Shown here: piece by piece, positions 1-64,000 of the stretch
Numbering within the stretch: position 1 is the stretch's first letter
Layout: each line of letters begins with the position of its first letter
NCBI RefSeq assembly: GCF_010645065.1
Contig: NZ_JAADZW010000010.1
Span: forward strand, 1 to 64,000
DNA from: Flavobacterium fluviatile
GTDB taxonomy: Bacteria > Bacteroidota > Bacteroidia > Flavobacteriales > Flavobacteriaceae
DNA length: 64,000 nucleotides
Direction of reading: 5' to 3'
Notes under the pieces: generated by a model
What the model saw: only the letters and a program-made list of their open reading frames with translations
The model's database searches: none
What the model was told of the DNA's origin: nothing
Made by a program: the position numbers and the translations under genes

Positions 1-90
1 CTCTTGTTCAATTTTGGTGTTTACCAAATCAAAATGTTCTACGATTAATTCAGGAAGGATAAGTTTTAAGAGTTCTATGTAATTTTCCAA
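1..90 (-). CDS. ISAon1-family transposase, N-terminal fragment running off the window
   Basis: On the minus strand a frame beginning with TTG at position 90 runs off the left edge and encodes 30 residues including ELLKLILPELIVEHFDLV. From memory this closely resembles the start of the N-terminal-region protein of ISAon1-type insertion sequences, which are common in Flavobacterium and carry two consecutive reading frames. Only the first 30 codons are visible, so it cannot be judged whether the element is intact. The next annotated feature downstream of its start is a flavobacterial intergenic repeat. The start is a TTG, so the true start could differ slightly. The call rests on recall of the family motif, not on a search. 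Confidence 0.6.
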   Translation of the reverse strand, partial: MENYIELLKLILPELIVEHFDLVNTKIEQE

Positions 91-177
91 AGAGTATTAA
101 TTTGATGGCTAAGTTAGGAAATCTTCAATTCCTCCCCAAGTTTTGTTCTTGACCCATTCTATGGTCTGTGCCAAAGC

Positions 178-285
178 CGCGTTAGGGATGGAAGCGGCAT
201 CCTTTTGCGGCTGGCTTCTTCTCTTTTTACCCAAAACTTTCTTCCGCAAAAGATACAGCGGACAGCCCGGCCCTGAGGGAAACGC
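178..285 (+). repeat. Flavobacterial intergenic repeat, copy A
   Basis: This stretch contains the blocks GCGTTAGGGATGGAAGCGG, CATCCTTTTGCGG and AAAGATACAGCGGACAGCCC. A diverged copy lies in opposite orientation at 3583-3668, sharing the GAAGCGGCATCC and AAAGATACAGCGGA cores. Sequences of this type are, from memory, very common just downstream of Flavobacterium genes. The element is G+C-richer than its surroundings and creates spurious open frames on both strands. Confidence 0.7.
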
Positions 286-444
286 CATAAAAATAATTAT
301 GATACTATTGATGGTCTTATTAAACTTTTTCGCAAAAGATAGAGCCGACAGACCGAAACAGAGGAAGCGAAAAATATGTAATATGAGAAATTCCAAATCA
401 AACAAATAATTAAAAAAAGAGATTTGAATGATTTAGATTAATTC

Positions 445-475
445 AAAAAAAAGCGGATCATGTTTTAGATCCGCA
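445..475 (-). terminator. Rho-independent terminator of the pectinesterase gene
   Basis: Read on the minus strand, GCGGATC pairs with GATCCGC across an 8-base loop and is followed by a run of eight T. It lies about 50 bases past the stop codon of the pectinesterase gene at 526-1632. Confidence 0.8.
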
Positions 476-525
476 GTTGTGATTGTATTTATACTTTTAA
501 ATTCTTAAGCGAAAATCTTCTTTTT

Positions 526-1632
526 TTAGTTGAATGCTTTTTCAAAATTTGAATCGGCATTCTTGGCTTTTTTGATAGGTAAAATGGAATCACATTTGTC
601 TTTTTCAATTACCGGATTCCAGTCGCCTTCAAGAATACTTGTAGTTGTAGTGTTGGCTGCAAATATCTTTTCTTTAGCGTATTCTGCTGCTTCGGTTTTG
701 TGTAACTGACGTGACCATGCAATACGTTTATCGGTATCAGAACCTGGTCCAAAACAATCATATTCTGCATAGAAAGAAGTTTTCCAGTTGTCATAGGCTT
801 TATGTTCCGGATCTTTTGACCAAATTGACCAGCCTTCGGGAATAATGATTGATTCAAAGTATGAATTAATAAAAACCGTATTAGCCCCAGCTCCCCACGG
901 TCTTCCAAGAGAAACTTTTGAAAGGGCTGTTTTAGGGTATTTCATTATAACACAATCTTTGAATACAAAACCATATTTGCTTTTTCCAGCTTCATGATTT
1001 CCGGCAGTAATAAAGGAGTCTTTTCGGCATTGTATAACACAATTTTCAAACAAAGCTATCCCTGCGCCAAAAATGAAGTCTGTCGTTCCATCAATAATAC
1101 AATCTTTGATATAGGTTCTCTTATTTGCTTTAAGGTAAAAAGTATCCTGAAAACCGCTCATTTTGCAATTATGAAATATAGTTCTGTCACCATTCACCAT
1201 TAAAGCTACTGCCTGACCCCCTTTTTTATACTCTTGTAATTCACTATTGATAGTATTCTCAAAAGTGATGTTCTCGGCAAAAAAATCATTTGCTTCTATC
1301 AGAACACTAAAAGATTTGCTTGTTCCTCCTGCAATTTCAGCATAATCATCATAAGTAAGAATTGTATTTTTATAAGATTTGCCTATTAAGGATACGTTTT
1401 TCTTTCCTGCTGCTAATTTTAATTTTTCTTTATACGTACCAGGTTTTATAAAAATGATAGTACGTTTAGAACTATTATCAGGTACAGCATTAAAAGCGTC
1501 CTGAACTTTGGTGTAGTTACCGCTTCCATCAGCAGCTACTACAATATCATAGGCAATTTTGTTTTTTTGAGCATGTAAAGACGTGGTGAAACAAAAAAGT
1601 AAGAAATAAAAGGTAAGTAAAGTTTTTTTCAT
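526..1632 (-). CDS. Secreted pectinesterase (CE8)
   Basis: This 368-residue protein is a carbohydrate esterase family 8 pectin methylesterase, which removes methyl esters from homogalacturonan and exposes it to lyases and hydrolases. An N-terminal signal peptide (about residues 1-21, ending LHAQ) indicates export. The right-handed beta-helix carries the family signatures GGQAVAL, SGFQDTFYL, DGTTDFIFGAG and SLGRPWG, which hold the catalytic Gln, the two catalytic Asp and the substrate-binding Arg. A C-terminal extension of about 40 residues (after GDWNP) is Lys/Asp-rich and not part of the usual fold. It is a paralogue of the pectinesterase at 52653-53645, so the two esterases bracket the locus. 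It lies downstream of the MFS gene but a strong terminator separates them, so it is probably transcribed from its own promoter. Family assignment is secure; exact ester preference is inferred. Confidence 0.93.
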   Translation of the reverse strand: MKKTLLTFYFLLFCFTTSLHAQKNKIAYDIVVAADGSGNYTKVQDAFNAVPDNSSKRTIIFIKPGTYKEKLKLAAGKKNVSLIGKSYKNTILTYDDYAEIAGGTSKSFSVLIEANDFFAENITFENTINSELQEYKKGGQAVALMVNGDRTIFHNCKMSGFQDTFYLKANKRTYIKDCIIDGTTDFIFGAGIALFENCVIQCRKDSFITAGNHEAGKSKYGFVFKDCVIMKYPKTALSKVSLGRPWGAGANTVFINSYFESIIIPEGWSIWSKDPEHKAYDNWKTSFYAEYDCFGPGSDTDKRIAWSRQLHKTEAAEYAKEKIFAANTTTTSILEGDWNPVIEKDKCDSILPIKKAKNADSNFEKAFN

Positions 1633-1654
1633 GTTAGATTTGAATGATAAGTGT

Positions 1655-1696
1655 TAAAATAAAATTTCCAAGGTTCAAAATTTTGAACCTTGGAAA
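1655..1696 (-). terminator. Strong terminator (perfect 32-bp palindrome) after the MFS gene
   Basis: Positions 1665-1696 form a perfect palindrome with half-site TTTCCAAGGTTCAAAA and no loop bases. On the minus strand it is followed by TTTTATTTT. It sits 24 bases past the stop of the MFS transporter gene and should insulate the pectinesterase gene from it. Confidence 0.75.
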
Positions 1697-1720
1697 TCTA
1701 TAAAAATAATTGAATATTAA

Positions 1721-3025
1721 CTAAGAAATGCTGTTTTTTACTTTATGCCCGAATGCTCCGAAATAAAGAATAATCACGAAGCATACTAACGGAATTATAT
1801 AGCCAGCCTGAATATCATCATGTTTCATATCAATCAGGGTTCCCATTGCATAAGGAAGGATTGCTCCACCAACAATAGACATTACCAGCCATGAAGAACC
1901 CGTCTCTGTATTAGATTTTAAACCAACTAATCCTAAAGAGAAAATAGTTGGAAACATAATAGACATAAAGAATCCAATTCCGCCTAAAGCATAAATAACT
2001 ACAATTCCTGATCCGTAAATGGCTACTAAGCAAAGTAAAATATTTGCAACACAATAGATAGAAAGCAAAACATAATCTTTGACAAATTTCAAAAAGAAAG
2101 TTCCGCTAAATCGTCCTGCCATAAACAAGAAACCATAAATGCCAAGATAGTATGCTGCCGTTTTTTCATCTAATCCCGCTTCCTTTTGTGCTATTCGAAC
2201 AAAAAAACTAGTTACACAGACCTGTGCTCCTACATAAAAAAACTGCGCTACAACTGCCCAAGTTAAGTGGGAGAATTTCAAAACAGAGAAAAATCCAGGT
2301 TTAATTTCGTTTTCAGTTTGTTTAGATTTCATTGATGGCAAATGCATAAAGTAAAACATAATTGCTACTAAAACCAAGATGCTTCCTAAAACTATATAAG
2401 GTAATTTCACTGCCGAAGCCTCTTCTAATAAGTAAGCAGCTTTTGTCGCTTCTGGCATTGCAGCCATTTCTTCTGGAGTATGGTTGATTCCTGAAAGTAT
2501 AAAAATACCTCCCAAAACAGGACCTAACATAGCAGCTAAACCATTAAAGGATGCCGCCAAATTTAATCTAAATGATGAAGACTCTGGAGGGCCTAAAATA
2601 GCAGCATAAGGATTAGCACTGGTTTCTAAAATCGTTAATCCACAACCAATAACAAATAAAGCAAAAAGAAAAAGTTCATAAGTTCTGGTATTTGCTGCTG
2701 GTACAAAAAGAAATGCTCCTGTAGCAAAAACTAATAAACCGGTAATGATACTATTTTTATATCCTATTTTTTTTATAATCATACCCGCAGGAATTGCCAT
2801 TATAAAATAGGCGAAAAAGATGGCAGTGTCGATTAATGTTGATTGGCTGTTATTAAGCTGACAAGCTTTTTTTAAGTGTGGGATCAAAATGCCATCAAGC
2901 CCATGCGCCATTCCCCAAAGGAAAAATAAGCTGGTAATTAAAATGAAAGGTAAAAGATACTGATTTCCTTTTCCGCTTTCTGTTGGAACTTCGTGTTGGT
3001 CGCCCGTTTGGTTGGTTACTTGCAT
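1721..3025 (-). CDS. fucP: MFS sugar:H+ symporter, FucP-like
   Basis: This 434-residue polytopic inner-membrane protein has about 12 predicted transmembrane segments. The first half is typical of the L-fucose:H+ symporter FucP family: SLFFLWGMAHGLDGILIPHL, then AYFIMAIPAGMIIKKIGYK and LFVPAA. The FucP group transports L-fucose and, in relatives, other hexoses. The placement beside genes for a non-phosphorylative deoxyhexose pathway suggests the substrate is a 6-deoxyhexose (L-fucose or L-rhamnose) or its acid. The start at 3025 gives a hydrophilic N-terminus of about 24 residues, usual for the family. It lies 22 bases after the MaoC gene stop, so it is probably cotranscribed with it, and is followed by a strong terminator. 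The exact substrate is inference. Confidence 0.85.
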   Translation of the reverse strand: MQVTNQTGDQHEVPTESGKGNQYLLPFILITSLFFLWGMAHGLDGILIPHLKKACQLNNSQSTLIDTAIFFAYFIMAIPAGMIIKKIGYKNSIITGLLVFATGAFLFVPAANTRTYELFLFALFVIGCGLTILETSANPYAAILGPPESSSFRLNLAASFNGLAAMLGPVLGGIFILSGINHTPEEMAAMPEATKAAYLLEEASAVKLPYIVLGSILVLVAIMFYFMHLPSMKSKQTENEIKPGFFSVLKFSHLTWAVVAQFFYVGAQVCVTSFFVRIAQKEAGLDEKTAAYYLGIYGFLFMAGRFSGTFFLKFVKDYVLLSIYCVANILLCLVAIYGSGIVVIYALGGIGFFMSIMFPTIFSLGLVGLKSNTETGSSWLVMSIVGGAILPYAMGTLIDMKHDDIQAGYIIPLVCFVIILYFGAFGHKVKNSIS

Positions 3026-3047
3026 AGCTAGATTTTTATTTTTAGGA

Positions 3048-3488
3048 TTATTTCTTTTTTACTAGTAATAGGTGGTCACATACCAAAACCACTTCTCCTC
3101 GCTGGTTGATGATTTCTACGTGCTCTGTCACTGTTCCCATATCCGGTTTTTTGGCTTCTCCTTTTTCTGAAATGGTAATTTCCGAATGAATCGTGTCACC
3201 AATGTGAACCGGTTTTACAAAACGCATTCTGTCATATCCTTTTGAAAAAGCTTCCGGATTTATTTCAGATGCCGTCAGACCGATGCCAATGCTAAAAACC
3301 ATTGTTCCGTGGGCAATTCGTTGTCCAAATGGCTGTGTCTTGCACCATTCTTCATCCATGTGATGCGGGAAAAAATCACCCGTGTGTCCGGCATGAACTA
3401 CAAAATCAGTTTCTGTTATAGTTCTGCCTAATGTAACTCTTTTATCATTAAGTTGGTAATCTTCGAAAAATGTGGATTTGAAATACAT
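3048..3488 (-). CDS. MaoC-family (R)-hydratase/dehydratase
   Basis: This 146-residue protein has a single hot-dog fold domain of the MaoC/R-hydratase family, which adds or removes water across the C2-C3 bond of acyl-CoA thioesters. The active-site region reads [11 protein letters not shown] followed by the signature RIAHGTM, giving the expected Asp and His dyad. No signal peptide is present, so it is cytoplasmic. It lies at the 3' end of the operon that holds two CoA-transferases, which fits a CoA-thioester substrate; fatty-acid genes are absent nearby. I infer that it could dehydrate an aldonyl-CoA made by those transferases, but this is unproven. It is separated from the upstream Gfo/Idh/MocA gene by a 192-base spacer containing repeats, so cotranscription is likely but not certain. 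Confidence 0.85.
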
Positions 3489-3582
3489 GTTTTTTTAGTT
3501 TTTTAGTCCTTAGTGATTAGTCCTTAGTGATTAGCTAATTACTATGGACTAGCGACTAATTACTTTATTTATATAATTTTTT
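3489..3582. repeat. Short direct repeats in spacer
   Basis: The spacer carries repeated TTAGTGATTAG units (two copies of AGTCCTTAGTGATTAG). A related cluster of the same unit occurs at 33568-33612 after the GH78 gene. No gene is visible. Confidence 0.6.
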
Positions 3583-3668
3583 TGGGCGTTTTAACACGCT
3601 TTCCGCTGTATCTTTTTTGGCAGAAAAAGCCAAAAAAGGATGCCGCTTCAATCGTTAACGCGGGCAAT
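3583..3668 (-). repeat. Flavobacterial intergenic repeat, copy B (inverted)
   Basis: On the minus strand it reads GGATGCCGCTTC in complement to copy A at 178-285, with GAAGCGGCATCC and AAAGATACAGCGGAAAGC cores. It begins about 12 bases past the stop of the Gfo/Idh/MocA gene. An internal inverted repeat (TTTTTTGGC ... GCCAAAAAA) could form a hairpin. Confidence 0.7.
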
Positions 3669-3680
3669 CGTTGTTATAAG

Positions 3681-4739
3681 TCATTGAAGTGGAATTCCTC
3701 CTTTTTGATTACTGACGTAACAGGCTTCAACAACTTTCATCGTGTCAAGTACATCCTGAACACTTGCTAATAATTTGTCGTCAGAACCTTCTTTAAAACG
3801 CATTAAGTTAGACATGGTTCCAATGAAAGCTTCCGGAAACCAGGAACCTTCCAGCTTGATTTCTTCCCATTCGTAGTTACCGTCTTTTTCTAAAGCAACT
3901 TCAAATTCGTCCGGCATACCGTCAGGATAATTCATCAATAAGCCCATTTTGGCTTTGATTGCTCCTTTTGTTCCTTCCCATTTGATGTAGCTTTCTTCAT
4001 GTTTTGGACCAAAATGATGATCGTGATTGGTGTTAATAACCACTCGCATTGAATCGCCATAATCTAAAATAATTGAAGAACGGCAGGATGATAGTTTTTT
4101 CAAAGGATGATTAGTTGTTTTAGCATAAACTCCTGTTGGATTTCCCAAAAATGAACGAATGCAGTCAATATAATGCACGCTGTGAAAAAGTATTTCTAAT
4201 CTTGGGTGTTCCTTAATCAGAGGGAACAATTCCCAAGGTGTGTTTACTGTTACTTTAAATTCTAAATCATACAAATCACCTATGATTCCCTGATTGATCA
4301 TATAGCGTGCTGCACTAACAAAAGAGGCAAATCGCAACTGAAAATTAATGGCAGCAACCAATCTCTTTCTTTCGCAAACTGCTACGATTTCTGTGGCTTG
4401 TGCCAAATCATTCCCCATAGGCTTTTGAATCAGTACCGCAGCGCCATCTGGAAGTTGTTCCAATATTTCAATATACTGATCAGGTAAAACAGTGATGTCA
4501 TAAACGGCATTCGATGGCGCATTTTTTACTGCCTCGGCTACATTTTCAAAAACATTTGGAATACCAAATTGTTCTGCCATATCCTGTGCCTTTGAGAGTG
4601 TTCTGTTGGTAATACCAAAAACACTCATACCTGCCATTTTATAAGCCGGAAGATGGGCATCTTTTACAATACCGCTCGCGCCAATAATGATAATCGGCTG
4701 CGTTGTTTCTGGTAATAAGGGTTTATATGGAATATTCAT
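3681..4739 (-). CDS. Gfo/Idh/MocA-family NAD(P)-dependent oxidoreductase
   Basis: This 352-residue cytoplasmic protein has an N-terminal Rossmann domain (about residues 15-135, with IIIGASGIVKDAHLPAY as the nucleotide-binding loop) and the family's QKPMG motif near residue 105 in place of the usual EKP. The C-terminal half is the alpha/beta substrate domain. Family members oxidise or reduce sugars and sugar derivatives such as inositols, aldoses and uronates. It starts 2 bases after the stop of the solute-binding-protein-like gene, so it belongs to the same operon. The substrate is unknown; context suggests a sugar acid or deoxy sugar. It is not closely similar by eye to the other Gfo/Idh/MocA protein at 21605-22669. 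Confidence 0.85.
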   Translation of the reverse strand: MNIPYKPLLPETTQPIIIIGASGIVKDAHLPAYKMAGMSVFGITNRTLSKAQDMAEQFGIPNVFENVAEAVKNAPSNAVYDITVLPDQYIEILEQLPDGAAVLIQKPMGNDLAQATEIVAVCERKRLVAAINFQLRFASFVSAARYMINQGIIGDLYDLEFKVTVNTPWELFPLIKEHPRLEILFHSVHYIDCIRSFLGNPTGVYAKTTNHPLKKLSSCRSSIILDYGDSMRVVINTNHDHHFGPKHEESYIKWEGTKGAIKAKMGLLMNYPDGMPDEFEVALEKDGNYEWEEIKLEGSWFPEAFIGTMSNLMRFKEGSDDKLLASVQDVLDTMKVVEACYVSNQKGGIPLQ

Positions 4740-4741
4740 AA

Positions 4742-5965
4742 TTATATAATTTGCAGAATAGCATTCTGTGTTTCTTCTAATAATTCTTGAGATGGAATAT
4801 CACTTTCTAAGGCTTTTAAAACCATTTTGTCAATCAGTTCGGCCACTTTTGGCCAAACCGGAGTTTGTGGTAAGGTTAAAGCGTTCTCATGCAATGTTTC
4901 CAGTTTATGATAAAACGGAATGGTTTTATTGATTTCAACATCATTCCAGGTTGATTTTCTGCATCCGATTCCGCCTTCATTAGTTAGCAATTTATCGCTT
5001 TCAGGGTTTGTGGCAAATCGTAGAAAATCGTAAGCTAGTTTTTGGTGTTTACTTCCTGTGCCAATGGTATATAGCCAATACACATTCAATGAAGCCGTTT
5101 TATGGTTTTCATCATGTGGTAATTCCGTAATATCTACTTTTCCTTTTATTTTCGATTCTTCAATTACTTCACACATTGAGGCAAATCCAAACCAGTTGAT
5201 TGACATTGCCGCTTCACCTTTGGCGAAAGCCATACCGGCTTCAACAGAACCAAAATCTTTGGATTGCGGATGAAGGGCTTTTTTATTGCTGGCTATATTT
5301 CTGTAAAAATCCAAAGCTTCAATCGCTGCCTTTTGGTTAATATCAATTTGATTTTGGGAGTTCAATAAAGAACCGCCTCTTGTCCACAACTGCAGGCAGA
5401 AATCAAAAACCATGTTGTGTCCGTCAGGATAATGGGCAAAAACAGATCCGTATAAATTTTGATCAGGTCGATTGAAAAATTCAGCAATCTGAGTGAATTG
5501 TTCCCAGGTTTTTGGAGAATGCAATTCGTAATCAAATTGTTTTTTGAAATTTTCTTTTTCAATTGGGTCTTCAAATAAATCTTTCCTGAAAATCAAACAT
5601 TCCGGCCCATCATGGAAAGGAAGTCCATAAGTTCCGTTGTTAATTTGCTGTAAATGCAATAAAGACTTATGCCAGCCTTCAGGATAATTTTGAGGAGGAT
5701 TCTCGGCAATTAATGACGTCAAATCAAGAACCGCTTTTTCATTCGCAGCATCAAAAATCCAGTCGGTATTGATGTGTGCAATATCCCAGCTTCCGTTTAT
5801 TAAACCTTTATTGGTAATGGTTTCTTCATAAAGATCGTGCAGTTCCAGCGGAATCATTTCTGCTTCAATGGTAATGTTGTTTTTCAGGCAGAACAAATCC
5901 CACAGCTTTTGCAATGTACTTTCAAAAGGATCAAATTTCCGGACAGCGATTCTTAATTTTTCCAT
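4742..5965 (-). CDS. Solute-binding-protein-like protein without signal peptide (A)
   Basis: This 407-residue protein has the sequence character of family 1 extracellular solute-binding proteins: an N-terminal alpha/beta lobe (KLRIAVRKFDPFESTL), the central WDIAHINTDWIF and YGLPFHDGPECLIFRKDLF segments, then a second lobe with GSVEAGMAFAKGEAAMSINW. No signal peptide or lipobox precedes the fold; the first beta strand begins at residue 4. No ABC permease or ATPase gene is in the window. It therefore probably acts in the cytoplasm, as a sugar-acid binding protein or as an enzyme that reused the fold. Its ATG overlaps the stop of the upstream CoA-transferase gene by one base (TAATG), indicating translational coupling. 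A second such protein is encoded at 8253-9392. The function is unknown. Confidence 0.8.
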   Translation of the reverse strand: MEKLRIAVRKFDPFESTLQKLWDLFCLKNNITIEAEMIPLELHDLYEETITNKGLINGSWDIAHINTDWIFDAANEKAVLDLTSLIAENPPQNYPEGWHKSLLHLQQINNGTYGLPFHDGPECLIFRKDLFEDPIEKENFKKQFDYELHSPKTWEQFTQIAEFFNRPDQNLYGSVFAHYPDGHNMVFDFCLQLWTRGGSLLNSQNQIDINQKAAIEALDFYRNIASNKKALHPQSKDFGSVEAGMAFAKGEAAMSINWFGFASMCEVIEESKIKGKVDITELPHDENHKTASLNVYWLYTIGTGSKHQKLAYDFLRFATNPESDKLLTNEGGIGCRKSTWNDVEINKTIPFYHKLETLHENALTLPQTPVWPKVAELIDKMVLKALESDIPSQELLEETQNAILQII

Positions 5966-7101
5966 TAGGCTATAAATTCTTTAATGATTCGCTCGTTGTC
6001 CTGTCCTAATTTAGGAGAACCTTTACCTGATGTAAAAATTTCTCCGTCAATTCTAATAGGACATCGGGTTGTTTTATAATTGTAGCTGTCAGTCATTTCA
6101 ACACGCTGTGTAAAATTTAAAACCTGAAATCCTTCTTCAGCAAAAAGCTGTTTATAGTTTAGGACTTTGGCACACCAGATATCCGCCGGTTCCAAAATAT
6201 CCAGCCAATATTGGGTTTCCTGAGTTTGTAAATGTTCTGCTAAAATGTTTTTGATGTCATCCCTTAATTCGAATTTATTTTCAGGAAACTGAAGCAATTC
6301 ATCACATTTTAAAAGGGACGCCAAAACCGGAATTGATCCCATTGCTAAAGCCAGATAGCCATTTTTGGTTTTGTAAATTCCGTAAGGCGCACCCAGATAA
6401 GCGTGGGCATTATTGGATTTTGTTCGCACAGGCAGTTCACCGCCGTCGTTGAAATAAGTGGTAATCGTTTCAAACTGAAAATCAAAAGCAGATTCCAGCA
6501 TACTTACCTGAACTTTTGCTCCAATATTGTGAGTTGCTTTTCTATATAAAGCTGCTAAAATTCCTTGTGCCAAATGTGCTCCGGCCAGCATATCTACTAT
6601 TGATAATCCCATTGGTACCGGACCATCTTCCTGATTTCCGCTCAGCCATGTTAAGGCTGTCATAGATTGTAATAATAAATCCTGTCCCGGTAAATTTTTT
6701 AATTCGGATTTTGTACCGTAGCCCGAAATTTCTGCATAGATGATATTGGGATTGATTTCTTTGACCTGATCATAACTCAATCCAACGCGTTCCATTACTC
6801 CGGGTCTGAAATTATGCATAACGACATCGGCTTTTGCCAGTAATTTTTTTAATTTTTCCAGTTCATTTGCTTGTTTAAAATCGATTGCAAATGATTCTTT
6901 GTTTCTGTTGATGGTATGAAATACGGATGATTCTCCATTCATAATCAAATCAGATGTATATAAGGTTCTGCAGATATCGCCTGTTCCCGGTTTCTCAATT
7001 TTTATCACACGCGCACCCAGATCTGCCAATCGCAAACTCCCTGAAGGGCCTGAAAGAAACTGGCTAAAATCTACTATTAAATAATCTTCTAAGGGTTTCA
7101 T
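5965..7101 (-). CDS. Class III (CaiB/BaiF) CoA-transferase, second copy
   Basis: This 378-residue protein is a family III CoA-transferase, which moves CoA between carboxylic acids through an aspartyl-CoA anhydride. It shows the family N-terminus (LEDYLIVDFSQFLSGPSGSL), the segment GARVIKIEKPGTGD, the region NFRPGVMERVGLSYD and the Asp-containing stretch SIVDMLAGAHLAQGILAAL near residue 170, where the catalytic Asp is expected. It is clearly homologous along its length to the neighbouring protein at 7106-8248, so the pair arose by duplication and may form a heteromer or act on two substrates. Gaps to its operon neighbours are 4 bases upstream and a 1-base overlap downstream. The acid substrate is unknown; sugar-acid context makes an aldonate or keto-deoxy acid plausible. 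Confidence 0.88.
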   Translation of the reverse strand: MKPLEDYLIVDFSQFLSGPSGSLRLADLGARVIKIEKPGTGDICRTLYTSDLIMNGESSVFHTINRNKESFAIDFKQANELEKLKKLLAKADVVMHNFRPGVMERVGLSYDQVKEINPNIIYAEISGYGTKSELKNLPGQDLLLQSMTALTWLSGNQEDGPVPMGLSIVDMLAGAHLAQGILAALYRKATHNIGAKVQVSMLESAFDFQFETITTYFNDGGELPVRTKSNNAHAYLGAPYGIYKTKNGYLALAMGSIPVLASLLKCDELLQFPENKFELRDDIKNILAEHLQTQETQYWLDILEPADIWCAKVLNYKQLFAEEGFQVLNFTQRVEMTDSYNYKTTRCPIRIDGEIFTSGKGSPKLGQDNERIIKEFIA

Positions 7102-7105
7102 TCTG

Positions 7106-8248
7106 CTAGTTTAAAAATTGTTCGTGTATTGTTACATTATCTTCGCCAACTTTAGGCGCTGCTTTAGTACTGGTTAGAATTCTACCATCCAGCTGAATCG
7201 GGCTTCTTGTAGTAACCAAAGTTTCCCCTGCCGAATTTTGTACCGTTTGTTTCAACTCCAGTTCATTAACAAAAGGCTGGCTGTCCAATTCCTGGTAATT
7301 AAGTACTTTGCCACACCAGATTCCTTCTTTTTGAAGTAATTCAATCCAATAATCTGCTGTTTGAGTATTGAGTTTTTCAGTTAATATTGCTCTGATTTCA
7401 TCCCTTTGAGAAAACCATTTGCGTTTATCGCTGTATTTTTGGAAATCGATTTCTAAAACACTTCCAATAAAAAGCAAATCTCCCATTGCTAAGGAAATGT
7501 AACCATCCTGAGTTTGATACACTCCATAGGGTGCGCTTAGAAAAGCATGGGCACTTCCTTTAACATCACTTCTTTTTGGCTGTTGTCCGCCATCATTTAA
7601 ATAAGAAGTAATAGCTTCGAACTGCACATCCAATACCGATTCCAGTAAACTTACTTCAACTAAAACTCCTTTTCCGGTTTTGGCCCTTTTTAATAATGCT
7701 GCCAAGATTCCCTGAACGAAATGATTCCCACACATTAGATCGGCTACAGCCAGACCAAACGGAACAGGTCCCTGACTTTTTCTGCCACTAAGCCAGCTTA
7801 ATCCGGAAAGAGACTGGAGCAACAAATCCTGGCCTGGTTTGTTTGCCCAGGGGCCTTTGTCTCCGTAACCTGTGATGGTTCCGTAAATTATTTTTGGATT
7901 GATATTCAAAACATCATCGAATGTCAAACCAATTTTATCCATTACGCCAGGTCTGAAATTATGAGTCATAATATCTGCCTTGGCGATTAGTTTTTTGACT
8001 AAAATTAAATCTTCAGGATTTTTAAGATCGGCCGCAAATGATTCTTTATTTCTGTTGATGGTATGAAAAAGCAGACTGCTGTCGTCAACAAAAAGGTCTT
8101 TGATGCTTAATTGCCGGCAGGCTTCACCTTTTACAGGACGCTCGATTTTAATTACTCTCGCTCCTAAATCGGCCAGTTTCAATCCGGCAGAAGGGCCTGC
8201 CAAAAACTGACAAAACTCCAATACAACTAATCCTTCTAATGGTCTCAT
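7106..8248 (-). CDS. Class III (CaiB/BaiF) CoA-transferase, first copy
   Basis: This 380-residue protein is the paralogue of the protein at 5965-7101 and has the same domain organisation: LEGLVVLEFCQFLAGPSAGL, GARVIKIERPVKGE, NFRPGVMDKIGLTFD and LAVADLMCGNHFVQGILAAL, with the likely catalytic Asp in the last motif. It is soluble and cytoplasmic. It lies 4 bases after the solute-binding-protein-like gene at 8253-9392 and 4 bases before the second transferase, within the operon running left from the operator at 9414-9432. Known CaiB/BaiF enzymes act on carnitine, formyl/oxalate, bile acids, succinate/malate and similar acids; none is a sugar acid as far as I know, so this context is unusual. 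Confidence 0.88.
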   Translation of the reverse strand: MRPLEGLVVLEFCQFLAGPSAGLKLADLGARVIKIERPVKGEACRQLSIKDLFVDDSSLLFHTINRNKESFAADLKNPEDLILVKKLIAKADIMTHNFRPGVMDKIGLTFDDVLNINPKIIYGTITGYGDKGPWANKPGQDLLLQSLSGLSWLSGRKSQGPVPFGLAVADLMCGNHFVQGILAALLKRAKTGKGVLVEVSLLESVLDVQFEAITSYLNDGGQQPKRSDVKGSAHAFLSAPYGVYQTQDGYISLAMGDLLFIGSVLEIDFQKYSDKRKWFSQRDEIRAILTEKLNTQTADYWIELLQKEGIWCGKVLNYQELDSQPFVNELELKQTVQNSAGETLVTTRSPIQLDGRILTSTKAAPKVGEDNVTIHEQFLN

Positions 8249-8252
8249 GCAG

Positions 8253-9392
8253 TTATAAGTTTAAAGACTTGATGTAAAGTGCATTCATTGCAGATAAAGC
8301 AGCTTCTTCATCGCCTCCATTCATTAAATAATCACGTACGACATCGCCTGCATGATCCTGAAAATACATGTGTCCTGAATATCTTGGTCTTAAAAAGGCT
8401 CTTTCTAAAGCAGGCAATGTGTTTTTGAAATAATCATGAGTAATTCCGTTGATTCGGTCATTCTTCCATGCTTGTAAATGCCCAGGCTGTCCGCCGTTAT
8501 CTGAAAAAATATTTTGTTGTACCTGAGAAGATCCTGTGAATTCAGCATATTTTATCGCTTCCGGAATATACTGGCTGAAAGAAGAAACAGCTAAACCGGT
8601 TCCGCCCAGAGAACTAATCATCGGTTTGTCATTCAATTTTACCAAATCATAAAAATGAAGCAAGTTTTTGCTGTAACCACTTCTTGAATAATTGGAATAA
8701 CCGTAAGCAAAAGGGCAGTAGGCAATTTCATCCGAATTGACCATCGCTTCATATACCTGAATCGGATTTCGGTTAAAATTTGCAGGATCCATTAACTGAG
8801 CCAGTTCGCGATGCATCTGTAAAGCTTTTTTTCCTGTTTCTTCAGAAATTACTTTTTCCTGTGACTGGAAAGGCGCTTTACCTAAACTGCAACAAAAAGA
8901 ATAAAAAGTCATTAGTGAATCTACCGGAATTCCTGCAAAGGCAATTAATCCTTTTTTTGCTAAAGCCAATAAATCATCATATGTCTGCGGAACTTTTAAT
9001 CCCTGTTTTTCTAAAATATCTAACCTTGCTGCTGCTACCGGAGTGGCTGCATCTATTGGCAAAGCCCATAGTTTGTCGTGAAATACGTAACTCCCGTAAG
9101 ATTTACCAACGGTGTTGATTTCCTGATCTTTTATATATTCGGCAGAAAGATAATCTGATAAAGGCAGAATTGTTTTGGTATCTGCGCCAAATCCTGTCCA
9201 TGGATGGTCAATAACCAACAGATCAAATCTTTTTGCCAAGTCTTCAATCGAAGCATCTGCAAATTCCTGTAAACTTCTTTTTTCCCAACTGATTTCTATT
9301 TCCGGATTCAACTCTGTAAAACGCTGAGCTGTGGCAACCATTGGGAGTAAACCTCTGGTGTGATTCCACGTAATCCCTTTTAGTTTTTTCAT
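8253..9392 (-). CDS. Solute-binding-protein-like protein without signal peptide (B)
   Basis: This 379-residue protein is the first gene of the leftward operon. It looks like a family 1 solute-binding protein: LKGITWNHTRGLLPMVATAQ, RFTELNPEIEISW, FDLLVIDHPWTGFGAD, the hinge region and a C-terminal lobe with SSLGGTGLAVSSFSQYIPEA. The fold starts at residue 4 with no signal peptide and no lipobox Cys, so it should stay in the cytoplasm. The gene has no permease or ATPase partner here. It is only distantly similar to the 4742-5965 protein. It begins 22 bases downstream of the palindromic operator at 9414-9432, so it is probably the promoter-proximal gene. The role is unknown; a ligand-sensing or enzymatic function in sugar-acid catabolism is a guess. 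Confidence 0.8.
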   Translation of the reverse strand: MKKLKGITWNHTRGLLPMVATAQRFTELNPEIEISWEKRSLQEFADASIEDLAKRFDLLVIDHPWTGFGADTKTILPLSDYLSAEYIKDQEINTVGKSYGSYVFHDKLWALPIDAATPVAAARLDILEKQGLKVPQTYDDLLALAKKGLIAFAGIPVDSLMTFYSFCCSLGKAPFQSQEKVISEETGKKALQMHRELAQLMDPANFNRNPIQVYEAMVNSDEIAYCPFAYGYSNYSRSGYSKNLLHFYDLVKLNDKPMISSLGGTGLAVSSFSQYIPEAIKYAEFTGSSQVQQNIFSDNGGQPGHLQAWKNDRINGITHDYFKNTLPALERAFLRPRYSGHMYFQDHAGDVVRDYLMNGGDEEAALSAMNALYIKSLNL

Positions 9393-9413
9393 TTTTTAAT
9401 AATCTGATTTAAT

Positions 9414-9441
9414 AAATGTGATTTTCACATTTACAAATATA
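9414..9441 (-). promoter_or_regulatory. Promoter and palindromic operator of the leftward operon
   Basis: On the minus strand a Bacteroidota -7 box TATATTTG (complement of 9434-9441) is followed at once by the palindrome AAATGTGATTTTCACATTT at 9414-9432, two 8-base arms around a 3-base centre. The operator would cover the transcription start, fitting repression. The start codon at 9392 lies 22 bases further on. A matching inverted copy occurs at 9616-9634. Confidence 0.65.
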
Positions 9442-9606
9442 GAAATTAGATTCAAATGCTATGATTATATATTTAATTTTTGGCAAATTGGGTAAGTGTT
9501 TTTTATATTTTATACAAATTACGCATAAAATGTGATATTGCTTTTGATTATATCTGTTTTTAAGCATTGATAATTAAAATAAATGCCTGGTATTAATATT
9601 AAGTTT

Positions 9607-9634
9607 TATATTTGTAAATGTAAAAATCACATTT
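9607..9634 (+). promoter_or_regulatory. Promoter and palindromic operator of the rightward operon
   Basis: The -7 box TATATTTG lies at 9607-9614, followed by AAATGTAAAAATCACATTT at 9616-9634. The 27-base block from the -7 box to the end of the palindrome is identical, apart from one base, to the reverse complement of the block at 9414-9441. The promoter lies downstream of a possible ATG at 9583, so translation must begin at the later ATG at 9682, which is followed by a signal peptide. Confidence 0.65.
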
Positions 9635-9681
9635 ATTTTTACGCTTATTTACATAAAATACAATTTTTTAAAGTAGCGATT

Positions 9682-10869
9682 ATGCTTAAAACTTCTTTTC
9701 TTTCTAAAATTATTGTGTTGCTGATTTTGGTAACAACAATTTCAAATGCTCAAAACACAATTCCAACTAAGCTGAAATGGTCAGAAAGAATGGCTTTAAC
9801 ATTGATGCAGCGCCATTCGCAATCGTACATGCTTGATGATGCTAAAGTGGCTCATATTAGTTATGTTCATGGTTTGGTTACTTATGCTTTTCAGCAATTA
9901 GGCAAACAAAAAAATGATGAAAAATATACGGCTTATGCCAAACAATATGCTGATGAATTGATTGATGCCGATGGAAATATTAAAACGTATAAATTTGAAT
10001 CCTTTAATATCGATAATATTCCAACGGGCCGAATTTTGTTTGATATCTATGAAAAGACTAAAGACAAACGATATATAATTGCTATGCAGACTTTGCGTAA
10101 ACAATTAGAAGAGCAGCCTCGTACACCAAGCGGTGGTTTTTGGCACAAAAAAATATATCCTAACCAAATGTGGCTGGATGGTTTGTATATGGGTGAACCA
10201 TTTTATGCAGAATATACGGTTACGTTTGAAAACGGAGCTAAGTTAGATGATGTTGCTCATGAATTTGAATTGATTCAGCAAAAAGCAACAGATGCAAAAA
10301 CAGGATTGTTATACCATGCCTGGGATGAGAGTAAAGAAATGCCATGGGCAAACAAAGAAACCGGAGTTTCTCCTAATTTTTGGTCGCGGTCAATGGGCTG
10401 GTATGTGATGGGATTGGTAGATGTCCTGGATTATTTTCCTAAAGACCACCCAAAAAGAAAAGAACTGATTTTGTATTTAAACAATATTTCGAACGCCTTA
10501 GTGAAATTTCAGGATCCATCAGGTTTATGGTATCAGGTTACTGATATGGGAACCCGAGACGGGAATTACCTTGAAACTTCGGGTACGGCAATGTTCGCTT
10601 ATGCTTTTGCAAAGGGAGCAAAAAAAGGTTATTTGCCTAAAAAATTCAAAAAAATTGCTGAAAAGGCCTTTGACGGTATTACTTCAAAATTTACCAAAGT
10701 GTATCCAAACGGCGAAATTGAAATTACGAATGCCTGCGCTGTAGCAGGTTTGGGAGGGAAGCCTTATCGTGATGGCTCTTTCGAATATTATATTAATGAA
10801 AGAAGAAAGGATAATGACCCTAAAGTAACCGGACCTTTTATACTGGCGGCTTTAGAATTAAATAAATAA
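9682..10869 (+). CDS. GH105 unsaturated rhamnogalacturonyl hydrolase, exported
   Basis: This protein of about 395 residues belongs to the GH88/GH105 (YteR/YesR-like) family, which removes the unsaturated galacturonosyl residue left at the non-reducing end by pectin and rhamnogalacturonan lyases. The (alpha/alpha)6 barrel carries MWLDGLYMGEPFYAEY with the expected catalytic Asp, and HAWDES, SPNFWSRSMGWYVMGLVDVL and GSFEYYINE near the C-terminus. The start at 9682 is chosen because it opens a signal peptide (MLKTSFLSKIIVLLILVTT, cleavage after SNA) and lies downstream of the promoter; an earlier ATG at 9583 is upstream of the -7 box. Export to the periplasm is therefore likely. It is the first gene of the rightward catabolic operon, 17 bases before the SDR gene, and links lyase products to sugar catabolism. 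Confidence 0.9.
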   Translation: MLKTSFLSKIIVLLILVTTISNAQNTIPTKLKWSERMALTLMQRHSQSYMLDDAKVAHISYVHGLVTYAFQQLGKQKNDEKYTAYAKQYADELIDADGNIKTYKFESFNIDNIPTGRILFDIYEKTKDKRYIIAMQTLRKQLEEQPRTPSGGFWHKKIYPNQMWLDGLYMGEPFYAEYTVTFENGAKLDDVAHEFELIQQKATDAKTGLLYHAWDESKEMPWANKETGVSPNFWSRSMGWYVMGLVDVLDYFPKDHPKRKELILYLNNISNALVKFQDPSGLWYQVTDMGTRDGNYLETSGTAMFAYAFAKGAKKGYLPKKFKKIAEKAFDGITSKFTKVYPNGEIEITNACAVAGLGGKPYRDGSFEYYINERRKDNDPKVTGPFILAALELNK

Positions 10870-10886
10870 TGCTATAATTAAAAAAT

Positions 10887-11651
10887 ATGTTTTCATTACA
10901 AAATAAAAAAGCCGTCATAACCGGCGGAGGAAGCGGAATAGGAAGAGCTATTGCAACTCTGTTCGCAAAACAGGGAGCAGAAGTTCACATCATTGACTTA
11001 AGTATTGAAAGTGCTCGGGAGGCTGTAGCTGATATTCAGCAATTGGGCGGAAAAGTATTTTCATATGCGTGTAATGTAGTAGATCAACAAGAGGTTGTTG
11101 CTACGTTTGAAAAGATTGGAAATATCCATATTTTGATCAATAATGCCGGTATTGCTCATGTGGGCAAAGTAGATACAACTTTGGAAATCGATTTCCAAAG
11201 GGTAATGGATGTAAACGTAAAAGGAGTTTACAATTGTTTATATGCTGCAATTCCACAATTTAGATTATCTAAAGGAGGTGTTATTCTGAACATGGCTTCT
11301 ATAGCATCATGGGTAGGAATTCAGGATCGTTTTGCTTATTCGACTGCTAAAGGAGCTGTAATGGCAATGACTTTATCGGTAGCGAGAGATTATATAGATG
11401 AAGGAATTCGATGCAATTCAATTTCACCGGCAAGAGTTCATACTCCATTTGTTGACGGATTTATAAATAAAAATTATCCGGGTAAAGAAACCGAAATTTT
11501 CGAAAAACTATCTAAGTCACAACCAATAGGCCGTATGGGACAACCCGAAGAAATTGCTGCACTGGCTCTCTACTTATGCAGTGATGAAGCAGGGTTTATT
11601 ACCGGAAGTGATTATCCTATTGACGGAGGATTTATAAAATTAAATAATTAA
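10887..11651 (+). CDS. SDR oxidoreductase, likely 2-keto-3-deoxy-L-fuconate/rhamnonate 4-dehydrogenase
   Basis: This 254-residue classical short-chain dehydrogenase has the cofactor motif TGGGSGIG at residues 12-19, Asp37 after the second beta strand (favouring NAD), NNAG at 85-88 and the catalytic triad Ser138, Tyr151 and Lys155 (YSTAK). In non-phosphorylative L-fucose and L-rhamnose pathways an SDR of this type oxidises the 2-keto-3-deoxy acid at C4 to a 2,4-diketo acid, which a fumarylacetoacetase-family enzyme then cleaves; that hydrolase is encoded by the next gene. The gap to the next gene holds a repeat of about 75 bases. The SDR family is certain; the substrate is inferred from gene order. 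Confidence 0.8.
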   Translation: MFSLQNKKAVITGGGSGIGRAIATLFAKQGAEVHIIDLSIESAREAVADIQQLGGKVFSYACNVVDQQEVVATFEKIGNIHILINNAGIAHVGKVDTTLEIDFQRVMDVNVKGVYNCLYAAIPQFRLSKGGVILNMASIASWVGIQDRFAYSTAKGAVMAMTLSVARDYIDEGIRCNSISPARVHTPFVDGFINKNYPGKETEIFEKLSKSQPIGRMGQPEEIAALALYLCSDEAGFITGSDYPIDGGFIKLNN

Positions 11652-11659
11652 AAAAGAGA

Positions 11660-11734
11660 TACTAAGGTTCTGAGATACTAAGCTGCTAAGATTTTAGCCT
11701 TAGAACCTTAGAACCTCAAAATCTTAGAACCTTA
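11660..11734 (+). repeat. Intercistronic CTTAGAACCTT repeat hairpin
   Basis: The spacer contains CTAAGGTTCT (11662-11671) pairing with AGAACCTTAG (11702-11711), plus further CTTAGAACCTT units in direct orientation. It lies inside an operon and has no T tract, so it is a repeat or mRNA structure and not a clear terminator. Confidence 0.6.
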
Positions 11735-11748
11735 AAAAATAAAAGAAA

Positions 11749-12603
11749 ATGAAATTAATACGTTTTGGAGCAGCCGGACAAGAAAAACCGGGAGTTATAA
11801 TTGGAGAAAAAAGATATGACGTTTCTTCTATTGTAACGGATTTTAATGAAGCTTTTTTCGAAGACAATGGTTTAGAGAAATTAAAAAAAGCTTTAGAAAG
11901 TAATCCTGTTTTACCAGAAGTTAGTGCAGATGTACGTTTGGGGTCTCCGGTGGCAAGACCTTCAAAAATAATCTGTATTGGATTGAATTATGTGGATCAT
12001 TGTCATGAAACAGGTGCTCCGATTCCAACAGAGCCAATTATCTTTTTCAAGTCAACTACATCATTATGCGGACCAAATGATGACTTGGTTATTCCAAAAA
12101 ACAGTGAAAAAACGGATTGGGAAATCGAGCTGGCATTTGTAGTGGGCAAAAAAGCAAGTTATGTGGAAGAAGCAGAAGCTTTGGATTATGTTGCCGGATA
12201 CGCTTTATTGAATGATTACAGCGAAAGAGCTTTTCAAATCGAAATGGGCGGACAATGGGCAAAAGGTAAAGGCTGTGATACTTTCGCGCCTCTTGGGCCA
12301 TTTTTGGCTACTCAGGATGAAATCGCTGATGTGAATAATTTACCAATGTGGTTAACTGTTAATGGGAAGAAATTCCAAAACAGTAATACTTCAAATTTGG
12401 TTTTCAAAATTCCATTTTTGGTGCATTACCTAAGTCAGTTTATGACTTTGCTTCCTGGCGATATCATTAGTACAGGAACGCCTCCGGGAGTAGGATTGGG
12501 AATCAAGCCGGATCCAATCTATATCAAACCGGGCGATGTTATTGAATTAGGAATGGACGGTTTAGGTTCAAGTAAACAAGTAGCTAAAGCTTATTCTAAA
12601 TAA
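11749..12603 (+). CDS. FAH-family hydrolase, likely 2,4-diketo-3-deoxy-L-fuconate/rhamnonate hydrolase
   Basis: This 284-residue cytoplasmic protein belongs to the fumarylacetoacetate hydrolase family. It has the small N-terminal domain (residues 1-65) and the catalytic domain with CIGLNYVDHCHETG, the metal-binding DWEIELAFV, LLNDYSER, the conserved GKGCDTFAPLGP and LLPGDIISTGTPPGVG. In L-fucose and L-rhamnose non-phosphorylative pathways the equivalent enzyme hydrolyses a 2,4-diketo-3-deoxy acid to pyruvate and L-lactate. The flanking SDR and lactonase genes support that role. The gene ends two bases before the alcohol dehydrogenase ATG, indicating tight cotranslation. Family is secure and pathway role probable; specificity for fucose or rhamnose cannot be read from sequence by eye. 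Confidence 0.85.
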   Translation: MKLIRFGAAGQEKPGVIIGEKRYDVSSIVTDFNEAFFEDNGLEKLKKALESNPVLPEVSADVRLGSPVARPSKIICIGLNYVDHCHETGAPIPTEPIIFFKSTTSLCGPNDDLVIPKNSEKTDWEIELAFVVGKKASYVEEAEALDYVAGYALLNDYSERAFQIEMGGQWAKGKGCDTFAPLGPFLATQDEIADVNNLPMWLTVNGKKFQNSNTSNLVFKIPFLVHYLSQFMTLLPGDIISTGTPPGVGLGIKPDPIYIKPGDVIELGMDGLGSSKQVAKAYSK

Positions 12604-12604
12604 A

Positions 12605-13618
12605 ATGAAATATATTGTTTGTGAAAAACCGCAGGAGTTTCTAATTAAAGAAAAATCAATGCCGGAACCAAAAGAAGGAGAAGTACTTTTGAAAATTAGA
12701 AGAATAGGTGTCTGCGGAACCGATATTCACGCTTTTGGAGGAACACAGCCTTATTTTGAATACCCAAGAATTCTTGGGCATGAACTGGCTGCCGAATATA
12801 TAAAAGGAAATGCAAAAGGTTTCCAGCCGGGCGATAAAGTAACTTTTATACCTTATTTCAGCTGCGGCAACTGTGTAGCGTGTAGAAATGGTCTGACTAA
12901 CTGTTGTGCCAATATTAAAGTTTTCGGAGTACATATTGACGGAGGAATGGCCGAGTATGTTACAATTCCGGAACAATATTTATTGCAGGGACAAGGTTTG
13001 GATTATGATGAACTGGCGCTGGTTGAACCTTTGGCAATTGCAGCGCACGGAGTAAGAAGAGCCGCTGTAAAAGCAACCGATACCGTTTTGGTAATGGGTG
13101 CAGGACCTATTGGATTAGGATTGATTCAGTTTGCTAAAATTGCCGGAGCCAAAGTGATTGTGATGGATATCAACGAATATCGTCTTAACTTTTGTAAAGA
13201 AGCACTTCAGGCAGATGAAGTTATTAATCCGCTGCATGATGATGTGGCAGCAAAATTGGCGGAACTGACCAATGGCGATATGGCGAACGTAGTAATCGAT
13301 GCTACCGGAAACCAAAAAGTGATGAACAGTGCTTTTAATTACATTTCGCATGGCGGAAGATTTGTTTTGGTTGGACTTCAAAAAGGCGAATTGAGTTTCA
13401 GTCATCCTGATTTCCATAAAAGGGAATCTACTTTGATGAGCAGCCGAAACGCTACCATCGAAGATTTTGAATATGTGATGAAATGCCTGAAAGAAGGTAA
13501 AATCGATCCGAAAAAATATATCACACACAGAGCTGATTTTTCGGATATGATCGGCGAATTTGGAAAATGGATTGATCCAAAAAACAATACTATTAAAGCA
13601 ATTATAGAATTAAATTAA
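12605..13618 (+). CDS. Zinc-dependent medium-chain alcohol dehydrogenase
   Basis: This 337-residue cytoplasmic enzyme is a zinc medium-chain dehydrogenase of the threonine/sorbitol dehydrogenase type. Catalytic zinc ligands are visible at Cys37 (GVCGTDIH) and His59-Glu60 (GHE); structural zinc ligands are Cys87, Cys90, Cys93 and Cys101. The Rossmann motif is VMGAGPIGLG. Relatives oxidise polyols and aldonates, for example L-galactonate or L-gulonate 5-dehydrogenases. It lies two bases after the FAH gene and 20 bases before the second SDR gene, so it acts in the same pathway, but it has no fixed place in the textbook L-fucose or L-rhamnose routes. It may give a side entry for another sugar acid or replace a step. 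Confidence 0.85.
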   Translation: MKYIVCEKPQEFLIKEKSMPEPKEGEVLLKIRRIGVCGTDIHAFGGTQPYFEYPRILGHELAAEYIKGNAKGFQPGDKVTFIPYFSCGNCVACRNGLTNCCANIKVFGVHIDGGMAEYVTIPEQYLLQGQGLDYDELALVEPLAIAAHGVRRAAVKATDTVLVMGAGPIGLGLIQFAKIAGAKVIVMDINEYRLNFCKEALQADEVINPLHDDVAAKLAELTNGDMANVVIDATGNQKVMNSAFNYISHGGRFVLVGLQKGELSFSHPDFHKRESTLMSSRNATIEDFEYVMKCLKEGKIDPKKYITHRADFSDMIGEFGKWIDPKNNTIKAIIELN

Positions 13619-13637
13619 TTCTGAAAAACAGAATATT

Positions 13638-14435
13638 ATGGACTTACATTTAAAAGGTAAAATTGTAGTCGTATCAGGCTCAGCCGGAAAAGAAGGAAGT
13701 ATTGGGGAAACAATCATCAACAGATTGGCTGATGAAGGGGCAATTCCGGTTTTAGTTGACAGAAACAGCAGGGGTTTTGGCTATGCTGAAGCTTTGCAGA
13801 AAAAAGGAATCGATTCCTTGTTTGTTCAGACAGATGCTACAAATCCGGATGAAATGCAGAATGCTGTAAATAAAATTGCTGAAAAATACGGCAGAATAGA
13901 TGTTGTGATCAATAACGTAGGTGTAAATGATGGTGCCGGATTGGATGCTACTTACGAGGAATTTATGGATTCTTTGAAACTGAATGTAGTAAGTTACTTT
14001 TTATTGGTGAAATTTGCTCTTCCGTACTTAAAAGAATCAAAAGGAAATATTTTGAATATTGGTTCAAAAGTAGCTTTGACAGGGCAAGGCGGAACCTCAG
14101 GTTATGCTGCTGCAAAAGGCGGTGTTCTTGGACTTACGAGAGAATGGGCGGTTGATTTGATTCAGTACGGAATTCGTTCGAATGCTATAATTATTGCCGA
14201 ATGTTATACACCAGCCTACGAAGACTGGATTAAAACAGTACCGGATGGCGAAGCAGTTTTGAAAAAGATAAATAAGAGTATTCCGTTTGAGTCCAGAATG
14301 ACTAAAACAGAAGAAATTGCAGATACGACGCTTTTTATTATTTCAGATCGTTCTTCGCATACTACAGGACAGTTTGTTTTTGTAGAAGGGGGTTATGTGC
14401 ATTTGGATCGTGCTTTAATTAATGATGTAAATTAA
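13638..14435 (+). CDS. SDR oxidoreductase resembling L-fucose dehydrogenase
   Basis: This 265-residue short-chain dehydrogenase has a slightly expanded glycine loop (SGSAGKEGSIG, residues 13-23), Asp41 in the NAD-selecting position, NNVG at 92-95 and the triad Ser143, Tyr156 and Lys160 (YAAAK). The C-terminal segment SDRSSHTTGQFVFVEGGYVH followed by LDRAL is, from memory, characteristic of bacterial L-fucose dehydrogenases, which oxidise the sugar to its 1,5-lactone. The lactonase needed for the next step follows four bases downstream. It is clearly different from the SDR at 10887-11651, so the operon carries two different SDR steps. The role as deoxyhexose 1-dehydrogenase is a good inference but not proven. 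Confidence 0.75.
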   Translation: MDLHLKGKIVVVSGSAGKEGSIGETIINRLADEGAIPVLVDRNSRGFGYAEALQKKGIDSLFVQTDATNPDEMQNAVNKIAEKYGRIDVVINNVGVNDGAGLDATYEEFMDSLKLNVVSYFLLVKFALPYLKESKGNILNIGSKVALTGQGGTSGYAAAKGGVLGLTREWAVDLIQYGIRSNAIIIAECYTPAYEDWIKTVPDGEAVLKKINKSIPFESRMTKTEEIADTTLFIISDRSSHTTGQFVFVEGGYVHLDRALINDVN

Positions 14436-14439
14436 GGGT

Positions 14440-15273
14440 ATGAGCCGAATTGATTCTCATCAGCATTTTTGGATATTTGATCCGGTTAGGGATAGCTGGA
14501 TTGATGATTCCATGCAAAATATTCAAAGGGATTTTTTACCCGAAGATTTGTATCTATTGCTTTCCCAAAATCAATTTTCGGGATGCGTAGCGGTTCAGGC
14601 AAGTCAGTCTGAAGCAGAAACCGATTTTTTATTGGATCTTGCTTCAATAAATGATTTTATAAAAGGAGTCGTAGGCTGGGTTGATTTGAGAAGTGAAAAC
14701 ATTTCAGACCGATTAAGTCATTTTTCTCAATTTGAAAAGCTAAAAGGTTTCAGACATGTGGTTCAGGGAGAACCGGATGATTTCATGTTTGGTGAAGCAT
14801 TCCGTAACGGAATCAAAGCTTTAAAAGAATTTGACTTCACTTACGATATTCTGATTTTTCATCGTCAGCTGCCTGCTGCAATCGATTTGGTAAAAACGTT
14901 TCCTGAGCAAAATTTTGTGATTGATCATATTGCAAAACCTGATATTAAATCGAGCGACATTGCATCATGGAAAAAAGGAATTGAGGAAATTTCAAAATTC
15001 GAAAACGTATGGTGTAAAATATCCGGAATGGTGACAGAAGCCGATTGGAACAATTGGAAACCATCCGATTTAAAACCGTATCTGGATGTGATTTTTGAAA
15101 ACTTTTCTGCAGATAAATTGATGTTTGGCTCTGACTGGCCGGTTTGTAATGTGGCTTCAGATTATAGTAATTTAGTCAAAACTTTAGAAGATTATCTGGC
15201 TGCTTTCTCAGTTGAAGATCAGAATAAATTTTGGTTTAAAAATGTCAAATCATTCTATAAACTGAATGATTAG
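14440..15273 (+). CDS. Amidohydrolase-family lactonase (L-fucono/L-rhamnono-lactonase type)
   Basis: This 277-residue protein is an Amidohydrolase_2 family TIM barrel. It starts with the HxH metal motif (RIDSHQHFW, His7 and His9), and has DHIAKPDI, WCKISG and the conserved FGSDWPVCN near the C-terminus. Members of this group hydrolyse sugar lactones, including L-fucono-1,5-lactone and L-rhamnono-lactone. No signal peptide is present. It is the last gene of the rightward operon, four bases after the SDR gene, and is followed by a bidirectional terminator. The product should be a free aldonate, which then needs a dehydratase that is not encoded in the window. Confidence 0.85.
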   Translation: MSRIDSHQHFWIFDPVRDSWIDDSMQNIQRDFLPEDLYLLLSQNQFSGCVAVQASQSEAETDFLLDLASINDFIKGVVGWVDLRSENISDRLSHFSQFEKLKGFRHVVQGEPDDFMFGEAFRNGIKALKEFDFTYDILIFHRQLPAAIDLVKTFPEQNFVIDHIAKPDIKSSDIASWKKGIEEISKFENVWCKISGMVTEADWNNWKPSDLKPYLDVIFENFSADKLMFGSDWPVCNVASDYSNLVKTLEDYLAAFSVEDQNKFWFKNVKSFYKLND

Positions 15274-15296
15274 AAAGAATAAATATTTGAATATAT

Positions 15297-15332
15297 AAAA
15301 AAAGCGTGAATTTGAGATTTCACGCTTTTTTT
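15297..15332. terminator. Bidirectional terminator between convergent genes
   Basis: AAAAGCGTGAA pairs with TTCACGCTTTT around a short loop, with A and T runs on both sides. It serves the lactonase gene (plus strand) and the PL10 gene (minus strand). Confidence 0.85.
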
Positions 15333-15338
15333 ATGATT

Positions 15339-16547
15339 TTATTTTTTTAAAACATCAGTTTCAGGAGTCCATTTTTTCTGCCATTCCGGATATTTTTTCA
15401 ATACTTTTTCAGGGTTATACGTGTACCAGGCATAACCGCTTCTGCGTTCGCGGCTAACTTCTGCCAATGAATAAAGGTACACACTGTCCCTGTCGCAAAA
15501 CAAAGGTCTTCCTGTTCCTAATTCGTAATAGCGAGTCCAGATTGGGGGTGCAGTGGGATCGTTTACAACACGACGGTCATCTTTCACTTTCTTGAATTTT
15601 GAATCAAATTCCGGAGCCTCGAAAGTCTCTACTCTGGTATTGTATATTTTAGAATCCTCAAACCATTTAACAGCGCCTTGTACCGCTCTGATAACCTGTT
15701 CGCTTGGATTTTCTATTTTCATCAAAAATAAAACCACGTCAACACTTTCGGCATTGCTCACACTAGGCGGTTCAAATTTTCTTGCCCATGCAGGTAACAA
15801 GGTGACTTCGTCATGTTGCTGACACCAGGCACTTAGTTTTCCGTGGTCAGAAATTTGTGTTTTTAAAATACAGTCAATTCCTTTTTCATAAGCAACACTT
15901 ACTTTATTTCTCGTTTCAGCATCTACAAAAGCAAAATTAGAATCATTTTTGACTATTTTGTCAAGCAAATTCATAATTCCCATATAAGTACCATCGTTGA
16001 AAGTTATATGGCGGCTGTATCCTTTTTCTAAAGGAAAATATTGTGGCCAGCCTCCATTAGGATACTGTGCTTCTAAAATAAAATCGATTCCTTTCAGGCA
16101 GGCCGTTTTGTATTTTTCGATTTTAGTTAGTGTATAAACCTGCGCCAGATAATAGACATGAGTATATGTGGTACCGTTGTCAAAAGTGGTATGCAAAACC
16201 GATCTGGAACCTACGACGTCTTTTATCTGTTCCGGTGTTAAAATAGCACGCATGTCGTAATTTTTTGGCCACCCTCCGTTATCACGCTGAAAATAGATAA
16301 TGTTGTCTGCTATTTTAGTGAATTCGGATTCATCATATTTCGGCTGATTTGGTATTGGATTTACGATATTGTTTTTATCGGCAATACCATACCAGTGATT
16401 CATGCTGTCGCTAAATGGTTTTGTGCTGATTACCACGGTCTTTTTGTCTTTTTCAGATTGAGCAGCTGAATAAAGAAACGAAAAAGAGGTAAGCAGGATT
16501 CCAAATAATAAACTCTTACTTTTGGACAGACCTTGTAGTGTTTTCAT
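15339..16547 (-). CDS. pelA: Secreted pectate lyase, PL10 family
   Basis: This 402-residue protein is a family 10 polysaccharide lyase, which cleaves de-esterified homogalacturonan by beta-elimination using calcium. The (alpha/alpha)-barrel signatures are FQRDNGGWPKNYD, FDNGTTYTHVYYL, the GGWPQYFPLEKGYSRHITFN region, SAWCQQHDEVTLLPAWARKF and the C-terminal PPIWTRYYELGTGRPLFCDR. An N-terminal signal sequence (about residues 1-29, ending SAAQ) indicates export. It lies 73 bases downstream of the GH28 gene on the same strand, so the pair is probably an operon of two homogalacturonan-degrading enzymes under the promoter near 18441. Family call is firm. Confidence 0.93.
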   Translation of the reverse strand: MKTLQGLSKSKSLLFGILLTSFSFLYSAAQSEKDKKTVVISTKPFSDSMNHWYGIADKNNIVNPIPNQPKYDESEFTKIADNIIYFQRDNGGWPKNYDMRAILTPEQIKDVVGSRSVLHTTFDNGTTYTHVYYLAQVYTLTKIEKYKTACLKGIDFILEAQYPNGGWPQYFPLEKGYSRHITFNDGTYMGIMNLLDKIVKNDSNFAFVDAETRNKVSVAYEKGIDCILKTQISDHGKLSAWCQQHDEVTLLPAWARKFEPPSVSNAESVDVVLFLMKIENPSEQVIRAVQGAVKWFEDSKIYNTRVETFEAPEFDSKFKKVKDDRRVVNDPTAPPIWTRYYELGTGRPLFCDRDSVYLYSLAEVSRERRSGYAWYTYNPEKVLKKYPEWQKKWTPETDVLKK

Positions 16548-16563
16548 AGTTGTTTTTGATGTA

Positions 16564-16603
16564 CTTCAGTTGTGTTTAGTTTTAAATTTAGACACAACTG
16601 AAG
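16564..16603 (-). repeat. Intercistronic hairpin between GH28 and PL10 genes
   Basis: CTTCAGTTGTGT at 16564-16575 pairs with ACACAACTGAAG at 16592-16603. There is no T run on the minus strand, so it may be an mRNA-stabilising or attenuating structure and not a full terminator. Confidence 0.55.
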
Positions 16604-16620
16604 CCTAAAGGTTTAATCAG

Positions 16621-18309
16621 CTATAGTTTTACGGCTGATTTTGGAACGGTTTCTCCAATAACTGTTTTTTTGGCAAAATCAGAGTTTGCAGAAGGAACAA
16701 ATTCTACATTCTCAGTAGCTTCTCCATTAATCGTAATGGCTTTAGATGAAGTAGAGTTGAATTCAATATCCTTAAACGACATGTTTTTGCCGTTGTAGAT
16801 GTCAATTACATTTGGTTTGTCGATATCCAGTTTTGCATTGTGAATTTTGATTCCGTTCGCATCAACAATAGTAAATCCTTTTTCTGCTTTTGCAATCAGA
16901 TTAGAGATTTCTATATTTTCAAGGTTCATTTCAGGCAATCCTTGTAAAAATACAGCTTGTTGTGCTCCTTTGATCGTTACATTTTTTATCGAAATGTTTT
17001 TGAACTGAGGTGTTTTTTCATCAACAGGCATTTTTTGATTCACAATTTTATCACCGCCTTCTTCCAAAGTTTCAGCAATGGATTTTCCACCATAATAAAG
17101 ATTGAATGAAATCGCCTGAGACGGAATGTCAGTCATGAAAATATCAGAAATAAAAATATTTTCTACAACACCACCGCGTCCACGGTTACTTTTAAAACGC
17201 AAACCAACATCAGTACCCATAAAAGTACAATTAGAAACGTGCATGTTTTTTACACCACCTGACATTTCACTTCCTACAGTTACACCTCCGTGTCCGTGAT
17301 AAACGATGTTATTTTTTACAATGATATTTTCACACGGAACACCACGGTCACGACCGTCTTTATCTTTTCCGGATTTAATACATATGGCATCGTCTCCCAC
17401 ATCAAAACTTGAATTTTCAACAATAACATTTTTACAGGATTCTACATCAAGACCGTCTCCGTTTTGTGAAAACCAGGGGTTACGAACCGTTATATTACGA
17501 ACAATCAAATCTTCAATCATTAACGGATGAATATTCCATGCCGGTGAATTTTGAAATACAGGTCCGTCAAACAATACTCTTTTACTGTTTTGAATGCTAA
17601 CCAGTACCGGACGAAGGAAATCATGGATGGCTTCAAATTCTTCCTTGGTTTTCAAATCAAGACGTACATTCTGATCTGCTCCTACAGAAGCTTTCATGAA
17701 TGTTTCAGATGGATACCAGCTCGTTTTGCTTTCGTTAAGAACCCCTCCGGAGTTTACAAATTTCTTCCATTGGCTTTCTGTAAGTTTTGCTTTTTTAACT
17801 TGTCTCCACACCTCGCCAGAACCATCCCAGACACCATTTCCGGTAAAGGCAACATCTTCAAGATTTTTTCCGTAAAGTGGGGAAATACAACGCCACGTGT
17901 TCAAACCTTCAAAACTCGTTTCGATGATTGGATATAAACTTTTATCTGGAGAAAATTTTATTAAAGCTCCAGTTTGTGCATGCAATTCGATTTTGCTTTT
18001 TAGAATGATTGGGCCAGTTAACCATATTCCCGGCGGGATAATTAGTTTTCCACCCCCTTTTTTTGAAAGTGCAGTAATAGCATCTTCGAAGGCTTTTGTA
18101 TTTAAAACATATCCTCCGTTTACAGCTCCAAAATCTTTAAGATTTACTGTGTTTTTTGGAATTTTTGGTTCATTGACCTTAGCCATTTTGAACTCAATGT
18201 TGTCGTAGGTACCATTGGATTTTGACTTTTGGGCTACCGCATTTACTGAAAAGCTGATGGTCAGAATAGCCATTAGTGTACGGAAAAATTGTGTTGGATT
18301 AGTCTTCAT
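16621..18309 (-). CDS. Secreted polygalacturonase, GH28
   Basis: This 562-residue protein is a glycoside hydrolase family 28 enzyme that hydrolyses galacturonan linkages. The N-terminal signal peptide ends about SVNAVAQ. The parallel beta-helix includes the N-terminal DFGAVNGG element, the catalytic QNGDGLDVESC and VGDDAICIKSG motifs (three catalytic Asp), YHGHGGVTVGSEMSGG and LRFKSNRGRGG, which together are diagnostic. The C-terminal 150 residues continue as additional beta-helix coils. At 562 residues it matches exported exo-acting Bacteroidota members more than the shorter fungal endo-enzymes; exo or endo action and preference for rhamnogalacturonan are not decided by sequence alone. It is the first gene of the operon with the PL10 lyase. 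Confidence 0.93.
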   Translation of the reverse strand: MKTNPTQFFRTLMAILTISFSVNAVAQKSKSNGTYDNIEFKMAKVNEPKIPKNTVNLKDFGAVNGGYVLNTKAFEDAITALSKKGGGKLIIPPGIWLTGPIILKSKIELHAQTGALIKFSPDKSLYPIIETSFEGLNTWRCISPLYGKNLEDVAFTGNGVWDGSGEVWRQVKKAKLTESQWKKFVNSGGVLNESKTSWYPSETFMKASVGADQNVRLDLKTKEEFEAIHDFLRPVLVSIQNSKRVLFDGPVFQNSPAWNIHPLMIEDLIVRNITVRNPWFSQNGDGLDVESCKNVIVENSSFDVGDDAICIKSGKDKDGRDRGVPCENIIVKNNIVYHGHGGVTVGSEMSGGVKNMHVSNCTFMGTDVGLRFKSNRGRGGVVENIFISDIFMTDIPSQAISFNLYYGGKSIAETLEEGGDKIVNQKMPVDEKTPQFKNISIKNVTIKGAQQAVFLQGLPEMNLENIEISNLIAKAEKGFTIVDANGIKIHNAKLDIDKPNVIDIYNGKNMSFKDIEFNSTSSKAITINGEATENVEFVPSANSDFAKKTVIGETVPKSAVKL

Positions 18310-18426
18310 TCTTATTGAATTAGTTAAAGTTTAAACTTAATTATCAAAATAGTATGATATTTTTATCTTGATAATACTTTTTTTACAAATTAAAATAAGT
18401 TTTGTAAAAAAACGAAAATACAATAA

Positions 18427-18448
18427 TGTAATCGATTGCACAAATTTA
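18427..18448 (-). promoter_or_regulatory. GH28 operon promoter with CG-centred operator
   Basis: On the minus strand TAAATTTG (18441-18448) fits the TAnnTTTG -7 box. It is followed directly by TGCAATCGATTACA (18427-18440), an almost perfect palindrome with central CG as in LacI-family operators. A run of about 120 bases then leads to the GH28 start codon. No LacI-type gene is in the window. Confidence 0.45.
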
Positions 18449-18473
18449 TAAAAAATATTTACAATATATTTAA

Positions 18474-18690
18474 TGAAACTCGTTGGGTGAAATAGAATAA
18501 AAATAGCTTCATTTAAGGATTAAATCTAATTTGATCTGCGAAAATCCTTTAAAATCTGCGTGAAAATACTTTTTGCGTATTAATTTTTTCACGCAGTTTT
18601 AAACAGATTAAAGCAGATTTTAGACAGATTTATATCTAAGCTGATGCGATAGAGTTGGAAAAAAATAATTTCACCCCAACGGGTTAATGA
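18474..18690. repeat. MITE-like repeat with CCCGTTGGG termini, copy 1
   Basis: The left end reads CTCGTTGGGTGAAAT and the right end, on the other strand, ACCCGTTGGGGTGAAAT. The same termini bound a different interior at 25047-25248. Inside lies a CTGCGTGAAAA / TTTTCACGCAG hairpin and several AAATCTGC units shared with repeats in the downstream locus. Confidence 0.6.
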
Positions 18691-18841
18691 AGTAAAAAAT
18701 GATTACGATTGCAGTTAAAATGATTACAGCTTTTTACGATACTATTGAGTCCACTGATACCAACATATTTCAGGATGATACAGGTAGGTACAGGACACCG
18801 GTATTTTTATATTCTTTTATATTGTACCCATTATTTGGTAA

Positions 18842-18860
18842 AAGTGTAAAAAATACATTT
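18842..18860 (+). promoter_or_regulatory. Operator-like site before the beta-helix/mutarotase gene
   Basis: AAGTGTAAAAAATACATTT matches the operator at 9616-9634 at 16 of 19 bases, and the similarity continues to the flanks (TATTTGGTAA before, ATTT after). It lies 57 bases before the ATG at 18917, downstream of an imperfect -7 box. Confidence 0.4.
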
Positions 18861-18916
18861 ATTTGCAAGTCTGTTGTTAAGAATTAAACTTACAGTTTTA
18901 CCTAAAAAAAAATAAA

Positions 18917-21430
18917 ATGCGTTTAAATATTTTTACCAAAGTTCTCATCATCTTTTTGATAACAATCTGCACATTCTCCCTGAATGCAGCCGAAATCTGG
19001 GTTTCTCCACAAGGGAAAGACACTAATTCAGGAGCAAAGTCAAGTCCGCTGGCTACTGTTCAGATGGCAGTAAGGAAAGCAAGGGAACTGCGTCGTCTGA
19101 AAGATCCGTCCATCAAGGACGGAATCCGCATTATTGTAATGAACGGAACTTATTATTTAAACGAACCTTTATTCGTAAGACCAGAAGACTCCGGAACAGC
19201 AGACAGCCCGACGACTATTGAGGCTGATGTAAACGCTAAACCAATCTTAAGCGGGGGAATCGAAATCAAAAACTGGAAAAAATCTACACTTGCCATAAAC
19301 GGCTTAAAAGCAGGAACAATCTGGGAAGCTGTTGCACCACAGCAGGCAGGTGAAATTCTAAATTATCGTCAGTTATGGGTGAATGGCAAAAAAGCGGTGA
19401 GAGCCAAAAGTACTGCAGGAAATAAAATGGACAGAATTCTTTCATGGGATAAAGATTCTGAAACCTGCTGGATTCCTTTCAAAGATAAGTCGGTAAAGTT
19501 TGAGCCGGGAATGGAGATGTACATCGTCCAGTGGTGGGCCATTGCGAATCTCCGAATCAAAAATATCGAAATCAAAAAAGACAGCGCGAGACTTTCTTTC
19601 GAACAGCCGGAAAGCCGAATCCAAAGCGAACACCCGTGGCCGGCTCCGTGGATTTCTAAAAACAACGGAAATTCTGCATTCTATTTAAACAATGGAATTT
19701 CAATGCTGAACGAACCTGGCGAATGGTTTTTGGACAGAAAAAAAGGTAAAATTTATTACATTCCAAGAAAAGGTGAAGAACTGAATTCGGTTAAAGTTAC
19801 TGCGCCGGTTTTGGAAAATTTAGTAAAAATTGAAGGAACTTTAGATACTCCGGTACATCATTTTAATTTCAAAGGAATTTCGTTTCAGTTCAGCAACTGG
19901 CTTCGTCCGTCACAGCAGGGACACGTTCCGTTGCAGGCGGGAATGTATTTATTAGATGCCTACAAATTAAAAACTCCGGGAACTCCAAATCAGGCGAGTT
20001 TAGAAAATCAGGGCTGGGTAGGAAGACCGAGAGCAGCCGTTGAGGTAAATTACGCCAATAATACACTTTTTGAAAGTTGTTCTTTTGAGCATTTGTCATC
20101 GACAGGTTTGGATCTGCATAAAGGAACGAATCATAATATTGTTAAAGGAAACCTTTTCAAAGACATTGGCGGTAACGGAATCAATCTGGGTGTTTTCTCA
20201 GAAGAATCATTCGAAGCGCACCTGCCTTATACGGTAAAAGACGATCGTGTAGTTTGCTCAGACGAATTGATTACAGATAATTTAATTACCAACGTAGCTA
20301 ACGAAGATTGGGGATGTCTGGGAATTGCTGCCGGTTTCATTAAAAACCTGACTATTGAACACAACGAAATTTCGGATGTGGCGTATAGCGGTATTTCAAT
20401 GGGCTGGGGCTGGACTCATACTGAAAACGTGATGAAAAACAATAAAATTATCGCAAATAAAATTCATCATTATGCGAAACATTTACATGATGTAGCCGGA
20501 ATTTACACACTTTCATCACAGCCTGAAAGCCGAATAGAAGAGAATTATATTGATAAGGTTTACAACAGTCCGTATGCACACGATCCGTTTTTATGGCTGT
20601 ACCTGTATACCGATGAAGGAAGTCAGGGTTTTACCATTAAAAACAACTGGATTCCGATTCAGAAAATCTTAAAAAATAATAATGGTCCTGCTGGGAATAT
20701 CTGGCAGGATAATTATGCATTCGTTGATTCAAAAATCAAAGAAAACGCAGGAATTCGTGCGCCATACAGCAGTTTCCTGGCTAAAGAAGTCGTGGTTGAT
20801 GAAACCTGGGGCTTGCAGGAAATGCCAAAACCGGTTGCGATTGAAGTAATCGGAAAAGATCTGGATATCGAAAAGATCAAATCGACTATAAAAGGGTTCC
20901 GAATTGTAGGGGAAGAATTGTACCAATGGCAAAATCATCTGGTGATTTACGGATTGATGAACCAGCCGGAAAGAACGAAAAGAAAACTGGCACTGGCTTT
21001 TCCTAAACTGGAAATCAAAATTTATGAAAATCCTGTGTATGACTTCCAGAATTTTGAAAGATGCAAAGGTGTAAAGCCGGTTTCTGAGTGGGAAAATATT
21101 GTATTGACTGCAAATTTGGTTGAAGACGAAAAACTGCAGAAAGAATATGTGGATTACCACACAACCCAATTCGAAAAATGGCCGGAAATCGCCAAAGGTT
21201 TCTGCAACGCCGATTTTCAGCAGTTGCAGGTTTTCAAAAACGGAAGACAATTAATATTGGTCATCAGTATTCCAAAAGGAGAAAGCCTGGATAAACTGAA
21301 TCCGAAAACGACAGAAAACAATCCGCGTGTCAACGACTGGAACAACTTAATGAAAAAATACCAGAAAGGAATCGAAGGAACAAAACCGGGAGAAGTTTGG
21401 ATTTTCCTGAATAAAGTAGAAACGAAATAA
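18917..21430 (+). CDS. Secreted beta-helix glycosidase (GH141/GH120-like) fused to an L-rhamnose-mutarotase-like domain
   Basis: This 837-residue protein has a signal peptide (about residues 1-25, ending LNAAE) and then IWVSPQGKDTNSGAKSSPLA, a start typical of parallel beta-helix glycosidases such as GH120 and GH141. Other family-like segments are GEWFLDRKKGKIYYIPR, FKGISFQFSNWLRPS, the TGLDLHKGTNHNIVKGNLF coil, DIGGNGINLGVFSEES and DVAYSGISMGWGW. From about residue 725 the sequence changes to an alpha/beta-barrel-like domain with EYVDYHTTQFEKWPEIAKGF, LQVFKNGRQLILVI and NDWNNLMKKY, which resembles the L-rhamnose mutarotase (RhaM) family, including its conserved Tyr, His and Trp. The fusion suggests release and anomer interconversion of a deoxyhexose. 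GH141 includes an alpha-L-fucosidase, fitting the nearby L-fucose-type genes. The exact GH family is not certain; the mutarotase assignment is moderately confident. Confidence 0.72.
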   Translation: MRLNIFTKVLIIFLITICTFSLNAAEIWVSPQGKDTNSGAKSSPLATVQMAVRKARELRRLKDPSIKDGIRIIVMNGTYYLNEPLFVRPEDSGTADSPTTIEADVNAKPILSGGIEIKNWKKSTLAINGLKAGTIWEAVAPQQAGEILNYRQLWVNGKKAVRAKSTAGNKMDRILSWDKDSETCWIPFKDKSVKFEPGMEMYIVQWWAIANLRIKNIEIKKDSARLSFEQPESRIQSEHPWPAPWISKNNGNSAFYLNNGISMLNEPGEWFLDRKKGKIYYIPRKGEELNSVKVTAPVLENLVKIEGTLDTPVHHFNFKGISFQFSNWLRPSQQGHVPLQAGMYLLDAYKLKTPGTPNQASLENQGWVGRPRAAVEVNYANNTLFESCSFEHLSSTGLDLHKGTNHNIVKGNLFKDIGGNGINLGVFSEESFEAHLPYTVKDDRVVCSDELITDNLITNVANEDWGCLGIAAGFIKNLTIEHNEISDVAYSGISMGWGWTHTENVMKNNKIIANKIHHYAKHLHDVAGIYTLSSQPESRIEENYIDKVYNSPYAHDPFLWLYLYTDEGSQGFTIKNNWIPIQKILKNNNGPAGNIWQDNYAFVDSKIKENAGIRAPYSSFLAKEVVVDETWGLQEMPKPVAIEVIGKDLDIEKIKSTIKGFRIVGEELYQWQNHLVIYGLMNQPERTKRKLALAFPKLEIKIYENPVYDFQNFERCKGVKPVSEWENIVLTANLVEDEKLQKEYVDYHTTQFEKWPEIAKGFCNADFQQLQVFKNGRQLILVISIPKGESLDKLNPKTTENNPRVNDWNNLMKKYQKGIEGTKPGEVWIFLNKVETK

Positions 21431-21470
21431 AGAGATAGCCGCGACTCGAGCGATAGCGAACACGCGAAGC

Positions 21471-21564
21471 AATTCACGAATTATTTTTTTTCAAATCTCA
21501 CTTTTTAATTTTTTCGAATAATTCGAATTAATATTCGCAAAGATTAAAGAATAATTCGTGAATT
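21471..21564. repeat. Inverted repeat AATTCACGAATTATT
   Basis: AATTCACGAATTATT at 21471-21485 is repeated exactly in inverse at 21550-21564. The 64-base interior has a second weak inverted repeat (CGAATAATTCG). It sits between the beta-helix gene and the Gfo/Idh/MocA gene and could fold in the transcript. Confidence 0.6.
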
Positions 21565-21604
21565 CGTGGCGAAAAAAAACTAACAATCTAAAATAACCAC
21601 ATTC

Positions 21605-22669
21605 ATGTTAAAAATAGCGATCTTAGGACTTGGAGAAGGACGTAGCACGATGTCGGCCGCTTTGGAAAGTTCAAAATTAGAACTTGTAAAAGTGTGCGAC
21701 AGAAACGAAGAAATCTGCAAACAAAGAGCAAAAGAATTCGATTTTCATTCGTATACCACAAACTATGATGATTTATTAAACGATGATGCCATTGATATCA
21801 TCGCAATCTATACCCCAGACCATTTGCACGCTCAACACGTAAAGCAGGCTTTGCTGGCAGGAAAGCACGTTGTGTGTACAAAACCTTTTATCGATGATCT
21901 TTCGGATGCGAAGGAATTATTGGAGTTAAGCAAATCAGCCGGCAAAAAAGTTTTTATCGGACAAAGTTCAAGATTTTTCGAACCGGCCAAAAGACAAAGA
22001 GCAGATTATGAAGCAGGATTAATAGGAGATTTGATTACGATTGAAGCCCAGTATCATGCTGATCACAGATGGTTTTTGAAAAAAGAATGGTCTTTGCTGC
22101 AATCTTTCAAATGGCTGTACGGCGGTTTAAGTCATCCGGTAGATTTTATCCGTTGGTATCTGCCAAACATCGAAGAAGTAATGGGCTACGGAATGATCAG
22201 CAGTAACGGACAATCTGCTGGTTTAAAAAATGAAGATACCATGCATTTTATTTTTAAAGCAACTGATGGCAGAATCGCCCGAGTTAGTGGAGTTTATACT
22301 TCGCCAACTCAGCCGGCACAGCGAGATAGCGGAATGAGTACCATTTTAAGAGCGACTGAAGGAGCCAGCCAGGCTGATTATCACGAATTACGTTATGCTG
22401 TTACAGATAAAACTGGTGAAGAAAAAGTAATCACTTGGGGCGATTCAACATTAAAATATTATTTCCGTTTTGAAGGACAAAGCCATCACGGAGGAGAATA
22501 TCAAAACTATTTAGAATATTTTGCAGATAGTATCGAGCAAGGTTTTACCGCTTATCCGGATATGGAAGAAGGTATTGGAACCGTAGCATTATTACAAGCT
22601 ATGGATAAAAGTTTACAAACAGGAATGCCAGTCAAAATTGCTGATGTTCTTAATGAATTCGGACTATGA
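21605..22669 (+). CDS. Gfo/Idh/MocA-family oxidoreductase
   Basis: This 354-residue cytoplasmic protein has the Rossmann start KIAILGLGEGRSTMSAAL, the IIAIYTPDHLHAQHV segment, the CTKPF (EKP-type) motif near residue 98 and the second-domain features YHADHRWFLKKEW and GGLSHPVDFIRWYLP; His and Asp in the last segment are typical of the active site. It probably oxidises, reduces or epimerises a sugar derivative using NAD(P). Its stop overlaps the start of the sodium:solute symporter gene (ATGA), so the two are translationally coupled and likely handle the same imported compound. The substrate is unknown; the upstream neighbour suggests a sugar released from pectin side chains. Confidence 0.87.
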   Translation: MLKIAILGLGEGRSTMSAALESSKLELVKVCDRNEEICKQRAKEFDFHSYTTNYDDLLNDDAIDIIAIYTPDHLHAQHVKQALLAGKHVVCTKPFIDDLSDAKELLELSKSAGKKVFIGQSSRFFEPAKRQRADYEAGLIGDLITIEAQYHADHRWFLKKEWSLLQSFKWLYGGLSHPVDFIRWYLPNIEEVMGYGMISSNGQSAGLKNEDTMHFIFKATDGRIARVSGVYTSPTQPAQRDSGMSTILRATEGASQADYHELRYAVTDKTGEEKVITWGDSTLKYYFRFEGQSHHGGEYQNYLEYFADSIEQGFTAYPDMEEGIGTVALLQAMDKSLQTGMPVKIADVLNEFGL

Positions 22670-24249
22670 ATAACTCCATCTACGAAAAATTAACTACGCT
22701 CGATTTTGTAATTGTGGCAGCCTATTTGGTTATTTTATTAATTATAGGCTATGTGGTTAGTGTGAAGCAAAGCAAGAAGAATGAAACGCTTTTTATGGCT
22801 GGAAATTCTTTAAACTGGTACAATATTGGTTTTAACATGTGGGGAACAAATGTTGGCCCGTCTTCTCTATTGGCTTTTGCGAGTATTGGTTACGCGACCG
22901 GAATTGTAGCTGGAAATTTCGAGTGGTATGCATTTGTTTTCCTATTGCTTTTGGCGATTGTTTTTGCGCCGAGATATATTGCGAGCAAAGTCAGCACGAT
23001 GCCCGAATATATGGGAAAACGTTATGGCGACAGTACACAAACTATTTTAGCATGGTATGCCATGGTTAAAATTCTGGTAAGCTGGTTATCGTTAGGATTA
23101 TTCAGCGGTGGCATTTTGGTACGTCAGATTTTAGGAATTCCGATGTGGCAAAGTGTAACGGTTTTAGTGATTTTCTCAGGGATTTTTACTTATGCCGGCG
23201 GATTGAAAGCTATTGCCAAAGTGAATGTTTTTCAGATGATTTTACTCATTGTAGTATCATTGACACTTTCGTATTTAGGTTTGCAAAAAGTGGGAGGTAT
23301 CGAAGCTTTAATAGCCAAAACACCTTCTAACTTTTGGAATTTAGTACGTCCGGTTGATGATGCTTCCTATCCTTGGCCTGCTATTTTATTGGGATATCCA
23401 GTGGCGGCTGTAGCATTCTTTTGTACGGATCAATCGATGGTGCAAAGTGTTTTAGGAGCCAAAAATTTAGAACAGGGACAATTGGGTGTGAATTTTATTG
23501 GTTGGTTAAAAGTTTTGGCTTTACCATTGTTTATTTTGCCCGGAATTTTATGTTATGTTTTGTATCCTGAATTAGGCGAGAATTCGGATTTGGCTTATAT
23601 GACCATGGTGACGAATTTATTTCCAAGCGGAATGAACGGATTGGTAATTTGTGTCATGATTGCCGTTTTAGTAGCGACTATTGGTTCCTCATTAAATGCG
23701 TTAAGTACCGTTTATACTAATGATATTTATGTAAAAAAAATCAATCCTTCGGCGACAATTAAAGAACAAATTAAAATTGGTCGCTTGACAATTGCGGCAG
23801 GTTGTGTGTTGTCTATTTTAATTGCTATAGCGATTGATAATATAAAAGGACAAAATTTATTCAATATTTTTCAGGCGGTTTTAGGATTTTTGGCACCATC
23901 ATTATCAGTTGTTTTCTTATTGAGTGTGTTCTGGAAACGCACTACCAAAAAAGCCGTAAACGCAACACTTTCATGGGGATCAGCATTTAGTTTATTCGTA
24001 GGAGTTCTGTATTTATGGATTTTCCCTGCGGATGCGTATCCGGTTTGGCCACACTTTTTATTGATTTCGTTTTACATATTTGCTGTGCTTTTAATTGCGG
24101 CAGTACTAATTTCATTGGCTGATAAAAATCCTGAAGTTAATTTTTCAGATGAAAGGGATATTCCTAAAACAAGTAAAAAGGTGAAACTTCTGTTTGGTTT
24201 GTTGGGATTGACGATTTTGGTTTTGTATTTGGTTTTTAATGGGAATTAG
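22666..24249 (+). CDS. Sodium:solute symporter (SSS family)
   Basis: This 527-residue inner-membrane protein has about 14 hydrophobic segments and the SSS (SGLT-like) features: TTLDFVIVAAYLVILLIIGY at the N-terminus, the MWGTNVGPSSLLAFASIGYA region around the substrate site, SKVSTMPEYMGKRYG and ATIGSSLNALSTVYTNDIYV. SSS transporters of Bacteroidota pectin loci often import sugars, uronates or sugar acids with sodium. It overlaps the preceding Gfo/Idh/MocA gene by four bases. A terminator follows at 24269-24299. It is a second monomer importer beside the FucP-like MFS protein, which suggests the locus takes up at least two sugar types. Confidence 0.9.
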   Translation: MNNSIYEKLTTLDFVIVAAYLVILLIIGYVVSVKQSKKNETLFMAGNSLNWYNIGFNMWGTNVGPSSLLAFASIGYATGIVAGNFEWYAFVFLLLLAIVFAPRYIASKVSTMPEYMGKRYGDSTQTILAWYAMVKILVSWLSLGLFSGGILVRQILGIPMWQSVTVLVIFSGIFTYAGGLKAIAKVNVFQMILLIVVSLTLSYLGLQKVGGIEALIAKTPSNFWNLVRPVDDASYPWPAILLGYPVAAVAFFCTDQSMVQSVLGAKNLEQGQLGVNFIGWLKVLALPLFILPGILCYVLYPELGENSDLAYMTMVTNLFPSGMNGLVICVMIAVLVATIGSSLNALSTVYTNDIYVKKINPSATIKEQIKIGRLTIAAGCVLSILIAIAIDNIKGQNLFNIFQAVLGFLAPSLSVVFLLSVFWKRTTKKAVNATLSWGSAFSLFVGVLYLWIFPADAYPVWPHFLLISFYIFAVLLIAAVLISLADKNPEVNFSDERDIPKTSKKVKLLFGLLGLTILVLYLVFNGN

Positions 24250-24268
24250 ATTTTAAAACATTGATTTA

Positions 24269-24299
24269 AAGAGGCTGTCCAAAAAGGTCAGCCTTTTTT
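24269..24299 (+). terminator. Rho-independent terminator of the symporter gene
   Basis: AGGCTG pairs with CAGCCT across an 11-base loop and is followed by a run of six T. Confidence 0.8.
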
Positions 24300-24360
24300 C
24301 ATGCGGCAAATTTTAAAACAACTTTAACGCAATTAAATTTTACACAATTAAATTTTGTAA

Positions 24361-24368
24361 TACTTTTG
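24361..24368 (+). promoter_or_regulatory. -7 promoter box of the nitroreductase gene
   Basis: TACTTTTG fits the Bacteroidota consensus TAnnTTTG exactly and lies 41 bases before the ATG at 24410. No clear TTG -33 element was found at the ideal distance. Confidence 0.5.
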
Positions 24369-24409
24369 TATGTGAAATAAATGTAAAGTATAATTTAAAA
24401 GAAATCATA

Positions 24410-25042
24410 ATGGCATTATTAGATGATTTAAACTGGAGACATGCGGTAAAGGCATATGATGCAACCAAAAAAGTAGCTCAGGGAGATTTAGAAAAAATAT
24501 TAGAATCGGCACGATTGGCGCCAACTTCTTCAGGATTACAACCTTTTCGCGTTATTGTAGTCGAAAATCAGGAATTAAAAGAAAAAATGGTACAAGGTGC
24601 TTTAAATCCTGAAGTAATGCGTGATTGCTCACATGTTTTGGTTTTTGCCGCTTGGGACAGTTATACTCCGGAAAAAATTGATAAAGTTTATGATTTGCAT
24701 ACCGATGTACGCGAATTACCAAGAGGTCGTTTTAGTAGTTATACTGATAAAATTAAAGAAATATACGGCGCTCAAACACCCGAGCAACATTTTGCCCACA
24801 CGGCCAGACAATCTTATATAGCTCTTGGTTTAGCAATGGCTCAGGCTGCCGAATTAAAAATTGATTCTACACCAGCAGAAGGTTTCAGTAATGAGGCAGT
24901 TGATGAAATTTTAAATTTAAAGGAATTAGGTCTTAAAAGTGTTACCTTATTGTATTTAGGTTACCGTGATGAAGCTAACGATTGGTTATCAAATATGAAA
25001 AAAGTGAGAATTCCGATGGAGGAATTTATCATAAAAAAGTAA
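24410..25042 (+). CDS. Nitroreductase-family NAD(P)H oxidoreductase
   Basis: This 210-residue cytoplasmic protein is a flavin-dependent nitroreductase (NfnB/NfsB-like). Features are LDDLNWRHAVKAYDATKKV at the N-terminus, the FMN-contacting ARLAPTSSGLQPFRVIVV, the central RQSYIALGLAMAQAAELKID and the C-terminal VTLLYLGYRDEANDW. Family members reduce quinones, nitro compounds and similar electrophiles. A MarR/OhrR-like regulator follows 234 bases downstream, separated by a repeat element, so this pair may be a redox-stress unit. There is no evident link with pectin. Confidence 0.9.
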   Translation: MALLDDLNWRHAVKAYDATKKVAQGDLEKILESARLAPTSSGLQPFRVIVVENQELKEKMVQGALNPEVMRDCSHVLVFAAWDSYTPEKIDKVYDLHTDVRELPRGRFSSYTDKIKEIYGAQTPEQHFAHTARQSYIALGLAMAQAAELKIDSTPAEGFSNEAVDEILNLKELGLKSVTLLYLGYRDEANDWLSNMKKVRIPMEEFIIKK

Positions 25043-25046
25043 TAAT

Positions 25047-25248
25047 TTAACCCGTTGGGCGAAATTAAAATAAGTGTCAGGCTGAGTCCATTCGGCTTCG
25101 CTCAGGATAAACTTAGTCGAAGCGCTTTTGAGCTCTCAAGCCTTCGACTCCGCTCAGGATGACATCAATTCTTTACGTTATAAATGATGTTTTATTTATT
25201 ATTTTATACTTTTAATTCATTTTAAAGCAATTTCACCCAACGGGTTAA
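25047..25248. repeat. MITE-like repeat with CCCGTTGGG termini, copy 2
   Basis: The 20-base termini are TTAACCCGTTGGGCGAAATT at 25047-25066 and its inverse, with one mismatch, at 25229-25248. Inside are short GCTTCG/CGAAGC inverted repeats and two CGCTCAGGAT units. The same termini occur at 18474-18690. No open frame lies inside. Confidence 0.7.
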
Positions 25249-25276
25249 TTTACAAAAAAAAGATATTCTTGAATTG

Positions 25277-25711
25277 ATGGAAAAACCAGATGTTTTACAA
25301 TTAAACCAACAACTTTGTTTTCCACTTTATGTGGTTGCTAAAGAAATTACGGGTTTGTACCGACCATTTTTGGATGAGTTGGATGTTACCTATTCGCAAT
25401 ATTTGGTGATGATGGTACTTTGGGAACAGGATGGTTTGACCGTAAATAAAATAGGTGAAAAACTATATCTCGACAGCGGAACCTTAACGCCTTTATTGAA
25501 ACGATTAGAAAGTAAAGGATTTATTATCAGGCAACGAAAAAAAGAAGATGAGCGTGTTGTTGAAATTTTTTTGGATGAAGCCGGAAAAAAATTGAAAACC
25601 AAAGCCTGTGAAATTCCACGAAAAATTCAGGATAAATTAAATTTAACTTCTGCGGATATGGTTGAACTTAAAGATTCAATTCAAAAAATATTAAGTAAAA
25701 TTTTATCTTAA
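25277..25711 (+). CDS. MarR-family regulator, OhrR-like
   Basis: This 144-residue winged-helix protein matches organic-peroxide sensors of the OhrR type. LNQQLCFPLYVVAKEITGLY places a Cys near residue 15, the position of the reactive Cys in OhrR; the DNA-binding part includes LDSGTLTPLLKRLESKGFI and the wing RQRKKEDERVVEIFL. The ATG at 25277 is preferred over a TTG one codon upstream. No ohr gene is adjacent; the nearest possible target is the nitroreductase gene upstream or a distant gene. A terminator follows. The regulator family is certain and peroxide sensing is inferred from the conserved Cys. Confidence 0.87.
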   Translation: MEKPDVLQLNQQLCFPLYVVAKEITGLYRPFLDELDVTYSQYLVMMVLWEQDGLTVNKIGEKLYLDSGTLTPLLKRLESKGFIIRQRKKEDERVVEIFLDEAGKKLKTKACEIPRKIQDKLNLTSADMVELKDSIQKILSKILS

Positions 25712-25734
25712 ATTCGATTAAAGCATAATCAAGG

Positions 25735-25767
25735 AAAAGCTGATTCAAATCTGAATCGGCTTTTTTT
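25735..25767 (+). terminator. Rho-independent terminator of the MarR gene
   Basis: AAAAGCTGATTCA pairs with TGAATCGGCTTTT (one G-T pair) and ends in seven T. Confidence 0.8.
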
Positions 25768-26016
25768 ATCATATTGAAAATTATTTTTGATTAAAGTTTT
25801 AATAATCACCCTGTTTGTGCGAACTTAATGATATTGAGCTTTGCCGACCAGAGTAGAAACGTTTTTTTATACCTTAAATTTTAGAAAAGAGATTTTGTTT
25901 TAAAAATAAGTATATTCTTATATTTTTAAAATAAAGAGTATGTTTGCGGTATAAGGAGAAAATATTTAGTTCGGTTTATATCAGAACTTTTAATTATATT
26001 TGCAAAATCATTTACT
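25768..26016 (+). promoter_or_regulatory. Spacer with promoter of the HigBA-like pair
   Basis: No gene is visible. The -7 box TATATTTG lies at 25995-26002, only 15 bases before the toxin ATG at 26017, so the transcript would have a very short leader. Confidence 0.45.
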
Positions 26017-26358
26017 ATGAGAATCATTGGGAAGAAGATAATTTTAAAGATTAAAAAGAAAAATATAGGCAATAAAAAGCTATGTATTGAAATTGATAAA
26101 TTAATCGCAGATTTAGAAAAGTTTAATCCTGAAGAAGAAAATATTAAAGACATACGAAATGATGCAGACTGTGTTCATAGTGACGGATTTTATTTTTTTA
26201 ATATTCACATTCACAGAACACTGATATTAATTGAGTTTGATGAGGACGGTGAAGCTACAATTGTTTGGGCAGGCACGCATCAGGAATATGAATCAACATT
26301 TAGAAATACCAAATCGACTATTGAAAAATGGTTGAGAAAAAACGGCTATATAGAATGA
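26017..26358 (+). CDS. higB: HigB-like mRNA interferase toxin
   Basis: This 113-residue basic protein resembles the HigB toxin family of type II toxin-antitoxin systems, RelE-fold ribosome-dependent mRNases. The conserved core is NDADCVHSDGFYFFNIHIHR, then LILIEFDEDGEATIVWAGTH and QEYES, corresponding to the family's pattern of a hydrophobic strand with an exposed Arg followed by V.F.GTH..Y. It starts at 26017 downstream of a -7 box and its stop overlaps the antitoxin ATG (ATGA at 26355). Toxin-first order is typical of HigBA. There is a slightly long N-terminus. Activity is inferred. Confidence 0.75.
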   Translation: MRIIGKKIILKIKKKNIGNKKLCIEIDKLIADLEKFNPEEENIKDIRNDADCVHSDGFYFFNIHIHRTLILIEFDEDGEATIVWAGTHQEYESTFRNTKSTIEKWLRKNGYIE

Positions 26359-26897
26359 AAACACATTTTGACATAGAGCAACTAATAGAAAAGGGTGTAA
26401 TCACAAATGAATTGGATTATGAAAGAGCACTCATTGCCGACAGGAAATTGAGACTTCTGGCAAAGGAAGATTTCAACTTTAAAAAACTAAGAACTAAACT
26501 GCGTAACATAATTGAAAAATATGAAAATGCAGAATGGAGCGATGTTAATCAAATTGATGATGCCAAACTTTTAGAAAGTGACAAAGCAGAACAGATTGCG
26601 GAATTAGAAAGAGTATTTCTGGAAAACAGAAAACATGCCATCAGAAAAAAACTCAAAGAACTCGACTTAACTCAGGAAAATCTGGGTTCCATTTTAGGTC
26701 ATAAAAGCAAGACGCACATGTCTGAGCTAATGAATGGTATTAAACCTTTTACTTTACGAGATTTAATTATTATAAATAGATTATTAAAAATAGAAATAGC
26801 CGTATTGATTCCGGTATTCCTTTCAAAACAAGATCAGATTAAGGTGAAGGAAGCGGTGATGAAATTGGGGAAACCTAAAGTAAAACTGGCAAAGTGA
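26355..26897 (+). CDS. higA: HigA-like HTH antitoxin
   Basis: This 180-residue protein has a charged helical N-terminal part of about 95 residues and a C-terminal XRE-type helix-turn-helix (RKKLKELDLTQENLGSILGH, then SKTHMSELMNGIKPFTLRDL), as in HigA antitoxins. The N-terminal half would wrap the toxin and the HTH would bind the operon promoter. The ATG at 26355 is chosen over one at 26328 inside the toxin gene because it gives the usual 4-base overlap. A terminator-like hairpin follows. The pairing with a HigB-like toxin makes the call solid as a module. Confidence 0.8.
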   Translation: MKTHFDIEQLIEKGVITNELDYERALIADRKLRLLAKEDFNFKKLRTKLRNIIEKYENAEWSDVNQIDDAKLLESDKAEQIAELERVFLENRKHAIRKKLKELDLTQENLGSILGHKSKTHMSELMNGIKPFTLRDLIIINRLLKIEIAVLIPVFLSKQDQIKVKEAVMKLGKPKVKLAK

Positions 26898-26950
26898 TGA
26901 TTTGGTTTTATTATAAAACTTCAACGATATGAAATATATTATAAAAAACC

Positions 26951-26983
26951 AAAAAGCCGCAAATCATAAGACTTGCGACTTTT
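26951..26983. terminator. Terminator between convergent genes
   Basis: AAAAGCCGCAA pairs with TTGCGACTTTT (one C-A mismatch) with A and T runs on the two sides, between the antitoxin gene and the convergent decarboxylase-like gene. Confidence 0.6.
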
Positions 26984-27020
26984 AGAGTTAGTAATTCAGG
27001 TTATTTTTTTTATATAATTT

Positions 27021-28391
27021 CTAAACCACTTTCGCAATCTGAGTATTCACACGAATATTATTAGGAGCATCTAATCCTGGTTTTTCATAAGTGGTGAAAT
27101 CCAAATTAACGCCCGGTCTAAAAATCAGGCAGTGTGTGGAACCTCCAAAATGAAACATACCCAGCTCGTCGCCTTTTTTTACAACGTCGCCGGCTTGTAC
27201 TTTTATTTCGCAGCTGGAAACCTCTGCCATACCTACAGGCATTACACACATCAGACCAATAGCCGGATTATCTGCTTCAATAAATATAAGGGCTCTGGTC
27301 GCAACTGCAGTTAAAAAGGGCTGCGAATTGTTGGGCGCACTTGAATCGGCTCCCTCAGGATTGTAGAAACCCTGGTATAAATTTTCTAAATAATAAGAAC
27401 CGTTTACAATAGCCGTTTTTATGATTCTGCCGTTTACGGGACTGTGCCAGCGGTGGTAACTCAGGGCACTCAAAAAGGCCTGATAAACTGTTCCACCCTC
27501 AAATTGAGGGGCTAAGGCATCAAAATTCATCATGTTTTCTAACGAATAAGGCTGTCCTTTTAACCAAAACTGATCCGACAAGGCCACATTCGTAGCCACT
27601 TGCAAAGGTGCCGACTCACAGGCGTTTACAATAATCGAATCATCATCGGGTGCAGTAACAGGACGCACATCCGGCCAAAATAATCTCGTGAAAAAATCAT
27701 CCCAGCTTTTGAATCCATAATACACATCTGAAGGATCCGACTGAAAAACATCAGAAAATGTAGCGTTGACAGGAATCGGATTCGGTTCTAAACCTAAAGC
27801 CCCTTTGGCAACCTCCATCATTTCAGATTGTGCCAGTTCGCTCAGCCATGCAATTACGTTTTCAGAAGGGCCATTTTCGATCAAAACATAACGGGAATCT
27901 TCTGTAACCAAAAATTTAGACCAGTAATTCAATATTTTTTTCAGCTGCTGATTGACCAGTGCGTTTGAAAAAACATCATATCCAAAATTGGTTGCCATGG
28001 GCCAAGCCAAAAGGGCATTAATTGGAAAACCAATCATACCTGCAGGCGTTTGATTTCCGGGAGCACCGGTTTGGTAAGCTTCGGGAGCGGTTTGCATGAT
28101 TGCGTTGAGTAAAACAAGGAAATCCTCAAAATTGACAGGTTCCGGTTCCCATTGCAAAGGTGTGTTTTGTTTTAAAAAATGCGCTTCGGCAAACATACCC
28201 TGCACATTGGCATACAAAACAGGATCTGAATAGACCATATTTTGAAATTCGGCAATTTCAGGAATGAGCGGTGTTGGATTTTTTTTGACAAACTCTTTGA
28301 GTTTTAGTGACCAGTTTTCTATAATTTGTGGGTCTTGCGGTAACCAGCTTCCCAATAATTGTTTTGCTTTGTTGAATGTAGTTGCTTCCAT
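27021..28391 (-). CDS. Phosphatidylserine decarboxylase-related protein
   Basis: This 456-residue protein combines an N-terminal region like the phosphatidylserine-decarboxylase-associated domain (from about residue 40) with a C-terminal Psd domain. In the Psd part, RWHSPVNGRIIKTAIVNGSY and the C-terminal GGSTHC (residues 416-421) followed by LIFRPG are visible. The GST triplet corresponds to the LGST/GGSS site where pro-enzymes self-cleave to form a pyruvoyl group. It lacks the membrane-proximal start of a standard Psd and is longer than the housekeeping enzyme, so it is likely a specialised paralogue acting on an unknown amino-acid-derived substrate. It is monocistronic and not linked to the pectin genes. 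Confidence 0.82.
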   Translation of the reverse strand: MEATTFNKAKQLLGSWLPQDPQIIENWSLKLKEFVKKNPTPLIPEIAEFQNMVYSDPVLYANVQGMFAEAHFLKQNTPLQWEPEPVNFEDFLVLLNAIMQTAPEAYQTGAPGNQTPAGMIGFPINALLAWPMATNFGYDVFSNALVNQQLKKILNYWSKFLVTEDSRYVLIENGPSENVIAWLSELAQSEMMEVAKGALGLEPNPIPVNATFSDVFQSDPSDVYYGFKSWDDFFTRLFWPDVRPVTAPDDDSIIVNACESAPLQVATNVALSDQFWLKGQPYSLENMMNFDALAPQFEGGTVYQAFLSALSYHRWHSPVNGRIIKTAIVNGSYYLENLYQGFYNPEGADSSAPNNSQPFLTAVATRALIFIEADNPAIGLMCVMPVGMAEVSSCEIKVQAGDVVKKGDELGMFHFGGSTHCLIFRPGVNLDFTTYEKPGLDAPNNIRVNTQIAKVV

Positions 28392-29347
28392 AATTTTTTT
28401 GGGTTAAATTAATAACTAAGATATTTTAGAAAATAATTCAAAAAATGTATTTGGGTACAGAAGCGGTTTTTTTTGTTATGAAAGAACTTTTAGTTTCAAT
28501 TTCTAATTCAAAAAGCAGTAGCAAAATTAATAGACAAAAACATCGGGTAAACCGTTTTTATTGTTTCTGAATCAATCAGCCTGTTTTTATGTCATTCTGA
28601 TAATAGCAAAAATGACATGACGACTGTTGTTTTCATTAAAATGGAAACATTATCTATTGACGCAGAATTTCTTATTTAAACCTGAAATATTGATTGACAT
28701 CCCAAATTTATTGGTATAAGGTATTTAATCTAAAGGCAGAAATTCCTCTTACGTGACCATCTCCCAATAAATTTTGAGGGAGGCAGAACTGGGGTACTCT
28801 TTTAATACCGAAATTTAATTTTCCTTAAATTTTAAAAAATTATCTCTATTCATTTTATGATGATAATTTCTTTAGTGGATAAAAATTCATATATAAATAT
28901 TTCAGATATAATGGGCAAGACAACATTAGAAATAAGTTAACTTTTGTCTGGTTGGAAATCATGGTTTTGTGTTGTGTTTTTAATTAGGAGTTAATAGAAA
29001 AATAATGTATGAGGTTTTTTGTAGCTTTTTTTTTGCTATATTTAATTTTTGTATCTGTAAATTAGATGATTATGGAAATAAAACGCCTCAAATTAAGAAC
29101 ATCATATCGGAATAATAAAAATATTACCGATGAGTTTATCCTTAAATTTCTACTGTGATAAAAACAATTCCCTTGTGAAAGGATCTAATGTCTTTTTTAG
29201 TACATAATGAAATAGAAAAGTTTGATAATAAAAAAAAAATATATTGAATAGCTATTTTTTGTTTTAAAAAAGACAGATTATGTTAAGTTTTTTTGAGAAA
29301 AAAATAACCATTAAAATATTTCCTTGTAACCCAAAAAATGATATAAA
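28392..29347. other. Gene-poor spacer of 956 bases
   Basis: No full gene is supported. It is very AT-rich, especially in its right half. A short frame at 28857-28940 ends in YINISDIMGKTTLEIS, which looks like the tail of a type IX secretion C-terminal domain, possibly a gene remnant. A 30-codon frame at 29066-29158 has no recognisable features. Confidence 0.45.
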
Positions 29348-30436
29348 ATGAAAAAACCAATTTCTTTGAGCGCAATTGTTTTGGCAGTTGCAGTTTTGGC
29401 AAGTTGTGGTAAGAGTAACAAAAAAGACTCTAATGAAGGTGCGGAAACTCTAGCGGATACCACTTCTACAGGTACTATAGTAACCGTTAAAAACTTTGTA
29501 GTAGCAGAAACCGATCATTATTTTACCAATTTAATGAAAGAAGTTCCTGTAAATACCTACAATCATCACCGCGAATATTCTAATATAGAAACGCAAGTTG
29601 TTATTCGAGAAAACCAGGATTGTTTATACAGTCATGCAGTGGTAGATTGTTCAGAAGGTGCTACGATTATCAATCCAAAATGGGACAAATATTCGGTTGT
29701 GCAAGTTTTTGATGAAAATCAATATACTTTTGCAGTTTTATATCCGGGAGACAGCATTCATGTTACACCTGATATGTTAACCAGAGGCAATTATGTGTGG
29801 TTAAATACCCGTACCGAAGTGAGACCAGAAAACAATGCAGGATATGCCGATGCGCACAAACATCAAGATGCTTATATTATAAAAGCAAAATCAAACAAAC
29901 CTTATCAATCAAAAGGATTTGACAAAACATCTTTAGACCGGGTGAGAGATTCCTTATTGATGCAAGGACCAAAAGTGCGTTCTTGGAGGGCATTTGGAAC
30001 ACCAAAAGTTGTAGCTCCCGAAGATTTTGTGATCGCTGCGGCAGGAGGTTGGGCAGGTTTACCAAAAGAGCATGCTTTGTATTGGCCTAGAATTGTTCCG
30101 CAAGGAGAGGCTAAAAAAAGTAGTGTGTGTTCTAAAATAACCCTTCCAAAAGCACCATTGCAATATGATAAAGGCGGATTTTTGTCGGTAACCGTTTACG
30201 ATGCGAGAGGATGGATTGCGACTAAGAAATATGCTTTGAGAGATCACAATGCAGTTAAAAATGCAGATGGTTCAATTACCTTTTATTTCAATTGTCCAAA
30301 AGAAAAAAACAATATGGACACAGTTGACAATTGGTCAATGGTTATCCGTCTGTATGTTCCGGAAACTCCAGAAAAAGGAATTGCATATCTGGAAAATCTA
30401 GAGAAAAACAATGTCCAAATTGAAGTTGTGAAGTAA
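29348..30436 (+). CDS. DUF1254/DUF1214-family lipoprotein
   Basis: This 362-residue protein has a lipoprotein signal with lipobox VLASC (Cys20), so it is anchored to a membrane. The mature part matches DUF1254 (NTYNHHREYSNIETQVVIRE, DCLYSHAVVDCSEG, YTFAVLYPGDSIHVTP) followed by DUF1214 (FLSVTVYDARGWIATKKYAL, NADGSITFYFN, NWSMVIRLYVPE). The biochemical role of this widespread family is not established. It stands alone between two gene-poor spacers and has no obvious link to pectin use. It is somewhat shorter than many DUF1254/1214 proteins. Confidence 0.82.
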   Translation: MKKPISLSAIVLAVAVLASCGKSNKKDSNEGAETLADTTSTGTIVTVKNFVVAETDHYFTNLMKEVPVNTYNHHREYSNIETQVVIRENQDCLYSHAVVDCSEGATIINPKWDKYSVVQVFDENQYTFAVLYPGDSIHVTPDMLTRGNYVWLNTRTEVRPENNAGYADAHKHQDAYIIKAKSNKPYQSKGFDKTSLDRVRDSLLMQGPKVRSWRAFGTPKVVAPEDFVIAAAGGWAGLPKEHALYWPRIVPQGEAKKSSVCSKITLPKAPLQYDKGGFLSVTVYDARGWIATKKYALRDHNAVKNADGSITFYFNCPKEKNNMDTVDNWSMVIRLYVPETPEKGIAYLENLEKNNVQIEVVK

Positions 30437-31338
30437 AGATTTTAAACTTATAAAAATAAAAAAATATGAATAAATTAGTAGTTTAGCATCTTTCAGCTTC
30501 TTATGTCACTATGCCAAATTTTAAGATCGTTTAGCCAATCTTACTATAGATTTATAGTGATTATATTTGTAAATTTTAGGGGATTTAAAAATCTAAAAAG
30601 TTCTATGAATTGCTAATAAAAAAATGCTGTCAAATAGCAACTGACAGCATTTTAAGTTTAATCATATGAAATACTTTTTATTAGTTATAAAAGTCATTTT
30701 GTATACTTGGTGTATTGAATGTGTTGCCCAATCAAAACAGCAGGCTTACAGTTAAAATGTCCAAAAAAAGAGCGATAAGACCCTGTATCGGGTTGCGAAG
30801 TGTTTTTGTGCAGGAGGTATTATTACCTGTTGCCGACAGAAAAGCGCATCCTTTATCCATTTAGCCCGTTACGCCTTTCCGGATTGCGAAGAATCCAAAT
30901 GAATTACTTATATCATTGCTCCTTTTCAATGGGTGCCCATAACGAACAATGTGGGTAAGTTCCAGCTCACCAATAATACTTCAATCAGGCAATCCTATTT
31001 GTCCAGGCGGTTTAGGAAATATTCATGTTATTTTTTTTTATTGCGAAAAAACGAAAATAAGTTGAGGAGCTGGTTCCACAGATTTTAGGGAGTAATGTGT
31101 AACTTTGGAATCCAACTTTTTTTTTATGATAATTTGCGTAGTCTGCGGTTTTAAACCATGCAGATTTTCAGCCTGACAACCCAAACCTACGAACTTCAAA
31201 TGTTCATATTGGTTTAGTTTTTCTTCTGATCTTTGAAAGAGGTTTTGAAATCAGTTTTTTTGTTTCCACCAAAAATCAAACGGTATTTACTTATATAAAC
31301 TTAGTAAAAAAGGTTGGAACAGCATAGTACAGGTTGTG
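30437..31338. other. Gene-poor spacer of about 900 bases
   Basis: No gene is supported. It holds a hairpin at 30621-30653, and a less AT-rich block at about 30720-31020 that is interrupted by stops in all frames and may be a decayed gene, but I could not recognise it. The right end is the promoter region of the GH78 gene. Confidence 0.45.
30621..30653 (+). terminator. Terminator-like hairpin
   Basis: AAAATGCTGTCA pairs perfectly with TGACAGCATTTT around nine bases. It lies 185 bases past the DUF1254/DUF1214 gene. Confidence 0.6.
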
Positions 31339-31357
31339 AAATGTAAAAATAACACTT
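31339..31357 (+). promoter_or_regulatory. Operator-like site before the GH78 gene
   Basis: AAATGTAAAAATAACACTT matches the operator at 9616-9634 at 17 of 19 bases, with similar flanks (TTGT before, TAT after). It lies 26 bases before the ATG at 31383. A TTG at 31334-31336 and TATCTTTA at 31357-31364, 20 bases apart, could be the promoter. The site is less symmetrical than the pair near 9500. Confidence 0.4.
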
Positions 31358-31382
31358 ATCTTTAGCCCCAAAATACCTTTTC

Positions 31383-33566
31383 ATGAGAAATCGATTTCCA
31401 AGTTTCAAAAAATTATTTGTTTTTGTAGTTTTATTTTCTTCCGTTACTTTGTTTGCTCAGGAAACTAAACCTGCCACATGGATTTGGTATCCGGGCGATT
31501 TCGAAATTTGGTTAAGCAATAAAATGCAGGTAAGACGAACTGAACGCGAAGCAGTTTTTCCCCCGCTTTGGCAATATTACAGTCCGTATGCTCTGGTAAC
31601 TTTTCAAACAGAAGTCGATATTCCAAAGCCAGACGAGGTAAAAATCTTCTCAGAAGGGCCTTTTCAATTACTTTTAGATGGTGTTCAGATTTACGGACAG
31701 CCAAAATCAATAACGATCCCTGCCGGGAAACACAAAATTTCTTTTAAAGTGTATAATCAGGAAGTGTTGCCGGCTATTTATATTGATGGTAAGTATGTGA
31801 AATCTGATGCATCCTGGAAAGTGACCAATGAAGATAAACTCTGGATTGATGAAAATGGAAAAGCACAGCAATCCGGTACGCCGTGGGTACCTGTTGGTTC
31901 GTGGAATTTTGATTCGCCAGAGCGTAAACCTTCCGAATTCAAACTAACAACCAAACCTTTGAGTTCCAAAAAAACTGAGAAAACAGCAACTGGTGAGTTG
32001 GTTGATTTTGGAAAAGAAACTTTTGGATATATCAAAATTCACGGTTTAAAAGGAAAAGGAAAACTAGCATTGTATTATGGTGAATCTCGTGAAGAAGCTT
32101 TAGATTCCGCCAGATGCGAAACTTTAGATCATTTATCTTTTGACGGAAAACAATCAGAAACTTATACGCACGATGGATCGAAAGCCTTCCGTTATGTTCA
32201 GGTGCAGGCAGATGCAGGGATAAAATATGATTCGATTTCGATGCTTTATGAATATCTGCCATTAGATTATCGTGGTGCATTCAAATCTTCGGACAAACAA
32301 TTGAATCAAATTTGGGATGTGTCGGCTTACACGATGCACTTAACGACTCGTGAATTTTTTATCGACGGAATAAAACGCGACCGCTGGGTTTGGTCAGGCG
32401 ACGCTTATCAAAGTTATTTAATGAATTATTATTTATTCTTTGATTCGGCTTCTGTTGAAAGAACGCTTTTAGCCCTTCGCGGAAAAGATCCCGTAACGGC
32501 TCACGTAAACATTATAATGGATTATTCGCTTTATTGGTTTGTAGGTGTTTACGATTACTATTTACACACAGGCGATACGAAATTCATCAAAACTTTTTAT
32601 CCCCGAATGAAATCACTTATGGATTTCTGTTTGGAAAGAAGAAACAAAAACGGATTCCTGGAACCATTAGAAGGTGATTGGGTTTTTATTGACTGGGCAA
32701 ACGGATTGCCAAAAACCGGTGAGGTTAGTTTTGAGCAGATGCTTTTGGCAAGAAGTTTAGAAGCTATGGCAGTCAGTGCTGAAATTGCAGGTAAAAATGA
32801 AGACCAAAAAGAATATAAAAAATTAGCGTCTGATTTAAAGACTAAATTATTCGATGTGTTTTGGGATAAAAAAGAAAACGTAATGAAACACCAGCGTATC
32901 GATGGTAAAATACAGGATATTGTAACCAGATACGCTAATATGTTTGGTATTTTCTTCAATTATTTTGACGAAGAACAAAAACAAAGTATAAAAAATAAGG
33001 TGCTGCTTAATAAAGACGTTTTACAAATCACTACACCCTACATGCGTTTTTACGAACTGGAGGCCTTGTGTGCTATAGGCGAACAAGATTATGTGCTGAA
33101 AGAAATGAAAGACTATTGGGGCGGAATGTTAAAAGAAGGCGCTACTTCTTTCTGGGAAGAATATAACCCAAATAAAAAAGGAAAGGAAAATTTAGAGATG
33201 TATGGGCGTCCTTATGGAAAAAGCCTTTGTCATGCCTGGGGTTCCAGCCCAATTTATTTGCTGGGAAAATATTATTTGGGTGTAAAACCAACTGCTCCGG
33301 GTTATGCTGAATACGAAATCAAACCGAATTTAGGAGGACAGCAATGGATGGAAGGAAAAGTGCCAACCCCAAACGGAGAAGTTTCTGTGTATTGCAGTAC
33401 CAAAGAAATTAAAGTAAAAGCTTCAGAAGGAGAAGGAAAATTAATTTTCGAAAGTGCAGGCAAACCAAAAGCCAGTTCTGGAACAATTAGTCAATTAGCA
33501 AAAAATAAATATCAGCTGATTGTAAAACCGAATGTAGAATATAAAGTGAGTTATAAGGCGATTTAA
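31383..33566 (+). CDS. Alpha-L-rhamnosidase, GH78
   Basis: This 727-residue protein is a glycoside hydrolase family 78 alpha-L-rhamnosidase, releasing L-rhamnose from rhamnogalacturonan or its side chains. It has a signal peptide (residues 1-25, ending LFAQ), N-terminal beta-sandwich domains (to about residue 290, including FGYIKIHGLKGKGKLALYYG), the (alpha/alpha)6 barrel with EFFIDGIKRDRWVWSGDAYQ near residue 325 and ATSFWEEYNP near 590, and a C-terminal beta domain. The acidic residues in these motifs are where the catalytic acid and base are expected. It opens the long plus-strand locus. An operator-like site shared with the deoxyhexose-acid operons lies directly upstream, which would couple release of the sugar to its catabolism. 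Confidence 0.92.
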   Translation: MRNRFPSFKKLFVFVVLFSSVTLFAQETKPATWIWYPGDFEIWLSNKMQVRRTEREAVFPPLWQYYSPYALVTFQTEVDIPKPDEVKIFSEGPFQLLLDGVQIYGQPKSITIPAGKHKISFKVYNQEVLPAIYIDGKYVKSDASWKVTNEDKLWIDENGKAQQSGTPWVPVGSWNFDSPERKPSEFKLTTKPLSSKKTEKTATGELVDFGKETFGYIKIHGLKGKGKLALYYGESREEALDSARCETLDHLSFDGKQSETYTHDGSKAFRYVQVQADAGIKYDSISMLYEYLPLDYRGAFKSSDKQLNQIWDVSAYTMHLTTREFFIDGIKRDRWVWSGDAYQSYLMNYYLFFDSASVERTLLALRGKDPVTAHVNIIMDYSLYWFVGVYDYYLHTGDTKFIKTFYPRMKSLMDFCLERRNKNGFLEPLEGDWVFIDWANGLPKTGEVSFEQMLLARSLEAMAVSAEIAGKNEDQKEYKKLASDLKTKLFDVFWDKKENVMKHQRIDGKIQDIVTRYANMFGIFFNYFDEEQKQSIKNKVLLNKDVLQITTPYMRFYELEALCAIGEQDYVLKEMKDYWGGMLKEGATSFWEEYNPNKKGKENLEMYGRPYGKSLCHAWGSSPIYLLGKYYLGVKPTAPGYAEYEIKPNLGGQQWMEGKVPTPNGEVSVYCSTKEIKVKASEGEGKLIFESAGKPKASSGTISQLAKNKYQLIVKPNVEYKVSYKAI

Positions 33567-33626
33567 AGTTCTTAGTGATTAGCACCTAGTGATTAGTAAT
33601 TAGTCCTTAGTTTGTAAACGTTTTGT

Positions 33627-33734
33627 TTGTCATTCCGACGGAGGAGGAATCTCCGCGACAATGTTCCGCAAAGATTGTTTTTAAATACTTTGTCGAGTTT
33701 CTTACGAAGATTCCTCCTTACGTCGGAATGACAA
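33627..33734. repeat. GTCATTCCG inverted-repeat element, copy 1
   Basis: TTGTCATTCCGACG and GGAGGAATC at the left (33627-33650) are mirrored at the right by GATTCCTCC and CGTCGGAATGACAA (33710-33734). A shorter relative lies at 36859-36925. From memory such elements are common in Bacteroidota genomes. Confidence 0.65.
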
Positions 33735-33774
33735 GATTGTAGAAATTCAGTTGCTCAAAAAAAATAAAAAACCA

Positions 33775-35451
33775 ATGTTTTCAAAAAGTAAAAAATACAA
33801 TTTCAAATTAAAAACTGCTTTCCTAATGCTGTTTGCTATATGCATTCAAGTCACAGCACAGAACGCATGGAAACCCTCTTCATTTGAAATCATAAAATCA
33901 AATTACAAGACTTTCAAAACCAGTCAGTACGCACACGTTTTTTCAGGGAGCAAACATAATATTGTTCGTTTAGCTCCGGAATTACAAGCATTGACAGGTG
34001 TCGAACTTCCTTTAGATAAATATAAAAACGGAACCAATGCTCCATTACAATTAAAGTTTAAAGAACCTGTAACTGTTTTGATTGGGGTTTTTCAGGATAA
34101 AAATGCAGATTATCGTCAGCTTGAAAATTTCAAAGATGCTAAATTGGTTTTAGAAAAGGGAGTTACGATTACAGGATTACCTCCAGTAAACGTTTATGCA
34201 CTTTCTTTTTCAAAAGGAAGTCAAACTATAAATCCACAAGGAAAAGGTTTGTTTGCGATTTTAGGAGTTGCAAAAGCTTCTGAAAATCTTAAATCAAGAG
34301 ATGCCAAATTACCAGATGGAAAACTTTGGAATCCAACATTTATCGTAGAAGGATTCTCCGATGAAAAACCGCTTTTCGAAATTATCGGAGGAGAAAACAA
34401 ACCCGTTATCGATGAAGGAATGTCCGGAACTGAAGGAATTCAGGGAGGTTTTGAAGGCGGACGTGTTGTAAAAGTTGGCGATAACTATCATATGTTTCCA
34501 ACAGAAAGAGCAGGAGAAAAAGGTGTTGATTACTATTATGATCGTGTAAAAACCAGAATCGGACATTGGATCAGTAAAGATGCGATTCATTGGAAACGTG
34601 AATCCACTATTTATCAGGCCAGTGGTGTTTACGCCGTAACAGAAGATGACAACCCAATGAACGATCGTCGTGCTGCTATCTGGTCATATATGCCGGTTTT
34701 TAATGAAAAAGCGAACAAATGGTATGGCTATTATTTGGCTTACACGGTTAGCAAAGAAATAGAACCCAATCATTCTTTTGGAAGAATTTGGCGTTGTGAG
34801 TCAACGGTAGAAGGAATCGACGGAATTGGAGGACCTTACAAAGATATGGGCATCATTATGGAACCGGGATTGGATTCTCAGCCGTGGGAAGGGCGTCAGG
34901 GTGTAGCTTCGTTTTTTCCGTATCAGGTGGGCGATAAATTCTTCGGATTTTACAGCGGTGCGTATCCGTTTAATTCCTGGGCAGATTATCCAAAAAAATC
35001 AGGAAAAGGATGGTTTGTAGCTTTAGCAGAATCTAAAAGTTTAGAAGGACCCTGGTTTCGAATGAATAAAGGTTTGGAACCCATTAAAACCATGCATCCG
35101 CTTTTTGTTGAAAATCCAATCGTGAGCCAATTACCAAACGGATTGTACATCGCAATTTTCGATGGAGGCCCGGATGGCTGGGGACATCATTTACCAAATA
35201 TGATGGCGTATTCATTATCAGCAGACGGTGTAAATTGGGCGGAAGCTCATTATTTGCCAATCGAAACAAAAGTTGATAAATGGTGGGATATTATGAGGAC
35301 TCCATTATGTCTAATCCCGGAAGGAAATGATGTTTACACCATTGTCTATAATGCAATCGATTTGAAGAGAAGATTTCACCCAACTGGAATGGTAAAAGTA
35401 AAATTGAACAAAGATGTGATGGAATCGAAGTTAAAAGAATTGAAGAAGTAA
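33775..35451 (+). CDS. Exported beta-propeller protein, GH43-like, family unassigned
   Basis: This 558-residue protein has a signal peptide (cleavage near CIQVTAQ) when read from the ATG at 33775; an in-frame TTG at 33751 overlaps spacer sequence and is less likely. Residues about 30-190 form a separate beta-rich N-terminal domain. The rest repeats a blade-like pattern with GGFEGGRVVKVGDNYHMFPT, HWISKDAIHWKRESTIY, NKWYGYYLAY, FFPYQVGDKFFGFYSGAY, HPLFVENPIVSQLPNGLYIA and NMMAYSLSADGVNWAE, as in five-bladed propeller glycosidases (GH43, GH117, GH130 and relatives). I cannot assign a GH family. Its place between GH78 and another propeller protein suggests a side-chain exoglycosidase. The reader should treat function as unknown. 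Confidence 0.7.
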   Translation: MFSKSKKYNFKLKTAFLMLFAICIQVTAQNAWKPSSFEIIKSNYKTFKTSQYAHVFSGSKHNIVRLAPELQALTGVELPLDKYKNGTNAPLQLKFKEPVTVLIGVFQDKNADYRQLENFKDAKLVLEKGVTITGLPPVNVYALSFSKGSQTINPQGKGLFAILGVAKASENLKSRDAKLPDGKLWNPTFIVEGFSDEKPLFEIIGGENKPVIDEGMSGTEGIQGGFEGGRVVKVGDNYHMFPTERAGEKGVDYYYDRVKTRIGHWISKDAIHWKRESTIYQASGVYAVTEDDNPMNDRRAAIWSYMPVFNEKANKWYGYYLAYTVSKEIEPNHSFGRIWRCESTVEGIDGIGGPYKDMGIIMEPGLDSQPWEGRQGVASFFPYQVGDKFFGFYSGAYPFNSWADYPKKSGKGWFVALAESKSLEGPWFRMNKGLEPIKTMHPLFVENPIVSQLPNGLYIAIFDGGPDGWGHHLPNMMAYSLSADGVNWAEAHYLPIETKVDKWWDIMRTPLCLIPEGNDVYTIVYNAIDLKRRFHPTGMVKVKLNKDVMESKLKELKK

Positions 35452-35546
35452 TTGAGCAAATAGAACGCAGATTAAACGGATTTACTTCGTAAAGACGCTG
35501 ATTTGCACAGATTTTATTTTAGTTAAAGAAATAAATTAAAGGTTCC

Positions 35547-35602
35547 CGCAGATTTTGCAGATCAAGCAGATAAAAAAATCAGCTAAATCAGCAAAATCTG
35601 CG
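35547..35602. repeat. CGCAGATTT inverted repeat
   Basis: CGCAGATTTTGC at 35547-35558 and GCAAAATCTGCG at 35591-35602 form perfect arms. Extra GCAGAT units lie on both sides. It ends 65 bases before the next gene and belongs to the same family as repeats at 40298, 45480 and 50468. Confidence 0.7.
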
Positions 35603-35667
35603 AGAGAAAAAAAGAAAATCCGTAATAATCCGCGTCATCTGCGTACCAAAAATATACACAAAGCAAA

Positions 35668-36792
35668 ATGAAAATGAAGTATCTAATCCTAACCATTTTA
35701 TCACTTGCCATAACCAGCTGTGCAACCAAATACAAGAAAAGAGAAATTACCGACAGCGAAATGCAGGAGATTTACGAAGAAATCAAAACGCCTTATAAAT
35801 ACGGTTTGGTGATGGTGCCAACAGACAATTCTTATAAAATGGACTGTCCCTCTGTATTTAGAAAAGACGGTAAATGGTACATGACCTATTTAATTTATGA
35901 TGGGAGAGGTTATGAAACCTGGTTAGCAGAAAGCGATAATTTGCTAGACTGGAAACATTTAGGGAAATTAATGTCTTTTTCTAAAGATGAAAAAGAATGG
36001 GATGTGAACCAAAAAGCGGGTTACATTGCTTTGCAGGATTACACTTGGGGCGGTTCGTATGAATGGAAAAAATACGATGACAAATACTGGATGAGTTATT
36101 TTGGTGGAAACACGACAGGTTACGAAGCCGGAGTCTTGTCCATCGGAATGGCTTATACCAAAGAATCTCCAACTAAAGCCCACGAATTTGAACGTTTGCC
36201 AAAACCGGTTTTAACTCCAAAAGATACCGATGTAAGTTTTTGGGACAACAGTACGATGTATAAAAACTCGATTATCGAAGACAAAGAACGCATTACAGGA
36301 AGCAAATTTATCATGTATTACAACGCCCGAGGCGATAGTCTGAACCCCGCAAAAGGTGCTGAACGCATCGGGATGGCCGTTTCTAATGATATGAAAACCT
36401 GGAAACGTTACGGTAAAAAAGCATTGTTGAACCATCACAGAGGAATCACAGGAGATGCTTATATTCAGCGAATTAATGATACTTGGGTAATGTTTTATTT
36501 TGGCGCTTTTTGGAGAGACTGGAATCAAGGTGCTTTCAACCGTTTTGCCGTTTCGAATGATTTAGTAAACTGGAAAGAGTGGAAAGGCGACAATTTAATT
36601 GAATCATCAGAACCTTACGATAATATGTTTGCGCACAAATCTTTTGTGGTAAAGCATGAAGGAATTGTATATCATTTTTATTGTGCCGTAAACAAAGCCG
36701 AGCAAAGAGGAATTGCCGTAGCGACTTCTAAAGATTTAGGAAAAAGCAAAGTAAATTTTGTTGCTCCACCGGAGAAAAAAGCGAAGAAGTAA
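35668..36792 (+). CDS. Beta-propeller lipoprotein, GH43/GH130-like
   Basis: This 374-residue protein has a lipoprotein signal with lipobox AITSC (Cys18). The mature part is a five-bladed propeller by its repeating pattern: KMDCPSVFRKDGKWYMTYLI, YETWLAESDNLLDWKHLGKL, YWMSYFGGNTTGYEAGVLSI, ERIGMAVSNDMKTWKRYGKK, NDTWVMFYFGAFWRDWNQGA and AFNRFAVSNDLVNWKEWKG. The DCPSVF start with its Asp at blade one is usual for propeller glycosidases. The lipid anchor places it on the outer membrane, as many Bacteroidota surface glycosidases. The family is not assigned and the linkage is unknown. It is related in fold, but not closely in sequence, to the previous protein. Confidence 0.7.
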   Translation: MKMKYLILTILSLAITSCATKYKKREITDSEMQEIYEEIKTPYKYGLVMVPTDNSYKMDCPSVFRKDGKWYMTYLIYDGRGYETWLAESDNLLDWKHLGKLMSFSKDEKEWDVNQKAGYIALQDYTWGGSYEWKKYDDKYWMSYFGGNTTGYEAGVLSIGMAYTKESPTKAHEFERLPKPVLTPKDTDVSFWDNSTMYKNSIIEDKERITGSKFIMYYNARGDSLNPAKGAERIGMAVSNDMKTWKRYGKKALLNHHRGITGDAYIQRINDTWVMFYFGAFWRDWNQGAFNRFAVSNDLVNWKEWKGDNLIESSEPYDNMFAHKSFVVKHEGIVYHFYCAVNKAEQRGIAVATSKDLGKSKVNFVAPPEKKAKK

Positions 36793-36798
36793 TTGGAT

Positions 36799-36831
36799 AG
36801 AGCTAACAGGTTTTTAAAATCTGTTAGCTCT
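36799..36831 (+). terminator. Hairpin after the beta-propeller lipoprotein gene
   Basis: GAGCTAACAG (36800-36809) pairs with CTGTTAGCTC (36821-36830). The T run is only two bases, so termination may be partial. Confidence 0.5.
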
Positions 36832-36858
36832 TGTACACATAAAAGAATAAAGACACAG

Positions 36859-40270
<3,412 letters not shown>

Positions 40271-40297
40271 TAATAGAATAAAAAAAAAATCTGCCGA

Positions 40298-40345
40298 ATC
40301 TGCTAAATCTGCGAGAGAGAATTTTTTCCCGCAGATTTAGCAGAT
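40298..40345. repeat. ATCTGCTAAATCTGCG inverted repeat
   Basis: Perfect 16-base arms, ATCTGCTAAATCTGCG at 40298-40313 and its inverse at 40330-40345, with a 16-base loop. It ends 24 bases before the GH106 start codon. Confidence 0.75.
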
Positions 40346-40369
40346 CAAGCAGATTAAAAATGAATAATA

Positions 40370-43300
40370 ATGTTTAAAAAAATAAACTTCTTTTTCATCA
40401 TACTTTTTGTGGGAATAATTTCCGCACAAGAAGTTAGTGTGAAAGAAAACTTTCAACCCACACTCGAATCCTCAAAATCCTGGGTGTATTGGTATTGGAT
40501 GAAATCGGCCTACTCCAAAGCGGGAATTACCGCCGATTTAGAAGCCATGAAGCAGGCAGGATTGGCAGGTGCTTATTTGATGACGATTAAAGGTCCGGCA
40601 GATCCGCCGTTGATTTCGCCACCCGTATTGCAATTGTCTCCCGAGTTTTGGGATATGATCAAATGGGCTTTTATCGAAGCCGATCGATTGGGATTAAAAC
40701 TGGCTTTTCACGCGGCCGATGGTTTTGCCGTGGCTGGAGGACCTTGGATTACGCCTGAAATGTCGATGCAAAAAGTGGTTTGGTCTTCCAAAGAAATAAT
40801 CGGAGGGAAAGCAGTTTCTTTACATTTACCTACTCCAGAGCATTATAAAGACTACTATAAAGACATTGCTACTTTTGCGATTCCGATTAAAGGTTTCGAA
40901 CAAAATTCGAATGTTTTATTGCCTAAAGTAACGACTTCCAATAACGAAGAAGCTTCTTTTTTAGCCGATTCTAAGAAAGATGGAAATCTTAAAATCAGTG
41001 AAAAAGGCTGGATTTTATATGAATTTAGTAAGCCTTTTTTATGCCGAACGATTACAGTTGAAACCAAAGGTTTGGATTTTCAGGCACAGCGAATGATTAT
41101 CGAAACCAGTAATGACGGAAAAAATTTCACTTTTCATCAGCGATTGCAACCACCGCGTCAAGGCTGGCAAAATACCGATTATGGAACCACTTTTAGTTTA
41201 AAACCGATTACAGCAAAATACTTCCGTTTTGTGTTGGATTTAAAAGGTACCGAACCTGGAGCAGAAGATTTGGATTTTGCCAAATGGAAACAATCGAGTT
41301 TAAAATTGAGCAAAATCACGCTTTCGAGTCTGGCTACGATTGGAAATTATGAAGGTAAATCTGGAGCTATTTGGCGTTTGAGTCCGTTTACAACTAAGGC
41401 TGAAATTCCCGATGCGGATGTAGCTTCCAAAAAGGCAATCGTCAATATTTCAAAATTTGTTGATGCCGACGGAAAATTAACTTGGAAAGCGCCTAAAGGA
41501 AACTGGAAAATACTGCGAATGGGGCATACTTCTACCGGACACGAAAACGCAACTGGCGGAGCCGGAAAAGGTTTGGAAGTGGATAAATTCAATCCCGAAC
41601 ACATACGTTTTCAACTCGATCATTGGTTTGGAGAAGCTGAAAGAACAGCGGGACCGGAGGTGGCTTCGAAAGTGTTGAAAATTTTACATTTAGACAGTTG
41701 GGAATGTGGAAGTCAGAATTGGTCGGATGTTTTTAGAAGTGAATTTCAAAAAAGAAGGAATTACGATATTGTTGATTATTTACCCGTAATGGCCGGAATT
41801 CCGATTGAAAATGTACAGTTTTCAGAAAACGTTTTGTACGATGTTCGGAAAACCATTTCCGAATTGGTTGCGGAGAATTTCTACGGAACGGTTGCCGATA
41901 TAGCCAAAAAAGCAAATGTAAAATTCAGTTCTGAAAATGTAGCGCCTACGATAATGAGTGATGCTTTGTTGCATTTTAAATATGTGGATTATCCGGGAGG
42001 AGAATATTGGCTAAAAAGTCCAACGCACGACAAACCTTTTGATATGGTTGATGCTATTTCTGGTGGTAATATTTACGGAAAAAATATCATACAGGCAGAG
42101 GCATTTACGGCTTTGCGAATGGATTGGGACGAACATCCGGGAAATTTAAAAACAGTTGCTGACCGCAATTATGCTTTGGGAATCAACCGTTTGTTTTACC
42201 ACGTTTTTGTGCATAATCCGTGGACGGACAGAAAACCGGGAATGACTTTAGATGATATCGGAACTTTTTTCCAAAGAGATCAAACCTGGTGGAAACCCGG
42301 AAGAGCATTTTTTGATTATTGCCAACGCGTACAATTGCAATTGCAAAAAGGAAATCCCGTGGTTGATTTGGCGGTTTTCATTGGTGAAGATTTGCCTTCG
42401 CGTTCGTTTGTTCCGGATAGATTAGTGCCTTTTATTCCGAATGTTTTTGGGGCAGCACGATTGGAAAGCGAGAAAATCCGTTTGGAAAATGAAGGACAGC
42501 CGAGCACAAATATGCCGAAAGAAGTCACTTATTCCAAAAATGTAACCGATTTATCGCAATGGATTAATCCGCTAAATGGCTACCAATATGATTCATTTAA
42601 TGCTGATGTTTTGTTGAATAAAGCCAAAATAGTAAACGGAAAAGTCACTTTTGAAAACGGAATTCAGTACGGTGCTTTGTTGTTTCCGGGCGTTCATAAA
42701 TTAGCACCAAACAAAGTGATGACTTTGGCAACAGCCGAAAAAATACTGGAATTGATTCAGAACGGTGCAACGGTTTTGGTGGGTGAAAAACCCGAAATAA
42801 TGCTTGGTAATAAATCAGGAGAATTGAAGGCAAAATGGCAAAAAGTTATTGATGCAATTTGGATTACTTCAAACGAATCAAAATGGAAAATTGGTCAAGG
42901 AACGGTTATAAAATTACCGTATTTAGGAAATGATTTTACCGAAATTGGAATCCAGCCTGATGTGCTTTTTCCGGATTTGAGCAGAAAAGAAGTAGAGACT
43001 TTTGCGTGGACACACCGAAAATCAGAAACCGAAGATTTGTATTTTATTTCGAATCAAAAAGAAGAAAACCGAACGGTGAAAATTTCGTTTAGAATCACAA
43101 ATAAAATGCCTTTTTGGTACAATCCCGTGACGGATGAAAGCACCGTTTTAACGGATTTTGTAATCGAAAAGGGAAGAACTGTAATTCCGATTCAGTTAGA
43201 TGCTAACGAATCCGGTTTTGTGATTTTTAAAGAAGATATAAATTCGAAAATAGGGCAAAAAACTAAAAATTGGAACGAATTTGAAATCGTTCAAACTTTA

Positions 43301-43765
43301 GATGAAAACTGGAATTTGCAATTTGACGAAACTTTCAAAGGTCCGAAAGAAATTCAGAAAATCACAAAATTATTCGATTGGTCAACTTCAGAAAATGAAG
43401 CTATCAAGTATTATTCGGGAACTGCGGTTTACACGTCAGCATTCAAATGGAAAGGGAAAAAAGGCGAAAGAGTTTGGATTGATTTAGGAGAAATTGCCAA
43501 CATCGCCGAAGTTAAAATTAATGGTATAGATTGTGGTACGATTTGGACATTTCCGTATCAAACACAAATAACATCTGCTTTAAAAAAAGGAAATAATACC
43601 ATCGAAATTAAAGTGACAAACACCTGGGCAAATCGTTTGATGGGCGACCAAAAATTACCCGAAAAAGAGCGACTTACCTGGACTTTGGCGCGCTATCGAT
43701 TGGAGGGAAAACCCTTGTTGAAAGCAGGATTGTTAGGGCCAGTTACAATTTTGAAAGAGAAATAA
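40370..43765 (+). CDS. Alpha-L-rhamnosidase, GH106
   Basis: This 1131-residue protein matches the GH106 alpha-L-rhamnosidase family, known for acting on rhamnogalacturonan. A signal peptide ends at about residue 18 (GIISAQE). The N-terminal catalytic barrel starts with SWVYWYWMKSAYSKAGITAD and LEAMKQAGLAGAYLMTI and continues with FHAADGFAVAGGPWITPE. Later regions include the LHLDSWECGSQNWSDVFRSE segment, in which an acidic residue is expected in the active site, and SFVPDRLVPFIPN. The C-terminal galactose-binding-like domain has VWIDLGEIANIAEVKINGID. Together with the GH78 enzyme it gives the locus two unrelated rhamnosidase families. Confidence 0.9.
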   Translation: MFKKINFFFIILFVGIISAQEVSVKENFQPTLESSKSWVYWYWMKSAYSKAGITADLEAMKQAGLAGAYLMTIKGPADPPLISPPVLQLSPEFWDMIKWAFIEADRLGLKLAFHAADGFAVAGGPWITPEMSMQKVVWSSKEIIGGKAVSLHLPTPEHYKDYYKDIATFAIPIKGFEQNSNVLLPKVTTSNNEEASFLADSKKDGNLKISEKGWILYEFSKPFLCRTITVETKGLDFQAQRMIIETSNDGKNFTFHQRLQPPRQGWQNTDYGTTFSLKPITAKYFRFVLDLKGTEPGAEDLDFAKWKQSSLKLSKITLSSLATIGNYEGKSGAIWRLSPFTTKAEIPDADVASKKAIVNISKFVDADGKLTWKAPKGNWKILRMGHTSTGHENATGGAGKGLEVDKFNPEHIRFQLDHWFGEAERTAGPEVASKVLKILHLDSWECGSQNWSDVFRSEFQKRRNYDIVDYLPVMAGIPIENVQFSENVLYDVRKTISELVAENFYGTVADIAKKANVKFSSENVAPTIMSDALLHFKYVDYPGGEYWLKSPTHDKPFDMVDAISGGNIYGKNIIQAEAFTALRMDWDEHPGNLKTVADRNYALGINRLFYHVFVHNPWTDRKPGMTLDDIGTFFQRDQTWWKPGRAFFDYCQRVQLQLQKGNPVVDLAVFIGEDLPSRSFVPDRLVPFIPNVFGAARLESEKIRLENEGQPSTNMPKEVTYSKNVTDLSQWINPLNGYQYDSFNADVLLNKAKIVNGKVTFENGIQYGALLFPGVHKLAPNKVMTLATAEKILELIQNGATVLVGEKPEIMLGNKSGELKAKWQKVIDAIWITSNESKWKIGQGTVIKLPYLGNDFTEIGIQPDVLFPDLSRKEVETFAWTHRKSETEDLYFISNQKEENRTVKISFRITNKMPFWYNPVTDESTVLTDFVIEKGRTVIPIQLDANESGFVIFKEDINSKIGQKTKNWNEFEIVQTLDENWNLQFDETFKGPKEIQKITKLFDWSTSENEAIKYYSGTAVYTSAFKWKGKKGERVWIDLGEIANIAEVKINGIDCGTIWTFPYQTQITSALKKGNNTIEIKVTNTWANRLMGDQKLPEKERLTWTLARYRLEGKPLLKAGLLGPVTILKEK

Positions 43766-43779
43766 ATAAAATGAATAGC

Positions 43780-43898
43780 GTCCAACTTTAGCTGGATGAA
43801 AATTAAGGAATAGAGATGAGGCTTTAGCCAAATGGTTAGTTTTTTTGGCTAAAGCCCAAGATCAAGGAAAATTTTATAATCTCCAGCTGAAGCTGGAG
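43780..43898. repeat. Nested inverted repeats CCAGC/GGCTTTAGCC
   Basis: The outer unit TCCAACTTTAGCTGGA (43781-43796) is related to the outer right unit CTCCAGCTGAAGCTGGAG (43881-43898), itself a palindrome. The inner arms GGCTTTAGCC (43820-43829) and GGCTAAAGCC (43847-43856) pair exactly. It lies between the GH106 and esterase genes, ending 14 bases before the esterase start. Confidence 0.65.
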
Positions 43899-43912
43899 GC
43901 AATTGAAAAATA

Positions 43913-45343
43913 ATGAAAATGAAAAAATCAATTATTGTATTATTAACAATTTTCGCAAGCCTTCAAATCAATGCAAAAGTCAAACTTCCGGCATTGTTCA
44001 CAGACAACATGATGCTGCAGCAAAAATCAAACGCACCAATTTGGGGCTGGGCAGACAAGAATGCAAACGTCACGATCAAAACATCATGGAATTCTATAGT
44101 TTACAAAACAAAAGCCGATGCTTCCGGAAAGTGGAAAACCGAATTGAAAACGCCAGCTTTTGGTGGTCCTTATTCGATCGAAGTTGTAGAAGGTAAGGAC
44201 AAAGTAGTTATCAAAAACGTGTTGATTGGTGAAGTTTGGCTATGTTCCGGGCAATCGAATATGGAAATGCCGTTGAAAGGTTTTCAGGGACAGCCAGTAA
44301 AAAATGGAAACGAAACTATTGTTCGTTCAAGCAATAACAATATCCGTTTGATTACCGTTCCGAGAGCGACCGTTCTAGAACCTAAAGAAGATTTTGAAGG
44401 CAAATGGGAAGTAGCTTCGCCAAAATCAACATCTAATTTTAGTGCTACGGCCTGGTATTTTGGTTCGCTGTTAAACGATGTTTTACAAGTTCCTGTGGGA
44501 ATGATTGTGGTTTCGTATGGCGGTTCAAGCATGGAAGCCTGGATGAATCAGGAAATGCTAAAGGAATTTGCAAGTGCTAAAATTCCAACTAAAAAAGAAG
44601 ATTTAGCTAAAGATCCAAATCGTGTGGCTACGACATTATTTAACGGAATGTTGTCGCCAGTAATTGGTTACGGCATCAAAGGCTGTATTTGGTACCAGGG
44701 CGAATCGAATTACGAAAGAGCTTCGGAATATTCGGCCTTGTCTCAAAAAATGGTGAGCAGTTGGAGAACGTTGTGGAAACAAGGTGATTTTCCATTTTAT
44801 TACTGCCAAATTGCACCTTTTAATTACAAACAATTTCACCCGAACGATTATGTCGAAAAATACAATTCGGCTTATTTGAGAGAGGCGCAGTTGAAGGCTT
44901 CAACAGCGATTCCGAACGCTGGAATGGCAGTTTTGATGGATGTGGGCGAAGAAAATAACATTCATCCAATGGACAAAGAAAAAGGCGGAAACCGGTTGGC
45001 TTTTTGGGCATTGGCGAAAACTTACGGTTTGGAAGGCTTTGAATATGAAAGTCCGAAATACAAGTCGATGGAAATTAAAGATGGTTCGGTTACCGTTTCT
45101 TTTGATAATGTAGAAAACGGAATCATGACTTTTGAAAAAGAAGTAACCGGTTTTGAAATTGCGGGAGAAGACAAAGTTTTTTATCCGGCTAAAACGGTTG
45201 TTAGAAGAAAATCAGTGGTACTGAATTCAGATAAGGTAGCGAAACCAATTGCGGTACGCTATTTGTGGAAAGACTTTGCCAAAGCAGAATTGTTTAGCGG
45301 TGGCGGATTACCGGTTTCTTCGTTTAGAACGGATGAGTGGTAA
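43913..45343 (+). CDS. Exported SGNH esterase, sialate-O-acetylesterase-like
   Basis: This 476-residue protein has a signal peptide (cleavage near SLQINAK) and resembles sialate O-acetylesterases: VKLPALFTDNMMLQQKSNAP, a jelly-roll region, the SGNH block I WLCSGQSNMEMPL near residue 113 with the nucleophile Ser, block GCIWYQGESN, and the C-terminal DVGEENNIHPMDK with the catalytic His. In pectin loci such enzymes probably remove acetyl groups from rhamnogalacturonan or its side chains and not from sialic acid. A second ATG two codons downstream (43919) is an equally possible start. Specificity is inferred from context. Confidence 0.87.
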   Translation: MKMKKSIIVLLTIFASLQINAKVKLPALFTDNMMLQQKSNAPIWGWADKNANVTIKTSWNSIVYKTKADASGKWKTELKTPAFGGPYSIEVVEGKDKVVIKNVLIGEVWLCSGQSNMEMPLKGFQGQPVKNGNETIVRSSNNNIRLITVPRATVLEPKEDFEGKWEVASPKSTSNFSATAWYFGSLLNDVLQVPVGMIVVSYGGSSMEAWMNQEMLKEFASAKIPTKKEDLAKDPNRVATTLFNGMLSPVIGYGIKGCIWYQGESNYERASEYSALSQKMVSSWRTLWKQGDFPFYYCQIAPFNYKQFHPNDYVEKYNSAYLREAQLKASTAIPNAGMAVLMDVGEENNIHPMDKEKGGNRLAFWALAKTYGLEGFEYESPKYKSMEIKDGSVTVSFDNVENGIMTFEKEVTGFEIAGEDKVFYPAKTVVRRKSVVLNSDKVAKPIAVRYLWKDFAKAELFSGGGLPVSSFRTDEW

Positions 45344-45353
45344 TACACGTGAG

Positions 45354-45591
45354 CTCCTGCAAGGTTTTCAAAACCTTGTAGGTGTGATTGAATTATGATT
45401 TTAATGTTTTTTTTATTTCGATGAAGGAGAAATCACACATAATAGACAAAGATTTGATTTAAAGAATTTTAATAATAATTCTCGCAGATTTGGCAGATTT
45501 TAGAGATAAAATTGAATCTGCAAAATCTGCGGAATCAGCGAGAGGAAATTAAAAAATAAATACCTACAAGGTTTTGAAAACCTTGCAGGAG
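45354..45591. repeat. Repeat with perfect 30-bp terminal inverted repeats
   Basis: The left arm 45354-45383 and the right arm 45562-45591 are exact reverse complements over 30 bases. Each arm is itself nearly palindromic, with AAGGTTTTCAAAACCTT at its core. The 178-base interior holds a TCTCGCAGATTTGGCAGA / AATCTGC...GCGAGAG hairpin (about 45480-45545) of the family seen at 40298. No open frame lies inside. The right arm ends 10 bases before the next ATG. Confidence 0.8.
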
Positions 45592-45601
45592 AGCATAACA
45601 A

Positions 45602-47932
45602 ATGAAAAATAATATACTATTTATACTTTTCTTCACCACGCTTTTCCTTAAAGCGCAAATTCCTGTACTTGATACTTACAACCAAATCTGGACTACGCAA
45701 AGTAACAATTCATCGGAATCCATGCCTTTGGGAGGCGGTGATATTGGTATGAATGTCTGGGTTGAGAATGGTGATTTGTATTTCTATTTTTCGAAAAGCG
45801 GAACTTTTGACGAACACAATACCTTACTGAAATTAGGCAGGGTAAAAATCACTTTAGCACCAAATCCGTTTGAGGGAAAGGATGGTTTTCGTCAGGAATT
45901 AAAACTAAAAGACGGTTATGTTTTGGTTGAACAAAATGATACAAAAATCAAACTTTGGGTGGATGTTTTTAAACCGATAATCCATGTTGATTTAGAGAGC
46001 AAAAATCCGTTGAAAATGACGGCTTCTTATGAAAGCTGGCGTCATCAGAACCGTATTTCAAAAGGAAAAGAAAACAATGCGAATTCGTATAAATGGGCTC
46101 CTCAGGGGGATATTGTCAATTTTAAAGATTCGATTGCTTTTGAAAATAACGGTCTTAAATTCTATCACAGAAACCGTGAACAAACCGTTTTTGATGTTGC
46201 GGTAAAACAGCAGAAAATGGAATCGGTGAAAGACCATATGATGAACACGATTGCCAATTTAACTTTCGGCGGATTCATGAAAGGTGATAACTTAAAGCCT
46301 GATGGGACATATCTTGGAAAATATCAGGATACAGATTTTAAAGGTTTTAATTTAACGAGTATAAAGCCTTCCAGAAAACAGTCTGTAGAAATTTATCTAA
46401 ACACTAGCCAGTCTGATTTTTCAGCGTGGAATAATGGATTACAAAGACTAATTACGTCAAATAAAAACACAGCAAAACAAGCCGAAAAAAACACGATAAA
46501 ATGGTGGAATAATTTCTGGAACCGCAGTTTTATTTTTACACAAAAAAATCAATCGATTGAGAAAGATTCGGTTTATCAAATCGGACAGAATTATCAATTA
46601 TTTAGATACATGCTCGGATGTAATGCATTCGGAAAATATCCAACCAAATTCAATGGCGGACTTTTTACATTTGATCCCGTTCACACGAACAAAGACCTGA
46701 ATTTTACTCCCGATTTCAGAAATTGGGGAGGAGGAACAATGACGGCTCAAAATCAAAGATTGGTTTATTTTCCGATGGTAAAAAGTGGTGATTTTGATAT
46801 GATGAAATCGCAACTGGATTATTATTTGAGTTTGCAAAAAAATGCCGAATTGCGTTCGAAAGTGTATTGGAATCACAACGGAGCTTCTTTTACAGAGCAA
46901 TTAGAAAATTTCGGATTACCAAATCCGGCAGAATACGAATGGAAACGTCCCGCAGATTACGACCCGGGAATGGAGTACAATGCCTGGCTGGAATATGAAT
47001 GGGACACGGTTTTGGAATTCTGTAAAATGATGTTACAGCAGAAAGAATATGCTAATGAGGATATTCAAAAATACAATCCGTTTATCATAAGCTGTCTGCG
47101 TTTTTTTGATGAACATTATCAATATTTAGCAAAACAAAGAGGGCGAAAAGCTTTAGACGGAAACGGAAAATTAATTCTTTTTCCTGGTTCGGGTGCGGAA
47201 ACGTATAAAATGTCGAATAATGCGAATAGTACGATTTCGGCTTTGACCGTAATTACAGAAAATCTTTTAAACCTTTCCGAAAATCAACTGTCAAAAGAAG
47301 ATACCGAATATTTAAAAGCGTTTCAAACCAGAATTCCGCCTTTGAATTTCAGGACTGTTGAAGGTCATCAAATACTGGCTCCTGCTAAAACCTGGGAACG
47401 AATCAATAATACCGAAGTGCCCCAATTGTATCCGGTGTATCCCTGGGGAATTTACGGTGTTGGAAAACCTGACCTGGAAACGGCTTTGAATACATGGAAA
47501 TACGATCCGGATGCTTTAAAATTCAGAAGCCATGTGGGCTGGAAACAAGACAATATATTTTCTGCACGATTAGGTTTAACCGAAGAAGCAGCAAAATACA
47601 ATACGTTGAAAATGGCCAATTCAGAACGACGTTTTCCGGCATTCTGGGGACCGGGCTTTGACTGGGTTCCCGACCATAACTGGGGCGGATCCGGAATGAT
47701 TGGTATGCAGGAAATGCTTTTGCAGGAAGCTGACGGAAAAATTTATCTTTTTCCTGCCTGGCCAATAGACTGGAATGTACATTTTAAACTGCACGCATCC
47801 CAAAATACAATTATAGAAGCTGAGGTTCAAAACGGAATTACGAAAATCATAAAAGTAGTTCCTCCTGAAAGAGAAAAAGACATTATAAATCTGTTAGGGA
47901 TTTCAATTGAAGAAAAGAAAAAATTAAACTAA
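45602..47932 (+). CDS. DUF5703-type, GH95/GH65-like glycosidase candidate
   Basis: This 776-residue exported protein (signal peptide to about residue 18, LFLKAQ) begins with NSSESMPLGGGDIGMNVWVE and NGDLYFYFSKSGTFDEHNTL, a start I associate with the DUF5703 domain and generally with GH95/GH65-like enzymes (beta-sandwich then (alpha/alpha)6 barrel). Further segments include FNGGLFTFDPVHTNKDLNFT, RNWGGGTMTAQNQRLVYFPM, GASFTEQLENFGLP and LFPGSGAETYKMSNNANST; several acidic and Asn residues in these are candidate active-site positions. It lies between the esterase gene and a PL1-type lyase gene. Activity is not known to me; alpha-L-fucosidase or alpha-galactosidase-type exo-action is only a guess from fold. 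Confidence 0.75.
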   Translation: MKNNILFILFFTTLFLKAQIPVLDTYNQIWTTQSNNSSESMPLGGGDIGMNVWVENGDLYFYFSKSGTFDEHNTLLKLGRVKITLAPNPFEGKDGFRQELKLKDGYVLVEQNDTKIKLWVDVFKPIIHVDLESKNPLKMTASYESWRHQNRISKGKENNANSYKWAPQGDIVNFKDSIAFENNGLKFYHRNREQTVFDVAVKQQKMESVKDHMMNTIANLTFGGFMKGDNLKPDGTYLGKYQDTDFKGFNLTSIKPSRKQSVEIYLNTSQSDFSAWNNGLQRLITSNKNTAKQAEKNTIKWWNNFWNRSFIFTQKNQSIEKDSVYQIGQNYQLFRYMLGCNAFGKYPTKFNGGLFTFDPVHTNKDLNFTPDFRNWGGGTMTAQNQRLVYFPMVKSGDFDMMKSQLDYYLSLQKNAELRSKVYWNHNGASFTEQLENFGLPNPAEYEWKRPADYDPGMEYNAWLEYEWDTVLEFCKMMLQQKEYANEDIQKYNPFIISCLRFFDEHYQYLAKQRGRKALDGNGKLILFPGSGAETYKMSNNANSTISALTVITENLLNLSENQLSKEDTEYLKAFQTRIPPLNFRTVEGHQILAPAKTWERINNTEVPQLYPVYPWGIYGVGKPDLETALNTWKYDPDALKFRSHVGWKQDNIFSARLGLTEEAAKYNTLKMANSERRFPAFWGPGFDWVPDHNWGGSGMIGMQEMLLQEADGKIYLFPAWPIDWNVHFKLHASQNTIIEAEVQNGITKIIKVVPPEREKDIINLLGISIEEKKKLN

Positions 47933-47947
47933 CTAGTACCAATTAAA

Positions 47948-50395
47948 ATGATTAAAAAATTAGTAAGCACTGCTGTTTTGGCAATGCTTTTGTCAGCAAA
48001 TGTGCAGGCACAGAATAAGCAAATTGTTAAAGTCGATTTTGATTTTTTTCAGCGAAAACTGGAAGAAGTTCATGCGCCCGGATATGATTCATGGGTGGTA
48101 AATGAAAATAAAGAAGACCAAAAGACTTTTAATGGTGTAACGATTAAGTTAAAAGGAAATTTCACTTCAAAATGGTATAAAGTCGGAATGAGCGCTCCGT
48201 TTTACAATAAATTAGGAGCAGACGGATTAGTTACAGCTGAAAATCTGGAAATGAGAATCAGCGGATTAAAGCCGGGAAAACATACGCTTTTAACCTTTCA
48301 TAATGCTTTTGACGTTATTACCGGAAAAACTTTTTCGCCAATAAAAATCTTTGTAAACGGAAAATTAGCAGAAACAATCAATGCCAGCCAAAGAGCTAAT
48401 TCAAAAGCAGAGGCATCAATGGCTTACATTACTTTTAATGCAGTAAAATCGAAAGAAGTTGTTATTCGTTTTGAAATTGATCCGGCAGCCAATCCGGATG
48501 TTGTAAAGCAGATTGTGATTAATGGTTTTGAACTGGATACGCCCAACTTAATGAATCAGGCACGTTCTCCAAAACCGGAAAATGCAGACGAACACGTTGT
48601 GACAACTGACAAAAAGGTTTTACTGGAATGGGATGCTTCAAAAAATGCGGTGGCGCATAAATTGTTTTTTGGAGAAGATAAAAATGCTGTTGCCAATGCC
48701 ACCGAATCTTCAAAAGAATTCAAAGGGAAACTAACGGACAGAACATTTTCAGTTTCTGATTTATACAGCGGTTCAACGTATTATTGGCGTGTTGATGAAA
48801 TAGATGCTAAAGGAAATATTACTTTAGGAAACGTCTGGTCATTCAAACCGGCTCAACTCGCTTTCCCCGGGGCAGAAGGTTACGGACGTTATGCAGTTGG
48901 AGGACGTGGCGGAAAAGTAGTTGAAGTAACAAATTTAAACGATGACGGTCCTGGAAGTTTACGTGACGCCATTAATCAGCAAATCGGACCGAGAACTATT
49001 GTATTTAATGTTTCCGGTAACATTCAGTTGAAATCAAGGTTAGTAGTCAATCAGCCTTACATCACTATTGCAGGACAGACCGCTCCGGGAGAAGGAATTA
49101 CGATTAGCCGTGCACCAATTGGTTTGACCGGAGATGATGGCGTTATCCGCTTTTTAAAAGTGAGAATCGGGGGCGGAACTACTTATGACGGAATGGGATT
49201 AACGGGTGCAAATTTCAGTATTATTGATCACTGTTCAATCAGCTGGACCATTGATGAATCATTCAGTTCACGCGGAGCGCACCATATTTCATTACAGAGA
49301 ACTTTAATTTCAGAAGCTTTAAATGTAGCAGGACACGATAAATATGAAGCCGGAAAAATGCACGGTTACGCAGCGACGATTGGAGGTGATATCGGAAGTT
49401 TTCATCACAATTTATTAGCACATAACTATGGAAGAAACTGGAGTATTGGAGGTGGTTTAAGCGGAGACGGATTTTATACTGGCAGAGTAGATATTAGAAA
49501 CAATGTCGTTTATAACTGGGGAAAAAGAACTACTGATGGTGGAGCGAATGAAGTGAATTTTGTGAATAATTACTATAAACCAGGGGCTTCAACAGGAATT
49601 TTCGTAGCACTTAATGCACAGCATGAAGGAGTTGGAAAAGGAATGCAGCGTTATTTCTTTGACGGAAATGTAATGCCGGGTTATTTCGATGAGAAATCTC
49701 AGGAGAAAGGAAGAAAAGCAACTATTAGCAACAACGAGAAAGTAGAATACGAAACTTTCGTTGACAAGCCTTTCTTCGATTCTTATGTAAATACACAATC
49801 TGCAAATGGAGCGTATAAAAATGTACTTTCAGATGTTGGTGCCAATCAGCCTTTTTTTGATAAACACGATAAACGCATTATCGAGGAAACTTTAAAAGGT
49901 ACTTTTACCTATAAAGGGAGCAAAAGCGGTTTAGGCGGAATGATAGATAACGAATCAGATGCGGGTGGATGGCCTGAGTTTGCTTCAGAAACCCGACCTG
50001 CAGACTGGGATACCGATCATGATGGATTGCCGGACTGGTGGGAAAAAGCTTTTGGATTAAATGAAAATTCAAAAGCAGGGGATTTTTCAGATGCGAATGC
50101 TGATTTAGACGAAGACGGATTTACACAATTGGATAATTATTTAAACTGGATGGCACAGCCGCATTTCTTTGTAAAATCTGGAGACAAAACAGTTTTAAAT
50201 GCTTCGGATTACTTTAAAGGATATGAAGCAAGTCCGGTATTTACCTTTTCAGACCTTACAAACGGAAGAGTAATCTTAAAAGGAAAAGAAGTTCAGTTTA
50301 CGCCTATTGAACCAAGATTAGCATCTTTTGTGTTGACAGTCAAAGATGCAGACGGAGATACAATGAGCAGAACGATTAATTTCTTTGTGAAATAG
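47948..50395 (+). CDS. Multidomain PL1-type pectate lyase
   Basis: This 815-residue exported protein has a signal peptide (ending NVQAQ), an N-terminal beta-sandwich of about 180 residues (DFDFFQRKLEEVHAPGYDSW), a fibronectin III-like domain (about 200-300, with YWRVDEIDAKGNITLGNVWS), and a parallel beta-helix with FPGAEGYGRYAVGGRGGKVV, PGSLRDAINQQIGPRTIVFN, YITIAGQTAPGEGITI and IIDHCSISWTIDESFS, which place it with pectate lyase family 1-type proteins. Near the C-terminus DTDHDGLPDWWEK and DANADLDEDGFTQ are calcium-binding repeats, followed by a final beta domain. It would cleave the galacturonan backbone. Its larger domain set distinguishes it from the PL1 proteins at 59745 and 62294. The gene starts 15 bases after the previous stop. 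Confidence 0.87.
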   Translation: MIKKLVSTAVLAMLLSANVQAQNKQIVKVDFDFFQRKLEEVHAPGYDSWVVNENKEDQKTFNGVTIKLKGNFTSKWYKVGMSAPFYNKLGADGLVTAENLEMRISGLKPGKHTLLTFHNAFDVITGKTFSPIKIFVNGKLAETINASQRANSKAEASMAYITFNAVKSKEVVIRFEIDPAANPDVVKQIVINGFELDTPNLMNQARSPKPENADEHVVTTDKKVLLEWDASKNAVAHKLFFGEDKNAVANATESSKEFKGKLTDRTFSVSDLYSGSTYYWRVDEIDAKGNITLGNVWSFKPAQLAFPGAEGYGRYAVGGRGGKVVEVTNLNDDGPGSLRDAINQQIGPRTIVFNVSGNIQLKSRLVVNQPYITIAGQTAPGEGITISRAPIGLTGDDGVIRFLKVRIGGGTTYDGMGLTGANFSIIDHCSISWTIDESFSSRGAHHISLQRTLISEALNVAGHDKYEAGKMHGYAATIGGDIGSFHHNLLAHNYGRNWSIGGGLSGDGFYTGRVDIRNNVVYNWGKRTTDGGANEVNFVNNYYKPGASTGIFVALNAQHEGVGKGMQRYFFDGNVMPGYFDEKSQEKGRKATISNNEKVEYETFVDKPFFDSYVNTQSANGAYKNVLSDVGANQPFFDKHDKRIIEETLKGTFTYKGSKSGLGGMIDNESDAGGWPEFASETRPADWDTDHDGLPDWWEKAFGLNENSKAGDFSDANADLDEDGFTQLDNYLNWMAQPHFFVKSGDKTVLNASDYFKGYEASPVFTFSDLTNGRVILKGKEVQFTPIEPRLASFVLTVKDADGDTMSRTINFFVK

Positions 50396-50467
50396 GAGAA
50401 GGTTTCACGCAGATTTGATTTAAGAAATCAGCTTAGATTTCAATTTAAAAGCAAAAAAATAATCCGC

Positions 50468-50530
50468 AAAATCTGCTAAATCTGCGAGAAAAAAATTAAC
50501 CTCTCGCAGATTTAACAGATTTAGCAGATA
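50468..50530. repeat. AAATCTGCGAGA inverted repeat
   Basis: AAATCTGCGAGA (50478-50489) and TCTCGCAGATTT (50502-50513) are perfect arms with additional AGCAGAT units outside. It ends 14 bases before the ATG at 50544, so it overlaps the translation initiation region. Confidence 0.7.
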
Positions 50531-50543
50531 AAAAAAATATCAA

Positions 50544-52562
50544 ATGAAAAAGAACATCATCATATCGTCTTTATTTCTTTCAACCGTAATCTTTGCCCAA
50601 AACAAAGGTTTAGTTGCCAATTCTGAAAGTCCTTATTCTAAATTGCAGAGTGTCGGTTTACAAGATGTAAAATGGACCAATGGATTCTGGAAAGAACAAT
50701 TTGATGTAGAAACCAAAAATACGTTGCCCTACATGTGGGACTTGTATCACAACGATGAGGTTTCACATGCTTACAAAAACTTCGAAATTGCGGCAGGAAT
50801 AAGCAAAGGAACTTTCAAAGGGCCTTCTTTTCATGACGGGGATTTTTATAAGATTTTTGAAGGAATGGCGGCGACTTATGCCGTGACTAAAGATAAAAAG
50901 CTAGACGCCGAAATGGACAAAGCTATTGCGCTTTTCGCGAAAGCACAGCGCAAAGACGGTTATCTGCATACACCGGTTTTGATCGATGAACGCTGGGGGA
51001 CTTTAGGCCCTGAAGAAGTAAAAAAACAACTGGGTTTCGAAAAATACAATATGGGACATTTGATGACGGCAGCCTGTATTCATTATCGAGCCACAGGAAA
51101 AACGAATTTTCTGAATATTGCAAAAGGTGTTGCTGATTTCTTATACGATTTCTACAAAAAAGCATCACCTGAGTTGGCAAGAAATGCAATTTGCCCATCA
51201 CATTATATGGGAATTGTTGAAATGTACCGAACCACAAAAAATCCAAAATACCTGGAGTTAGCAAATAATCTAATTGATATCAGAGGAACTACTGAGGACG
51301 GAACCGACGATAATCAGGACAGGATTCCGTTCAGACAGCAAACCACTGCTATGGGGCACGCTGTTAGAGCGAACTATTTGTATGCTGGTGTAGCCGATTT
51401 ATATGCGGAAACAGGAGAGAAAAAATTACTGGATAATTTAGAGTCAATCTGGGATGATGTAACGTATCGAAAAATGTACATCACAGGTGCCTGCGGTTCT
51501 TTGTATGACGGGGTTTCCCCAGACGGGACTTCCTACAATCCAACTGATGTTCAGAAAATTCATCAGGCATACGGAAGACCTTTTCAACTGCCAAATGCTA
51601 CAGCTCATACTGAAACCTGTGCCAATATTGGAAATGTATTATGGAACTGGAGAATGCTTCAGATTACAGGTGATGCCAAATATGCAGATATTGTAGAATT
51701 GGCATTATATAATAGTGTTTTGTCCGGAATCAGTCTGGAGGGAAAGGAATTCTTTTATAATAATCCGCTCAATGTTTCTAAAGATTTACCTTTTAAACAA
51801 CGTTGGAGCAAAGAACGTGAAGGCTATATCGCTTTGTCAAACTGTTGTGCGCCAAACGTAACCAGAACCATTGCAGAGGTGAGCAATTATGCTTATAACT
51901 TTTCGAAAGAAGGTTTGTATGTGAATTTATACGGAAGCAATAACCTGAGTTCAACGACACTTTCAGCAGAAAAAATTGAAATCGAACAACAGACCAATTA
52001 TCCCTGGGACGGAAAAGTTACGCTCAAAATCGTAAAAGCCCCTAAAGATATTTACGCTTTTTTATTGAGAATTCCGGGCTGGAGTCAGGGCACAACCATT
52101 TCTGTTAATGGTAAAAATATCAGTGAGACTGTAGTTTCAGGCTCGTATCAAAAATTAGCACAGAAATGGAAAAAAGGAGATGTCATCGAATTGAATATCC
52201 CAATGCCGGTGGAGTTGATGCAGGCGAATCCATTAGTTGAAGAAGTAAAAAATCAGGTTGCTGTAAAAAGAGGTCCGATTGTTTACTGCTTAGAATCGGA
52301 TCAGCTTCCTGCGAATACAAGTATCAATGAAGTGGTTTTGGATGTCAATTCTAAATTCACAACAGATTTTATCAAAATTCACGACAGACAATTGTTAAGC
52401 ATAACGGCCAGTTCGTCAATAAACAATGATACTTCGTGGGATAAAAAGCTGTACAAACCGCTTTCAGCAAAAGATAACAAAGAGTATACTGTCAAATTAA
52501 TTCCTTATTTTGCGTGGGGAAATAATGGCAAAGGCGAAATGTCTGTTTGGTTGTCGCATTAA
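50544..52562 (+). CDS. GH127/GH146-type beta-L-arabinofuranosidase
   Basis: This 672-residue protein belongs to the DUF1680 group of glycoside hydrolases (GH127, GH146), which cleave beta-L-arabinofuranosides such as those in pectic arabinan and RG-II. It has a signal peptide (ending TVIFAQ), the N-terminal WTNGFWKEQFDVETKNTLPY, FEIAAGISKGTFKGPSFHDG, the acid in HTETCANIGNVLWNWRM (Glu near 356), and LSNCCAPNVTRT (Cys near 433), the expected zinc-bound catalytic Cys. The C-terminal beta domain has IPMPVELMQANPLVEEVKNQ. GH127 against GH146 cannot be decided by eye. Confidence 0.9.
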   Translation: MKKNIIISSLFLSTVIFAQNKGLVANSESPYSKLQSVGLQDVKWTNGFWKEQFDVETKNTLPYMWDLYHNDEVSHAYKNFEIAAGISKGTFKGPSFHDGDFYKIFEGMAATYAVTKDKKLDAEMDKAIALFAKAQRKDGYLHTPVLIDERWGTLGPEEVKKQLGFEKYNMGHLMTAACIHYRATGKTNFLNIAKGVADFLYDFYKKASPELARNAICPSHYMGIVEMYRTTKNPKYLELANNLIDIRGTTEDGTDDNQDRIPFRQQTTAMGHAVRANYLYAGVADLYAETGEKKLLDNLESIWDDVTYRKMYITGACGSLYDGVSPDGTSYNPTDVQKIHQAYGRPFQLPNATAHTETCANIGNVLWNWRMLQITGDAKYADIVELALYNSVLSGISLEGKEFFYNNPLNVSKDLPFKQRWSKEREGYIALSNCCAPNVTRTIAEVSNYAYNFSKEGLYVNLYGSNNLSSTTLSAEKIEIEQQTNYPWDGKVTLKIVKAPKDIYAFLLRIPGWSQGTTISVNGKNISETVVSGSYQKLAQKWKKGDVIELNIPMPVELMQANPLVEEVKNQVAVKRGPIVYCLESDQLPANTSINEVVLDVNSKFTTDFIKIHDRQLLSITASSSINNDTSWDKKLYKPLSAKDNKEYTVKLIPYFAWGNNGKGEMSVWLSH

Positions 52563-52586
52563 GAATATTTAAATTTACCCTCATAA

Positions 52587-52637
52587 AACATATAAGTCAT
52601 ATAAGTTTAGTTTCAAACTTATATGACTTATATGTTT
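52587..52637. repeat. Inverted repeat CATATAAGTCATATAAG
   Basis: AAACATATAAGTCATATAAG on the left is mirrored by CTATATGACTTATATGTTT on the right with one base missing. It follows the GH127/146 stop by 24 bases and may serve as a terminator. An ATG at 52623 lies in its right arm and is unlikely to be a start. Confidence 0.65.
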
Positions 52638-52652
52638 AAAAAATTAAAAACT

Positions 52653-53645
52653 ATGAAATACATTGTAACCTTATTTTTAGCATTAATTTATACTGTATCA
52701 TCAGCACAAACAACTGACAACCGCTTCGAATTAACCGTTGCCCAGGATGGTTCAGGAGATTTTAAAACCATTCAGGAAGCTATCAATAAAGTAAGAGATC
52801 ATGCCGAAAAGCGAGTTGTAATCACAATTAAACCAGGAGTTTATAATGAAAAGGTTGTAATTCCGGCTTTCAAAAGAAATATCACTTTAAAAGGTTCAGA
52901 CAGAGAAAAAACGATTATTTCATACAATGATTATTCCGGAAAGCCTTTCAGGGGGATTGATGTTACAGGAGATACAAAATTCAGCACCTATACTTCTTAT
53001 ACTTTGCTCGCTCAGGGAAATGATTGTTCTGTCGAAAATCTGACCATAGAAAATGCAGCCGGTAAAGTAGGTCAGGCGGTGGCTTTTCATACCGAAGGCG
53101 ACAGGGTTTCTGTAAAAAATTGTTCGATATTAGGAAATCAGGATACGTTGTATCTGGCTAAAGGCGGCACGCGAAATTATTTCGAAAACTGCTATATCAA
53201 TGGTACAACTGATTTTATTTTTGGCGCAGCTACAGCTTATTTTTACAATTGTACCATCGAAAGCTTAAGCAATTCTTATGTAACGGCAGCTTCTACAACC
53301 CAGGAAGATAAATACGGATTTGTATTCGTGGATTGCAAACTTACCGCAAAAGACAATACAGTAGATAAGGTTTTTCTGGGACGTCCGTGGAGACCTTATG
53401 CGAAAACAGTATTTATTAATGCAGAATTGGGTTCACATATAGTTCCTGAAGGCTGGAATCCGTGGAAAGGGGATAAGAATTTCCCTGAAAAAGAAAAAAC
53501 GGTTTATTATGCTGAATTAGGAAGTAAAGGAGAAGGAGCAAAAGATTTATCAAAAAGAGCTTCCTGGTCGTATCAATTAAAAAAATCGGATCTTAAAAAG
53601 TATAGTTTAGGGAAAGTCCTTAACGGCTGGAATCCTAAATTGTAA
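52653..53645 (+). CDS. Secreted pectinesterase (CE8), second copy
   Basis: This protein of 330 residues is a CE8 pectin methylesterase, with signal peptide (MKYIVTLFLALIYT, ending VSSAQ) when read from the ATG at 52653; the upstream ATG at 52623 sits inside a repeat arm. Catalytic signatures are VGQAVAFHTEGDR, GNQDTLYL, GTTDFIFGAA and FLGRPWRPY. The paralogue at 526-1632 has a longer C-terminal tail. It is the last gene before the 725-base spacer and the susC-like gene, so it may end a transcription unit. Confidence 0.93.
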   Translation: MKYIVTLFLALIYTVSSAQTTDNRFELTVAQDGSGDFKTIQEAINKVRDHAEKRVVITIKPGVYNEKVVIPAFKRNITLKGSDREKTIISYNDYSGKPFRGIDVTGDTKFSTYTSYTLLAQGNDCSVENLTIENAAGKVGQAVAFHTEGDRVSVKNCSILGNQDTLYLAKGGTRNYFENCYINGTTDFIFGAATAYFYNCTIESLSNSYVTAASTTQEDKYGFVFVDCKLTAKDNTVDKVFLGRPWRPYAKTVFINAELGSHIVPEGWNPWKGDKNFPEKEKTVYYAELGSKGEGAKDLSKRASWSYQLKKSDLKKYSLGKVLNGWNPKL

Positions 53646-54371
53646 ATAAGTTGAAGTTGCTTTATGAATTTTTGAAGCATCTTCTCCAGATCTTTTGCGC
53701 AGAAAAAAGTATTTCTCATTTTCAGTCTGTTACATGGCATTAGGATTGAAAATATTCTGTAATTTAATAACCTAATTTTAGTCATGTCAGTACGGGATTA
53801 TAAAAGATCCCATTGTATTCTGGCTTAAAAACGGACTAAATCGGTTGTAGTATTAATAAGAATTTACCTCTTCAAATATATTTTTTTTATTTTTTTTTAT
53901 TTTTTTTTATTTGTTAATTTTATTGTTTTATGTAAGAATTTTATTTAAAAGAAATCGATTTCCTACAGTCTTTTAATGATAATAAAAACAATGTATTTAC
54001 TTTTTTTGTGATCAATTTTCTTAAATCTCTTTATTTTAAGGCATTTTTTCTTACTTATTTTATTTGTATCTTGTTATATTCAAAATTTCATGCCTTTTAT
54101 TACCGTAAGTCTATTTTACCTTACAATTTTTTAGAGATATTGTTTTTTTATTGGTTTTTTTTTGATGATAATTTTCAAGCAGGATACTACAGGACAGTTG
54201 TAGTTTTCAATCATTATATTTTTGGAATCAGGTAATAAATGTATTTTTAACGTTTAAAATTTCTGCAGTTATTTAATCGCCCCGTAAATTGCAGCTTTTC
54301 TTAAAAATTCAAATGCATTTTTTTATATACTAAAACTAACCTAACTATTAATCTAACTAAATCAAAAATTT
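53646..54371. other. Regulatory spacer before the susC-like gene
   Basis: No gene is supported; a 75-codon frame at 54008-54235 is made mainly of Phe, Tyr and Leu from AT-rich DNA. At 53881-53913 there is a long T-rich tract with three runs of eight or more T. GAAATCGATTTC at 53951-53962 is a perfect CG-centred palindrome resembling the core of the site at 18427-18440. Confidence 0.55.
54217..54224 (+). promoter_or_regulatory. Candidate -7 box of the susCD operon
   Basis: TATTTTTG fits TAnnTTTG; a TTG lies 16 bases upstream, slightly closer than usual. It would give a leader of about 140 bases before the susC-like ATG. Confidence 0.35.
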
Positions 54372-57300
54372 ATGAAACAAGCACTTTTAAAAAGATGTAG
54401 TTTTATTTTGTTTGCGCTAATGAGTATGGTCACCTATGCCCAAACTTCAGGCGGTCAAATTAAAGTCACAGGAACGGTTACAGATAATTTAGGCGGTCTA
54501 ATGCCTGGTGTAAACGTGACAGAAAAATCATCAAAGAATACAGTAACAACAGATTACAACGGTAAGTATGAAATTAGTGTGAAGCCAGGAGCAACATTGG
54601 TATTTTCTTTTATAGGAATGAGAAAGATTGAGGTGCCTTTATCTGGACGTACAACAGTAGATGCCAAACTACAAGAGGATTCAAATCAGTTGGAAAATAT
54701 TGTAGTTGTAGGTTATACAAGCCAAAAGAAAAGCCATCTTACAGGTGCAGTAGAGACTATTAAGATGAGTGAAATAACAGACTTACCTGTTGGGGATTTA
54801 GGAACTGCTATACAAGGAAGAGTCTTAGGAGTAGGAGTTTCTGGTGGTTCGACAAGACCCGGAGTGAAATCTAATCTAACAATAAGACAACCTTATTCTT
54901 TGGCCAAAGATGGCGGGAATTTAAGTCCATTATATGTTATCGATGGTGTTTTGCAAATTGGTGCAGATGGTCTAAATGATAGTACAATTTTTGATAACTT
55001 AGATTCTTCTGAGGTAGAAAGTATTTCGTTTCTTAAAGATGCTGCAGCAGCTATTTATGGAGCTCGTTCAGCTCAGGGGGTAGTCTTGGTAACTACTAAA
55101 AGAGGTACAAAAGGAGATCCTAAACTTTCTTATAGTGGTTCTTATGGTTCAAATGATAAAACTTACCAATCAAAAATGTTGAATGCATATGAATTTGCAC
55201 AATATGTGAATATTATGAATGGACCTAATGGTTATAATCAAACGGGCAGAGAATATATATTTTCAAACGATGAATTAGAATATTTCAAAACTTTGAAAAA
55301 TACATATTTAGATGATGAATGGAAGCCATCTTTTAACATGCGCCATAATTTAAACGTTAGTGGAGGTTCTGAGAAAGCTACATATTTTGCTGGTGCTTCC
55401 TACTTTCAACAAAACGGAAATTTAAGTACTTTAGATTATAAGAAATGGAATTTTAGAGCAGGGGCAGATGTGAAATTATCATCAAACTTGAAGGCTGGAT
55501 TACAATTGTCAGGCTTTTATTCAGATCAGGAAAAAACATTTAACAAAATTGGAGGGGAGAAGGAAGAAAATGATTATAACGAGTTATTAACTCATATTCC
55601 ATACATCCCAAATTATGTTAATGGTCTGCCAATTGAATTACCTGGAAATAATGATGGAAATCAACGTTATCATTATCCCGAAATTCAACGCTTGAATAAT
55701 CTTATAGAGAATACTGCAAATACAATGACTGTAAATTTGTATACAGAGTATAAAGTTCCTTTTATAAAAGGTTTGATGGCAAGAGGATCTTATGCACGCA
55801 ACATGGGTAATATTAGGGGAACACAGGTAGGTACCAGTTATACTTTGTACCAGTTTAAAGGTCTGGGAGATAACGAGCATATTTTTAATGATAATATTAC
55901 CGATGCTCCGCTAAAAGCTACGAAATATAATAATGGAGACATATTATTATTTGACAATACAACTACATTATCTGAACAGTTAAATTTAACCGTTTCATAT
56001 GATCGTACTTTTGGAAAACACAGTATTAGTGGAGTATTTGGAATTGAAAAATCTGAAGCTACTTTAAATAAGGAACGCGTTTCGAAATCGAATGTTTTAG
56101 ATGGTACTAATGGTCAGTTTACTACTGCTAATGGTGCTATTGATGGCCAAACTAATAAAAATGAAAGTGGCTCATTAGGATATGTTGGAAGGATAAATTA
56201 TGCTTATGGTGATAAATACCTAGCGGAGTTTTTATTTAGGAGTGATGCATCAACCAAATTTGCTCCAGAATACTATTGGGGTAATTTTTACTCAGGATCT
56301 ATCGGTTGGGTAGTTTCTAAGGAGGACTTTTTTGAATCTTCTACAATTGATTTTCTTAAATTTAGATACTCTATTGGTTTGTTAGGTAAAGATGATACAA
56401 AAGCTTGGTTGTGGAAACAAAGATATAGTTATCAAGGTAGTAAAGGAGCCGTTTTTGGTGGAAATACAGATATGACACATGGATGGAAAATGGAAGCATC
56501 TCCAAATCCAGATGCGACTTGGAGTGATGAAGTAAAAACCAATTTTGGTGTTGATATGAAATTTTTGAACAACAGACTAGCTCTTACTGCAGAATCGTAT
56601 TATAATATTGGAACGAATTTGCTAATGAATGTAACAGGGAATGTGCCATTTACAATTGGAGGAACAGTAGCTGCTCAAAATTATGGAAAAATGGACACTT
56701 TTGGAGTTGAATTAGCAGTAGGCTGGAATGATAAAATAGGACAGGATATCAGCTATGGAATTGATATGCGTTTTGGATGGGCTGACAATAAAGCAATCAA
56801 AGGAAATTATAACAATGAAGATATCTTAAAACCATGGAATAAAAAGCCAGGAGAATCGACTGATAATGGAGTGTGGGGTTATGATTATATAGGAATGTTT
56901 AAGAATCAGGAAGATATAGATAAATATGTTGCTCAATACAAAATTACGGCTGTTAAAAACATAAGCGGAAGCACAACATATACACCTTCACAGCTTAGAC
57001 CTGGTATGTTATATTACAGAGATGTAAGAGGGGCCTATTTAGGAAACGGGCAATTTGCAGCTCCTGATGGTATTATTGACGTAAATGACCAAGTGAGATT
57101 GGCAAGAAAATCAGATAGTCACTATGGAATAGGAAGTACTTTACGATTTGCATACAAATCATTTAGTTTCAATACGGTGATAAATGCATCTTTTGGAGGA
57201 TATTCAAGTATTGGCGGTGATGCTAGAAAAGCTTTTAAATCTAAGATTCCTCAAATTGTAGACAATACAGTGTCTATTTGGAATAATATTTATGATCCAA

Positions 57301-57593
57301 CCTTAAATCCGAATGGTAACATGCCAAATCCTGCTTATGTTGAAATTAACTCTGTAGATTCAGATTTTTGGGAAGTTAATTCATTTAGAATAGCTTGTAG
57401 AAATATTACGCTTAGTTATGCATTGCCACAAGGAGCTTTGAATGCGATGAAACTAAGCAGCTGTAAACTGAATTTTGTTGCGCTTAATCCTTTTAACCTT
57501 TATAATCCATACAGTTTCCAGGAACCAAATGGTAGTTATTTAGACTATCCAACTTTGCGTACATTATCTCTGGGATTAAATGTAGGATTCTAA
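54372..57593 (+). CDS. SusC-like TonB-dependent receptor
   Basis: This 1073-residue outer-membrane protein imports oligosaccharides together with its SusD-like partner. It has a signal peptide (ending MVTYAQ), a carboxypeptidase-regulatory-like domain (about 30-105, IKVTGTVTDNLGGLMPGVNV), the TonB-box-like IVVVGYTSQKK, a plug domain (to about 235, SVESISFLKDAAAAIYGARS is nearly the family hallmark FLKDASAAAIYGSR) and a 22-stranded barrel ending TLRTLSLGLNVGF. There is no N-terminal secretin/STN signalling domain, so it is unlikely to signal to an anti-sigma factor. The SusD-like gene follows after 26 bases. Given the neighbours, the substrate is a pectin or rhamnogalacturonan oligosaccharide. 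Confidence 0.95.
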   Translation: MKQALLKRCSFILFALMSMVTYAQTSGGQIKVTGTVTDNLGGLMPGVNVTEKSSKNTVTTDYNGKYEISVKPGATLVFSFIGMRKIEVPLSGRTTVDAKLQEDSNQLENIVVVGYTSQKKSHLTGAVETIKMSEITDLPVGDLGTAIQGRVLGVGVSGGSTRPGVKSNLTIRQPYSLAKDGGNLSPLYVIDGVLQIGADGLNDSTIFDNLDSSEVESISFLKDAAAAIYGARSAQGVVLVTTKRGTKGDPKLSYSGSYGSNDKTYQSKMLNAYEFAQYVNIMNGPNGYNQTGREYIFSNDELEYFKTLKNTYLDDEWKPSFNMRHNLNVSGGSEKATYFAGASYFQQNGNLSTLDYKKWNFRAGADVKLSSNLKAGLQLSGFYSDQEKTFNKIGGEKEENDYNELLTHIPYIPNYVNGLPIELPGNNDGNQRYHYPEIQRLNNLIENTANTMTVNLYTEYKVPFIKGLMARGSYARNMGNIRGTQVGTSYTLYQFKGLGDNEHIFNDNITDAPLKATKYNNGDILLFDNTTTLSEQLNLTVSYDRTFGKHSISGVFGIEKSEATLNKERVSKSNVLDGTNGQFTTANGAIDGQTNKNESGSLGYVGRINYAYGDKYLAEFLFRSDASTKFAPEYYWGNFYSGSIGWVVSKEDFFESSTIDFLKFRYSIGLLGKDDTKAWLWKQRYSYQGSKGAVFGGNTDMTHGWKMEASPNPDATWSDEVKTNFGVDMKFLNNRLALTAESYYNIGTNLLMNVTGNVPFTIGGTVAAQNYGKMDTFGVELAVGWNDKIGQDISYGIDMRFGWADNKAIKGNYNNEDILKPWNKKPGESTDNGVWGYDYIGMFKNQEDIDKYVAQYKITAVKNISGSTTYTPSQLRPGMLYYRDVRGAYLGNGQFAAPDGIIDVNDQVRLARKSDSHYGIGSTLRFAYKSFSFNTVINASFGGYSSIGGDARKAFKSKIPQIVDNTVSIWNNIYDPTLNPNGNMPNPAYVEINSVDSDFWEVNSFRIACRNITLSYALPQGALNAMKLSSCKLNFVALNPFNLYNPYSFQEPNGSYLDYPTLRTLSLGLNVGF

Positions 57594-57619
57594 TTTAATG
57601 ATTATTAAAAATTAAGATT

Positions 57620-59656
57620 ATGAAAATAAAATATATAAAAGCTATAGGTTTGTTTACTCTTTTAACAACCTTTTCTTTAACAAGCTGTAGTGATGATTTT
57701 CTGGAAGAAAAGAAAGATTATGCAGGGATAAATGATGTGGATGTGTTTAAGTCCCCTGTATTGGCTTCACAATATGTAGATTATGTTTATTTCAATTTTT
57801 TGCCAGCGAATAATGCTTCTATTAATACATGGGATTTAGCCTCTGGGGGGAATAATGAATTTTCTAAGACAACTGAAGAGTTGTCTGGAGAGTCTAACTG
57901 GAACAAACCATGGGCTTCAATTTCTCCATTAAATGCACATTGCTTGACTTATATTGGAATTAGAATGCCTGAAAGTATTACTAATAATCCTTATACCCGT
58001 ATTAAACAAATTAATGTTTTTCTGGACGGAATTGATAAATTTGGGATGGCAGATGTTGACAAAAATCCATTGAAAGGTCAAATGTATTTTTGGAGAGCTT
58101 TTCAATATTTTGATTTAGTAAAATTATATGGTGGTGTACCACTTATTTTAAAACCACAAAATCCAATTGTCCAGGAAGGATCAACTGAAAATGAAGTTCC
58201 AAGAAGTTCTACTTCTGAATGTATTGAACAAATCATTTCTGATTTAGATAAGGCACAAGAATTATTAAAAAATGTTGCATGGTCTAATGCAAATTGGGGA
58301 AGGATTACAAGTGAAGCAGCAGCAGCTTTTAAAGGTCGTGTCCTGTTGACCTGGGCAAGTCCAATTTTTAACCCAACTGATGATGTACAGAGATGGAAAC
58401 GTGCTTATGATGCTAACCTTGAAGCAAAAACACTTCTAGAAGCGAAAGGAAAAGGTCTTTTTACTACAGGAGGTACAGCAAATGGTACAGCTTGGGGAAA
58501 TATGTGGTTTACAGAGGTCAACAATCCTGAAGCAGTAATTGTTTATGGATTTAATAATTCTGCGACATCTAATCTTCAAAAGAATAATGGATGGGAAAGA
58601 GCTGCTCGTTCTAGAGCATCTGGTGGAAATGGTGCAGTATCTCCAACTAAACAAATGGTAGATGCTTTTCCAATGGCAGATGGGAGAAGTATAGTAGGAA
58701 ACTCTGCTTATAATCCGGTATTGTTTTATAAAAACAGAGATCCAAGATTTGCAAAAACTTTTGCTTATAATGGGGCAATTTGGAAATATGCTGAAAATTC
58801 AGCCTTTAAACAATGGACCTATTCATGGTATTCTAAAGCACCTACAACTGCTGCTCCAAATCCTGATAAAACAACAGAATCGTTAGGAGCCAATTCTAGT
58901 GGAATATATATTAGAAAAGCGACTAATGAAGGAGCAAGTAATATGACTGGTTACCTAAATAGTGGTACAGATTATATGGAAATGCGTTTTGCTGAAGTAG
59001 TCTTGAATTTAGCTGAATGTGCAATCGGTATTAATAACTTGGCTGAGGGTAAAACATTAATAGAGTCTATAAGGATTCGTGCAGGAATTACGAATGGTGA
59101 CGGTCATTATGGATTAGCAGATGTTACTTCAAGAGATCAACATTTTGCGGCAGTTTTAAATGAAAGAAAAATAGAATTTGCTTATGAAAATAAGCGCTTT
59201 TATGATTTACGAAGATGGATGCTTTTTGATGATTCAAAAGGAACTTGCACGAGATTGGGTATAGCGCCTCTTAATGGAACAAGAAGAACAGGTTATTTTA
59301 TTGTTGCGAAAAAAACAGATGGTGCAAGATATATTGCAGGTACAGACCCTTTCCTCGCTAATGCCTCAGGTGTTGCTCCAATAGTGAACAGAGATCCTGT
59401 TTTCCCATACACAATTCCGGCAACAGGAAAAAATCCAGGAACAGTAATTGCAAACTATGACGCATATTTGGAATATTTGTATACAAATTATTTTGATATA
59501 GTGGAAAGAGACAACTTAGATCCTACTACTAACGATTGGAAGTTTACCTGGTATAAAGAATATTACTATTTCGGATTATACCAGTCATTATTAGATTCTT
59601 CTCCATATTTAGAACAGACACAAGGATGGGGAGGTACGTTTGATCCTCTAAAATAA
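57620..59656 (+). CDS. SusD/RagB-like glycan-binding lipoprotein
   Basis: This 678-residue protein has a lipobox FSLTSC (Cys23) followed by the typical SDDFLEEKKDY, and the RagB/SusD fold with the N-terminal TPR-like helical repeats (RAFQYFDLVKLYGGVPLIL, ISDLDKAQELLKN), AAAAFKGRVLLTWASPIFNP, MRFAEVVLNLAECAIGI, ERKIEFAYENKRFYDLRRW. It caps the SusC-like transporter on the cell surface and binds the glycan. Its length is greater than the usual 500-600 residues, mostly from inserted loops. It is followed by a terminator, after which the PL1 genes begin. Confidence 0.95.
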   Translation: MKIKYIKAIGLFTLLTTFSLTSCSDDFLEEKKDYAGINDVDVFKSPVLASQYVDYVYFNFLPANNASINTWDLASGGNNEFSKTTEELSGESNWNKPWASISPLNAHCLTYIGIRMPESITNNPYTRIKQINVFLDGIDKFGMADVDKNPLKGQMYFWRAFQYFDLVKLYGGVPLILKPQNPIVQEGSTENEVPRSSTSECIEQIISDLDKAQELLKNVAWSNANWGRITSEAAAAFKGRVLLTWASPIFNPTDDVQRWKRAYDANLEAKTLLEAKGKGLFTTGGTANGTAWGNMWFTEVNNPEAVIVYGFNNSATSNLQKNNGWERAARSRASGGNGAVSPTKQMVDAFPMADGRSIVGNSAYNPVLFYKNRDPRFAKTFAYNGAIWKYAENSAFKQWTYSWYSKAPTTAAPNPDKTTESLGANSSGIYIRKATNEGASNMTGYLNSGTDYMEMRFAEVVLNLAECAIGINNLAEGKTLIESIRIRAGITNGDGHYGLADVTSRDQHFAAVLNERKIEFAYENKRFYDLRRWMLFDDSKGTCTRLGIAPLNGTRRTGYFIVAKKTDGARYIAGTDPFLANASGVAPIVNRDPVFPYTIPATGKNPGTVIANYDAYLEYLYTNYFDIVERDNLDPTTNDWKFTWYKEYYYFGLYQSLLDSSPYLEQTQGWGGTFDPLK

Positions 59657-59676
59657 AAATCATTAAATACAATAAC

Positions 59677-59716
59677 AATCACCTGTATTCCTTCAAAAAG
59701 ATACAGGTGATTTGTT
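59677..59716 (+). terminator. Terminator of the susCD operon
   Basis: AATCACCTGTAT (59677-59688) pairs perfectly with ATACAGGTGATT (59701-59712), followed by TGTTT. It lies 20 bases after the susD-like stop. Confidence 0.7.
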
Positions 59717-59744
59717 TAAACCGAATTACCAAATTAAAATTAAC

Positions 59745-61448
59745 ATGAAAAAATCTGCATTATTTATCTTGACACTGCTGGTTTTGGGAAGTACAAAGTC
59801 TTTCGCTCAATATCCTAAAATTTCACCTGAAGTAAAAAAACGTGAAGACTCGATCAAATCGGCTGCTGAAAAGTTGTCTAATGATGCTTGGGAACGCGCA
59901 AAAGTCATTGTAGAGAAAGAAGCAGCGCAAGGCAAACCATTTGTTCCATGGGCGGGCCGTCCTACTGATTTACCACAGGCAAACATTCCTGCTTTTCCAG
60001 GTGCTGAAGGAGGAGGAATGTATTCTTTTGGTGGTCGTGGCGGTAAGGTAATTACCGTAACCAGTCTAAATGACCGTGGACCGGGAACTTTGCGTGAAGC
60101 TTTAGAAACAGGTGGTGCAAGAATCATTGTTTTTAATGTTTCGGGGATCATTAAATTAAACAGTCCGCTTATTGTTCGTGCGCCTTATGTAACCATTGCC
60201 GGACAAACAGCTCCTGGTGACGGAATTTGCGTGGCTGGAGAAACTATCTGGGTTGATACTCATGATGTGGTTATTCGTCACATGCGTTTCCGTCGTGGAG
60301 AAACCTTTGTAGGACGCCGCGATGATGCTATTGGAGGAAATCCGGTCGGAAATATCATTATCGATCACGTTTCGGCAACCTGGGGATTAGATGAAAACAT
60401 GTCGTTTTACCGTCACATGTATGCGGATGGTACCGGTAAAGCAGATGTAAAACTACCAACTGTGAATGTAACTATTCAAAATAGTTTGTTTGCTGAAGGT
60501 CTGGATACGTATAATCATGCTTTTGGAAGTACTTTAGGAGGTGAGAACTGTTCGTTTATGCGCAATTTATGGGCAAGTAATACAGGTAGAAATCCTTCTA
60601 TTGGCTGGAACGGAATTTTTAATTTCTGGAATAATGTTATTTATAACTGGGTAAACCGTTCTATCGATGGCGGAGATTACACAGCTTTATATAATATTCA
60701 AAACAATTACTTTAAACCTGGACCGGCTACTAACAAGGATGAGCAAATAAGTTACCGAATCTTAAAACCGGAATCAGGCCGTAGCAAATTGCCTTACTTA
60801 GTATTTGGCCGTGCTTATGTGAATGGTAACGTTGTCGATGGAAACGAAAAAGTTTCTAAAGACAACTGGAATGGCGGCGTACAAATGGAAAACAAGAAAG
60901 GCGAAGAAATGAGTTTTGCCGAAGCTTCTACTTATTTTCCTAAAATGAGAGTAGATGAACCATTTCCGATGCCTTGGCACCGCGAAATGATGTCTGCTGA
61001 AAAATCGTATGATCACGTTCTTGAAAACGCCGGAGCGACTTTGCCTCTGCGTGATGTGGTAGATCAGCGTATCATTCGCACTGTGAAAAACGGAAAAGCG
61101 GAATATGCAGAAGGGTTAGACCCGGAATCATTTTATCAGTTTGAACACAGACGTTTAGGTAAAGATTCATACAAATTAGGCATCATCACTGATATTTCAC
61201 AAGTAGGTGGTTATCCTGAATACAAAGGAACTCCTTATATCGATTCTGATAAAGACGGACTTCCTGATGCCTGGGAGAAGAAACATAAGTTAAATCCAAA
61301 TGATGCTTCTGATGCAACTATGGATTCTGATAAAGATGGTTATACGAACATCGAAGAATACATCAACGGAACTGATCCAAAGAAAGCAACCGACTGGAAA
61401 AACCTAAAAAACAATCGTGAAACTTTAACTTCTGCTTTGTTGAATTAA
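59745..61448 (+). CDS. Pectate lyase, PL1 type, copy 1
   Basis: This protein of 567 residues has a signal peptide (MKKSALFILTLLVLGSTK, ending SFAQ) when read from the ATG at 59745; an in-frame TTG at 59712 falls in the terminator hairpin. The beta-helix carries IPAFPGAEGGGMYSFGGRGG, LNDRGPGTLREALETGGARI, PYVTIAGQTAPGDGICVAGE, VIRHMRFRRGET and IIDHVSATWGLDENMSFYRH. The C-terminus ends with calcium-binding repeats DSDKDGLPDAWEK and DSDKDGYTNIEEYINGTDP. It cleaves pectate by beta-elimination. The protein at 62294-63994 is a close paralogue, with a DUF3826 gene between them. Confidence 0.9.
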   Translation: MKKSALFILTLLVLGSTKSFAQYPKISPEVKKREDSIKSAAEKLSNDAWERAKVIVEKEAAQGKPFVPWAGRPTDLPQANIPAFPGAEGGGMYSFGGRGGKVITVTSLNDRGPGTLREALETGGARIIVFNVSGIIKLNSPLIVRAPYVTIAGQTAPGDGICVAGETIWVDTHDVVIRHMRFRRGETFVGRRDDAIGGNPVGNIIIDHVSATWGLDENMSFYRHMYADGTGKADVKLPTVNVTIQNSLFAEGLDTYNHAFGSTLGGENCSFMRNLWASNTGRNPSIGWNGIFNFWNNVIYNWVNRSIDGGDYTALYNIQNNYFKPGPATNKDEQISYRILKPESGRSKLPYLVFGRAYVNGNVVDGNEKVSKDNWNGGVQMENKKGEEMSFAEASTYFPKMRVDEPFPMPWHREMMSAEKSYDHVLENAGATLPLRDVVDQRIIRTVKNGKAEYAEGLDPESFYQFEHRRLGKDSYKLGIITDISQVGGYPEYKGTPYIDSDKDGLPDAWEKKHKLNPNDASDATMDSDKDGYTNIEEYINGTDPKKATDWKNLKNNRETLTSALLN

Positions 61449-61456
61449 AATTTTGA

Positions 61457-61500
61457 AAGTCTCAGGTCAAAGTGGTATTAATTTTGAGTTGAGACTTTTA
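61457..61500 (+). terminator. Terminator after PL1 copy 1
   Basis: AAAGTCTCA (61457-61465) pairs with TGAGACTTT (61491-61499) and ends in TTTTATT. The loop is 25 bases, so termination may be weak. Confidence 0.5.
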
Positions 61501-61516
61501 TTAAAAATAAAAAATC

Positions 61517-62191
61517 ATGTCACTAAAAAAAATAAGTTTAAGTCTGTTTTTTGTTCTGATTGCTTTATGCAAAGTCAGCGCACAGCAATACGCAGATCCG
61601 GAGTATATCAAAGTTACCAATGAAAGAGCTGCAAAAATAGTTGATAAATTGGCTTTAGATAATAAAGAAAAAGAAACTGCTGTAACGAATATCATTGCAC
61701 AACAATTTCGTGATTTAAGTAAAATCCATGATGATAGAGATGCTGAAATCAAAAAAATAAAAGACGACAGCAGTTTAGCCAAAGAAAAACAAAATGAGAA
61801 AATTGACAAACTGAAAGCTAATGCTGATAAATCGATTGCCAAACTGCACAAGTCCTATCTGAAAAAATTAGGAACACAATTGAACGGTGAAAAAATCACT
61901 GAAGTAAAAGACGGAATGACTTATGGAGTACTTCCAATTACGGTTACGGCTTATAATGATATGATCCCTACTTTGACTGAAGTTCAAAAAAAATATATTT
62001 ATGATGCTTTGGTTGAAGCTAGAGAACACGCGATGGACGGCGGTTCATCCAAAGAAAAACATGCGTGGTTTGGTAAATACAAGGGAAGAATCAACAATTA
62101 CCTATCTAAAGAGGGTTATGATTTAACTAAAGAAAGAGAAGGCTGGAATAAACGTATTGCAGAAAAGGAAAAGAATAAAAAGAAGGATTAG
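61517..62191 (+). CDS. DUF3826 exported protein
   Basis: This 224-residue protein has a signal peptide (ending KVSAQ) and matches DUF3826: YIKVTNERAAKIVDKLALDN, a long charged alpha-helical region (about 60-120, Lys/Asp-rich, coiled-coil-like), YGVLPITVTAYNDMIPTLTE and HAWFGKYKGRINNYLSKEGY. DUF3826 genes are, from memory, often next to PL1 lyases in Bacteroidota pectin loci. The function is unknown. It lies between two paralogous PL1 genes, which suggests a partner or accessory role for these lyases. Confidence 0.85.
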   Translation: MSLKKISLSLFFVLIALCKVSAQQYADPEYIKVTNERAAKIVDKLALDNKEKETAVTNIIAQQFRDLSKIHDDRDAEIKKIKDDSSLAKEKQNEKIDKLKANADKSIAKLHKSYLKKLGTQLNGEKITEVKDGMTYGVLPITVTAYNDMIPTLTEVQKKYIYDALVEAREHAMDGGSSKEKHAWFGKYKGRINNYLSKEGYDLTKEREGWNKRIAEKEKNKKKD

Positions 62192-62293
62192 TCATGTCTT
62201 TTTTTATAAGTGTAATTTTAACATTTTTAAATTAAACCTTTTGTGTGTTGCGGTGTCAAACTATTCTAACTCATAATTTCATATCTTATACCC

Positions 62294-63994
62294 ATGCGAA
62301 ACAATTTTCAAAAGACCACCCTTAGAAGAACAATTATGGCAGTTTCGTTTTGTTCTCTTTTTTCGTCAGCATATGCCCAGTATCCAGATATTCCAAAGTC
62401 GGTTCAGGATAAAACCGATGCCGTAATGAAAGCTGAAAGTGAGCGTTTGGATCAGATTTGGAAAGCCAGTGAACACATCATCAAGGCTGAAGAATTACAG
62501 GGGCGTCCTTATGTGCCGTGGGCGGCATTGCCTACCGATTTAGTTCATGCTGATATTCCTGCTTTTCCCGGTGCAATGGGAGGCGGAGCCCAGACACCAG
62601 GTGGACGTGGCGGTAAAATATTTGTTGTAACAAGTTTAGAAGACACTGGAAAAGGAACTTTTCGTGAAGCACTGGAAGCTGTTGGAGCCCGAACTGTAGT
62701 ATTTAATGTTTCCGGAATTATTCGTCTTAAAAAACCAATTACGGTTCGCGCGCCTTACATCACTATCGCAGGACAAACTGCACCGGGTGACGGAGTTTGC
62801 GTTGCGGGCGAATCTGTTTTATTAGATACACATGATATTATCATCCGTTATATGCGTTTTCGCCGTGGAGAAACTGAAGTGACCCGCCGTGACGATGCTT
62901 TGGGAGGAAACGTTATCGGAAACGTAATTATCGATCACTGCTCAATAAGCTGGGGACTTGACGAGAATATTTCCTTATACCGCCACCAGTTTCAGGCAAA
63001 TGAAAAATCAAAATTAGAAAAACTGCCAGCTGTTAATGTGACGATTCAGAATACCATTTCATCAGAAGGTCTGGATACTTACAATCATGCTTTCGGAAGT
63101 ACTATCGGCGGTTTAAATAGTATGTTTATCCGCAATTTATGGGCTGATAATATTTCGAGAAATGCGTCGGTTGGAATGTACGGAAGTTTTAACTTTGTGA
63201 ATAATGTGGTTTTCAACTGGTGGAACCGTACCCTTGATGGTGGTGATTACCGTTCGCAATACAATATTATCAATAATTATTTCAAACCGGGACCAATTAC
63301 GCCAACAGATCAGCCAATCCGTTACCGAATCATCAAACCGGAATCAGGTTCTATCAGTCCGAAAAGATTCGGAAAGGCTTTTGTGGATGGGAACTTTATT
63401 GCGGGTTCACCTGAGGTAACAGCCGATAACTGGAACGGAGGAGTACAATTAGAAGATTTATCGCCTGAAATAACCAAAGACTTTTTGGCACAAATTAAAC
63501 AAAACAAAGCTTTTCCAACGCCACCAATCTCTATTATGAAAGCGGATAAGGCTTATGATTTTGTACTGGAAAATGCAGGAGCAATTTTGCCAAAACGTGA
63601 TGCAGTCGATGAAAGAATCGTGAAACAGGTTCGCACCGGAAAAATAGAGGTGAAAGACGGTCTGGAAAATACAATCGGAAAAGAATTTATCAAGAGAAGA
63701 TTACCTGCAGATTCATACAAAAAAGGAATCATTACACATCCAAATCAGGTTGGAGGTTATCCGGAATACAAAGGAAAAGCCTATAAAGATTCAGATAATG
63801 ACGGAATTCCGGATGCGTGGGAAAAGAAATACGGTCTGGATCCAAAAGAGGCTTCGGATGCAAATAAAGATTCAAACGGAGACGGATATACTAACTTAGA
63901 GAAATATTTCAACGGAATCGATCCAACTCAAAAAACAGACTGGACAAAACCTGAAAATAATAAGGATACTTTATCGAAAATTTTATTACAGTAA
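62294..63994 (+). CDS. Pectate lyase, PL1 type, copy 2
   Basis: This 566-residue protein is homologous throughout to the PL1 at 59745-61448: IPAFPGAMGGGAQTPGGRGG, EDTGKGTFREALEAVGARTV, PYITIAGQTAPGDGVCVAGE, IIRYMRFRRGETEVTRRDDA, IIDHCSISWGLDENISLYRH, and C-terminal DSDNDGIPDAWEK and NKDSNGDGYTNLEKYFNG calcium-binding repeats. The signal peptide ends SSAYAQ. The gene is complete, with its stop six bases before the window edge, so more of the locus may follow. A tandem duplication with later divergence explains the pair; they may differ in substrate esterification or chain position. Confidence 0.9.
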   Translation: MRNNFQKTTLRRTIMAVSFCSLFSSAYAQYPDIPKSVQDKTDAVMKAESERLDQIWKASEHIIKAEELQGRPYVPWAALPTDLVHADIPAFPGAMGGGAQTPGGRGGKIFVVTSLEDTGKGTFREALEAVGARTVVFNVSGIIRLKKPITVRAPYITIAGQTAPGDGVCVAGESVLLDTHDIIIRYMRFRRGETEVTRRDDALGGNVIGNVIIDHCSISWGLDENISLYRHQFQANEKSKLEKLPAVNVTIQNTISSEGLDTYNHAFGSTIGGLNSMFIRNLWADNISRNASVGMYGSFNFVNNVVFNWWNRTLDGGDYRSQYNIINNYFKPGPITPTDQPIRYRIIKPESGSISPKRFGKAFVDGNFIAGSPEVTADNWNGGVQLEDLSPEITKDFLAQIKQNKAFPTPPISIMKADKAYDFVLENAGAILPKRDAVDERIVKQVRTGKIEVKDGLENTIGKEFIKRRLPADSYKKGIITHPNQVGGYPEYKGKAYKDSDNDGIPDAWEKKYGLDPKEASDANKDSNGDGYTNLEKYFNGIDPTQKTDWTKPENNKDTLSKILLQ

Positions 63995-64000
63995 AATTTT

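Follow-up and report, generated by a model that had tools for sequence, protein, structure and literature searches.

Two divergent operons occupy positions 3048–15273 of the window (the whole stretch of DNA analysed, 64,000 nt of NZ_JAADZW010000010.1, here contig C8), and the leftward one carries a conserved enzyme set that appears to work on CoA-bound sugar acids beside genes for fucose- and rhamnose-like pectin sugars. It is tentatively read as a conserved CoA-thioester module tied to deoxyhexose breakdown, which would bring a deoxyhexonate into the 2-keto-3-deoxy pool; we hold this reading to be plausible, though short of probable. Good support for a CoA-dependent step in a deoxyhexonate pathway comes from the operator common to both operons, the intact catalytic residues, the occurrence of an FAH-family hydrolase gene in all 38 Flavobacterium genomes with the module and the 19 of these 38 in which no fuconate dehydratase was recognised. 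To our knowledge, sugar acids lose water in their free form, through enzymes of the enolase superfamily or the IlvD or UxaA type. Breakdown by way of CoA thioesters, if true, would follow a different chemical logic and be a new way of sugar breakdown; it would explain deoxyhexose use by FucD-less degraders of pectin and algae, and give intracellular solute-binding proteins (SBPs) a role as partners of CoA-transferases.

Gene arrangement and operator

All genes lie where the preliminary description placed them:

1721–3025, minus strand, FucP-type L-fucose:H+ symporter (TIGR00885, 359.9 bits, cut-off 280.4)
3048–3488, minus strand, MaoC-type hydratase/dehydratase, PaaZ-like (PF01575, 3.4e-21)
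3681–4739, minus strand, Gfo/Idh/MocA oxidoreductase (PF01408, 9e-11)
4742–5965, minus strand, SBP2, second cytosolic SBP fold (PF01547, 1.6e-24)
5965–7101, minus strand, CaiB2, class III CoA-transferase (PF02515, 3e-91)
7106–8248, minus strand, CaiB1, class III CoA-transferase (PF02515, 1.6e-94)
8253–9392, minus strand, SBP1, cytosolic SBP fold, partner gene of CaiB1 (PF01547, 2e-10)
9414–9432, operator copy 1, leftward operon, palindrome AAATGTGATTTTCACATTT
9616–9634, operator copy 2, rightward operon, one mismatch to copy 1
9583–10869, plus strand, GH88/GH105-type unsaturated uronyl hydrolase, first gene of the rightward operon (PF07470, 2.2e-110)
10887–11651, plus strand, SDR (SDR_L5), candidate 2-keto-3-deoxy-deoxyhexonate 4-dehydrogenase, LRA5-like (family matches)
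11749–12603, plus strand, FAH-family hydrolase, candidate 2,4-diketo-3-deoxy-deoxyhexonate hydrolase, LRA6-like (PF01557)
12605–13618, plus strand, Zn-dehydrogenase, LgoD (L-galactonate oxidoreductase)-like (identity to E. coli LgoD)
13638–14435, plus strand, L-fucose-dehydrogenase-family SDR (NF052481, 353.7 bits, cut-off 300)
14440–15273, plus strand, amidohydrolase-fold protein, candidate lactonase (PF04909)

The fucP gene lies 22 bp from the MaoC gene on the same strand. The two CoA-transferase genes and the MaoC gene had been described as a divergent operon under the same operator, and the copies at 9414–9432 and 9616–9634 bear this out. No further site was found in the whole genome at up to one mismatch; at up to two, the operator occurs at 5 places against 3 for a control pattern. 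F. salmonis (L036) retains the two copies, looser pairs with three mismatches occur in loci L029, L031 and L186, and, at up to three mismatches, L106 has one site while L030, L037, L038 and L051 have none. Because of the operator position and the shorter F. salmonis reading frame, the true start of the GH88/GH105 gene is probably near 9683, 3' of the second operator copy.

The non-phosphorylative L-fucose/L-rhamnose pathway consists of a dehydrogenase, a lactonase, a dehydratase, an LRA5-type SDR and an LRA6-type FAH hydrolase. By family match the rightward operon has four of these five enzyme types, in agreement with the deoxyhexose-type SDR, lactonase, second SDR and FAH hydrolase first proposed; it differs from the known pathway in that the window lacks the dehydratase and holds the CoA module and an LgoD-like dehydrogenase under the common operator. 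The SDR at 13638–14435 is a sugar 1-dehydrogenase by family (nearest PDB entry 4gkb, 1.6e-71), and the amidohydrolase matches 4dlf (1.7e-51), which we take to be a protein with lactonase activity. The SDR at 10887–11651 is 39–66% identical to SDRs of fucose loci and matches general NCBIfam families only; the best family of the FAH hydrolase is NF053535, 2,4-didehydro-3-deoxy-L-rhamnonate hydrolase, at 366.9 bits, under the cut-off of 500. The Zn-dehydrogenase, which together with the two signal-less SBP genes was omitted from the earlier scheme, shares 45% identity with E. coli LgoD over 336 aa, against 35% with RspB; L-galactonate oxidation is a candidate activity, in an operon that differs from that of E. 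coli, and may offer a bypass of the acid into the galacturonate pathway.

Proteins of the CoA module

CaiB1 and CaiB2 are 51% identical, and CaiB2 is an old paralogue of CaiB1. In a tree of 123 rows built by a quick method, with rows outside 350–450 aa and five G-loci dropped and L068 on a very long branch, 72 CaiB2-type rows group together as a single supported set. The nearest PDB entry of CaiB1 is 9br6, a succinate-hydroxymethylglutarate CoA-transferase, and its Asp170, which we take to be the catalytic Asp of class III CoA-transferases, is invariant in 13 of 13 aligned sequences. The MaoC protein, free-standing and of 146 aa, has D38 and H43 invariant in 12 of 12 sequences, an Asp-His dyad five residues apart that is presumably catalytic by analogy with hydratase 2 (in the minus-strand queries, which lack the initiator Met, these residues are 169, D37 and H42). 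Its PDB matches are 4ffu (E 2.8e-63) and PaaZ 6jql (5e-16). PaaZ, whose MaoC domain (oxepin-CoA hydrolase) hydrolyses the enol ether of oxepin-CoA, is also its nearest curated family, at 82.4 bits, far under the full-length NCBIfam cut-off of 562.8, the window protein being free-standing and not a full-length PaaZ.

The AlphaFold2 models of SBP1 (pLDDT 95.6) and SBP2 (pLDDT 93.5) both have the two-lobed SBP fold, MalE-like or SmoF-like for SBP1 (Foldseek, TM up to 0.85) and MalE-like for SBP2. An N-terminal hydrophobic segment is absent from 72 of 74 SBP1 family members, the other two probably being over-long reading frames, and occurs in 0 of 39 SBP2 members, so that export was rejected; the neighbouring genes that were scored or read include neither permease nor ATPase. 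As judged from sequence, both would be signal-less cytosolic proteins, unlike the SBPs of ABC transporters with their export signal and cognate permeases.

The pairing of such a transferase with a hydratase resembles the methylaspartate cycle, whose mesaconyl-CoA hydratase is presumably a MaoC protein. Unlike that cycle, the window module has a sugar context, two transferases and two SBPs, and NF041294 scored 163 and 162 bits against CaiB2 and CaiB1, under its cut-off of 700. Succinyl-CoA:mesaconate CoA-transferase and mesaconyl-CoA hydratase of that cycle are reported in PMC5592240.

Distribution of the module

The set SBP-CaiB-CaiB-SBP-Gfo-MaoC recurs as a conserved module across several phyla, a lower bound, as at least 585 relatives exist and the best 80, with the loci nearest the query, were used; for 41 of these 80 loci the genomes were searched, together with nine genomes of the genus. 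A Gfo/Idh homologue is present in 61 of the 86 nearest loci, some of which end early. Among 249 congeneric genomes, kinship uncorrected, an FAH gene (E 1e-60 or better) occurs in 38 of 38 with the module against 26 of 211 others, and lies within 20 kb of the module in 27 of the 38. In G006 and G008 the only such FAH gene adjoins a fucose-type UxaA, as would follow if the two routes converged on a single intermediate.

Only 5 of 73 non-Flavobacterium loci nearest the query, some ending early, have an FAH homologue, and Pedobacter and most marine loci carry the module without SDR_L5 and FAH alongside. A constant association with fucose genes was rejected on account of these loci and of the genome searches: among 49 genomes with the module, two being Flavobacterium, 12 lack an FAH match at E 1e-30; in five more the only match is under 50% identity. 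In Sinorhizobium, Shinella and Martelella the CoA genes lie within or close to loci that also encode L-fuconate dehydratase. Deoxyhexose context at module loci comprises FucP, RhaT, GH78, GH106, alpha-L-fucosidase and mutarotase, and an RraA-type aldolase is found in four of the loci nearest the query. GH141, which acts in rhamnogalacturonan II, has a homologue near the module in only 6 of the 86 nearest loci and is offered as a suggested link to 2-O-methyl-fucose.

A crotonase is present and MaoC absent in 9 of the 81 nearest loci, never both, a count that omits five Flavobacterium loci (L029–L033). As these nine also lack Gfo and eight carry an aldehyde dehydrogenase, they may run another pathway. 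A ferulate-type CoA pathway was rejected, no feruloyl-CoA hydratase being among the matches listed for the crotonase variant (25 of 57 NCBIfam families). Genes like oiaX and oiaK adjoin the module in 3 of the 81 nearest loci: in L050, where they immediately follow the module with its FucP, in L101, the only one scored, at 513.6 and 406 bits (both under the cut-off of 700), and in L109 by clustering. Among the open-licence papers searched, no title or abstract opening describes the CoA module.

Aldonate dehydratases

Whole-genome profile searches placed no enolase-superfamily, IlvD/EDD or UxaA-type gene on contig C8, confirming that the window holds no enolase-superfamily or IlvD-type dehydratase. 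The fuconate dehydratase sought elsewhere in the genome was found, as FucD in a second fucose operon on contig C24, which refutes its genome-wide absence. A co-regulated dehydratase nearby, which would have refuted the original proposal, was not found: FucD lies on a different contig, and a shared operator was rejected because its 20 kb locus (L007) has no operator site at up to three mismatches. The genome has a single UxaA-type gene, on contig C104 and 53% identical to the fucose type, which adjoins a UxaB-like gene (read from sequence, cut by the locus end). A UxaA-superfamily L-fuconate/D-arabinonate dehydratase is described in PMC6336799.

In other Flavobacterium fucose operons a UxaA paralogue lies beside or near SDR_L5 and FAH; G003 and G181 have the fucose-type UxaA and no FAH match. 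Chosen genomes were searched for UxaA-type (22 genomes, present in all 22), enolase-superfamily (24) and IlvD/EDD (25) genes. Nineteen of the 38 Flavobacterium module genomes lack both FucD and fucose-type UxaA. In ten of these, the baseline enolase-superfamily set (assigned from length and profile position) is accompanied by no more than one IlvD and one galacturonate-type UxaA; the other nine have an extra enolase-superfamily match (two weak) or a second IlvD-type gene. All 19 carry a UxaA of presumed galacturonate type, 52–54% identical to the fucose type. Of the 26 FAH genomes that lack the module, 21 have a recognised dehydratase, compared with 19 of the 38 module genomes (one-sided p 0.012, kinship uncorrected).

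Proposed route and alternatives

We infer the following route. A pectin deoxyhexose would be oxidised to the lactone by the L-fucose-dehydrogenase-type SDR, or by the Gfo/Idh enzyme, and the lactone opened by the candidate lactonase. The acid would be loaded onto CoA by the class III CoA-transferases, whose cytosolic SBP-fold partners, one for each, probably bind it; MaoC would eliminate the 3-hydroxyl and/or hydrolyse the resulting enol (ether), and the 2-keto-3-deoxy acid so formed would yield pyruvate and lactate through the SDR and FAH hydrolase (10887–12603). An acid poorly handled by ordinary fuconate dehydratases is the probable substrate, either a second epimer (L-rhamnonate) or a 2-O-methyl-deoxyhexonate. 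Besides the evidence for a CoA-dependent step given above, the deoxyhexose context of the module loci, the RraA-type genes and the mutual exclusion of crotonase and MaoC speak for this route. Against it speak the rarity of FAH at non-Flavobacterium module loci and its lack in some module genomes; genome G247, which has the rightward operon (minus the GH88/GH105 gene) and FucP without the CoA module; the lack of Gfo and the aldehyde dehydrogenase genes at the crotonase loci; the OiaX/OiaK-like loci, which point to apionate-type acids; the other dehydratase candidates in nine of the 19 genomes; and the retention of the operator in some relatives only. In G247, as in G177, an RraA-like gene (read from sequence) adjoins an SDR-lactonase-enolase set.

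A broader version is more doubtful: several phyla would degrade (possibly 2-O-methylated) deoxyhexonic acids as CoA thioesters, with SBP folds delivering the substrate to the CoA-transferases and a PaaZ-like MaoC both eliminating the 3-hydroxyl and hydrolysing the enol ether; a single 2-keto-3-deoxy intermediate would then be common to methylated and unmethylated sugars. In the crotonase variant the CoA thioester would undergo retro-aldol cleavage ahead of an aldehyde dehydrogenase.

It seems rather unlikely that no dehydratase is missing at all, the Zn-dehydrogenase, SDR and lactonase forming a route from L-galactose (or L-fucose) to a tagaturonate-type product via the LgoD-like enzyme into UxaB/UxaA, with FucD or UxaA elsewhere serving SDR and FAH and the CoA module acting on an unrelated acid. 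The identity to LgoD and the ubiquity of UxaA-type genes in the chosen genomes agree with it, as do G006 (L031) and G008 (L029), where this trio adjoins the module and SDR_L5 and FAH are absent from the locus; it leaves unexplained both the FAH gene in every Flavobacterium module genome and the private operator.

The original proposal, in which the module would form L-fuconyl-CoA or L-rhamnonyl-CoA and MaoC would then take off the 3-hydroxyl in place of an absent aldonate dehydratase, is retained as to the CoA-dependent step; as to replacement we consider it unlikely. The 19 genomes without a recognised fuconate dehydratase, ten of them without further candidates in the families searched, and the uneven dehydratase frequencies given above favour replacement. 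The FucD of the window's own genome, the rhizobial loci that hold FucD and module genes together, the LgoD-like alternative and G247 oppose it; the presumed galacturonate-type UxaA of all 19 genomes might serve instead, and two transferases with two SBPs exceed the needs of a dehydratase. That the module handles a branched apionate-type acid (D-apiose from rhamnogalacturonan II) is improbable, the OiaX-like and OiaK-like genes that suggest it being confined to the three loci above and the rhizobial and Persicobacter loci being fucose/rhamnose-like.

The CoA-transferase, SBP and MaoC parts of the preferred CoA-thioester route look soluble, which should make the module readily testable; 4ffu is the crystal structure of a close MaoC relative.

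Gene content of the divergent operons

Profile searches of the window found all the genes named in the preliminary description. The rightward operon encodes a GH88/105 enzyme, a short-chain dehydrogenase (SDR), a FAH hydrolase, a Zn-dehydrogenase, a second SDR of the L-fucose dehydrogenase family (353.7 bits against a cut-off of 300) and, as candidate lactonase, an amidohydrolase. The leftward operon comprises a CoA module, namely two proteins of solute-binding-protein fold (SBP1 and SBP2), two class III CoA-transferases (CaiB1 and CaiB2, 51% identical to each other), a Gfo/Idh oxidoreductase and a MaoC protein, together with a FucP-type symporter scoring above its family cut-off. As described earlier, the window lacks an aldonate dehydratase, with no enolase-superfamily, IlvD or UxaA gene on its contig, C8. 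A 14-nt perfect tandem direct repeat, TTAGTCCTTAGTGA, lies at 3503-3530 within the 192-bp gap between the MaoC and Gfo genes.

The sharing of an operator by the two operons was borne out by two copies of the palindrome AAATGTGATTTTCACATTT, perfect at 9414 and with one mismatch at 9616. With up to one mismatch it occurs nowhere else in the 5.1 Mb genome, and with up to two it is found at 5 places versus 3 for a control. Both copies are conserved in Flavobacterium salmonis, and looser pairs are present in two Flavobacterium loci (L029, L031) and in L186; at up to three mismatches loci L030, L037, L038 and L051 had no site and L106 had one. The true start of the first rightward gene is likely the ATG near 9683.

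9583-10869, + strand: GH88/105 open reading frame, its listed start preceding the second operator

The window is a rhamnogalacturonan-type locus, also encoding GH106, a GH78-like enzyme, a pectic acid lyase, GH28 and a GH141 protein.

18917-21430: GH141-family protein whose C-terminal part is a rhaM (L-rhamnose mutarotase) domain; a Gfo/Idh gene and an SSS transporter gene come next

Because of this setting, L-rhamnose, L-fucose, 2-O-methyl-L-fucose, L-galactose and apiose, all constituents of rhamnogalacturonan II, are candidate monomers. In locus L053 homologues of the GH141-rhaM, Gfo/Idh and SSS genes are immediately upstream of the CoA module.

The CoA module in other phyla

The 80 best of what were at least 585 related loci came from Bacteroidota, Pseudomonadota, Planctomycetes, Verrucomicrobia, Acidobacteria, Bacillota and a Trueperaceae bin; the nearest named relative was F. 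salmonis (94% CaiB1 identity). With the window and five congeneric loci this gave 86 loci, some incomplete at their ends, with homologues of CaiB in 81, SBP1 in 74, Gfo in 61, MaoC in 60 and SBP2 in 39. In Bacteroidota SBP1-CaiB1-CaiB2-SBP2-Gfo-MaoC-FucP was the most frequent order among the loci compared. No published description was found in titles and abstract openings of the open-licence literature.

In a quick tree the CaiB2-type sequences formed one supported set of 72, which included one labelled CaiB1 and the single-transferase alphaproteobacteria, bar the long-branch outlier L068; CaiB1-type sequences fell outside it. The Asp at the catalytic position of CaiB (13/13) and the Asp/His pair of MaoC (12/12) were invariant. 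SBP1 and SBP2 have confidently predicted MalE-type binding-protein folds and no export signals. The closest solved structure to the MaoC protein is 4ffu (E 2.8e-63); of the curated families PaaZ matches this protein best, with a score far under the cut-off of that family.

MaoC and crotonase never occurred together in the 81 loci that remain when the five congeneric ones are set aside: 55 had MaoC only, 17 neither, and nine crotonase without MaoC or Gfo (L064, L065, L067, L070, L072, L077, L079, L081 and L084), eight of these nine with an aldehyde dehydrogenase. In two other loci (L050:8050-11395 and L101:14348-17672) genes for a RuBisCO-like (OiaX-like) protein, an SBD_N/NBD_C kinase (OiaK-like) and an Asp/Glu racemase adjoin the module, as scored for L101 and assigned by clustering for L050.

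Dehydratases in the genus Flavobacterium

Of 249 genomes of the genus, 64 carried the FAH gene and 38 the module; every one of the 38 also had FAH (uncorrected p about 5e-28), within 20 kb in 27. Close orthologues of L-fuconate dehydratase (FucD) occurred in four genomes, with two further homologues at 41-42%, and fucose-type UxaA (at least 75% identity, the G246 fragments, or the G025 copy adjoining FAH) was found in 37 of the 64 FAH genomes. A recognised fuconate dehydratase was present in 19 of the 38 module genomes versus 21 of the 26 FAH genomes without the module (one-sided p 0.012, kinship ignored).

Ten of the 19 module genomes devoid of this enzyme (G138, G142, G155, G225, G248, G264, G276, G307, G308 and G312) had only three enolase-superfamily hits, assigned by length and profile position to the epimerase, MenC and enolase, alongside a single IlvD and a single galacturonate-type UxaA. 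The remaining nine carried a second IlvD-type gene or a further enolase-superfamily hit, which was weak in G175 and G297. Among the five FAH genomes lacking the module, FucD and fucose-type UxaA, a second IlvD-type gene occurred in G137, G157 and G202 and an extra enolase-superfamily gene in G202 and G247; G290 had neither. The survey fits a dehydration step provided by the module, although a galacturonate-type UxaA may do double duty.

Relation of the module to fuconate dehydratase

It had been proposed that the CoA-transferases and MaoC could stand in for the missing aldonate dehydratase. A genome-wide search, however, located FucD on contig C24, in a second fucose operon with an SDR (66%), FAH (62%), a lactonase (47%), an L-fucose dehydrogenase (52%, 418.9 bits), FucP and an LldD-like L-lactate dehydrogenase; this locus has no operator site at up to three mismatches. 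A short gene adjoining it appears mutarotase-like, as read from its sequence. The window Zn-dehydrogenase is 45% identical to Escherichia coli LgoD, which converts L-galactonate into tagaturonate, versus 35% to RspB, and the adjacent UxaA and putative UxaB of contig C104 could take tagaturonate from such a step. With FucD and this possible LgoD-like route, the lack of a dehydratase does not strictly hold for all substrates that the operon might have. In the same genome contig C29 (L008:8809-14002) carries an enolase-superfamily enzyme and, as read from sequence, RhaT-like transporter, aldehyde dehydrogenase, DgoK-like and DgoA-like genes.

On pSymB of Sinorhizobium meliloti, MaoC and Gfo are in one run with FucD, FAH, an SDR, a mutarotase, an enolase-superfamily gene and an ABC transporter; an IclR regulator is adjacent, and CaiB-SBP is found about 20 kb off. 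Shinella and Martelella have CaiB-SBP, Gfo, MaoC and L-fuconate dehydratase inside about 13 to 14 kb, and three alphaproteobacterial assemblies (L078, L082, L102) hold both module and FucD, so in these lineages the module comes on top of FucD and does not replace it. G247 has kept the rightward operon and FucP and has no module. Overall, the gene content and the shared operator are confirmed and the original proposal is partly supported: the genus data fit a module-supplied dehydration, and the lineages with both, together with G247, speak against a simple replacement of FucD.

Proposed role of the module

We infer the order of steps, the substrate and the function of the SBPs. The module would handle a deoxyhexonate poorly served by FucD and UxaA, its product entering the 2-keto-3-deoxy pool, a reading preferred because it covers the survey and the coexistence with FucD alike. 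Candidate substrates are L-rhamnonate and 2-O-methyl-L-fuconate; with the latter, an elimination of the MaoC type would leave an enol ether, a group that PaaZ-type chemistry hydrolyses. In G006 and G008 the sole FAH at the survey threshold (E 1e-60) adjoins fucose-type UxaA, which is what converging routes would predict. RraA-type aldolases accompany the module in four loci and are a plausible alternative exit. In G177 and G247 (L249, L250) an enolase-superfamily gene is in one run with genes whose sequences read as SDR, SMP30-like lactonase and RraA-like, possibly a complete aldonate route with the RraA aldolase as last step.
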